From Fibrobacterota bacterium (GTDB lineage: Bacteria; Fibrobacterota; Fibrobacteria; UBA11236): DNA of 36,057 nt. The notes below the pieces were generated by a model. It made no database searches. It worked only from the letters and a program-made list of their open reading frames with translations, and was not told the origin of the DNA. Positions within the stretch are counted from its first letter, which is position 1; every line of letters begins with the position of its first letter. Made by a program: the position numbers and the translations under genes. The DNA lies in the NCBI GenBank assembly GCA_028287505.1, contig JAQBPN010000111.1:1-36057 (forward strand), in the 5' to 3' direction. This document shows positions 1-36,057 of this stretch, piece by piece.

Positions 1-1
1 T

Positions 2-1282
2 TCGGGCAGCATCCAGCCGGGCGGACCCTCCGCCACGCCCGCCACCTCGCCCTTGAGCGGCTCTTTCGTCTCTTTCGACCCGACGATATACGGCCAGGCG
101 TACACGGCCATGGATAAGGTGGCCGGCGGATTGCGATCGCCCAACGGCGCCAATATGGATACGGACGGGAACATGTACTATGCGGACAATCAGGGAGCCT
201 ATGTGCCCAGCTCCACCTTCATCCATGTGGTCAAAGGCTTCTTCTACGGCCACAGGCAGACGGACAATCCCCCCAACTGGGCCGAGAGCATGCCTTACGA
301 GCCGCCCACCGCCTGGCTGCCTCATGGCCGGGTGCGCAAATCCCCTTCCCAGCCCCTGTTCCTGGATCGCGGATTCTACCGCGGGGATTGGCTGCTGGGG
401 GACGTCAACGATCCGGGCCTGCTGCGCATCGGCATAGACAGGGCGGACGGAAACAACGATCACCAGAACGGCGCGGTGTTCTTCTTCACGGGAGGCTTCG
501 GCACGGCGGCCCTCAACCGCATGGCCTGGAACTCCAAGGAGAACAGCATCGTGGTCGCGCCCTTCGGGACCATCGCGGGCAACTGGCCCGATCCGGTCAA
601 GACGAAGCCGACCTGGAAGATGACCATAGCCGACAACCCGGACGTATTCGAGATGAAGGCGATTCTATCCCGGGTGGGCGGGCTGCAAATCCTGTTCACC
701 AAGCCGGTGGACAAGACCACGGCCGCCGCGGGCGCCTTCACCATCACCCAGTGGAATTACCATCGCACCTCCACCTACGGGTGCTGCCAGGACGCCAACG
801 AATCCCGGACCGTTTCCAGCGTGCAATTCTCGAACGACGGCATGAGCGCATTCCTGAAAATCGACGGGCTGAAGAACAACCATCCCGGCGGCGCGCTCAC
901 CGATTACGTCACGAACGTGAAGCTGGGAACCATCAAGTCCTCGACCGGCGCGACCTTGTTCTACAATGAAGCCTGGTATACCCTCAACTACCAGTCCACC
1001 CAGGCCTTCGATCCCGCCGGGAACGTGGCGGTGAAACCGGCCGTGGTGGCCAAGTTGGAAAAGGCCCTGGGCTATCGGAAGCATGGCGACGGACTGGCCG
1101 TCTCCGTGGATCTGGACGGGGATTACAACGTGACCCTGTCCGACATTTCCGGCCGTGTGATCGGTTCGCGGGACGGACGGGGCGTTTCCGAATTTTCAAT
1201 CCCCACCGGAAGCTCCCGCGGTCTTTGCTTCCTGAGAATCCGCCACAGCGGCACGAGCCTGGCCAAGCAGGTTCTGCTCTGA
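2..1282 (+). CDS. Secreted beta-propeller sugar-dehydrogenase-like protein, C-terminal part (cut by window edge)
   Basis: The reading frame is open from base 2, so the start and N-terminal half lie outside the window; the TTG at 53 is only an internal codon. The visible part holds the end of a six-bladed propeller (PHGRVRKSPSQPLFL, then YRGDWLLGDVN and LNRMAWNSK). Next comes an Ig-like module (FEMKAI, then FTKPVDK and ITQWNYHRTSTYG, ending NEAWYTLNYQS). This order is typical of the large glucose/sorbosone-dehydrogenase-like proteins, often with cytochrome c, that occur with ThuA and DUF1080 proteins in Bacteroidota and Verrucomicrobiota. The last 75 or so residues look like a sorting domain (LSDISGRVIGS, then GLCFLRIRHSG). 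It probably oxidises sugars outside the cytoplasm. Cofactor residues would be in the missing part, so the reaction is inferred. It ends 16 bases before the convergent lipoprotein gene. Confidence 0.72.
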   Translation, partial: SGSIQPGGPSATPATSPLSGSFVSFDPTIYGQAYTAMDKVAGGLRSPNGANMDTDGNMYYADNQGAYVPSSTFIHVVKGFFYGHRQTDNPPNWAESMPYEPPTAWLPHGRVRKSPSQPLFLDRGFYRGDWLLGDVNDPGLLRIGIDRADGNNDHQNGAVFFFTGGFGTAALNRMAWNSKENSIVVAPFGTIAGNWPDPVKTKPTWKMTIADNPDVFEMKAILSRVGGLQILFTKPVDKTTAAAGAFTITQWNYHRTSTYGCCQDANESRTVSSVQFSNDGMSAFLKIDGLKNNHPGGALTDYVTNVKLGTIKSSTGATLFYNEAWYTLNYQSTQAFDPAGNVAVKPAVVAKLEKALGYRKHGDGLAVSVDLDGDYNVTLSDISGRVIGSRDGRGVSEFSIPTGSSRGLCFLRIRHSGTSLAKQVLL

Positions 1283-1298
1283 TCGACAGCGGCCGCGG

Positions 1299-2636
1299 TC
1301 AGTACGCCGCGACCTGCTCCCATTCCCATTTCGCACCGCGCAGGCGCGCCAGGTAGAGCCAGGCGGGTCCGGGGAAATCGTCCCCGGCCTGGAATGAGCC
1401 GTCTTCCTTGTAAATGGGCCCGGACCGCTTTTCGAACTCGAAGAGGATCATGGGGCTGCCATCGCCGGCGAAGCGCATGATTGGCGTTCCCGCCCCGACA
1501 CCCGGAATCCGGGTCTCGGGCGGGAACTTCAGGGAGTCCGTTCCGGTCCGGCAGGATGATCCGTATAGATAGCCTTCGGGCGAAGATGGGTCGGGCCCGT
1601 AGACGACGAGGGAATGTAGGCATCCGTCCGGGCCCGCCGCCCCCCCGCGGAAGCGGTACACGGAATCGACCCCCGCCGTATCCTTCATAACCAAATCGAT
1701 GCGGCCGATGCGGACGAAATCGTTTCCCCGCAAGGCGAAATCCACCAGGGAATCCGATCCCGAATACGCATGGAAGCGGGCTTCGCCTGCTACCGAATAC
1801 GGGTCGACGGAAAAGAATGCCCCCGACGTATCGATCCACTGTTTGCGCACGGAGGAATCCCCGCGATCCAGGTTCCAGCTGTAGCAGACCAGATTCGAGC
1901 GGAAGCGCTGGAGGGAATCCTTCCCGATGGAATCCGCGGCCGGCACGGTCGCCAGCAGGCGGTTGACGCTCTTTCCCGGGAAGAAGGCCAGCGGAGTCCA
2001 TTGCTGGTTGGAATCCAGGATGATGCGCGCTCCCGTGTTGGATACCACCATCGACTGGGGATGATTGTAGTCCTGCGAGACGCATTGCCAACCGCTGTCG
2101 CCCATCAGGGCCATGTTCACGCCGCCTCCGGGAAACCGGCTGCTGAAACCGTATTCCCGGAGCGGCTCCGGTAGGGCGCCAGCGGTTTTGGCGGTCCAAT
2201 CAGCGCCGCTCCGGGCATATACTATGAGGCGGTCGCGGTTCCAGACCGCGACCCGAAGGCCGCCTTCGGCATCGCGCACCAGCTGGGATTGTCCATAATA
2301 GGCCTGGAGGTTCCGGAATCCGCGGCCGTCCCAGGCTCCGTTCATGGGCGAGTACAGGACGGCTTGGACGTTCAGGGTCCGGTACTTCTGATCGTATTCC
2401 TCCAGCCTGGCCTTGGTCCCGTAGTTCATCGCGACATCCGCCAGCACCATGGGAGACCCGTTTGCGTCGACCTCGAATTGCACGGTCTGGGGCTGGGAGC
2501 GGACGGGTATGTCCCATTCCGGTCCGTCTTGCGTGTCGCATCCCAGGGGAAGCAGGGCGATCACCACGAGGAGTGGTGCTTTTCCGGAAAAGGATCGGAA
2601 GAATCGGAATCTAAGGGCCGGCGTAAAGGTTTTCAC
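1299..2636 (-). CDS. Predicted lipoprotein of unknown function
   Basis: I do not recognise this 445-residue protein. The N-terminus has basic residues, a hydrophobic stretch (KAPLLVVIALLP) and a lipobox LLPLGC with the lipidated Cys at residue 33, so it should be membrane-anchored. The remainder alternates short beta-strand-like segments with Gly/Asp/Ser turns (for example VRDAEGGLRVAVWNRDRLIVYARSG), which suggests a beta-propeller or other all-beta fold. No catalytic motif was identified. The start is GTG at 2634-2636 with no obvious Shine-Dalgarno sequence, so the exact start is uncertain. It diverges from the 2690 lipoprotein gene across 53 AT-rich bases that should hold both promoters. 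Confidence 0.75.
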   Translation of the reverse strand: MKTFTPALRFRFFRSFSGKAPLLVVIALLPLGCDTQDGPEWDIPVRSQPQTVQFEVDANGSPMVLADVAMNYGTKARLEEYDQKYRTLNVQAVLYSPMNGAWDGRGFRNLQAYYGQSQLVRDAEGGLRVAVWNRDRLIVYARSGADWTAKTAGALPEPLREYGFSSRFPGGGVNMALMGDSGWQCVSQDYNHPQSMVVSNTGARIILDSNQQWTPLAFFPGKSVNRLLATVPAADSIGKDSLQRFRSNLVCYSWNLDRGDSSVRKQWIDTSGAFFSVDPYSVAGEARFHAYSGSDSLVDFALRGNDFVRIGRIDLVMKDTAGVDSVYRFRGGAAGPDGCLHSLVVYGPDPSSPEGYLYGSSCRTGTDSLKFPPETRIPGVGAGTPIMRFAGDGSPMILFEFEKRSGPIYKEDGSFQAGDDFPGPAWLYLARLRGAKWEWEQVAAY

Positions 2637-2689
2637 AAACTGAATTTATTATTTTCGGACTCCGGCGCACACATCGGAAGGACGTTCGA

Positions 2690-3538
2690 TTGAAGATAAT
2701 GCCAGGGTGGAGGCGATTGCGCCTCCCGGCGGGGGTAGCATCGGCGTTTCTGCTTACCGGGTGCCTGTATACGACCCATCACTTCAACAGCGGGCGCCTG
2801 CTGGACCCGGGTCACTCCTCCGTTACCGTCGGGACCGGACTCACCAAGGTTCCGGGATACGGGTGTCCTGCCGGGACCGCGTACGATTACCGGGATTCCA
2901 CGGGACTGCATTGCGTGATGGAATACGGCGGGACGGTATTCGAGAACGGCGTGATGGTGGAGAAACCCGCCGAATCGCAACCCGGGCCCACCACGTCCAC
3001 CTCCACCCACTACAGTCTGGGCTATCGCCTGGGCGTGCACGGCCGCTTGGGTCCCATCACGGGCGTGGAGCTGGGCCTGCATCTGGAAACCCCCACCAAT
3101 CCGGCCAGCGGAGAGTTCGATCTCAAGCTGGGCCTGCCGGTCCCGGGGAATCGGCCCTATCATCATTCCCTTTCCGCCGGCTGGGGCATCGGAGCCTGGG
3201 CCGACAACTCCTATTTCCTGGAATACGCCGCGTCCCGCTTCTGGGGCGGGAACGATCTGTTCTTCAATTACCGCGCCACCTACCTGGCCACGCAATTGCC
3301 CGATCTGCAGGGATCCGAATCGGCGCACCGGTTCAATACCAAGCGGCGCCTGATACACCAGGCCGCGTTGGGCTTCACCTGGACCCTGCCGGAGTTCCCG
3401 GTGCTCCCCGATTTCATCGCCCCCGAAGTGGTGCTGACCTATCCCCTGGCTCCGAACGGCAAAGAGGTGAACCCGGATCTGAATCTGGACGACCGCATGT
3501 GGGATTTGAACCTCGGCTTGGGCTGGAGTTTCAAATGA
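2690..3538 (+). CDS. Outer-membrane lipoprotein paired with a TonB-dependent receptor (copy 1)
   Basis: This 282-residue protein starts at TTG 2690, seven bases after GGAAGGA (2676-2682); ATG 2699 is an in-frame alternative. The lipobox is LLTGC with Cys25. The body has Gly/aromatic-rich alternating strands (YRLGVHGRLGPITGVELGLHLE, then SAGWGIGAWADNSYFLEYAAS), as expected for a small outer-membrane beta-barrel or transthyretin-like fold. It is clearly paralogous to the product of 11163-11933: both share HHFN(S/T)G, YRLGV, GWGIGAWADNS, EYAAS and TYLATQ. The stop codon overlaps the start of the receptor gene (ATGA at 3535-3538), so translation is probably coupled and the two proteins likely work together. 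The family has no name I can give with confidence. Confidence 0.85.
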   Translation: MKIMPGWRRLRLPAGVASAFLLTGCLYTTHHFNSGRLLDPGHSSVTVGTGLTKVPGYGCPAGTAYDYRDSTGLHCVMEYGGTVFENGVMVEKPAESQPGPTTSTSTHYSLGYRLGVHGRLGPITGVELGLHLETPTNPASGEFDLKLGLPVPGNRPYHHSLSAGWGIGAWADNSYFLEYAASRFWGGNDLFFNYRATYLATQLPDLQGSESAHRFNTKRRLIHQAALGFTWTLPEFPVLPDFIAPEVVLTYPLAPNGKEVNPDLNLDDRMWDLNLGLGWSFK

Positions 3539-6090
3539 ACGCCCGGACGGCATGGTTGGTCGTCGCGCTCGCGTCCGGTTCCGCCGCATTCGCGGCGGAG
3601 TCTTCTCCCGTAACTTCCGTCCCCGGCCGCGAGGATTCGGCCGCAATGGACCACGCCCCCTTGTCCAAGAAATCGGCACCCACCGATTCCATTCCCCGGA
3701 AGGACCGGGATTCCACCGCGGCGGACATCCTGGAGCTGCGGGAAAAATCCGTCAAGAGCGCGACCACGCAGACCCACCGTGAAAAGGAGGTCAGCCGCAT
3801 CCGCCTGGGGCGCGAGGATCTCAAGAACATCGCGGCCGCGCAAGGCGATCCCATGCGGGCTTTGAGCGCTTTGCCGGGCACGTCCAACCAGAACGACATG
3901 AGCGTGCGGCCCTTTGTGCGCGGCGGCAAGTCGGAAGAGACGCAGGTGCTGTGGGAAGGCATCCCGCTGCTGCAGCCATACCATTTCGGAAGCCTGTATT
4001 CGGTGTTCAACATCGAGTCCCTCCAGGATCTCACTTTGTACAGCGGCGGGTTCCCGGTGGAGATGGGCAACGCTTTGTCCGGAGCCCTGTACATGCGGGC
4101 CCGCCCCGCGCCCTTGGATACCATGGCCTTGTCCGCCGACCTCTCCATGCTGCGCGGCAATGCTTATGCGGGCGTGCCGTTATGGAAGGACAAGCTGGGT
4201 ATTTCCCTGGCCTACCAGGCCTTCTGGTATGATTGGGTGTTCAACCGCGGGCTGGACGTGGCGAGCCTGTTGAAAAATGATCCGTCCTTCGATCGCAACC
4301 GCCGCCAGATCCAGAACTACGTGGACCTGCCCAATTTCAAGGACCTGCAATTGGGGTTGTCGTGGAAATTCTCCGAGCGCCTCAAGGGGGAGTATACGGG
4401 GCTCCTTTCCAAGGACATCTTCACCATCCTGGAACCCCATTCCCACCAGTACGTGAACGACCAGGAAGTATCCCCGGATTATTACCTGTGGGATCTCCTC
4501 TACGGCAAGGCTTCCGATGTGCGGGAAAAGACCCGGGAGGCGGACACTCTTGCGGCCGTTTCCATAAACAACGATGTGCATGCCGTGGCTTTCCACTGGA
4601 AGCCCACGGCCGTCTGGAACGTGGATGCGGCCACGGCCTATCAAAGCCAGGAATGGAGCGTGGGGTTTTTCGACAACGTGATCTGGAACGATTCCGTCAC
4701 TCCGGACGGACGCTTCGCCGGATACCGGACCGTGGGACCGAGCGATTTCCGGCTTAAGATCCGCAACCGCACGTACGATTGGAGGCTGGACGCCAACGGA
4801 TATGTGCGGGACGATTTCCGCGTCCGCCTGGGGGCCTCCCAGTCCGTGCGCGAATCCGATTTCGAGACCAGTCTGCCCCGGCCCATCTTCGAAACCGTCG
4901 TCAACGGCAACGTGGATGCCATGGACGCGCTGGGGTATTTCAATCCGGACGGCATGCTCATCCGGAAAACCGATCCCGGCGCCAATCCGGAAGGGGATTA
5001 CGCGAACAGCCTGCCCAGACTGGTAAAGTTCGAACAGAAGGGAACCCTGTCCGCGAGCTTCCTGGCCGCCTATCTTTCCGGCGAATACAGTTTCGACGAC
5101 GCCCACCGCCTGACCCTGGGCGTCCGCGCGGAATCGGATACCTATTCGGACAAGCCGTTCCTGAGCCCGCGGGCGGCCTATTTCCAGAGCCTGGGCGAAA
5201 ACGACGAATTGACGTTCGCGTCCGGGCTCTATTCCCAGAGCGATTTCCCTTTCCAGATCCGTAACGCCAACGTTTCCCTTGAGCCGGAGAAAGCCTTCCA
5301 TTTCAACGCCGAGTGGACCCACGCCTTTTCCCGGCGCTACCGCCTGGAGTGCGAGTTCTACCAGAAGAATTATTTCGATCTGGTCGTGCCCTACCTGGTC
5401 AACACCGGGCATTTGAATTGGCAGACAGAGCCCCTCAAGCTCTCGGACAGCGCCGCATTCGAGCTCATGAACCCGGCGCAAAAGGACAGCGTGGTGGAGC
5501 GCTTCGGGGACCGGAGCCTGGGTTACCGCAACGGCGGGACGGGCAAGGCGGCGGGCGCGGAAATCGCCTTCTTCTACGATCCCGGCAAGAGCTGGGGCGG
5601 ATGGTTCTCGGCCGAAGCGGGCTACTCCAAGCGGCAGGACGATCCCGGCGGGCGCAGCTACGATTTCCGCTACGGGCGCCCGTGGGCATTCAATTGGATC
5701 AACCATTTCAAATTGCCCAACCGTTTCGGGCTGGCCCTGCGCGGACGCTATGCCGCGGGTCTCCCGTACACGGACTATGTCGACTACGGAGATGGAGGGG
5801 GCAAAATCGGATCGGGATTCGCCACCACGCCGGCCGATCCGGAAAACGATACCCTGTTTTATTCCGGGCCCCGCAACGGCAAGCGCTATTCGGCCTACAG
5901 CCGCTGGGACATCCGCCTGTCCAGGGAGTTCCCGGCCTGGGGCCGCAAGATGGAAGCCTATTTCGAACTCTGGAACGCCTTCAACACGCCGAATTTTCTG
6001 ATGACGGATTCAAAGACCGAACAATGGAAGTTCGTGGACCTGAACTATCCCATCCCCATCCTGTTCCTGGGTCTTTCGGGGCGCTGGTAG
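3535..6090 (+). CDS. TonB-dependent outer-membrane receptor (copy 1)
   Basis: The 851-residue protein starts at ATG 3535 inside the stop of the previous gene. The frame is open further upstream, but that stretch is the out-of-frame shadow of the lipoprotein gene. MNARTAWLVVALASGSAAFA is a signal peptide. A charged, disordered segment covers about residues 22-85. A plug domain follows (about 86-190) with RPFVRGG, LLQPYHFGSLYSVFN and FPVEMGNALSG. The rest is a long barrel with alternating aromatic strands that ends in Trp, as outer-membrane barrels usually do. There is no carboxypeptidase-like N-terminal extension and no SusD partner, so it is not a standard SusC. The coupled lipoprotein is the obvious partner. 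The cargo is unknown; oligosaccharides are a reasonable guess from the neighbourhood. Receptors of this family use TonB-ExbBD energy, but none of those genes is here. Confidence 0.92.
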   Translation: MNARTAWLVVALASGSAAFAAESSPVTSVPGREDSAAMDHAPLSKKSAPTDSIPRKDRDSTAADILELREKSVKSATTQTHREKEVSRIRLGREDLKNIAAAQGDPMRALSALPGTSNQNDMSVRPFVRGGKSEETQVLWEGIPLLQPYHFGSLYSVFNIESLQDLTLYSGGFPVEMGNALSGALYMRARPAPLDTMALSADLSMLRGNAYAGVPLWKDKLGISLAYQAFWYDWVFNRGLDVASLLKNDPSFDRNRRQIQNYVDLPNFKDLQLGLSWKFSERLKGEYTGLLSKDIFTILEPHSHQYVNDQEVSPDYYLWDLLYGKASDVREKTREADTLAAVSINNDVHAVAFHWKPTAVWNVDAATAYQSQEWSVGFFDNVIWNDSVTPDGRFAGYRTVGPSDFRLKIRNRTYDWRLDANGYVRDDFRVRLGASQSVRESDFETSLPRPIFETVVNGNVDAMDALGYFNPDGMLIRKTDPGANPEGDYANSLPRLVKFEQKGTLSASFLAAYLSGEYSFDDAHRLTLGVRAESDTYSDKPFLSPRAAYFQSLGENDELTFASGLYSQSDFPFQIRNANVSLEPEKAFHFNAEWTHAFSRRYRLECEFYQKNYFDLVVPYLVNTGHLNWQTEPLKLSDSAAFELMNPAQKDSVVERFGDRSLGYRNGGTGKAAGAEIAFFYDPGKSWGGWFSAEAGYSKRQDDPGGRSYDFRYGRPWAFNWINHFKLPNRFGLALRGRYAAGLPYTDYVDYGDGGGKIGSGFATTPADPENDTLFYSGPRNGKRYSAYSRWDIRLSREFPAWGRKMEAYFELWNAFNTPNFLMTDSKTEQWKFVDLNYPIPILFLGLSGRW

Positions 6091-6105
6091 GAGCCCTCAG
6101 GGCTC
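6091..6105. terminator. Hairpin between convergent genes
   Basis: GAGCCC (6091-6096), TCA loop, GGGCTC (6100-6105) is a perfect 6-bp stem immediately after the receptor stop codon. It contains the stop codon of the opposing lipoprotein gene. It has no T-tract on either side, so a bidirectional terminator role is plausible but not certain. Confidence 0.45.
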
Positions 6106-6903
6106 GGTGGGCGAAGCGCCGCTGGCCGCTCCGGCCACGAAGTTGAGATTGTAGGCCGGAATGAATCCGCTATAGCTGCCTTCCGAGCGCAGGTTCTGAG
6201 TGGGCGCATTGAAGCCCCTCTCCGAGAACGAAGGCAGATAGATATAGGTCGGGATCATCAGGTTTCCGTTCCTGAAGTTGTTCCACATCCCGGGAATGGG
6301 CACGTTGGGCGCCAGGACTTCCAAGCCCACCAGATCGGTCGCGGCGATAGTGGTGAAATCCAGATCCGCGGGAACGTGATCTTCCGTCATCGGGAAATTG
6401 AGCGTCACCGTGGTCACGGAATTGGGCGTGGGAGTGAAGGTGGGGCCGAAGGCCTCGACCGAACAGCAGGTCAGCTTTTCCGGATTCTTGTAAAGCGCGC
6501 GCATTTTCACGAAACGCATGAGCCCGGTGACATTGCCGACGGCGATGTTGGCCGAGACGACCGTGCCGGAGGTGAGAGGCTGGGCGCCCGGGAACCAGGT
6601 GTTGATCAGGCAGGATTGCGCGCCCGCCAGATAGAAGACCGGCTGGTCCGGGCTGGGCGCGGGAAACTGGATCGGATAGCCGTTGGCACAGGTGAACGGA
6701 TTGTCCAGGGTGTTGGTGTTGAGGTTGCTCCCCACTTGCACCGGGGCGCCTCCTCCTCCGCCCCCTCCGCCGCCGTTACAGGCGGTCAGGACGGCGAGCG
6801 CCATCAGGGACGCTGAAAAGGACGTTGTAAAAATTCCTGCGGAGGGAAGGCGGGTAGCGTCGCGGCTACCGGGGCGGGGCGAAGGCGTACGGGCTTGCTT
6901 CAT
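6097..6903 (-). CDS. Gly-tract lipoprotein of unknown function
   Basis: I do not recognise this 268-residue protein. A long N-terminal region leads to the lipobox VLTAC (Cys42), followed directly by Asn and nine consecutive Gly residues (codons at 6748-6774), which act as a flexible tether. The mature part has several Cys residues (TCANGYP, QSCLIN, LTCCSVEAF) and predicted beta-strands (VTTVTLNFPM, then DLVGLEVLAPNVPI). Such surface lipoproteins are common in Gram-negative polysaccharide degraders, but no domain name is justified. It faces the receptor gene tail-to-tail, with six bases between the stops. Its start ATG (6901-6903) precedes a normal but long basic leader, so a shorter start is possible. 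Confidence 0.75.
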   Translation of the reverse strand: MKQARTPSPRPGSRDATRLPSAGIFTTSFSASLMALAVLTACNGGGGGGGGGAPVQVGSNLNTNTLDNPFTCANGYPIQFPAPSPDQPVFYLAGAQSCLINTWFPGAQPLTSGTVVSANIAVGNVTGLMRFVKMRALYKNPEKLTCCSVEAFGPTFTPTPNSVTTVTLNFPMTEDHVPADLDFTTIAATDLVGLEVLAPNVPIPGMWNNFRNGNLMIPTYIYLPSFSERGFNAPTQNLRSEGSYSGFIPAYNLNFVAGAASGASPTEP

Positions 6904-6992
6904 GCACGAAAACTAACAACAGGATCCCATCCGGGTCATCCGGGTGGGACGCATCGCCCGCGTAACCGGGGTTTTTTGAGGCCGGCGGCGCC

Positions 6993-7979
6993 TCATCCCC
7001 CCAGGAAATTCTCTTCTCCTGCCATGGCTTCCTGGAGATGCATCGGCTTCCGTTCCAGGCTTTCCCGATCCCAGGTTCCCAGGCGGGCCGCCGCCTCGTA
7101 GGTGGTTTCCAGGAACCGCATCAGGGTCTCGCGGGGTTTTTCCGAAAGCCTGACATGCTCGTAGGGCAGGATGAATTCGCCCAGGTCCCGGCTGTAGAAG
7201 GCGCCTTGGGGCTCGACGTGGGCGTCTTTGAATCCCGCCGGCTCCGGATACGCATAGGCGTAGAACGCCGCCTCCCGGACGATGTTGTTGCCCGGCCAGA
7301 AGCCGCAGCTGTAGACCTCGTGGGAATAGGCTTCGCGTACGATGGATGGCGGGGCCAGGGGAGTGGGGGGATGCTCCGGCGCGGGCCGGCCGGAAAAGCG
7401 CGTGACGGCCAGGTCGAAGCCGCCCCAGAAAAAATGCACGGGGCTGTTCTTTCCCAGGAAGCGGGCGCGGAATTCGGTGAACACCTGTTCCACCAGCACC
7501 AGGATCTGGAAATGCCGCCAGGCGTATTTCGCGGAATAGGCATGGTGGACGTGATCCTGCTCGAAGGGAATGGGATTTTCCACTTCCACCGGCCGCGTCC
7601 AGATGGAAACGGGAATACCCAGGGAATAAAGTCCCTCCATTATCTCCTGGTAGAAGTCGGCTACTGCCATGGGCCGCAGGGGAAAGGCATGGGACTTTCC
7701 TTCCGAGGTCCGGATGATGAGACCGTGGGAGCAGAAATCGAAATCGATTTGCAGGGAGATGCCTTCGTATGGGATCGTGGACGTGGTCAGGCCCCGGGCG
7801 GTGAGGTACAACGGCACTTCCCACCAATGGTTGATGAGCGGGGATTGCACCAGGCGGATTTTCCCCACCACCTGCGTCCACATGTGCAACGTGTCATAGG
7901 TATCCCGCCATTGCTCCAGGGGCAGCTCGGGCCAGAAGTCCTCTTTGTTCCTCGCCTGCTTGGTCTCGAAATCCGGCAT
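6993..7979 (-). CDS. DUF5996 family protein
   Basis: The 328-residue protein matches the DUF5996 family from end to end: WPELPLEQWRDTYDTLHMW near the N-terminus, QVVGKIRLVQSPLINHWWEV, LTARGLTTSTIPYEG, IDFDFCSHGLIIRTSEG, SPVHFFWGGFDLAVTRFSGR, and YSHEVYSCGFWPGNN near the C-terminus. It has no signal peptide and should be cytoplasmic. The family's biochemical role is not established. The start is ATG 7977-7979, preceded by GGAGG (7986-7990) at 6-base spacing; the frame is open further upstream, but that region belongs to the divergent dehydrogenase gene. The neighbours give no functional hint beyond a shared divergent promoter region with the short-chain dehydrogenase. Confidence 0.9.
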   Translation of the reverse strand: MPDFETKQARNKEDFWPELPLEQWRDTYDTLHMWTQVVGKIRLVQSPLINHWWEVPLYLTARGLTTSTIPYEGISLQIDFDFCSHGLIIRTSEGKSHAFPLRPMAVADFYQEIMEGLYSLGIPVSIWTRPVEVENPIPFEQDHVHHAYSAKYAWRHFQILVLVEQVFTEFRARFLGKNSPVHFFWGGFDLAVTRFSGRPAPEHPPTPLAPPSIVREAYSHEVYSCGFWPGNNIVREAAFYAYAYPEPAGFKDAHVEPQGAFYSRDLGEFILPYEHVRLSEKPRETLMRFLETTYEAAARLGTWDRESLERKPMHLQEAMAGEENFLGG

Positions 7980-7985
7980 TTTCCA

Positions 7986-7990
7986 CCTCC
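7986..7990 (-). promoter_or_regulatory. Strong Shine-Dalgarno that fixes the DUF5996 start
   Basis: Read on the minus strand this is GGAGG followed by TGGAAA and then ATG, a canonical ribosome-binding site. It selects the ATG at 7977-7979 over upstream in-frame codons. Confidence 0.75.
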
Positions 7991-8108
7991 ATGCGGAGTT
8001 TTTGGGATGCTGTATGGAAGGAGAAATTATTTTCTGATGAGGCGGGAGTCCATCGTAATCGGATTTACCGTATATTTGGCGTTTGGGATTTCCAACCAGG
8101 GCGGGTCC

Positions 8109-8744
8109 ATGATTCAATCTCTGCAAAACCGGCACATCGTCATCACCGGGGCGGGCGGCGGACTCGGCCCTTCCGTGCTGGAAACCTTGCGGGCCTCCGG
8201 CGCGGTCTGCCATGCGCCTTCCCGGAATGAGTTGGACCTTTCCGATGAGGCTTCCGTGGCGCGGTATTACGCCGCGCTTCCGTCCTTGTGGGCCTCCATC
8301 CATGTGGCCGGGGGATTCTCCATGGCGTCCGTGGAAGAAACCTCCCTGCAGGCGTTCACGGCCCAGTGGACGATCAATACGGTGACGGCTTTCCTGGCGA
8401 GCCGGGAAGCGGTGCGCCGCATCAAAGCCGGCGGCTCCGGCGGCGGCCGGATCATCAACATCGGCGCCAAGGCCGCGGTCGATGCGGCCGCGGGCATGCT
8501 CGCCTACGTCACGGCGAAAGGGGCGCTCATCGCCATGACCCGGGCCTTGGCGGCGGAAGTGCGCGCAGCCGGAATCCTCGTGAACGCGATCCTGCCGGAG
8601 ATCATCGACACGCCAGTGAACCGCCAGGCCATGCCCAAGGCGGATTTTTCCCTGTGGACCAAGCCTTCCGCCATCGCCGCCACCATCGCCTGGCTCGCGT
8701 CTCCGGACAACGAATCCGTCACGGGCGCGCTGGTACCGGTTTGA
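8109..8744 (+). CDS. Short-chain dehydrogenase/reductase
   Basis: This 211-residue NAD(P)-dependent oxidoreductase has the Rossmann nucleotide-binding motif TGAGGGLG (residues 13-20), a structural motif HVAGG in place of the usual NNAG (65-69), a Ser-free INIGAKAA strand (116-123) and the catalytic pair Tyr133-x-x-x-Lys137 (YVTAK). The usual catalytic Ser region is altered (NIGAKAAV), so the triad is unusual, although Tyr and Lys are intact. It is shorter than most classical members (about 245). No signal peptide is present, so it is cytoplasmic. The start is ATG 8109, because the upstream open frame covers the divergent DUF5996 gene. The substrate cannot be deduced. Confidence 0.88.
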   Translation: MIQSLQNRHIVITGAGGGLGPSVLETLRASGAVCHAPSRNELDLSDEASVARYYAALPSLWASIHVAGGFSMASVEETSLQAFTAQWTINTVTAFLASREAVRRIKAGGSGGGRIINIGAKAAVDAAAGMLAYVTAKGALIAMTRALAAEVRAAGILVNAILPEIIDTPVNRQAMPKADFSLWTKPSAIAATIAWLASPDNESVTGALVPV

Positions 8745-8830
8745 AACCGGCACTCAGGGATTAAAACGTCCCCCTCCGGAAGCGCCTGAGGCTATCTTTT
8801 CCCCTGCGCTTCAATACATACCGGAGGATC

Positions 8831-11017
8831 ATGAGATTTCCCGCCGCGATTCTGCTGCTCGCTTTGACCGCCTGGCCGCAGGTGCGCATTCTCGTCAAGC
8901 CCGACTCGAGCTCCGGCCCCGGCGCGCGTTATCCCACCGTTACGGCATGCAATGAGACCCCGGCCACCCTCCGCATGGAAGGCTGGAAATTCCGGACCCG
9001 GGATTCCTCCGCCTACACCACCTGGATGCCGGGCCTGACCCGCTCCGGATCCGGACCCGTGCAGTACACCCAGATGGTACCCGTGGACCAGTCCACCATG
9101 CCCGCGGGCAGGTGCAGCGCGGTCCAGGTGGACTATTCGGGGACCCAGGCCGCCGGCAAGGACATAAGCCTGTACGAGCCGCAGGCCTTGATCAAGGTGG
9201 GCTCGTGCAACGCCACTCCCGTCTATCAAGACCCTCCCTCCCTGACCTGTTCCGATCTGATCACGGCCGGCGACTACTACGGAAACAAGTGCGTGGAAAC
9301 CGGAGCCAGGGAAAACCGCTACGGCGGATTCATCGCCACCTTCGCGGGGCAGACGCAAATCCAGGCGGGCCTGCCCACCCTTCCGGAATCGGTAGGGGGA
9401 AGCGTGGAGATGAAATGGGATCCGCGGTCCCTGGGCGGACCGCAGTACATGATGTCCCTGGCCATGGTCCAGGAATTCTTCCAGGTGGACATGCGTTTCC
9501 TGGCCGCGGTGGCGGGCGTGGAAGTGCGCTTCGGTTACGTGCAAAACGGAAAGGAATACAGCGGTTCCATTTCCGAAATCGGCGGATTCAACACCGATCA
9601 AAGCGGGACGTTCAGCCCATGGGAGCTGGAGGTCACCAGTTTCGACAGGGTGATGTCCGCCTACCCCAAATTCTTTCCCGGCCCAGGCGATTGTCTGAAC
9701 AGATTCCCCGATATCACCTCGGGAGCCTCGTGCCTGGGCAAATCAGGCGACACGACCGCGCCCTTCTACATGAGGACCCCGGGCCTCACCCCGACGCGCA
9801 CCGGCATCAATTCGCCCCAGCTTGCGAACGGGGCGGTCTCCGCCGCCTTGACATGGTACGGACTTTATGACGCGCTCGTCCATTCCACCGATCTGTATTT
9901 CACGAAACTCCTGGCCGGGGGCAAGGATCCGCGCGCGGCCCTTTCCGCCATGACCGCCGGATACATGCAGGGGATATATTCCGGTTTCGCCGATCCGTTG
10001 AAGGACCCGAACATCGTCGACAATCCTTCCGCGTCCAACCTGTTCCTGACGGGAAGCGGGAATTACCGTATCACCCTGTTCAAGTTGCTGGACGGGATTT
10101 CCAACGCCACCGCCGCCTCCACCGCCTGCGGCGGCGCCATTCCCATCTACGATGCCTCCATCGCCTTTTCCGACGTGCAACGCTTTTTCTTCGGCGGCAG
10201 CGGCGCGCCGGGCACGCCCGCGGCGCAAGGGGACGGAGGCCTGCTCCTGCATTTTGATCTCGCCACGGAAGAGCGCGAGAACCTGCTGGCGGCCCTGCAC
10301 TGCGCATTCGATCGCCTGAAAGGCCGGGCGCCCTCAACCGCGGGCAAGGATGCCGTCAGCTACCGTTACGATTGGCTGGCCATGCTCCGGGTGGCCAAAG
10401 GCATGCTTCCCGATCGGGTCCGCCCCTTTCCGGTGGAGCACGATTACCGGTACTTGATGGAGACCTACAGCAAGAATCCCTTGATGGCATCCGGCAAGCC
10501 CAAGGACGCCGCCTATCCGACGCTGGACATCCTGAGTCCCCTCCAGAACCAGGTGATGGCTCCCGGCTATCCCAAAGGGTTCCCGGTCACGGTAAAGGGA
10601 AGCGACGGGAGCGGGGACGTGAAAGCGGAATGGACCCTGGATCCGCAGTGGGAAACCTGGTCCCGGGCGGACTCATCGGGAGGAGGCCAATTCTCCTTTA
10701 GCGTTCCTTGCGGTTCCAAGCGATACCCCAAGCCCGGCCAGAAGGGAGCGCTCTGGATCAGGGTGGTGGACGGCTGCGGCAATGCCACCGTGGAGGAATT
10801 GGATTTTACGGCCCATGCCGCGGCTTTGTGCCAGGACCCCTCCGGGTTGCGGAATGCGGCCAGGGGGAAACGGGAGAACAACTCCCGATTGGCCAAAGGC
10901 CGGGCCTCCAAGTCCGGACTGAATTCGGGACGAGTCTGGTTTGAAACGGATTCTTCGTCGCCCGGGAGCATCTTGGTGGATGTGCGCGGCCAGAAGGCGA
11001 AGCAAGAGAAGTTTTAG
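8831..11017 (+). CDS. Large secreted protein of unknown function with short tail motif
   Basis: The 728-residue product begins with a signal peptide (MRFPAAILLLALTAWPQ); GGAGG at 8823-8827 lies close to ATG 8831. I recognise no catalytic family. Residues 20-115 look like a beta-sandwich rich in Thr/Ser/Gly, possibly a binding module. A central mixed region carries SLAMVQEFFQVDMRFLAAV and YPKFFPGPGDCLNRFPD, with several Cys pairs that suggest disulphides. A probable Ig-like module lies at about 565-670 (LDILSPLQNQVMAPGYP, then PVTVKGSDGSG). The protein ends SILVDVRGQKAKQEKF, resembling the first strands of the sorting domain seen on neighbouring enzymes, but cut short with a basic end. It lies 145 bases upstream of the second lipoprotein/receptor pair and might be expressed with it. 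A role in polysaccharide binding or degradation is a guess from context. Confidence 0.82.
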   Translation: MRFPAAILLLALTAWPQVRILVKPDSSSGPGARYPTVTACNETPATLRMEGWKFRTRDSSAYTTWMPGLTRSGSGPVQYTQMVPVDQSTMPAGRCSAVQVDYSGTQAAGKDISLYEPQALIKVGSCNATPVYQDPPSLTCSDLITAGDYYGNKCVETGARENRYGGFIATFAGQTQIQAGLPTLPESVGGSVEMKWDPRSLGGPQYMMSLAMVQEFFQVDMRFLAAVAGVEVRFGYVQNGKEYSGSISEIGGFNTDQSGTFSPWELEVTSFDRVMSAYPKFFPGPGDCLNRFPDITSGASCLGKSGDTTAPFYMRTPGLTPTRTGINSPQLANGAVSAALTWYGLYDALVHSTDLYFTKLLAGGKDPRAALSAMTAGYMQGIYSGFADPLKDPNIVDNPSASNLFLTGSGNYRITLFKLLDGISNATAASTACGGAIPIYDASIAFSDVQRFFFGGSGAPGTPAAQGDGGLLLHFDLATEERENLLAALHCAFDRLKGRAPSTAGKDAVSYRYDWLAMLRVAKGMLPDRVRPFPVEHDYRYLMETYSKNPLMASGKPKDAAYPTLDILSPLQNQVMAPGYPKGFPVTVKGSDGSGDVKAEWTLDPQWETWSRADSSGGGQFSFSVPCGSKRYPKPGQKGALWIRVVDGCGNATVEELDFTAHAAALCQDPSGLRNAARGKRENNSRLAKGRASKSGLNSGRVWFETDSSSPGSILVDVRGQKAKQEKF

Positions 11018-11162
11018 AAACAAACCGGATCCTCCGCCCAAACTTCATGCCGCCGTGGCATATGGCTTGCTTCTCTTCCTGGACGTTGTAAATTCTTCCG
11101 ATTCCGAAGTCCGTTTGGGCGCTTCGGCCAAACCTTGACGGGCAATAGGTGACCATCTGGCT

Positions 11163-11933
11163 TTGAAATCGCTTGGCCTCCTGTTTACGCTGCTTTTGAC
11201 GGGGTGTCTCTATTCCGTGCACCATTTCAATACCGGCGTCCTGATGCCGGCCGGGCGGAGCCAAAGCACTTTGGGCGTGGGACGGCAACCCCGATGGAGC
11301 TGCCTGCATTACCATACGGATTCGACGGTTGCGGAGCATGCCTGCAACGAGAACGACAGCGGCGTCGAAGTGGCCCGCAAAACGGATATTTTCAAGGGAA
11401 GCTTCAACTACCGTTTGGGCGTGAAAGACAAGTGGGGGCCTTTCCCCGGCGCCGAATTGGAATGGCATGTGGAAGCGCCCACCGGTCCGGTGACGATGGA
11501 GTTCGCCATGAATCTCGCGATGCCCACGGGTAACCCCGCGCCTACCGCCGCCTCCTTCCACCATAAACTGGGGGCGGGCTGGGGGATCGGGGCCTGGGCC
11601 GACAATTCCTTCTTCATGGAATACGCGGCCTCCAAAAGCGCGGGCCGTCCGCTTTTCTTCGGTAACCTGCGCGGTACCTACCTGGCCACCCAGATCAACG
11701 ATGTGCTCGGAGACGATTTCTCGAAGCCGCTGCCCAGCCGGCGTTTGCTGATTTTCCAGGCGGGCCTGGGGGTTTCCTACCGGCTTCCCGATTGGCCGGT
11801 TGCGCCGGACTTCATTATTCCGCAACTCAACGTGACCCTGCCCCAGGTGCCCGCGGGGGATCAGAAGTTCAAGCATGACGACATCCCCTGGGTGCAATGG
11901 GATATGAATTTCGGATTCGGGTGGGCCTTTTGA
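11163..11933 (+). CDS. Outer-membrane lipoprotein paired with a TonB-dependent receptor (copy 2)
   Basis: The 256-residue paralogue of the 2690-3538 product starts at TTG 11163, ten bases after AGGTGA. The signal peptide is short and the lipobox is LLTGC with Cys15, followed by LYSVHHFNTG. Shared blocks with copy 1 include YRLGV, HKLGAGWGIGAWADNSFFMEYAAS and RGTYLATQ. Alternating strands suggest a small barrel or beta-sandwich on the outer membrane. The stop TGA at 11931-11933 overlaps the TTG start of the receptor gene, the same coupling as in copy 1, so the pair appears to have been duplicated as a unit. The molecular function is unknown; assisting receptor assembly or substrate capture fits the arrangement. 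Confidence 0.85.
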   Translation: MKSLGLLFTLLLTGCLYSVHHFNTGVLMPAGRSQSTLGVGRQPRWSCLHYHTDSTVAEHACNENDSGVEVARKTDIFKGSFNYRLGVKDKWGPFPGAELEWHVEAPTGPVTMEFAMNLAMPTGNPAPTAASFHHKLGAGWGIGAWADNSFFMEYAASKSAGRPLFFGNLRGTYLATQINDVLGDDFSKPLPSRRLLIFQAGLGVSYRLPDWPVAPDFIIPQLNVTLPQVPAGDQKFKHDDIPWVQWDMNFGFGWAF

Positions 11934-14398
11934 ACGCGCGTTCGGCAGGGCCCCTGTTTCTGGCGGCCTTGCTGATCGGCATCGGCTTGGCCGTGGCGGA
12001 CGGGACGGAGGCGGCTGGCACCGGCGAGGCTGCGACGGTGACGGCGGCCGAGCCGGCGAAGGCCGAAATCGCGGCGGCGGATTCCGCGGCGCTGGAATTG
12101 CCGGCCAAGACTTCAAAGGCGGCCAGGAAGGACATCGTATCGGTCGAGGTGAAAAGCGAGTTCATCCGCAAGATCCCCAGCACCATGAACGATCCCGTGC
12201 GCGCGATTTCCTTCGCGCCCGGGGTCACGGTGCAGAACGACGTGAACATCCGGCCCTTCGTGCGCGGCGGCGACGCGGAACAGACCCGGGTGGTGATGAA
12301 CGGGCTGCCCTTGCTCCAGCCATATCACGTGGGCGGGGTATTCTCCCTGTTCAACCTGAACACGCTGGAATCGGTGGAATTGTACCGGGACGATTTTCCC
12401 GTGGAAAACCCGGGGGCCCTCTCGGGCGTGCTGCGGTTGAAGAACAACGCCAAGTTCCCCGAGAAGGCCCGCCTGCATTCGGACCTGTCCCTTTTGCGCG
12501 GCGACGTCTACGCGGAGATTCCCATCGTGAAGGATCGCCTGAGCATGTACGCGGCTTCGCAAGCCTTCCTGTTCAACCGCTCGCTGCACGGCATTCTGAA
12601 CCTCACCTCGGCCGTATCGCGTGACAGCGCATTCCAGGACGAGATCCAAGGCTACCGCGATCACATCAACATGCCGGACTTCGTGGACTACAACGCGGGC
12701 GCGTCCTGGATGATCCGGCCCAATCTGCGCGCCGACTATATGGGCAGCCTCTCCGGCGACGCGTACGCGGTGGTGGTACCCCGCGCGTCCAATATCTTCT
12801 CGCGCATCAATCCCAAGTTCGGGGATCCCACCGCTCCCGTTTCCCCGCCCACCACCACCCCCAAGAAACCGGACCCGCGCCAGAAAAAACTCTCCATCGA
12901 CAGCATCTCCTCCGTGGCCATCGACAACCAGATGCATTTCCTGAACCTGGCCTGGGACAGCGGCTCCGACAACCTGGTGGAAAACAACCTCGGGTTCCAG
13001 ACGCAGAAATGGGACGTGGCCTTCAAGAAGGGGACGGCCCTGCCGGAGCCCTTGTCCCTGTATCAATCCTCCCGGATGTTCGACTACCGCTTTTCGGACA
13101 CCTGGTCGCCTTCCGAAAAGCACCGTTTCAAATTCGGGGCGAGTTACGACTATAAGGAAGAAACCTACGACATGAACCTCCCCTACGTGCTGTACGACGT
13201 GGTGGTCAACAGCAACGTGGACATGCTGGAACCGCTGGGATATTTTTCCAGCGGCGGTTTCGCCATCGACAAGGAGGACAGCACCCGCAGCAACTTCGAT
13301 TACCTGGGGGAATACCCTTCCCGGATCCGGTTCGTGCACCAGGGGGAATTGAAGGAGCAGTTCGGCGCCGTGTTCCTGTCCCATTCCATGCAGACGGGCT
13401 CCGGATCCCTTTCTTACGGCGTGCGCGGGGAGTACCAGTCCGAATCCCGGGAATTCTTTCCCGCGCCCCGCCTGGACTACCGCTGGAAGATCGATCCCGG
13501 CAACGAGCTGCTTTTCACTTCCGGGTTGTACTCGCAGAACAATCTCCCCTTCTACGAGAGGGACCGGAACCCGTCCTTGAAGTCGGAGAAGTCCGGGCAG
13601 CTGGGCCTGCAATGGACCCACAGATTCACGGAAGGCTACCGGATTTCCGTGGACGGGTATTACAAGCGTTACTACGACCTGGTGGCGCCGCGCCTGGTCC
13701 CGGACAACAGCATCGATTTGAACGGCTTCCTGCTGCCCTTCCCGGGCACCCCCCTGTCGCGGGAACAGGTCGCGGATCTGAAGTCCATCCTGGACACGGC
13801 CTCGGAATTTTCCGCCTTGCCGGATTCCATCCAACGCCTGTCCTACGAGACCTTCGGCAATCTGATTTTCCAGTACGACAACACGGGAGTGGGGAACAGC
13901 CTGGGCACGGAACTGTCGTTCTTCTACAATCCCAATCCCATCTGGACCGGCTGGGTGTCCGCGGACCTGAGCATGTCCAACCGCCGGGACGCGGTCGGCC
14001 AGGATTATTACGACTACCGTTACCATCGCCCCGTGGTATTGAACTGGGTCAACTATTTCGACATCCGGGGCAATTTCGATATCGCCTTCACCTATCGCTG
14101 GGCACTGGGCCAACCTTATACTCCATACAGCGGAGACTTGGACGGCAAAGCGGCGGAGGCGCCCATTATCGTAGGCGCGCGCAACAGCGGCCGGCTGTCT
14201 CCCTATAGCCGGCTGGACATCCGCCTGACGCGCAATGCCCGCTGGTACAAGCGCGATTTCAAGATCTACCTGGAAGTGTGGAATTCCATGAACAATCCGA
14301 ATTATTTCGCCCGCGACCAGAGTACCGGCCAATTGAAATCCGCCCAGCTGAATTGGCCTTTCCCCTTGTTCTTCCTGGGAGCCACCGGGGATCTGTAA
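11930..14398 (+). CDS. TonB-dependent outer-membrane receptor (copy 2)
   Basis: The start is TTG 11930, overlapping the previous stop (TTGA). It gives MNARSAGPLFLAALLIGIGLAVA, a signal peptide that begins MNAR exactly like copy 1; this match supports the choice. An Ala/Glu-rich linker covers about residues 24-70. The plug covers about 74-172 with RPFVRGG, GLPLLQPYHVGGVFSLFN and FPVENPGALSG, and a beta-barrel fills the rest of the 822 residues. The middle shares segments such as YDVVVNSNVDMLEPLGYF with copy 1 (ETVVNGNVDAMDALGYF). Unlike copy 1 it ends in GATGDL rather than an aromatic residue. It lacks the SusC-type N-terminal extension and has no SusD. The cargo is unknown. A strong hairpin follows the stop. 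Confidence 0.92.
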   Translation: MNARSAGPLFLAALLIGIGLAVADGTEAAGTGEAATVTAAEPAKAEIAAADSAALELPAKTSKAARKDIVSVEVKSEFIRKIPSTMNDPVRAISFAPGVTVQNDVNIRPFVRGGDAEQTRVVMNGLPLLQPYHVGGVFSLFNLNTLESVELYRDDFPVENPGALSGVLRLKNNAKFPEKARLHSDLSLLRGDVYAEIPIVKDRLSMYAASQAFLFNRSLHGILNLTSAVSRDSAFQDEIQGYRDHINMPDFVDYNAGASWMIRPNLRADYMGSLSGDAYAVVVPRASNIFSRINPKFGDPTAPVSPPTTTPKKPDPRQKKLSIDSISSVAIDNQMHFLNLAWDSGSDNLVENNLGFQTQKWDVAFKKGTALPEPLSLYQSSRMFDYRFSDTWSPSEKHRFKFGASYDYKEETYDMNLPYVLYDVVVNSNVDMLEPLGYFSSGGFAIDKEDSTRSNFDYLGEYPSRIRFVHQGELKEQFGAVFLSHSMQTGSGSLSYGVRGEYQSESREFFPAPRLDYRWKIDPGNELLFTSGLYSQNNLPFYERDRNPSLKSEKSGQLGLQWTHRFTEGYRISVDGYYKRYYDLVAPRLVPDNSIDLNGFLLPFPGTPLSREQVADLKSILDTASEFSALPDSIQRLSYETFGNLIFQYDNTGVGNSLGTELSFFYNPNPIWTGWVSADLSMSNRRDAVGQDYYDYRYHRPVVLNWVNYFDIRGNFDIAFTYRWALGQPYTPYSGDLDGKAAEAPIIVGARNSGRLSPYSRLDIRLTRNARWYKRDFKIYLEVWNSMNNPNYFARDQSTGQLKSAQLNWPFPLFFLGATGDL

Positions 14399-14400
14399 CT

Positions 14401-14429
14401 TCCGCGTCGGGAAAAAGTTCCCGCGCGGA
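14401..14429 (+). terminator. Strong hairpin after receptor copy 2
   Basis: TCCGCG (14401-14406), a bulged T, CGGGAA (14408-14413), loop AAAG, TTCCCG (14418-14423) and CGCGGA (14424-14429) make a 12-bp stem two bases after the stop codon. A second hairpin, CTGCTC/GAGCAG (14432-14437 with 14447-14452), follows at once. There is no T-run, so this is a likely terminator or mRNA-protecting structure. Confidence 0.6.
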
Positions 14430-14457
14430 GGCTGCTCACATTTGTAGAGCAGATTCG

Positions 14458-14471
14458 TGGAAGCGCTCCCT
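14458..14471. promoter_or_regulatory. Possible LacI-family operator upstream of fibro-slime gene
   Basis: TGGAAGCGCTCCCT is a near-perfect inverted repeat centred on GCGC. It differs at two positions from the CelR operator known from Thermobifida cellulase genes (TGGGAGCGCTCCCA). It lies about 195 bases before the fibro-slime start. A regulator of this type is not encoded in the window, and AGCGCT is common in GC-rich DNA, so the call is tentative. Confidence 0.25.
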
Positions 14472-14665
14472 GCCGGTTTCCCGGATTCAGGATAGTTTTC
14501 AAAGAAGCCGAAAAAACGCAATCCGATTACCCGGCCCGCAAGGGCATACGTCGGAACAAAACCCGGTCTCGTCGAAGCGATCCAAACCGCCCAAGCCGAA
14601 AGCTCGCGTGTTTTCGCGCTATGGGGAACGGATCACAATGCCGCAGCGCGGCAAAGGAAACGGAA

Positions 14666-17428
14666 ATGAACTCAGGCATGGGTCTATTCTTAAAAGCCGC
14701 GGCAGTCGCCTCGCTTTCTCTCGCCCTGGGCGCCGCTTTCGGGCAGACCGCGCCGCCGGCGGAGTTGAACCTGAAGGGAAAGGTCCGGGACTTCGTCGAA
14801 GCCAATCCCACCAAGACCCCGGCCCATCCCCATTTCTACGGCGCCAAACCGCATCAGGCCGGATGCAGTTCCCAGGAAGCCGGCGTCAACATCGTCCAGC
14901 TGGATATCGACACCACCAACGCGGTGGGCGACACCTCCATATTCAAAGGGGACAATCGCGGACCAAGGCTTGTGGTCCCCCTGGATCCCAGGGTGTCCCA
15001 ATGCTTCGATCCCGTGGACCGCTTCGGCGATTGGTACAACGATAAGCCCGCCGGGGACGTGAACCGGTCCTTTCTCATCGACATCAAGTTCACCCGCAAT
15101 CCCGCCACCGGCGTCTATGAATATTTCGACGATAACTTCTTCCCCATCGACAACGGCAAGACCTTCACGGCGCTGGGCCCCAATCCTCCCTTCGGCCATC
15201 TGCTGCCCGGAGCCGATGCGGCCCACGACTACGGATTCACAATGGAGTTCCACGCCAACTTCACCTATTTCAAGGGCACGGCCCAGACCTTCACCTTCCG
15301 CGGGGACGATGACGTGTGGGTTTTCATCAACGGCAAACGGGTGATCGATCTGGGCGGCATCCACGTGGCCCAGGACGCCTCCTTCAATCTGGATGCCGTC
15401 GCGGCCGCCATCGGGTTGCAGGACAGCCTGGTCTATCCCCTGGACTTCTTCTTCGCGGAAAGGCATACCACCACCTCCAAGCTCAGGATCACCACCACCC
15501 TGGAGCTGGAACCCCTGCTGGGCAAGCCCATCCTGACGCCGGGCGGCTATTTCGAGGGCCAGATCGCCGTCACCGCCCTCCACTCCTCCCCGGCCGTCAC
15601 CCTGTATTACACCACCGACGGTTCCACGCCCACCACGGCTTCGCAGAAGTACACCGGCCCCATCACCCTGTCCGCCACCACCACCCTCAAGGTCATCGCC
15701 ACCCGTCCCGGCTGGCGCACCAGCGAAGTGGTCACGGAGACCTACACGAAGATGGAAACCGTGGCCACCCCTGAGGCCAATCCCCTGGGCCGGATTTTCG
15801 TGAACCCGATCCAGGTGGCCATCACGGATGCCACGCCCGGGGCCGTGATCCGCTATACCCTGGACGGCTCGGTTCCCGATACGACCAGTCCCGTCTACTC
15901 CGGCCCGCTGACCTTCACCCAGACCACCACCTTGAAGGCCAAGGCTTTCCTGACCAACTGGGTGGCCAGCGGCGTGATGACGGAAGTCTACACGGATGCG
16001 GGCACCCTGGTCCCTCCCGTGGCCAATCCTTCCGGCGGCGGGTTCACGGGTTCGCAAACCGTCTCCCTTTCCGTGCCCGGCTTCCCGGCCGCCGAGATCC
16101 GCTTCACCGTGGACGGCTCCGAGCCCACGGAGGCCAGTCCCTTGTATACGGCGGCCCTGACCTTCACCCAGACCACCACGCTCAAGGCCAAGGCTTTCCT
16201 CAAGGATTGGAAGCCCAGCCAGACCATGGTGGAGGAGTACCGGCGCCTGGCCGCCACCGTGAACGCCGTCTATATCGATGCGGACGGGAACGGACGCATC
16301 GACGGCGCGGTGATCCATCTGGACATCGCCGCCACCGGCGTCCCGTCCAACGTCATCCTGATCGATCCCTTCACCAAGGCCCCGGCCACGTTCGCCTCCA
16401 GCACGATTACCCAGGCGGCTCCGGACCTGCTCGTGGTGCGCTTTCCGGATCGGCAGTTTTCCCCGGGAACGGTCTTCGCCCCTTCCCTATTGGGTTCCTT
16501 CCCCAACGCGCCCGGCTTCGGTCCTCTGCCTTTCATGGTTTCCGATTCCGTGGGGCCGGTTCCCGTCAAGGCGGTATCCCACAACAAGACCACGCCGGAG
16601 GAACGGCCTTCCGTGGACATCACCTTCAGCGAACCCATCGATCTGGCGGGAATCCAGGCGGGCCGCTCCTGGCCGTTCGACATCATCCGCAACGGCGGGA
16701 CGCAGGGCGGGGCGGTGATCGTCCTCTCCATCGAAGCGGTTCCCGGCCAGGCCAATACCTATCGCTGGACCTTCGATGTCAATTCCCCCGCCTTTCCCGT
16801 TTTCATCGACAGCCTGTCGCTGGCCGTCAGCCCCGTGCTCCATGATGCCTTGGGCAATCCGGATGTGGCCGGGGGCAAGCGTATCCCGGTGGAGGGCGAG
16901 CCGCAGCTGGTCAAGAACCCGATGGTGATCGTGGTGACCAACCCCATCGTTTCCGAAAAGGCGGATCCCCAAACGACCCTTCCGCCGGAAGTAATCCGGA
17001 ATCCCTTCGGTGTCGTCGTGGTCACCTTCGACAACCAGGTTTGCCTGAACTGCCCTCCCGGCACGGAAAACGTATTCACGCCCAACCATGCCTTGCCGGA
17101 ATGGGTGATCAAATCCAAGTACGCGTTCCATTACAACTTCACGATTTTCGATCACCTGGGGAATTACATCAACAAGACCCAGGGTCAGGTCACGGAAGCC
17201 ATGATCGCGAAAATCCCCCTGGAAGCGGACGGCTATCGCTCCCTGCGTTTCCGGTGGATCCCCATCGCGCACAACGGGGCGGCGGTGGGTACCGGCGCCT
17301 ATATCCTGAAGGGCATGGTGCAGAACCACCTCAATGAGGCGCAGACGGGCGGCCAGGGAGAGAGCCAGGTGGTGCAGCAGTCGCAGACGGCCGTGTTCGC
17401 CACCTTCGGGTATTTGCGGCAGAATTAA
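14666..17428 (+). CDS. Fibro-slime domain protein with three chitobiase-type C-terminal repeats
   Basis: The 920-residue protein has a signal peptide (MNSGMGLFLKAAAVASLSLA, cleavage near FGQ). A fibro-slime domain covers about 40-281 with its hallmark FTFRGDDDVWVFINGK (208-223) and VIDLGGIH. Three CHB_HEX_C-type beta repeats follow at about 288-361, 369-443 and 452-525, each with the pattern YTxDGSxPT...Y...TTTLKA. After these come a calcium-loop-like DADGNGRID (538-546) and an Ig-like FSEPIDL module. Fibro-slime domains are known from surface and adhesion proteins of Fibrobacter and some other bacteria; carbohydrate attachment is the likely role. There is no recognisable catalytic domain and no full sorting domain at the end. 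ATG 14666 follows AAGGAAA; an upstream in-frame codon at 14621 would put a poor leader before the signal peptide. A ThuA-like gene starts 64 bases downstream. Confidence 0.9.
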   Translation: MNSGMGLFLKAAAVASLSLALGAAFGQTAPPAELNLKGKVRDFVEANPTKTPAHPHFYGAKPHQAGCSSQEAGVNIVQLDIDTTNAVGDTSIFKGDNRGPRLVVPLDPRVSQCFDPVDRFGDWYNDKPAGDVNRSFLIDIKFTRNPATGVYEYFDDNFFPIDNGKTFTALGPNPPFGHLLPGADAAHDYGFTMEFHANFTYFKGTAQTFTFRGDDDVWVFINGKRVIDLGGIHVAQDASFNLDAVAAAIGLQDSLVYPLDFFFAERHTTTSKLRITTTLELEPLLGKPILTPGGYFEGQIAVTALHSSPAVTLYYTTDGSTPTTASQKYTGPITLSATTTLKVIATRPGWRTSEVVTETYTKMETVATPEANPLGRIFVNPIQVAITDATPGAVIRYTLDGSVPDTTSPVYSGPLTFTQTTTLKAKAFLTNWVASGVMTEVYTDAGTLVPPVANPSGGGFTGSQTVSLSVPGFPAAEIRFTVDGSEPTEASPLYTAALTFTQTTTLKAKAFLKDWKPSQTMVEEYRRLAATVNAVYIDADGNGRIDGAVIHLDIAATGVPSNVILIDPFTKAPATFASSTITQAAPDLLVVRFPDRQFSPGTVFAPSLLGSFPNAPGFGPLPFMVSDSVGPVPVKAVSHNKTTPEERPSVDITFSEPIDLAGIQAGRSWPFDIIRNGGTQGGAVIVLSIEAVPGQANTYRWTFDVNSPAFPVFIDSLSLAVSPVLHDALGNPDVAGGKRIPVEGEPQLVKNPMVIVVTNPIVSEKADPQTTLPPEVIRNPFGVVVVTFDNQVCLNCPPGTENVFTPNHALPEWVIKSKYAFHYNFTIFDHLGNYINKTQGQVTEAMIAKIPLEADGYRSLRFRWIPIAHNGAAVGTGAYILKGMVQNHLNEAQTGGQGESQVVQQSQTAVFATFGYLRQN

Positions 17429-17492
17429 GGGGCCCGCGTAGCGCGCCCGCTGAACTAAATTCAAGGGAGGGGGAGAAAGCACCAGAGGCTTT

Positions 17493-18476
17493 GTGAAAAA
17501 GCAGCTTCGTCGTTCTCCGGGGCAAGTGGCGGCCATCGCCCTGCTCTCAGTCGGTTTCGCAACTTCGTTCGCGCAATCTCCGTTCAAGATCTTCATGATC
17601 GCCTCCAAGGCTTCGGATCACATCGCCATGAGCACGGCCGCCAAGGGCGTGATCGAGCAGATGGGCGCGAACAACAACTTCACCGTGGACTATACCACGG
17701 ATACCAGCCTCATCAGCGAGGCCAACCTGGCCAAGTACGATGTGTTCTTCCAATGCCACCTGGCTCCCTTCGAGTTCTCCGTGAGCAAGCGGGCCGGGTT
17801 CGAGAAGTTCGTCGAGTCCGGGAAGGGATGGGTGGGCATCCATGCCGCGGGTCTCACCGGCACCCAATTCACCGGGAGCAGCTGGGCGTGGTACCAGACC
17901 TTCTTCGGCGACATCACCTGGGTGGTCCATCCGGCCTTGCAGACGGGAACCATCCTCTTCGAGGACCGCACCCATCCGGTCACCAAGAACATGCCGGCCT
18001 CCTTCCAGCTCAAGGACGAATGGTACGAGTGGAACAAGAATCCCCGTCCCAACGTGCGCGTGCTGGGCAAGGCCGATGAGACCAGCTATCATCAGGTGAA
18101 GCCCCAAGGCGATCACCCCATGATCTGGACCAACGAGACCTACCGGAAAATGGTGTACATCGGCATCGGCCACGACGTGAGCGACTGGTCCAATCCCAAT
18201 TACGTCCTGCTCATACACGATGCCTTGATGTGGGCCAAACCCGCCGCCACGCGCCTGGATCCGGGCGCCACGGAAAAAGGCTACCTGGGATCGCCGAAGG
18301 CGGCCAGGGCCTGGATGAAAGACGGGATGATCTTCGTCGATCCGGGAGCGGCGCCCGGCGCCACCGGGGATCGGGCGCGGGAATCGATCCGCATCCTGGA
18401 TTTGAGCGGTCGCGACCTGTCCATGCAGGGATTGGACGCGTTCCGGTTCCGCCGGCTGGCGGCCCCGGCTCCTTAA
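17493..18476 (+). CDS. Secreted ThuA-like protein (subtype A)
   Basis: The 327-residue protein starts at GTG 17493 after AGAGG and has a signal peptide (MKKQLRRSPGQVAAIALLSVGFATSFAQ). It has a ThuA domain of the class I glutamine-amidotransferase-like fold: SGKGWVGIHAAG, then WAWYQTFFG, RTHPVTKNMP, KDEWYEWNKNPRP, GDHPMIWTN and IGIGHD. ThuA was named from the trehalose/3-keto-trehalose utilisation locus of rhizobia; the exact reaction of secreted members is not settled. Its DEWYEW/NPRP/GDHP(M/V)IW pattern groups it with the 24931-26037 protein rather than the other three. The C-terminus has a shortened sorting-like segment (SIRILDLSGRDLS) without the usual final strand. The stop overlaps that of the convergent gene (TTAA at 18473-18476). 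It may be read through from the fibro-slime gene. Confidence 0.88.
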   Translation: MKKQLRRSPGQVAAIALLSVGFATSFAQSPFKIFMIASKASDHIAMSTAAKGVIEQMGANNNFTVDYTTDTSLISEANLAKYDVFFQCHLAPFEFSVSKRAGFEKFVESGKGWVGIHAAGLTGTQFTGSSWAWYQTFFGDITWVVHPALQTGTILFEDRTHPVTKNMPASFQLKDEWYEWNKNPRPNVRVLGKADETSYHQVKPQGDHPMIWTNETYRKMVYIGIGHDVSDWSNPNYVLLIHDALMWAKPAATRLDPGATEKGYLGSPKAARAWMKDGMIFVDPGAAPGATGDRARESIRILDLSGRDLSMQGLDAFRFRRLAAPAP

Positions 18477-20482
18477 TCCTTTTCCGGCTTCTCCTTCATC
18501 CTGGCCAGCACGCGCATTCCCATGGAGGGATGATCGCAATGCTTGATGCGTTCCTTCGCCTGGCGGATATACGAGTTCCGGTTGAGGCATTTCTTGCCCA
18601 AGCGCTCCTTGGCCTTGTCCCGATGCAGGGAGTGTTTGCGGCAACGCAGGTCGACTTCCTTCTGGCAGATCTTCGAGATGGTGGTCATGTCGATCAGCCC
18701 GCGGAGGCCCCCCTCGCTCTGCTGTACGCCCACTTCGAAAAATCCCACGCCGGAGACGGGGGTGGTGAGCCGCACGGTATCGATGACCTCTTCGCCCACG
18801 GCTATCTGATACGCATCGGGCAGGATCAACAGGTCGACGTTGAAAATCTGGCTGGGGCTGAAGGCAAGGGAGGTCTCCTCGAACTGATCGAAGTCGAGGC
18901 CGTTGTTGGATCCGAACAACTCCACATAGACCTTGCTGGGCGCCATGGTATAGCCCACATTGATGAAGACGTAGTTGTTGAAGGATCCGTCGATGTCCGA
19001 GTTCACGAAGAAAAGCGCGCCGCTCTCCGCGAAAGCCGCCGGGTCCTGGCTGTTCAATTGCAACCGGTTGGTGAAGCGGACCGCGGAAGTGGACTCCACC
19101 GGGATCGGACAAGGGCTGATATAATCGGCGGCGGCCGAAAACGCGCCGTCCTGCGCATGGAACAATCCGCCCTCGACCACCTGGAAGCCGTCCCCGCGCC
19201 AGACGGTGGTGTCGAAGACATTCCAGGGTTCGGATACCAGGGTCTTCAGCACCGAGCAGGACGGCCTCTCCACGTCCCTGGGTTCGCACATGGAAATGGG
19301 CGCGGGCGCATTCAGGTAGGGCGTCAGGGGATCGCTGCATACCGCTTCGGCATCCAGGATGCGCACCCGCACGTTGGGAAGCTGTGATGCGGAGGAGAGG
19401 GAGCCGTTTTCCGTGCCCAGCACCTGAAATGCCACCTTGCCCAGGTTGGGGCCCTGGATGTTCCCGGTCCGGGGGTTGTAGGCCATTTTCACTTCGCCGT
19501 CCAGGACCACGCCGCATACGGACGAGCCTTCCAGCCTGGCCAGGCCCAGGGCCCGCAAGGGCGTCAGGTCCGGGACGTTATCCAGGAGCGACTCCTTGTT
19601 CCCCTTGGCGTCCGGGCTTCCCAATCCGGGGCCGGCCGCCAGGTAGTTGCGCAAACCGTCGCCGATTTCCGGACCCGCATTCTTCCACGCGATACGGATG
19701 GTGGTGGGCGCGAACCAGCCTTCATCCCCCACCGTGCCGCCGGGAATCAGGATTTCCCGGCCCACGTTGTCGGCGAAGAACTTCACGGTGGTCCGTTTCC
19801 CGATCGCGGATTTTTCGCAGGCTCCCTTTTCCCATTCGCGATCGCCGCTTTTCCCCCGATTGTTGTCCCGGCCATAGCCGGCGCCCCCGCTGCCGCCACC
19901 GCTGCCGCCACCGCTGCCTCCGCCCGCGCTGTTGCAGGGAGGAACGCTTTCCACGCACGCGCCGGCCTTGTCGCCATGGGCCAGATGCGCCTTTACCGCG
20001 CTCGCGCCCACCGTGATGGTATGGCCGTTGTCATGGTTGCCGGGCGGGATATGGCAGATGGTGACCTTGCCTGCCTGATCGTCGTCGTCGTCCTTATCGT
20101 CGCGATCGCTTTTTCCGTCCTTGTCGCAGTGCTTGTCCTTGTCATCCTTGCCGTCATCTTTGTCGTCGTCCTCGTCCTTGCTCCAGTCCTTGTCTCCGTC
20201 TTTTTCCCCGTTATGGCCCAGGGCGCAGCCGCAATGCGATGCGTTCTTGATGGCATCCTCGTCCAGGATCAGCAGATGGGTTTCGATTTTGCACAAGGGA
20301 TTGGCGGCCAGCGCGCGCAGGCCCTGGGGCTGGGATTGGCTTTCACCTTGCGAGCCTCCGGGCGAGGAGTCCAGGCATCCGGAGTGGAATACGCCGGCCA
20401 CCAGGGCGACCGCCGCGAGGCGGGAGGATTTCCCGAACCGGGCGATGCTGTTTGAGGTGAAAGCGGACTTCACGGAATTCAT
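18473..20482 (-). CDS. Secreted Asp/Lys-rich protein with CHIPPGN motif and laminin-G-like domain
   Basis: The 669-residue product has a hydrophobic leader ending GVFHSGC (Cys36), a weak lipobox. An extreme Asp/Lys run covers about residues 93-136. Next is ICHIPPGNHDNGHTITV with AVKAHLAHGDKAGAC (about 142-176), a Cys/His motif found in many bacterial secreted proteins. A (GGGS)n linker lies at 187-200. A beta-rich middle contains FFADNVGREILIPGGTV, and a probable concanavalin/laminin-G-like sandwich covers about 425-610 (FDTTVWRGDGFQVVEGGLF, then YVFINVGYTM). The end is Lys/Arg-rich with three Cys. The acidic run may bind calcium or cations, and the sandwich may bind glycans; both are inference. 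No enzyme motif is visible. The start ATG 20480-20482 is preceded by AGGGG on the minus strand. Confidence 0.82.
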   Translation of the reverse strand: MNSVKSAFTSNSIARFGKSSRLAAVALVAGVFHSGCLDSSPGGSQGESQSQPQGLRALAANPLCKIETHLLILDEDAIKNASHCGCALGHNGEKDGDKDWSKDEDDDKDDGKDDKDKHCDKDGKSDRDDKDDDDDQAGKVTICHIPPGNHDNGHTITVGASAVKAHLAHGDKAGACVESVPPCNSAGGGSGGGSGGGSGGAGYGRDNNRGKSGDREWEKGACEKSAIGKRTTVKFFADNVGREILIPGGTVGDEGWFAPTTIRIAWKNAGPEIGDGLRNYLAAGPGLGSPDAKGNKESLLDNVPDLTPLRALGLARLEGSSVCGVVLDGEVKMAYNPRTGNIQGPNLGKVAFQVLGTENGSLSSASQLPNVRVRILDAEAVCSDPLTPYLNAPAPISMCEPRDVERPSCSVLKTLVSEPWNVFDTTVWRGDGFQVVEGGLFHAQDGAFSAAADYISPCPIPVESTSAVRFTNRLQLNSQDPAAFAESGALFFVNSDIDGSFNNYVFINVGYTMAPSKVYVELFGSNNGLDFDQFEETSLAFSPSQIFNVDLLILPDAYQIAVGEEVIDTVRLTTPVSGVGFFEVGVQQSEGGLRGLIDMTTISKICQKEVDLRCRKHSLHRDKAKERLGKKCLNRNSYIRQAKERIKHCDHPSMGMRVLARMKEKPEKD

Positions 20483-20820
20483 TGATGGCCCCTATGTCGC
20501 GAATGCGCGGTTTTGATGCGACTGGGAATACTATGACCGAAGCCGGGGACAAAATCAATCGCCTCGTTTTCACGGGCTCAAACACCGAAAAAATCCACGG
20601 GGAGTTTGGGAAAGTTCAGAGGGAGTTTTGGCGTCCTGCACGTTTGCTTGGGTCTTGACGGGGCTGCCCGCCAGGGTGCATGCGTTAACGGATTTTGAGC
20701 GTGATCTTGGGGAGGATTCGCGGTATTTGGTGCGGCGGGAGGCGTTCGCCGCCGCGGCCGGGCGGGGGGCCGGGCAAATCCGGGGCCCCGTTCACGGGCC
20801 CCGCGTAAGAAAGCGCTTTC
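20483..20820. other. 338-base non-coding stretch
   Basis: I see no gene here. The left part should hold the promoter of the minus-strand gene that starts at 20482. The right part carries the 3' hairpins of the cellulase gene: CGGGGCCC/GGGCCCCG (20781-20803) and GCGGCG/CGCCGC (20732-20752). A loose direct repeat GGGAGTTT occurs twice near 20600-20630. Confidence 0.6.
20781..20803 (-). terminator. GC-rich hairpin downstream of GH9 gene
   Basis: CGGGGCCC (20781-20788) pairs with GGGCCCCG (20796-20803) across a 7-base loop, 18 bases beyond the GH9 stop. On the minus strand it is followed by GGATTTGCC, so there is only a weak T-run. Confidence 0.5.
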
Positions 20821-20821
20821 T
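20808..20821. promoter_or_regulatory. Perfect 14-base palindrome at the end of the GH9 gene
   Basis: AGAAAGCGCTTTCT is a perfect palindrome that touches the GH9 stop codon. Its GCGC centre is like LacI-family operators, but its position at the gene's 3' end is unusual. It could equally form a small hairpin (AGAAA/TTTCT with loop GCGC) in a termination region. Confidence 0.3.
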
Positions 20822-22878
20822 CAGGGCAACAGGACCGGGCGGGATTCCCGCGCGCCGATGCGGACGCAGTAGACGCCCGCTTCCAGCGCGGGCACGGCGA
20901 AGGTGGCGGCGCTGCGTCCTTTCGCCATCGTCCAGGCCGCGGCTTTTTTTCCGGCCAAGGTGTAGAGCGCCACGGGCGTTTCGGATGCGGCGGGCCCGGA
21001 CAGTTCCAGGGAGAGTCCCTGGCGCGAGAGGCCGACCTTGGAGGCCGGCGGCCGCTGCGCATCCGGCTCCGGCCGGATCGCCTGGATTCCCGTGGTGGAA
21101 GGGGCCTGGACCATGGCGGCGGTGGCCGTCAGGAACCATCCGGAATGCGGGATCCATTGTTCGATCCAGCGCCATTCGTTGCCGCCGTCGGTGGTTTTCC
21201 AATCTATCCCGGTACCATCCCCGTTACCCTTCTTGCCGGTGACGCCGTTGGCGATGCCGCCTTTGTTGGTTCCGTGGCCGAACAGGGCGGTGATGAGGGG
21301 CGGATTGGTCTTGCCGAATCCGTGCATGAAGGTGACGCCGAAGGGATTCCGCCCCAGGATCCAGGCAAGCTGCTGGGAGGCGAAGTCCGCCAGGGAATCC
21401 TTCACGCCCCAGCCGTTGGCGGCGGGATAGACCAGCCGGCCGCCCAGTATGGCCGCGGCCGCCAGCGAACCCAGGCGCGCGTTTTCCCCCTGCCACCACC
21501 ATCCGGTTTCATTGTCCTGGGGAATGAAGAAGCCGTCCTTGACCGCTCCCTGGTAGAGAAAGCTCTGGCGCGCGTAGCCGAAAGGATTGGCCACGTTGTG
21601 GGTGACGGACAGCTCGTAGTCCAGCGCCTTCTTGATGGTGGAAAGGGCCGTCGTGCGCGAGGCGGCGTCCGTCTCCTTGTCCAGGTAGCGGACCAGGGAA
21701 ACGATGGGCAGGCCCGCGTCCGCCGCATGCCAGAAGGGCCGATTGGTATCGTTGGCGCGGAAATAGCCGGCGGGGGTCATGCGGCCCGCCAGGTTGTTCA
21801 TCCGCTTGCGGGCTTCATCCCGGTAGAAGGAACTGTCGGTGGCGATCCAGAGTTCCGTGGAGGCCATCAGGGCGCAGAAATCGTCGATGACGTTCTCCTT
21901 CCCGTCGTCGTCATAGGCCTTGTTATTGATGAGCAGGTGGGCGTACGCCTTCTTGGCTCCGTCCAGGTAGTTCTGCGAAGTGAAATAGGTCCCGTTCTTT
22001 TTCCACTGGGAGATGCGCGCCAGGGCGGCGATGGCCATGCCGCCGCCGGAACGGAACGACGCCTGCCAGCGGTTGTTGGTCTTGCTGTCCGCCAAGAGGC
22101 CCACGATGCGGCGGTCGCCCGCATTCTGGCTGAAGAAGCTGAACACCACCATGTGGAAATAACCTTCCGGCGCCATGGCGCGGTACAGATAGTCGGCGCC
22201 CCACAGGGCCTCCGCCTGCATGCCGTCCTTGCTGCCGGTCTCGGTCAGCAGCGCCGGGATGCGCTCGTAGGCGTCGGTAAGCTCCCAGGTGACCATGGGC
22301 GTCTGCTGGGGTCCGATGAAATTCGAATAGGCCAGGTGGGAAAAGTATTTGCTGACATCGCCGGACGCATCGCACCAGCCGCCGCGCATGTCGACTTTCT
22401 TGGAGCCGTCGTTGACCAGCACCGCGGCATCCGCGGCCCATTCCTGCGCCGAGGTGGCCCGCTGCTTGAAGTAATAGCTCACGATGGACGGGATGGTGAG
22501 TTTGGCGAGGGCGTTTTCTCCGATCTGGAAAGGCTCGGAGGTGACCTGGGTCCCGTTGAGGGTGGCCCGCACCCGGTAGGTGCCGGCCTTCTGCACGCCG
22601 GAGAAGTCCGCGCTGTAATAGGATTTCCCGGGAGTCCACTCCGCGATCGTTCCAGCATTCACGAGGGTATCGGTCGCTTCCACGGTGGAAGTGGCGTCGT
22701 CGATCAGGGTGGCCGTGACCGTCCCGGACAGGGCCGCGTCGGCCTGGACCAACGCGGTCTTGGGGCCGCGCACATCATAGGCGACCTGGTTGACGAAGAT
22801 CGCCGATGCCGAGACGGAGGCGGGAACGGCAAAAGCGGCGCACAGCGCCGCGGCTTTGAAGGGACTGGAAGTGCGCAT
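20821..22878 (-). CDS. Secreted GH9 family cellulase (endoglucanase)
   Basis: The 685-residue protein has a signal peptide (MRTSSPFKAAALCAAFAVPASVSASA) and an N-terminal CelD-type Ig-like domain (about 27-120: FVNQVAYDVRGPKTALV, then YYSADFSGVQKAGTYRV). A GH9 catalytic domain covers about 125-595. The catalytic-base region reads GGWCDASGDVSKYFSH (166-181; Asp170 and Asp174). The probable acid is in GGNEWRWIEQW (Glu568 in NEW). AWILGRNPFGVTFMHGFG matches the conserved GxNPxxxSFVTGFG-type motif of the family. Residues 616-685 form a sorting-like domain (VALYTLAGKKAA, then AGVYCVRIG). GH9 enzymes hydrolyse beta-1,4-glucan with inversion; the enzyme is predicted to act outside the cell. It is the last gene of the minus-strand run, 25 bases after a ThuA gene. 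Confidence 0.93.
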   Translation of the reverse strand: MRTSSPFKAAALCAAFAVPASVSASAIFVNQVAYDVRGPKTALVQADAALSGTVTATLIDDATSTVEATDTLVNAGTIAEWTPGKSYYSADFSGVQKAGTYRVRATLNGTQVTSEPFQIGENALAKLTIPSIVSYYFKQRATSAQEWAADAAVLVNDGSKKVDMRGGWCDASGDVSKYFSHLAYSNFIGPQQTPMVTWELTDAYERIPALLTETGSKDGMQAEALWGADYLYRAMAPEGYFHMVVFSFFSQNAGDRRIVGLLADSKTNNRWQASFRSGGGMAIAALARISQWKKNGTYFTSQNYLDGAKKAYAHLLINNKAYDDDGKENVIDDFCALMASTELWIATDSSFYRDEARKRMNNLAGRMTPAGYFRANDTNRPFWHAADAGLPIVSLVRYLDKETDAASRTTALSTIKKALDYELSVTHNVANPFGYARQSFLYQGAVKDGFFIPQDNETGWWWQGENARLGSLAAAAILGGRLVYPAANGWGVKDSLADFASQQLAWILGRNPFGVTFMHGFGKTNPPLITALFGHGTNKGGIANGVTGKKGNGDGTGIDWKTTDGGNEWRWIEQWIPHSGWFLTATAAMVQAPSTTGIQAIRPEPDAQRPPASKVGLSRQGLSLELSGPAASETPVALYTLAGKKAAAWTMAKGRSAATFAVPALEAGVYCVRIGARESRPVLLP

Positions 22879-22903
22879 GGGGATTCTTTCTGGCTATGTC
22901 TGG

Positions 22904-23863
22904 CTATGGGACTCTTCGGACTTCACGTCCGGGCAAATCGTATTCCGCCTTGCCGGCGCCGGTTTTGACCGCAGTCATGCCCGCGCCTTTCAGGTGGAAA
23001 CCGGATGCCGGGGTCTTGCTCCCCGGCTTCGCGAAGGCGGCGATGTCCGTGGGATTCACGCCGCCGAAGGAGAGCAGGGCGTTTAGGAAGAGTTTGTTCT
23101 GGATGTCGTTGGCGAAGGTCTCGGAATCCTTGCCCGTTCCGGGGCTGTTCAAATCGTTGTGGCCCATGTTCACGTAGAGCATATGGTATTTCACGTTGGT
23201 CCAGGCCACGGGATAGTAGCCGCTATGCCAGATTTCCTCGGGCTTGGGGCCGGTGCCCAGGGGAAAACTGGAAGGGTCGATGGACAGCAGGATTTTGATG
23301 TCCGGCTTGGTCTTGAGATCCACCTTCCAACGGTACCATTCGTTGGGGGAGGATTTGAAAAGGGGCGGGAGGCCCTTGGTCAGGACGGTGGAACTGTCCT
23401 CCAGCTTCAGGAAAGCGGAAGTGGGCCGCCAGGTATTGCTCACGTACTCGCCGGAACCGAAGAACGTATTGTGGTACCAGTCCCAGTTGGTGGGCTGTTG
23501 GGAGCCGTTCAGCTCGAAGGCGGAACCATGGCATCCTATGAATCCGCCGCCGGCTTCGATATACTTCTGGAAAGCGGAGCGCTGCCCGGCGTCTTCCGGG
23601 CGCTCATCCATGAAGATCACCACCTGGTATTGGGACAGCTTGGCCGTATTGCAATCCGTCCATACCTTGGTGGAGTCGTATGTGAATCCGTATTGCTTTC
23701 CCATCTTGGGCAGCCAGCGATTCGCCTCGTGCTCATAGCTGACGTGGCCCGCATCGTCCTTGGAGGTGGAGAAGCCCAGCACCTTGAAGGTGGGAGCGAC
23801 ATCCGCCGACAGGGCGCTGACGCAGGCGAGAAGGGAAAGGCAGAATACGGAATGCTTGATCAT
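22904..23863 (-). CDS. Secreted ThuA-like protein (subtype B, short tail)
   Basis: The 319-residue protein has a signal peptide (MIKHSVFCLSLLACVSALSA). Its ThuA domain contains VVIFMDERPED, AGGGFIGCHGSAF, WDWYHNTFFGSGEYV, SPNEWYRWKVDL, SIDPSSFPLGTGPKPEEIW, PVAWTNVKYHMLYVNMGHND and a final NALLSFGG helix. It is strikingly similar to its upstream neighbour (23860-24882), so it probably arose by tandem duplication. The start ATG lies in the stop of that gene (ATGA overlap), implying coupled translation. The C-terminus stops just after AEYDLPGREVRRVP. That matches the D-x-x-GR-x-V strand of the sorting domain on other proteins here, but the remainder is absent. The reaction is not known; keto-sugar processing is inferred from family and neighbours. 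Confidence 0.9.
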   Translation of the reverse strand: MIKHSVFCLSLLACVSALSADVAPTFKVLGFSTSKDDAGHVSYEHEANRWLPKMGKQYGFTYDSTKVWTDCNTAKLSQYQVVIFMDERPEDAGQRSAFQKYIEAGGGFIGCHGSAFELNGSQQPTNWDWYHNTFFGSGEYVSNTWRPTSAFLKLEDSSTVLTKGLPPLFKSSPNEWYRWKVDLKTKPDIKILLSIDPSSFPLGTGPKPEEIWHSGYYPVAWTNVKYHMLYVNMGHNDLNSPGTGKDSETFANDIQNKLFLNALLSFGGVNPTDIAAFAKPGSKTPASGFHLKGAGMTAVKTGAGKAEYDLPGREVRRVP

Positions 23864-24882
23864 TTATGGGAACCTTTTTCGGGGACGATGTTACGTCCGT
23901 GGATATCGAACCGGGGGGGGTTGGAATCGCGCCGGCCGGACTTGGAAACCGTCATGCTTGCCCCGTCCAGGCTGAATCCCTTGGCGGTATGCGCGACGGC
24001 TTGCACGGCTTTGCCCGCGGGGGCGACGGCCGTAGGGGGCGTGATGCCGCCGAAGGACAAGAGGGCGTTGGTGATCATCTTGTTCTGGGTTTCATTGGCG
24101 AACGTCTGCGACTTGTCCTTGTTGCCGGCCGCGTAGTCGATATCGTTGTGGCCCATGTTCAGGTACAGCATCTTGTATTTGACGTTGGTCCAGACGACGG
24201 GATAGTAGCCGCTGTGCCAGATTTCCTCCGGCTTGGGACCCGTGCCCAGGGGAAAACTGGACGGATCGATGGAGGCCAGGATTTTGATGTCCGGATTCGA
24301 TTTCCAATCGTAACTCCAGCGGTACCATTCGTTGGCGGAGGCCTTGAACAGAGGGGGAAGGCCCGCCATATAGGGAGAGGTGCTGTCCTCCACCTTGAGG
24401 AAGGCGGGAGTGGGGGCCCAGGTGTTGCTCACGTATTCATTGGAGCCCAGGAAGGTCTTATGGTACCAATCCCAGTTCTGCACCACGCCCGAGGCATTCA
24501 TGGCAAAGGCGGCGAAATGGCAGCCGATCCAGGCGCCGCCGCCATCCATGTAGGTCTTGAAGGCGGTGCGTTGGGCGGCTTGCTCGGGCCGGTTGTCCAG
24601 GAACATCACCACCTTGTACTGGGCCAGCTTGGCGGCGTTGAGGTCGTTCCAGTTCTCGGTGAAGTCGACCTGGAATCCGTTTTGCAGAGCCAGTTTGGGC
24701 AGGTAGATTTTGGCTTCCTTCATGTAACTGTCATGCCCCACGTCGCCCGATACGGGATCGAACGCGAGCACCTTGAACTTGGGCGCGGTCTGCGCCGTGG
24801 CGGCGCCCAGAAATGCGGCCATGGCCGTGCAGAGGACGGATGTCCTCACCATTGCGAAAATACGAAGTCCCACCGAATGCAT
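23860..24882 (-). CDS. Secreted ThuA-like protein (subtype B, short tail)
   Basis: The 340-residue protein begins at ATG 24880-24882 after GGGAG on the minus strand. A signal peptide ends near GAATAQTA. ThuA-domain blocks are KVLAFDPVSGDVGHDSYMKEA, VVMFLDNRPEQAAQR, GGGAWIGCHFAAFAMN, WDWYHKTFLGSNEYVSNTW, ANEWYRWSYDW, SIDPSSFPLGTGPKPEEIW and MLYLNMGHNDIDY. Compared with typical ThuA domains it keeps the GxH turn and the GHND end. It is the closest relative of the next gene. The tail (PRFDIHGRNIVPEKGSHK) again looks like a sorting domain cut after its GR motif, followed by a basic end. It is 48 bases downstream of the subtype A gene. Confidence 0.9.
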   Translation of the reverse strand: MHSVGLRIFAMVRTSVLCTAMAAFLGAATAQTAPKFKVLAFDPVSGDVGHDSYMKEAKIYLPKLALQNGFQVDFTENWNDLNAAKLAQYKVVMFLDNRPEQAAQRTAFKTYMDGGGAWIGCHFAAFAMNASGVVQNWDWYHKTFLGSNEYVSNTWAPTPAFLKVEDSTSPYMAGLPPLFKASANEWYRWSYDWKSNPDIKILASIDPSSFPLGTGPKPEEIWHSGYYPVVWTNVKYKMLYLNMGHNDIDYAAGNKDKSQTFANETQNKMITNALLSFGGITPPTAVAPAGKAVQAVAHTAKGFSLDGASMTVSKSGRRDSNPPRFDIHGRNIVPEKGSHK

Positions 24883-24930
24883 ATCGTCTCCCTCGGCCCC
24901 ACCGAGTGTTTCAATATCGAAATCGATCCT

Positions 24931-26037
24931 TCAGCGCAATTCCAACCATTGCGAAAAACGATCCGTCTCCGTAGCCGTCCGTACCAGGTATCGTCCGGCA
25001 TTCCAATGCGAGCGGTCGACCCGGTCGCCCAAGTCCTTGCCGGCCGCATGGTACAAGGTCCGGCCCGATGCGTCCAGCACGTCGATGCTGCGCAGGCTCG
25101 CGCCCGGCGCGGAGATGGTGATGTAACGGCTGTCTGAGCCCAACTGGATGCGGCCCGCGGCGGCGATTCCCTTTTCATCGGACCGGTTGCCCGGCTTGAC
25201 GGAGGTGGGCGCGGGCTTGTTGGCGACCCACATGACGGCATTCCTGAGCAAGGTGGTGTAGGCCGTGTTGGTGAAGAGGTTGGGATGATGGCCCATGAAA
25301 ATGTACAGGTTCCTGGCCTTGAGATTGTCGTTGGTCCAAATCACGGGATGGTCGCCCATCTTGGTGCCGCTCTGGGACGGATCGACGAACTTATAGGAGC
25401 TTTCATCGACGTTCGCCAGCACGTGCACCTTGGGACGGGGGGTCTTGTCCCAGGTGTACCATTCCTCGGTGGATACGTTGAAGGTGGTGGGCACGCCCTT
25501 GAACAGCGCGTGGGTGGAATCCTCCAGGCGGACGTTTCCGGAGGCGAACTTGGAGATGTAGTTCTTGTAGTTGATGCCGCCTATCAGGTTGTTGAAGTAC
25601 CACGGCCACGTCTCGCTGGTGACCGCCGAACCGTACAGGGTCGCGTGGTGATCGCCCAGCCAGCCGCCCTTGCCGCCGTCCAGGTATTTCTCGAGGGCCG
25701 CCTTGGCGGTCGCGTTCCAGCGGAACGGGGTGTAGTTCATCTGCCAGACCAGATCCACCTTGCTCAGCATGGTGTCCGTGATCGTGTTGGGATTGTCCAG
25801 ATACGTCACCGTGAAATTGCTGTCCGCGCCCAGCTTGTTCAGCCAAATCTTTGCGGCTTCGACATAGGGCCGGTGGATTTCATTCCCGTCGGCATTGCTG
25901 GGATCCAGCAGCTCGGCGATCACGAGCACGCGGAATCGCGGCGCGGGAGCCTGGGTGCGCGCCTCGGAGGCGAAGCCGAGGGCCGCCGCAAGCATGAGTC
26001 CTGGAAGTGTCGTCCGAAAAAAAAGAGTGTTGCGCAT
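24931..26037 (-). CDS. Secreted ThuA-like protein with full sorting domain (subtype A)
   Basis: The 368-residue protein has a signal peptide (MRNTLFFRTTLPGLMLAAALGFASEA). The ThuA domain covers about 33-282: VDLVWQMNYTPFRW, GGKGGWLGDHHATLYG, TWPWYFNNLIGG, EDSTHALFKGVP, TEEWYTWDKTPRPKVHVL, MGDHPVIWTN and IFMGHHPN. Residues 295-368 are a sorting-type beta domain (SIDVLDASGRTLYHAAG, then WNAGRYLVRTATE). It resembles the 17493-18476 protein more than its operon neighbours: both have TPRP/NPRP, DESSY/DETSY and GDHP(M/V)IW. Gaps are 21 bases to the DUF1080 gene upstream and 48 to the next ThuA downstream. It probably works outside the cytoplasm on a sugar derivative; the chemistry is not shown by the sequence. 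Confidence 0.9.
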   Translation of the reverse strand: MRNTLFFRTTLPGLMLAAALGFASEARTQAPAPRFRVLVIAELLDPSNADGNEIHRPYVEAAKIWLNKLGADSNFTVTYLDNPNTITDTMLSKVDLVWQMNYTPFRWNATAKAALEKYLDGGKGGWLGDHHATLYGSAVTSETWPWYFNNLIGGINYKNYISKFASGNVRLEDSTHALFKGVPTTFNVSTEEWYTWDKTPRPKVHVLANVDESSYKFVDPSQSGTKMGDHPVIWTNDNLKARNLYIFMGHHPNLFTNTAYTTLLRNAVMWVANKPAPTSVKPGNRSDEKGIAAAGRIQLGSDSRYITISAPGASLRSIDVLDASGRTLYHAAGKDLGDRVDRSHWNAGRYLVRTATETDRFSQWLELR

Positions 26038-26058
26038 AAATGCCTTTGCAATTCCCGA

Positions 26059-27111
26059 TCAGGGAATCAGGATTCTTCTGAGCGCCGTCCGGCCTTCCGC
26101 GGCCAGCCTGGCGAAATAAATCCCGGGTTTGATGCGGGAGGAAAGCCGGTACGAGTTGGCTCCGGGAGCCGATCCGGAGAAAACGCTCCGGCCGTCCAGG
26201 CCGATGATTTCCAGGGAATGGGGTCCGGGAAAGGATACCTCCAGCCCCACCGCGCCGCCCATGCGGACCGGCGAACCCAGGTAACGCGCCAGGGACCCAT
26301 CCGGGCCGGTTGCGCTCTTGGCCACCGATGTGCCTGTGCAGGTGCCGTTGTCCTGGTACACGGCGGGCTGCTTGGGGAAACCCTGCACGAACGCACCGTC
26401 GTAATTGGGCGAGGCCGCGTCGCCGCAGCCTTGCAGGAGCATGATGTTCCGGAAGCGGATGTCGATGGCGTAGCCCTCGTGAACCTGCAAGGCGAAGGAG
26501 CCGGGATTCTTGGCATAGGTGGAGGTGGCGTAGTTCACGGCGGCCTTGGCGCCCGCGGCCAACAGGGTCGGATCGGTTTCGCCCAGGGCCTGGCTTCCGT
26601 TCACGTTCACGTAGATGTAGGGCTTCTTGACGGTCAGCACCACGTCCTGGTACTCGTCCACCTTGGGGGCGGTCTTAATGGAATAGGCCCGGGTATGCTG
26701 GGCCCCGGGCTCCCATCCTGGCGTGGGCCAAGTGTATATGGATCCGATTTCGAGCAGTTCGGCGCCTTCCCGTTTGATTTCCACCTGCGGGCCCGCGACG
26801 TCGTCAGGGGTGGTTCCCTTGGTGTGGAACCAGAAGCCGCTGCATCCGGTCTTGAGCCGGTACGCGTACTTCACGGTGAATTCATCGTAGTCGGCTTTGG
26901 TGGTGAAAAGCAGGGAGTGCGGCGTATTGGTGGTGGTCGAGAGGCCCCCGATGGAGCTGTCCTTGGAGTCGATGGTCCAGAAGGTGGAATCGCCCACGAA
27001 GCGCCAATCCGGCTTGAACGACTTGCCGTTGAAAAGCGGCTTCCAGCCGGTTTTGGCCGGAGCCAAGCCGGCGGTGGCCAGGGAAAGGAGAAGGATGGAA
27101 AGTCTTCGCAT
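26059..27111 (-). CDS. Secreted DUF1080 (3-keto-disaccharide hydrolase family) protein with sorting domain
   Basis: The start is ATG 27109-27111, six bases after AAGGAA; the longer open frame upstream overlaps the previous gene and gives no signal peptide. The product is 350 residues: leader MRRLSILLLSLATAGLAPA, then a DUF1080 concanavalin-like domain (about 22-227) with the family opening GWKPLFNGKSF, YDEFTVKYAYRLKTGCSGFWF, GPQVEIKREG and RFRNIMLLQG. Members of this family cleave 3-keto-glycosides in Bacteroides and related bacteria. Residues 277-350 form a full sorting domain (SLEIIGLDGRSVFSG, then IKPGIYFARLAAEG). The gene is 25 bases after the dehydrogenase gene and 21 bases before a ThuA gene, so it fits a keto-sugar pathway. 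Activity is inferred from family and context. Confidence 0.9.
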   Translation of the reverse strand: MRRLSILLLSLATAGLAPAKTGWKPLFNGKSFKPDWRFVGDSTFWTIDSKDSSIGGLSTTTNTPHSLLFTTKADYDEFTVKYAYRLKTGCSGFWFHTKGTTPDDVAGPQVEIKREGAELLEIGSIYTWPTPGWEPGAQHTRAYSIKTAPKVDEYQDVVLTVKKPYIYVNVNGSQALGETDPTLLAAGAKAAVNYATSTYAKNPGSFALQVHEGYAIDIRFRNIMLLQGCGDAASPNYDGAFVQGFPKQPAVYQDNGTCTGTSVAKSATGPDGSLARYLGSPVRMGGAVGLEVSFPGPHSLEIIGLDGRSVFSGSAPGANSYRLSSRIKPGIYFARLAAEGRTALRRILIP

Positions 27112-27136
27112 GTAAATTCCTTGCCGGTGCGGGCGA

Positions 27137-28843
27137 TCAGTCCTGAAAATAGCGCAGCTGCAGCATTCCGTTCGCCACCGAAGCGGGAATGGTGCGGGTG
27201 ATCCGGGCCGCGCCGTCGGACCGGGGGGATTCCCAGACCAGGCGGCCATCGGTTCCGTAGGCCTCGGCCCGCTTGATGCCGGCGGGCAAGGTCACTTCCG
27301 TGTTTCCCCCCATGTGCGCCACCCGGACCCGCTGGGCCAGGAGGCCGGCCAGGCGCGAAGCGGTGGGCCGGTTGCTGACGGTGAAACAGGCTCCCTTGTA
27401 GGCGACCCGGTAGATGCGGGCCACGCTGGAGGCGTTGAAGTTGATGCCGTCCCCGCGCGCCACGTAGAAGGCGCCGTCCGCCCCTTGGGTGGCTTTCAAC
27501 ACGTCGGTGGTGAACGGGCTGGCCGAGAACAGTTTGTCCAGCCGCGTCACCTTGCCGTTGGCGTCCACGGTGGCCACGTTCACGTCCGCGGAGCCGTAAG
27601 CGGAGACAAGGGCCTTGCCCTCCAGGAACGGGGGCCATTTGGCCTTGCTGTCGAGCATCGGATCGTACTTCACCCAGCCCCAGGTCACGCCCAGGCAGGT
27701 GTTGGCGAGTTTGAACGCGCCGGTGGCGATGGAAATGGCCGCGGGGATGGCGGGCGGCAGCACCTTGAGCCCGGTGTTCTGCTTCGACTCGTTGGGAGTG
27801 GCCTGGGGATTGGCGAACGGGTTGAGGGCGCCCTGGTAGTTGGGCTTGTTGTACGGTACGTTGTTGCCGGCCCAGAACGGCCATCCGAAAAAGCCCGGGA
27901 CCGTGGTCACGTTCACTTCGTCCTCGCCGCCGGCCCCGTCGTCGTCCATGCCGCCGGCTTCCCCGATGACGAGCCAATGTTTTGCCGGATCGGGATGGAT
28001 GCCGATGGAGAAAGGATTGCGATGGCCCATGGTGTAGACCTCCGGGCGGGTATTGGCCGTGCCGGGCGGAAACAGATTGCCGGCGGGAATCTCGTACGTG
28101 GTCCCTACTCCGGGCGCGGGGGTTTCCGTGTCCGGAAAGCGCAAGGGCCGGATTCGCAGGGTCTTGCCGCGCAGATCGTTCGTGTTCGCCGAGGTGGAGC
28201 GCACGTCGCTGTAGGGGTTCGCGTCCTGGTAGGGATTGGTGTTGGAATAGTTCCAATGGATGTTGTCGCCCGTAGTCATCCAGATGTTACCGTCGGAGCC
28301 GAACTCCACGTCCCCGCCGAAATGGCAGCACTGGGCGTAAATCTTGTACTCCAGGATCGTCTTCTCCGTGGTCATGTCCACTTCTTTGTCGTTGTTCTTC
28401 AGGGTGAAGCGCGACAGCCGTTCGATGGGACCCAGGCTGTGGGCGGACAGTCCGGTGAGTTTGCTGGCCGGAACCGCATAGCGGATATAGACCCAATGGT
28501 TGATCGCGAACTCCGGATCCAGGGTCAAGCCTTCCAGGCCGGTTTCCACCGCCAGGTAATACTGGGACGCGCCCGGACTGGAGGAGAGGACCTCGAAGTT
28601 CTTGATGGTGGTGACGGCCTTGGTGGCCGGGTCCCACGATTTGAACGCGCCGGTTCTTTCCACCCAATAGATTTTTCCGTCCTTGGCGGCGGCGATATCC
28701 ATGGGCGTGCCCGGCGCCATCGCCACTTCTTCGATGGTGAAGTCGCTTTGGGGGGGCATGGTGGTGCAGCTTTGCGAATAGGCGCGCTCCGCAACCGCTG
28801 TGGCGGCGAGGGAGGCGATGACGGCTATTTTCAATGCGTTCAT
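27137..28843 (-). CDS. Secreted PQQ-dependent sugar dehydrogenase (glucose/sorbosone dehydrogenase family)
   Basis: The 568-residue protein has a signal peptide (MNALKIAVIASLAATAVAERAYSQ) and a six-bladed propeller of the GSDH family. Motifs are GTPMDIAAAKDGKIYWVERTG (46-66, the opening strand), TGLEGLTLDPEFA (101-113), CHFGGDVEFGSDGNIWMTTGD (173-193, with the His-Gly-Gly usual in this family), LRGKTLRIRP (224-233), TMGHRNPFSIGIHPD (271-285) and GEAGGMDDDG (294-303). The C-terminal 65 or so residues form a sorting-type beta domain (RAEAYGTDGRLVWESP). Soluble family members use PQQ and calcium to oxidise aldose sugars at C1; whether this one oxidises C1 or another position is open. It is the first gene of the six-gene run and has a 262-base regulatory region before it. 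Confidence 0.9.
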   Translation of the reverse strand: MNALKIAVIASLAATAVAERAYSQSCTTMPPQSDFTIEEVAMAPGTPMDIAAAKDGKIYWVERTGAFKSWDPATKAVTTIKNFEVLSSSPGASQYYLAVETGLEGLTLDPEFAINHWVYIRYAVPASKLTGLSAHSLGPIERLSRFTLKNNDKEVDMTTEKTILEYKIYAQCCHFGGDVEFGSDGNIWMTTGDNIHWNYSNTNPYQDANPYSDVRSTSANTNDLRGKTLRIRPLRFPDTETPAPGVGTTYEIPAGNLFPPGTANTRPEVYTMGHRNPFSIGIHPDPAKHWLVIGEAGGMDDDGAGGEDEVNVTTVPGFFGWPFWAGNNVPYNKPNYQGALNPFANPQATPNESKQNTGLKVLPPAIPAAISIATGAFKLANTCLGVTWGWVKYDPMLDSKAKWPPFLEGKALVSAYGSADVNVATVDANGKVTRLDKLFSASPFTTDVLKATQGADGAFYVARGDGINFNASSVARIYRVAYKGACFTVSNRPTASRLAGLLAQRVRVAHMGGNTEVTLPAGIKRAEAYGTDGRLVWESPRSDGAARITRTIPASVANGMLQLRYFQD

Positions 28844-28908
28844 GGTGTTCCGTAGGCGGAGGTGTATCGAAAGCTAGCCTGAGCCCCCATTCTGCATACT
28901 CGGAACCG

Positions 28909-28927
28909 ATTGAAAAAAGTGAATAAT
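28909..28927. promoter_or_regulatory. Shared AT-rich element A, copy 1
   Basis: ATTGAAAAAAGTGAATAAT matches 16 of 19 bases of the element at 30329-30347. It contains GTGAAT, a half-site of the inverted repeat at 28961-28976. It lies 66 bases upstream of the dehydrogenase start. Confidence 0.4.
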
Positions 28928-28957
28928 ACGACCAATGACCAATCAAAAAGGGTCGAA

Positions 28958-28976
28958 TTTATTCACAAAAGTGAAT
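28958..28976. promoter_or_regulatory. Candidate operator, inverted repeat copy 1
   Basis: TTTATTCACAAAAGTGAAT contains the perfect inverted repeat ATTCAC-AAAA-GTGAAT (28961-28976). A 17/19 match occurs at 30292-30310 before the next ThuA gene. It is 115 bases upstream of the six-gene run, in an AT-rich island of otherwise GC-rich DNA. The binding protein is unknown. Read on the minus strand the repeat could overlap a promoter: TTGCAC is followed after about 17 bases by AATAAA. Confidence 0.55.
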
Positions 28977-29034
28977 TGTTGTGCAATTTGGGCTGGAAAC
29001 CGACTTCTCGGGAGGAAGCGGAAGAAGGGAAATG

Positions 29035-29063
29035 GGGCCGCCCTCGAGGGGGGAAGGCGGCCC
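29035..29063 (-). terminator. Hairpin downstream of ThuA gene
   Basis: GGGCCGCC (29035-29042) pairs with GGCGGCCC (29056-29063). It lies 43 bases past the ThuA stop and before the promoter region of the six-gene run. On the minus strand it is followed by CATTTCCCTTC. It argues that the two units are transcribed separately. Confidence 0.5.
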
Positions 29064-29086
29064 ACGGACCCGGTTGCCCGGGACCC

Positions 29087-29104
29087 AGGGCCCGGAAGGG
29101 CCCT
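29087..29104 (-). terminator. Hairpin directly after ThuA stop codon
   Basis: AGGGCCC (29087-29093), loop GGAA, GGGCCCT (29098-29104) is a perfect 7-bp stem one base beyond the stop at 29106-29108. It precedes the larger hairpin at 29035-29063; together they look like a two-step termination region without a T-run. Confidence 0.45.
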
Positions 29105-29105
29105 T

Positions 29106-30191
29106 TTAGTGCAAGGTGATGGTTTGCGTGGCGCTGCCGAGGGTGGAATTGGACTGGATGATGTAGAACCCTTTGCCGATGCGGTTCTTCTCGATGGAGT
29201 AGATGCCGTTGGCCGAGCGGCCCTGGGCGATTTTGTTCCCCTGGAGGTCCAGGATCGAGATCCCGAATTCGCCTAGGCCGGTCCTGGAAACGGTGAGCTC
29301 GGGATTGCCCATCTGGATTTGCATCTGGGGGTTGCCCTGGGCCGCATAGGCGCCGGTGGAGGTGGCTATCCTGCCGCCCAGCCAATTGATGGCGTTGAGG
29401 ATCAGTTGGCAATGCTGGGCGTTGGACCAGGTGAGGGATTTCGCTTTGTTGGCCGCGTAGTCCATGTCGTTATGGCCGCTGTTGCAATAGATCATCTTGA
29501 ACTTGGTGTTGGTCCAGACGATGGGGTTGTCGCCGCTGCGCCAGGATTGGTTGGGGTCCGTGCCCAGGGGATAGCTGGAAGGGTCGATGGAGCAGAGGAC
29601 CTTGATGTCCGGGTTCTTCCGCAAATCGTTGGTCCAGTTGTACCATTCGCTGGTCTCGGACTTGAAGGTCACGGGGAAGCCCTTGGTCACCGGATGGTTG
29701 ACGTCCTCCACCTTCATGGTGGCCGGGGTGGGGCCCCAGGTGTTGCTGCGGAACGCGCCGGCTCCCAGGAACTTGGTATGGTACCAGTCCCATTCCGAAG
29801 CGCTGGTGCAGAAGGCGCTGACGTGGTATCCGATGAAGCCGCCCCCGTTTTCCATGTACTTCTGGAAGCCGGCGCGGGCCGAGGCCGGGGGCTGATCGTC
29901 CATGAACATGACCACCTGGTACTTTTGCACCAGGGTGGGGTCGTTCAACATGTCCCAGTTCTTGGAAGAGTCGTAGGTGAAATTGTTCTGCTTCGCGAAA
30001 TTGGGAAAGAAGGCGTTGGACTCGTGGGCGTAATTGATGTGGGCCGCGTCATAGCCGGCCGAAAACAAGGCCAGCACTTTGAGGGGCGCCGTGTTGGTCT
30101 GCGCGTCCGCCAGGGACATGGAGGCGAGAACGGGAAAGCAGAAAATCATCGCTCCCAAAAAAGCCAAAGCACGTTCGTTCGATTGTCGCAC
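29106..30191 (-). CDS. Secreted ThuA-like protein with full sorting domain (subtype B)
   Basis: The start chosen is GTG 30189-30191, because GGGGAG (30196-30201) lies just before it and the product then begins MRQSNERALAFLGAMIFCFP, a normal signal peptide; an upstream GTG at 30227 would add 12 unlikely residues. The 361-residue protein has ThuA blocks VVMFMDDQPPASARAG, GGGFIGYHVSAF, WDWYHTKFLGAGAF, VNHPVTKGFPVTF, SEWYNWTNDLRKNPD, SIDPSSYPLGTDP, PIVWTNTKFKMIYCNSGHND. It groups with the 22904 and 23860 proteins. Unlike those two it keeps the whole sorting domain (FGISILDLQGNKIAQG, then IGKGFYIIQSNS). It is monocistronic, flanked by its own hairpins and by an upstream copy of the shared inverted repeat. 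Confidence 0.9.
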   Translation of the reverse strand: MRQSNERALAFLGAMIFCFPVLASMSLADAQTNTAPLKVLALFSAGYDAAHINYAHESNAFFPNFAKQNNFTYDSSKNWDMLNDPTLVQKYQVVMFMDDQPPASARAGFQKYMENGGGFIGYHVSAFCTSASEWDWYHTKFLGAGAFRSNTWGPTPATMKVEDVNHPVTKGFPVTFKSETSEWYNWTNDLRKNPDIKVLCSIDPSSYPLGTDPNQSWRSGDNPIVWTNTKFKMIYCNSGHNDMDYAANKAKSLTWSNAQHCQLILNAINWLGGRIATSTGAYAAQGNPQMQIQMGNPELTVSRTGLGEFGISILDLQGNKIAQGRSANGIYSIEKNRIGKGFYIIQSNSTLGSATQTITLH

Positions 30192-30195
30192 GGAT

Positions 30196-30201
30196 CTCCC
30201 C
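30196..30201 (-). promoter_or_regulatory. Shine-Dalgarno that decides the ThuA start
   Basis: On the minus strand AAAGGGGAG is followed by ATCC and GTG. This supports initiation at 30191 and not at the upstream GTG. Confidence 0.65.
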
Positions 30202-30291
30202 TTTGATTTCGGACACAGTCCAACCACTGCCGGTTCGAAAGTACCGCGGGCGGAAGCGGAAAAAATGGGGTGATTACGGTGATCGGGAAGT

Positions 30292-30310
30292 TTTATTCAC
30301 AAATGTGAAC
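30292..30310. promoter_or_regulatory. Candidate operator, inverted repeat copy 2
   Basis: TTTATTCACAAATGTGAAC contains TTCACA-AA-TGTGAA and matches 17 of 19 bases of the copy at 28958-28976. It lies 101 bases upstream of the ThuA start at 30191. Conservation of the flanking TTTA as well as both arms suggests a real binding site. Confidence 0.55.
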
Positions 30311-30328
30311 CCATGGATTGGTGTATTT

Positions 30329-30347
30329 ATTGAAAAGATTGAATCAT
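30329..30347. promoter_or_regulatory. Shared AT-rich element A, copy 2
   Basis: ATTGAAAAGATTGAATCAT matches 16 of 19 bases of 28909-28927. The order of this element and the inverted repeat is swapped between the two upstream regions. Confidence 0.35.
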
Positions 30348-30383
30348 TAGTCCGGGCGCGGCGGCAGCCGTTCCATGCGGACT

Positions 30384-30737
30384 TCACTGAAGCAGCCAAT
30401 CCATGGCTTCGGCTTCGTCGTCCGTCGCCAGGATGTTGGCCCCCCGGTTGACGGCGACGTTCTCCCCCATCTTGTCGTGGGTTTCCTTTTTCGAGATCGC
30501 CGCGATCTTGAACTTCGGGATGGTGGCCGCGATATGGATTCCCAGGTCGTACCGTTCGAAGGTGCTGAGGGTGCCCACGATCGGGCGCAGATCGATCAGG
30601 TATCTGGAATCGGCGCCGTTCCCGAATTCCCCGTCCTTGATCCTGTCCACCACGCCCTTCAGGTTTTCCAGGGTGGCTTTGCCTTTGCAGACGATCCGGG
30701 CGTGATTTTCGAATTGGGAGAACTCGGTTTCGAACAT
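30384..30737 (-). CDS. STAS/SpoIIAA-like cytoplasmic protein
   Basis: This is a small protein (117 residues from ATG 30735-30737). In-frame starts at 30749 and 30776 are also possible, and no Shine-Dalgarno sequence clearly decides. The pattern is that of a SpoIIAA/STAS-like alpha/beta domain: ARIVCKGKATLENLKGVVDRI, YLIDLRPIVGTLSTFERYDLG, IAAISKKETHDKMGENVAVN and a final DDEAEAMDWLL helix. There is no signal peptide. Such stand-alone proteins are widespread and mostly uncharacterised; membrane association or regulation is possible. It lies upstream of, and divergent in function from, the sugar genes and probably is not part of them. Confidence 0.8.
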   Translation of the reverse strand: MFETEFSQFENHARIVCKGKATLENLKGVVDRIKDGEFGNGADSRYLIDLRPIVGTLSTFERYDLGIHIAATIPKFKIAAISKKETHDKMGENVAVNRGANILATDDEAEAMDWLLQ

Positions 30738-30793
30738 GACGGATCCCATAGGTCCGGATAGGATATCACGTCCCACCCCGATTCACAACAACG

Positions 30794-31360
30794 CTAGATT
30801 TTTTCGGCGGCCCGCTGGCCTGCGGTGATGGCGCCGGCGCGGGCGGCCGCGGAGGTGTCGACGGGCTTCCCGAAAGGGCTGAAGGAGATGTCGACATAGA
30901 CATCGCCCTTGTACATGGACAGTTTCGTGGGTTTCTTGTGCCAGAACGCTTCCGTCCCCACTCCGGCCACGGAATCCCGGTCCGCCGGCGCGGTCGCGGT
31001 TTTCAGGTTGGCGAAATAGGTGGGCACGGTGAGGTGCGGATCCAGTCCCGCCTGGACCGAAGCCGTGGTAAAGGTGGTGATGGAAAGACGGGTGCCCAGG
31101 ATGGCGCCCGGTTCCACGCCGCCTTCATAACTGCAATGGGTGATATAGGAGCTGGTATCCCCTTTCACGGTCAGCACGGCTTTTCCGAAAATCGATTCGG
31201 CTTCGGCCTTGGTCAGCAACGTGCAGGCGTCGATCACGCCCTGATGGGTGTCGGGATTGCCGGCAGGGGCGGTGGACCCGGAGTCATCACAGCCCGTCCC
31301 CGCCAAAGCGGATGCCAGGACGAGAAGGGACAGAGAGCGGCGTATCATGGAGTCAATCAT
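30794..31360 (-). CDS. Small lipoprotein, possibly DUF3558-like
   Basis: The 188-residue protein has ATG 31358-31360 preceded by AAAGGGG at suitable spacing, a leader MIRRSLSLLVLASALAGTGC and lipid Cys24. The mature part contains DACTLLTKAEAESIFGKAV followed by THCSYEGG, which resembles the start of DUF3558-type lipoproteins (C-x-L-L-T...C-x-Y). Two Cys residues (in DACTLL and THCSYE) could form a disulphide. The rest is beta-rich (LSITTFTTAS, LSMYKGDVYVDISFSPF). The function is unknown. Confidence 0.8.
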   Translation of the reverse strand: MIDSMIRRSLSLLVLASALAGTGCDDSGSTAPAGNPDTHQGVIDACTLLTKAEAESIFGKAVLTVKGDTSSYITHCSYEGGVEPGAILGTRLSITTFTTASVQAGLDPHLTVPTYFANLKTATAPADRDSVAGVGTEAFWHKKPTKLSMYKGDVYVDISFSPFGKPVDTSAAARAGAITAGQRAAEKI

Positions 31361-31473
31361 GCGATCCCCTTTTGTTGCGGAAGCGTTGTGAAAGCCATCG
31401 GTAAAAGTAATCGAATTCCTTCCGGAGTCCGGTGACGACGCTCACACATCGGGGATCGCGGCCCCTTTTCCCC

Positions 31474-32424
31474 TCAGCGCAGATTGGGTTGGGACGGATT
31501 GGACCTGGACGCCTGGGACCCTTTGACGATGCGGGCCAGATCGTTCTTGAACAGATCCGGGTCCACCCGCATACCGTTCAAAAGGGTGCTCATCTGGCGG
31601 GTCAGGGATGCCATGGCCACCGCCTCGGCTATCTCCGCATCGGTGGCTCCGTCCGCCTTGGAGAATTCCGTGTCCGCGATGATGCAGTAGTTGCAGGGTA
31701 TCTGGGAGGCTACGGCCAGTCCCACCAGGCTTTTGTATTTGCCGGACAGGGCCGTGTTCGGGCTCATTTCCACGTCCCGCATGGCTTTCCAGGCGCCGGC
31801 GCGGGCGACGTCCGGGAAGCGCTGGAGGAAGTCCGGAACGAAGCCCATGGTCTGGGCGATGTCCGCCAGGGCGGTTTTGCCGTCCGTCACGGCCATGGGC
31901 TTGGGAAAGGCCGCCCCGGATTGCTTGGCCTTTTTCATGTTGGCCACGGCCATGGATATGTCGGCGCGGAACTTGGCCTGATCCAATTGCATGCCGTTCA
32001 TGAAGGTGCTCCAGTGCCGGGTCAAGGCGGCTTCGGAAACCGCCTCCCCGATTTCCGCTTCGGTGGCGTTGTTGACGCGGGAGAATTCGGTGTGGGCGCT
32101 GATGCAATATTGGCAGGGTATCTGCGCCGCCACTCCCAGCCCGATCAGTTCCTTGATCTTGTTGGGGAGAGCGGTCTTGTTGTTCAGTTGCAGGGACTTC
32201 ATTTCCTCCCACGTTCCCGGAAGGGCCTCGGCGGGGATGTCGGAAAGGAAATGCGGCACGAATCCGAAGGTTTTCTGGATGTCCGTCAGGGCCGCCGCCT
32301 GGTCCGCGCCGGACTTCGAGGTTTGTCCCTGGGCGAATGTTCCGACCACCGCCAGAATAAGGCCCGCGGACAAAATGAGGCCCGCCGCCATGGTCTTGAA
32401 TCGGGTATTGAATCGCTTCTTCAC
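31474..32424 (-). CDS. Exported tandem carboxymuconolactone decarboxylase/AhpD-like protein
   Basis: GTG 32422-32424 follows AGGAGGA (32432-32438) by seven bases, which sets the start; the product is 316 residues with a signal peptide or anchor (MAAGLILSAGLILAVVGTFAQ, residues 12-32). It has two AhpD-fold repeats, about 45-165 and 185-305, each starting with an (K/Q)TxGFVPxFL helix. Repeat 1 has Glu92, Cys104, Cys107 and His111 (IPCQYCISAH), with the same spacing as the proton-relay set of AhpD. Repeat 2 keeps Cys244 and Cys247 but has Ser232 and Asp251 instead of Glu and His. It is probably a peroxidase or disulphide reductase in the periplasm; the second repeat may be structural or altered in function. 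Partner reductants are not encoded nearby. Confidence 0.9.
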   Translation of the reverse strand: MKKRFNTRFKTMAAGLILSAGLILAVVGTFAQGQTSKSGADQAAALTDIQKTFGFVPHFLSDIPAEALPGTWEEMKSLQLNNKTALPNKIKELIGLGVAAQIPCQYCISAHTEFSRVNNATEAEIGEAVSEAALTRHWSTFMNGMQLDQAKFRADISMAVANMKKAKQSGAAFPKPMAVTDGKTALADIAQTMGFVPDFLQRFPDVARAGAWKAMRDVEMSPNTALSGKYKSLVGLAVASQIPCNYCIIADTEFSKADGATDAEIAEAVAMASLTRQMSTLLNGMRVDPDLFKNDLARIVKGSQASRSNPSQPNLR

Positions 32425-32431
32425 GCTGGTA

Positions 32432-32438
32432 TCCTCCT
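32432..32438 (-). promoter_or_regulatory. Consensus Shine-Dalgarno that decides the AhpD-like start
   Basis: AGGAGGA on the minus strand, seven bases before GTG 32424. It rules out the longer open frame that begins at 32517. Confidence 0.8.
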
Positions 32439-32578
32439 GAACCTGGTTTACCCGGCGGGATTCCCGCCGGCCTTGGTTGCGGAATATAAGGATACGGAAA
32501 TCACAAGTACATATCAAAATGGCATAAGGGAAATGCCGGAATGGCGAAGGCTTGCCGTATTGGCATTGCCCGTCCCGG

Positions 32579-33589
32579 CTATGGAACGGGTGCTTTTTCC
32601 GGGACCGGCGACCCGGCGGCTTCGGCGAGGATCGCGTAGGACCGCATGCGGGCGGCGGGATCGTGGAGATGCGCCGTGACCATCAACTCGTCCGCTCCGG
32701 TTTTCGCGACCAGTTGCCGGAGGCCTTCGCGCACGGCGGCGGCGGATCCCACCACGGAGTATTCCAGCATCCGGGACACCTGGGCCTTTTCGGACGGGCT
32801 CCAATACTCTTCGATGGAATCGATGGGCGGAGGACAATAGCCGCGGGTGTCGCGGAGGATGTTGGTAAACGCCTGTTGGGGAGACGTGAACAGCCGGCGC
32901 GCTTCCGCATCGGTATCGGCCGCCACCACGTTGACTCCGATCATGGCGTACGGTTTCCGCAGTTGCGCCGAGGGCCGGAAGCCGGCGCGATAGAGTTCCA
33001 AAGCCTGCAGGCAGGCGTCCGGGGCGAAATGGGACGCGAAGGCGTAAGGCAGGCCGAAAGCGGCCGCGAGCTGCGCGCCGAACAGGCTGGATCCCAGAAT
33101 CCAGATCGGGACCTCCGTGCCTCCGCCGGGAACCGCCTGGAGGGTCTGTCCCGATTCGACGGGGGCCAGCAGAGCCTGCAATTCCCGGACGTCCTGGGGG
33201 AAGTTTTCCGCGTGGTTGGCGTTGCGGCGCAAGGCCCGCATGGTGCTCATGTCGGTTCCGGGAGCGCGGCCCACGCCCAGATCGATGCGGCCGGGATACA
33301 GGGAGGCCAACGTGCCGAACTGTTCGGCGATCACCATGGGGGAATGGTTGGGCAGCATGATGCCGCCGGAACCGACGCGGAGGGTGGACGTTCCGCCGGC
33401 AAGGAATCCGATGACCACGGAAGTGGCGGCGCTGCCGATGCCGATCATGTTGTGGTGCTCGGCCACCCAATACCGGTTGTACCCCAGGCGCTCCGCGTGC
33501 TTGGCCAGTTCCAGGCTTTGCCGCAAAGCCTGGCCGGGGGTGGTGTCTTCCTTGATGGGAACCAGATCGAGAATGGAAAGGGGAACCAT
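32579..33589 (-). CDS. Luciferase-like flavin-dependent monooxygenase (LLM family)
   Basis: The 336-residue protein starts [22 protein letters not shown], typical of the MsnO8/YhbW branch of luciferase-like monooxygenases. It continues [53 protein letters not shown] and VPIWILGSS. The TIM-barrel family uses reduced FMN and oxygen. The substrate is unknown. There is no signal peptide. It diverges from the aldo/keto reductase gene across 214 bases; both are oxidoreductases, but no common pathway can be shown. Confidence 0.9.
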
Positions 33590-33803
33590 GGATACCGCCG
33601 GGCTGTTGCCAACAGAATAACAAAATCATGCCGGCCGCATCCGACGCGGGAAAGATCCAAGGCCGCAGCACCGAAGGGTAACTAAGTAACGATCGGCGGC
33701 GGCGCGCAATCCTGGCATCGCCCGAACAGGAAAGGTATTTTAACGGCCTCGCCTGCCGGCGCGCGGACGCGCGGATACGGCGGCTTTTCATCCACGGGAG
33801 CGA

Positions 33804-34793
<990 letters not shown>

Positions 34794-34802
34794 TTGCCTC
34801 CG

Positions 34803-34828
34803 TCCCCGGACCCGCCCGGGCCCGGGGA
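34803..34828 (+). terminator. Possible hairpin after aldo/keto reductase
   Basis: TCCCCGG (34803-34809) pairs with CCGGGGA (34822-34828) across a GC-rich loop, ten bases past the stop. No T-run follows, so confidence is low. Confidence 0.35.
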
Positions 34829-34963
34829 TACGCGCCGATCGCCGCTAACACCCAGGTTACCGATCACCCGGCGGATACCGCTCATCGCCGCCCGCGCTTG
34901 GGATTTCCATTCCCTGGCCCGCGGTCCCTGAAGGCTTTCCGGTTCATTACCTATATTCCATGC

Positions 34964-36057
34964 GTGAGCAACCCCATCGCGCCCCCGAAAAAAACCAAGC
35001 CCTCGATGCGGACCGTCCGCCATGCATTCCTGACCATCATCTGGCCCCGCCGCAAATTGCTGCTGCTGGGCCTGCTGCTCATCGTCGTCAACCGCCTGGC
35101 GGGCCTTGTGCTGCCCGGTTCCACCAAGTTCCTGCTCGACGACGTCATTCCCCATCGCAACCTGCACCTGCTGATGCTGCTGCTGTCGGGAGTGGGCGTG
35201 GCCGTGTTGATCCAGTCCGCCACCTCGTATACCCTGACCCGCCTGTTGGCGGTGGAAGCCCAGCATCTGATCTCGCGCCTGCGTTTGCAGATGCAGAAAC
35301 ACATCATCGGCCTGCCGGTGGGTTTTTTCGACGGCACCAAGTCCGGCGTCCTGCTCTCCCGCATCATGAACGATCCGGAAGGGGTCCGCAACCTGGTGGG
35401 AACCGGGGTGGTGCAATTGCTGGGCGGCGTCCTTACCGCCCTCGTCTCCTTCTTCCTCCTGATGCGCATCAGCCCGTGGCTCACCCTGGCGAGCCTGTTC
35501 CCGCTGATCCTTTTCAGCTTCATTTCCTTCAAGGCCTTCTCGCGCATCCGTCCCATTTTCCGGGAACGGGGGAAAATCACGGCGGAAGTGACCGGGCGCC
35601 TGACGGAAACCCTGGGCGGCATCCGCGTGGTGAAGGGCTTCCACGCCGAGAAACGCGAGGTAGGGGTTTTCGAGGCGGGCGTGGACACGCTGTTCAAGAA
35701 CGTGCGCAAATCCATGACCACCACCAGCCTGGTGACGAGCGCCGCCACCCTGCTGTTGGGCGTGACCAGCGTGCTGATCATGGGGATCGGAGGCAGGCTG
35801 ATCCTGAACGGGTCCATGACGGTGGGCGATTTCGTGTCCTTTACGCTTTACCTGGGATTCCTGGTGGCGCCCATCGTGCAGATGAGCAATATCGGATCGC
35901 AACTGACGGAAGCCTTCGCGGGGCTGGACCGCATGGAGGAAATCCTCAAGCTGGAACCGGAAGGCCGGGAACCGGAACGGATCCGCGAACTCGATCGGTT
36001 GCAGGGCCGGGTGGCTTTCGAGAACGTCCGCTTTTCCTATGAGCCCGGCAAAGAGGT
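34964..36057 (+). CDS. ABC transporter, fused membrane and ATPase domains (cut by window edge)
   Basis: The frame runs from GTG 34964 (MSNPIAPPKKTKPSMRTVRHAF; ATG 35006 is an alternative) to the window end, 364 codons without a stop. It is a type I ABC exporter half-transporter. The transmembrane part starts with LLLLGLLLIVVNRLAGLVLP. GFFDGTKSGVLLSRIMNDPEG is the conserved intracellular coupling segment, followed by LTALVSFFLLMRISPWLTLA and VDTLFKN. LSDDFVSFTLYLGFL-like text near 35830 (VGDFVSFTLYLGFLVAPI) is the last membrane helix pair. The ATPase domain begins with GRVAFENVRFSYEPGKE; its Walker motifs lie beyond the edge. Lipid or drug/peptide export is typical of the family. No Shine-Dalgarno is obvious for either start. 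Confidence 0.88.
   Translation, partial: MSNPIAPPKKTKPSMRTVRHAFLTIIWPRRKLLLLGLLLIVVNRLAGLVLPGSTKFLLDDVIPHRNLHLLMLLLSGVGVAVLIQSATSYTLTRLLAVEAQHLISRLRLQMQKHIIGLPVGFFDGTKSGVLLSRIMNDPEGVRNLVGTGVVQLLGGVLTALVSFFLLMRISPWLTLASLFPLILFSFISFKAFSRIRPIFRERGKITAEVTGRLTETLGGIRVVKGFHAEKREVGVFEAGVDTLFKNVRKSMTTTSLVTSAATLLLGVTSVLIMGIGGRLILNGSMTVGDFVSFTLYLGFLVAPIVQMSNIGSQLTEAFAGLDRMEEILKLEPEGREPERIRELDRLQGRVAFENVRFSYEPGKE

Follow-up and report, generated by a model that had tools for sequence, protein, structure and literature searches.

A predicted exported DUF1080-ThuA-GH9 gene cluster of Fibrobacterota as a possible form of a cross-phylum exo-GH9-ThuA module

Exo-acting GH9 enzymes have been described from Vibrionaceae (VC0615, PBPRA0520, and VP2484). 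VC0615 and PBPRA0520 prefer (GlcN)2 over cellobiose, the subgroup is also active on cello-oligosaccharides, the enzymes studied do not cut (GlcNAc)2, and no residue is known that determines the choice of GlcN over Glc (PMC6096475). The Vibrio enzyme comes from a chitin operon, and ThuA is not mentioned in its description (PMC6096475). NagX-type glucosamine/chitin utilization loci encode NagX, for which acetylation of periplasmic glucosamine has been proposed (PMC9007349). In the periplasmic 3-keto-glycoside pathway, represented by Caulobacter LacABC with the DUF1080 protein CCNA_01705 and by Bacteroides BT2157, an exported DUF1080 protein is the putative 3-keto-glycoside hydrolase. The rhizobial thuAB locus, a trehalose/sucrose 3-keto locus, contains a single ThuA protein with the Gfo/Idh partner ThuB; we know of no settled reaction for ThuA. 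PQQ-dependent sGDH, the aldose sugar dehydrogenase YliI, and fungal AA12 enzymes belong to the same propeller family as the GSDH protein considered below.

Six minus-strand ORFs were identified by ORF calling at positions 20821 to 28843 of the window (the whole stretch of 36,057 nucleotides of Fibrobacterota DNA analyzed here), and the order, strand, and intergenic gaps (25, 21, 48, -4, and 25 bases) of the six-gene operon described in the initial annotation proved exact. The family name of each operon gene was upheld by Pfam, with all matches above the cut-off. The features of the region are as follows.

27137 to 28843, minus strand: GSDH-family propeller protein (PF07995), operon gene 1, predicted to be exported
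26059 to 27111, minus strand: DUF1080/3-keto-disaccharide hydrolase family protein (PF06439), predicted to be exported, T9SS-like C-terminal tail
24931 to 26037, minus strand: ThuA1, subtype A (Pfam, tree), predicted to be exported
23860 to 24882, minus strand: ThuA2, subtype C, predicted to be exported, short C-terminal tail
22904 to 23863, minus strand: ThuA3, subtype C, predicted to be exported, 4-base overlap with ThuA2
20821 to 22878, minus strand: exo-type GH9 (CelD_N plus GH9), predicted to be exported, T9SS-like tail
29106 to 30227, minus strand: extra ThuA, subtype C, upstream and in a separate unit, kept in sister genome G004
17493 to 18476, plus strand: extra ThuA, subtype B, on the opposite strand, kept beside GH9 in sister genome G004
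29035 to 29063, minus strand: terminator-like hairpin (terminator scan) between the upstream ThuA gene and GSDH, possible 5' operon border
20780 to 20821, minus strand: palindrome AGAAAGCGCTTTCT at the GH9 stop codon and CGGGGCCC...GGGGCCCCG hairpin (by eye), possible 3' operon border

Each of the six operon proteins has an N terminus with a short run of K/R, a 10-residue hydrophobic segment (mean KD, 2.3 to 2.9), and an AXA-like site, and all six products look exported, as had been suggested. The DUF1080 protein scored 19.8 bits against Por_Secre_tail (TIGR04183; cut-off, 23), and tails resembling its T9SS-like tail were seen by eye in GSDH, ThuA1, and GH9. The longer DUF1080 start called at position 27249 is an upstream extension only. 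Just past the GH9 stop codon, at about 20803 to 20780, a G+C-rich hairpin that the terminator scan had missed was found by eye, as was a second hairpin, GGGCCC, between the upstream ThuA gene and GSDH; such hairpins on both sides of the operon make a single six-gene transcription unit plausible. Promoter and terminator scan counts were not above chance, and because chance alone would give more terminator-like sites than the region contains, the hairpin at 29035 to 29063 is weak evidence of a border. An Rfam search of the window gave no matches.

The order DUF1080-ThuA-ThuA-ThuA-GH9 is identical in two sister genomes, which indicates co-occurrence beyond chance, and the GSDH gene has no counterpart in the orthologous clusters of either genome. 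GSDH was therefore rejected as a member of the conserved core, which is DUF1080-ThuA-ThuA-ThuA-GH9. The conserved co-occurrence for which the initial annotation proposed a search held for DUF1080, several ThuA proteins, and GH9 as a functional unit and failed for GSDH. The exo-type GH9 gene was found in three of 11 genomes, in a single copy and always accompanied by DUF1080 and three ThuA genes. Gene counts in the lineage are about 45 for GSDH, 31 for DUF1080, and 21 for ThuA, the genome-wide search of the window's genome gave 22 ThuA matches, and a subtype C ThuA gene lies ~1 kb from a GH20 gene in the window's own genome. The two extra ThuA genes near the operon, the genome-wide abundance of ThuA, and the location of GSDH outside the clusters of the sister genomes had not been noted earlier.

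The GH9 protein, initially annotated as a cellulase, gives a full-length alignment with exo-glucosaminidases/glucosidases that covers the exo loops. Its closest solved relatives are 5dgq, 3h7l, and 6gdt (E values down to 1e-116), with which residues 25 to 591 align with both loops covered and small gaps at most. All structure matches at E values up to 0.001 were exo-type, in contrast to those of the GH9 of locus L215, which matches endoglucanases. The N-terminal Ig-like domain, the extended loops of helices 1-2 and 9-10, and the catalytic Asp (GGW.DASGD) and Glu (WRWIEQW) segments are all present (loop positions and catalytic roles according to PMC6096475). An endo-cellulase was rejected, since the solved matches are of the exo type only and the loops are extended rather than short with an open cleft. 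Judged from its sequence, the window GH9 is a member of the exo-acting glucosaminidase/glucosidase subgroup (VC0615/PBPRA0520) and not a usual cellulase. It resembles the Vibrionaceae enzymes over the full length, and the loops that block the subsites beyond -1 align together with the catalytic Asp and Glu segments (PMC6096475); unlike these enzymes, it has a signal peptide-like N terminus, a C-terminal sorting-like tail, and ThuA and DUF1080 neighbors.

Among 80 loci retrieved with the window GH9 as the query, ThuA was the commonest neighbor (Bacteroidota and Verrucomicrobiota), being fused to exo-GH9 or located within 400 bp of it in 36 loci, and it belonged to the same three subtypes as in the window. 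The exo-GH9-ThuA loci often lie beside NagX-like, GH18, GH20, NagB, and PTS genes, and the pairs of Bacteroidota thereby share loci with genes of the NagX-type glucosamine/chitin systems. In a Pfam tally of 105 exo-GH9 neighbors, there were 14 ThuA, 5 DUF5009 (NagX-like), 4 GH20, 4 GH18, and 3 mannose-type PTS proteins, and GH3 (two proteins) was the sole further GH family among the 25 families listed. The NagX-like neighbors are weak DUF5009 passes, and a single one of them hits the NagX model, with a score under the cut-off. At least one amino-sugar gene was present in 24 of the 80 loci (a raw count, uncorrected for chance); the search found none in the other 56, many of which are Flavobacterium loci with GH9-ThuA only. 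The window differs from NagX-type loci in that no amino-sugar genes were recognized in it, and the Fibrobacterota core has DUF1080 instead. Because the GH9-ThuA pairing recurs, often adjoining chitin/glucosamine genes, ThuA probably has its role in the processing of amino-sugar glycans, not in the oxidation of cellulose.

The reading that we prefer, with about even confidence, sees in the operon a Fibrobacterota version of an exported module shared across phyla, which consists of exo-GH9 and ThuA (subtypes A, B, and C) and would serve for glucosamine-type beta-glycosides, with DUF1080 and perhaps ThuA acting on oxidized forms. Outside the cytoplasm, exo-GH9 would clip single residues, most likely glucosamine and perhaps glucose too, from the nonreducing ends of beta-linked oligosaccharides. 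The ThuA proteins would take these oligosaccharides, or oxidized derivatives of them, as substrates, and DUF1080 would hydrolyze 3-keto-glycosides made elsewhere. Both glucosamine as the substrate and the reaction assigned to ThuA are inferred.

The window ThuA proteins match PF06283 above the gathering score, and solved structural relatives exist for ThuA, as for GH9. In the ThuA tree, subtypes A and C each join window, Bacteroidota, and Verrucomicrobiota members (support, 99), and subtype B joins window and Bacteroidota members (support, 94). ThuA1 falls in the subtype A clade together with Bacteroidota ThuA domains that are fused to GH9, GH18, or GH20. Fusion of ThuA to GH9 was confirmed for five proteins, in which ThuA may precede or follow the GH9 part; a Pedobacter locus, L153:9920-12487, encodes a fusion of this kind. 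ThuA is also fused to GH18 and to GH20, and the fusions to the three families span several genera. The invariant residues are His32, His107, Glu169, and His227 (numbering of the aligned ThuA1 domain), with no invariant Cys, and resemble a site for metal binding or acid/base catalysis. Compared to rhizobial thuAB, with which it has the ThuA domain in common, the window contains several exported ThuA proteins of three subtypes together with GH9, and the operon has no thuB-like gene. A literature search that covered few subscription journals returned no description of ThuA combined with GSDH, GH9, or chitin, which is a weak negative.

Three His and one Glu without Cys, and the fusions to GH18, GH20, and GH9, would also suit a quite unlikely alternative in which ThuA proteins are N-deacetylases, or perform another amide- or ester-removing step, and ready chitin oligosaccharides for a GlcN-specific exo-GH9 with no keto chemistry. 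As (GlcNAc)2 is left uncut by the exo-GH9 studied, chitin breakdown through such enzymes needs deacetylation. However, the proposal is speculative, we know of no ThuA with shown deacetylase activity, NagX of the same loci would acetylate GlcN, which is the opposite direction, and DUF1080 in the Fibrobacterota core favors keto chemistry.

The DUF1080 protein scored 73.3 bits against PF06439 (gathering score, 26.8), and 3-keto chemistry may be assigned to it at the family level. It shares with the Caulobacter and Bacteroides pathway an exported putative 3-keto-glycoside hydrolase, whereas the operon has three ThuA genes and exo-GH9 in place of LacABC or Gfo/Idh/MocA. The absence of a Gfo/Idh/MocA dehydrogenase from the operon, noted initially, was confirmed, and no partner 3-dehydrogenase was found in the window or in the sister loci; such partners were found only in loci of DUF1080 paralogues, the nearest of which adjoin a NagB/PIG-L-like protein, a Nuc_H symporter, and Gfo/Idh/MocA. 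A more general exported beta-glucoside/3-keto-glycoside module is conceivable, though rather unlikely, with exo-GH9 on ordinary glucosides, DUF1080 and ThuA on 3-keto forms that a 3-dehydrogenase, membrane-bound or secreted, of the same or neighboring cells would supply, and amino sugars as one substrate among several. The lack of a known GlcN-specific residue in exo-GH9 and the 56 loci devoid of the amino-sugar genes sought are consistent with it, but the GH18-ThuA and GH20-ThuA fusions, the NagX-like, NagB, and PTS neighbors, and the glucosamine-6-phosphate-deaminase-like protein beside DUF1080 paralogues point to amino sugars, as in the module that we prefer.

The window GSDH keeps the catalytic His and the Arg-Asn contact to the quinone, which it shares with sGDH, YliI, and AA12 enzymes. 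Unlike in these, Lys377, Arg406, and Arg408 (sGDH numbering), the PQQ-carboxylate anchors, are replaced (comparison with E. coli YliI, L230), and the genome lacks PQQ biosynthesis: neither pqqC nor pqqE was found in it at 98.7% completeness, and PQQ uptake from outside is possible. The same anchors are missing in nearly all GSDH relatives examined (C65:39432 was left out of the paralogue alignment; roles of Lys377 and Arg408 according to PMC6881789). A classical PQQ enzyme was rejected on these two grounds, and the GSDH-like propeller may belong to the operon only optionally and bind no PQQ in the classical manner. In view of the same losses and of the sister clusters, the earlier suggestion that a PQQ-type dehydrogenase may supply the keto sugar is not supported.

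The pathway first proposed, which we regard as improbable, combines extracellular hydrolysis of cellulose or cello-oligosaccharides by GH9 with oxidation of sugars by the propeller and cleavage of keto sugars by DUF1080 and ThuA. The exo-GH9 subgroup is active, if more weakly, on cello-oligosaccharides, GSDH retains its catalytic residues, GSDH genes co-locate with DUF1080/ThuA genes above chance elsewhere in the genome, and a GSDH relative in G004 adjoins a xyloglucanase-like GH9, which indicates plant glucans for the G004 gene. However, the GH9 is not an endo-cellulase, the PQQ anchors and synthesis genes are missing, the sister clusters are without GSDH, and the cross-phylum neighbors listed are amino-sugar rather than cellulase/beta-glucan genes; these exo-GH9 neighborhoods make coupling to cellulose less likely than coupling to amino-sugar glycans.

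Environmental genomes commonly encode ThuA and DUF1080 proteins, and the fusions of ThuA to GH9, GH18, and GH20 suggest a direct, testable substrate class for ThuA, namely, glucosamine-containing beta-glycosides. In this lineage, the label "PQQ-dependent sugar dehydrogenase," which domain matching puts on dozens of genes in a genome, is probably incorrect. Tentatively, ThuA may be a dedicated partner of beta-glucosaminidases/chitinases, its three subtypes forming with exo-GH9 a mobile exported amino-sugar glycan pathway in at least three phyla that is tied to 3-keto chemistry through DUF1080 in Fibrobacterota, where a GSDH branch without PQQ anchors, expanded to dozens of exported copies, may have another cofactor or reaction.

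The six-gene minus-strand operon at window positions 20821 to 28843 was confirmed, with intergenic gaps of 25, 21, 48, -4, and 25 bases. Its genes matched, in order and above the Pfam cutoff, GSDH, 3keto-disac_hyd (DUF1080), ThuA, ThuA, ThuA, and CelD_N plus GH9, and by inspection the N termini of all six products resemble signal peptides, in agreement with the putative export proposed initially. Two additional ThuA genes, identified with Pfam, adjoin the operon:

29106-30227, minus strand, additional ThuA gene
17493-18476, plus strand, additional ThuA gene

Hairpins are present on both sides of the six-gene unit, of which the tool detected just the upstream one; overall, its predictions did not exceed chance. 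A perfect palindrome, GAAAGCGCTTTC, lies directly past the GH9 gene (20808 to 20821) and recurs on contig C33 (locus L221, 9745 to 9756), ~66 bases ahead of a GSDH-ThuA pair; it looks like a candidate LacI-family operator. Elsewhere in the window, TonB-dependent-receptor-like genes (3646 to 6090 and 11897 to 14398) are each preceded by a gene for a similar small protein (2717 to 3538 and 11217 to 11933), probably a duplicated pair, and positions 14621 to 17428 encode a Fibro_Slime/PA14 protein that carries chitobiase C-terminal/Fn3-associated repeats, three in tandem; the Fibro_Slime domain fits the Fibrobacterota lineage of the organism.

Among solved structures, the window GH9 is related only to 5dgq, 3h7l, and 6gdt, Vibrionaceae proteins labeled "endoglucanase-related"; the alignment spans residues 25 to 591 and shows that the exo-type loops and catalytic segments are present. 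Thus, the protein, annotated initially as a cellulase, matches structures of the exo-acting glucosaminidase/glucosidase subgroup (exo-GH9) alone and is no cellulase in the usual sense. In a quick, midpoint-rooted tree of 82 sequences, sampled mostly from Bacteroidota, the three Fibrobacterota GH9 sequences formed one clade (support, 99) inside Bacteroidota, as did a Verrucomicrobiota trio (support, 100), which suggests transfer out of Bacteroidota.

Counterparts of the exo-GH9 were found in 2 of 10 relatives, the sister genomes G004 and G005, where the gene closes the same string, DUF1080-ThuA1-ThuA2-ThuA3-GH9 (identities to the window of 59 to 67%, 64 to 67%, 66 to 68%, 72%, and 53 to 58%, respectively). 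In G004, conservation reaches further, to the following gene and to both additional ThuA genes (upstream and opposite strand). Neither core cluster contains the GSDH gene, and the best GSDH relatives (53 to 55% identity) are located away from the clusters, in G004 adjoining a xyloglucanase-like endo-GH9; conservation therefore extends to the five-gene core, with GSDH an optional member.

The GSDH protein had been described as a PQQ-type sugar dehydrogenase. Lys377 and Arg408 of sGDH contact PQQ, and Arg430/Arg621 are the arginines conserved in bacterial enzymes, according to a study of a fungal enzyme (PMC6881789). When the window protein and 28 paralogues were aligned with Escherichia coli YliI, the catalytic His was kept in 28 of 29 sequences, Arg228 in all 29, and Asn229 in 24, whereas Lys377 and Arg408 were found in none and Arg406 in 4; the GSDH proteins of relatives agree with this anchor loss. 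Among 11 genomes, pqqC and pqqE scored over the cutoff only in G002, a relative, and hence not in the source genome. In G002 they lie side by side (C65, 6771 to 8868; loci L069 and L242), and its aligned GSDH proteins also lack the anchors. Since PQQ uptake or another binding mode is possible, the safe wording is "not a classical PQQ enzyme".

The source genome has 47 GSDH matches (~45 genes), 32 DUF1080 matches, and 22 ThuA matches, with 15 Gfo/Idh/MocA matches elsewhere in the genome; relatives of the same genus carry 16 to 73 GSDH and 14 to 53 DUF1080 matches per genome. This propeller expansion is extreme, as is that of DUF1080, and the PQQ carboxylate anchors are absent from nearly all propellers examined. 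A protein search of other families of the class returned almost no relative of the window GSDH. GSDH fragments at the end of contig C112 and the start of C64 (query residues 10 to 358 and 319 to 566, both 53% identical) are probably a single gene split by assembly. In a simple uniform-placement test, GSDH genes were within 4 kb of ThuA and of DUF1080 genes more often than expected at random; this held also outside the window contig, with 4 cases for ThuA (0.98 expected; P = 0.016) and 7 for DUF1080 (1.78 expected; P = 0.0015), and the operon is therefore one among several such groupings.

When genome contigs were searched with the window GH9, 156 places were confirmed, and the best 80 served as loci. 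ThuA was the top neighbor family (35 of 79 loci by clustering), and by profile search it was fused to the exo-GH9 or within 400 bp of it in 36 of the 80. Fusions were confirmed with ThuA C terminal in Pedobacter (L153, L157, and L164) and N terminal in Puia (L166) and a Flammeovirgaceae bin (L177); exo-GH9 loci also encode a GH18-ThuA protein in Chitinophaga arvensicola (L170) and a GH20-ThuA protein in Hufsiella (L176). Exo-GH9 loci of Daejeonella (L141, 15423 to 16922) and Dyadobacter (L186, 12512 to 14053) encode proteins in which ThuA is joined to a formylglycine-generating-enzyme-like (FGE-sulfatase) domain. In the ThuA tree, window ThuA1 grouped in subtype A (23 rows; support, 99), the opposite-strand ThuA in subtype B (support, 94), and ThuA2, ThuA3, and the upstream ThuA in subtype C (20 rows; support, 99). 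Each subtype contains GH9-linked Bacteroidota ThuA, A and C also Verrucomicrobiota, and all three occur beside GH9 in Daejeonella L141 and Puia L166. Most remaining ThuA paralogues of the source genome fell outside these subtypes, where long branches are unsure. Across the compared domains, three His, an EWY motif, and a GH close to the end are among the invariant residues, which contain no Cys.

Among 105 exo-GH9 neighbors outside Fibrobacterota, the Pfam tally gave ThuA 14, DUF5009 5, GH20 4, GH18 4, and mannose-type PTS 3; the sole further glycoside hydrolase among the 25 families listed was GH3, with 2. At least one of NagX-like, GH18, GH20, NagB, and PTS was detected by tblastn in 24 of the best 80 of 156 loci. 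The DUF5009/HGSNAT-like neighbors are similar to NagX, whose model one neighbor matched with a score under the cutoff; NagX is linked to glucosamine use by mutant fitness data and was proposed to acetylate periplasmic glucosamine (PMC9007349). About ten Mucilaginibacter loci carry GH20 a short distance upstream of exo-GH9, and contig C65 of the source genome has GH20 and subtype-C ThuA genes ~1 kb apart. These neighborhoods are suggestive of an enrichment of amino-sugar genes around exo-GH9.

Besides the two cluster orthologues, the closest homologues of the window DUF1080 protein (48 to 55% identity) are in the source genome, G004, G005, G007, and G008. They adjoin a protein with no Pfam match (539 amino acids in L213; porin-like by eye) and, variably, a NagB/PIG-L-like (glucosamine-6-phosphate-deaminase-like) protein and a Nuc_H symporter, thus also touching amino sugars; in G004, G007, and G008, a Gfo/Idh/MocA oxidoreductase is alongside. 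Downstream of DUF1080 paralogues are a Pfam-identified multiheme cytochrome c (L213, 5884 to 7140) and a protein resembling one by eye (L212, 8876 to 9988), possible electron acceptors for sugar oxidation. In Caulobacter, a periplasmic DUF1080 protein is a putative 3'-ketolactose hydrolase. The homologue neighborhoods support 3-keto-glycoside chemistry for the window DUF1080 branch.

At the sequence level, the operon combines putative export signals, an exo-type GH9, and a conserved core, and related loci show GH9-ThuA pairing across phyla and in fusions, and amino-sugar company. The pathway of cellulose hydrolysis plus PQQ-dependent oxidation was given up, and the operon was recast as an exo-GH9/ThuA module with DUF1080, probably for amino sugars. 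We regard it as an evenly balanced proposition that the module would act on glucosamine-type beta-glycosides and DUF1080 on 3-keto-glycosides. ThuA would work on the same chain as GH9 or on an oxidized form of it, and DUF1080 would cut 3-keto-glycosides for which the operon encodes no maker. The link between ThuA and exo-GH9 is what a specialist would find new.
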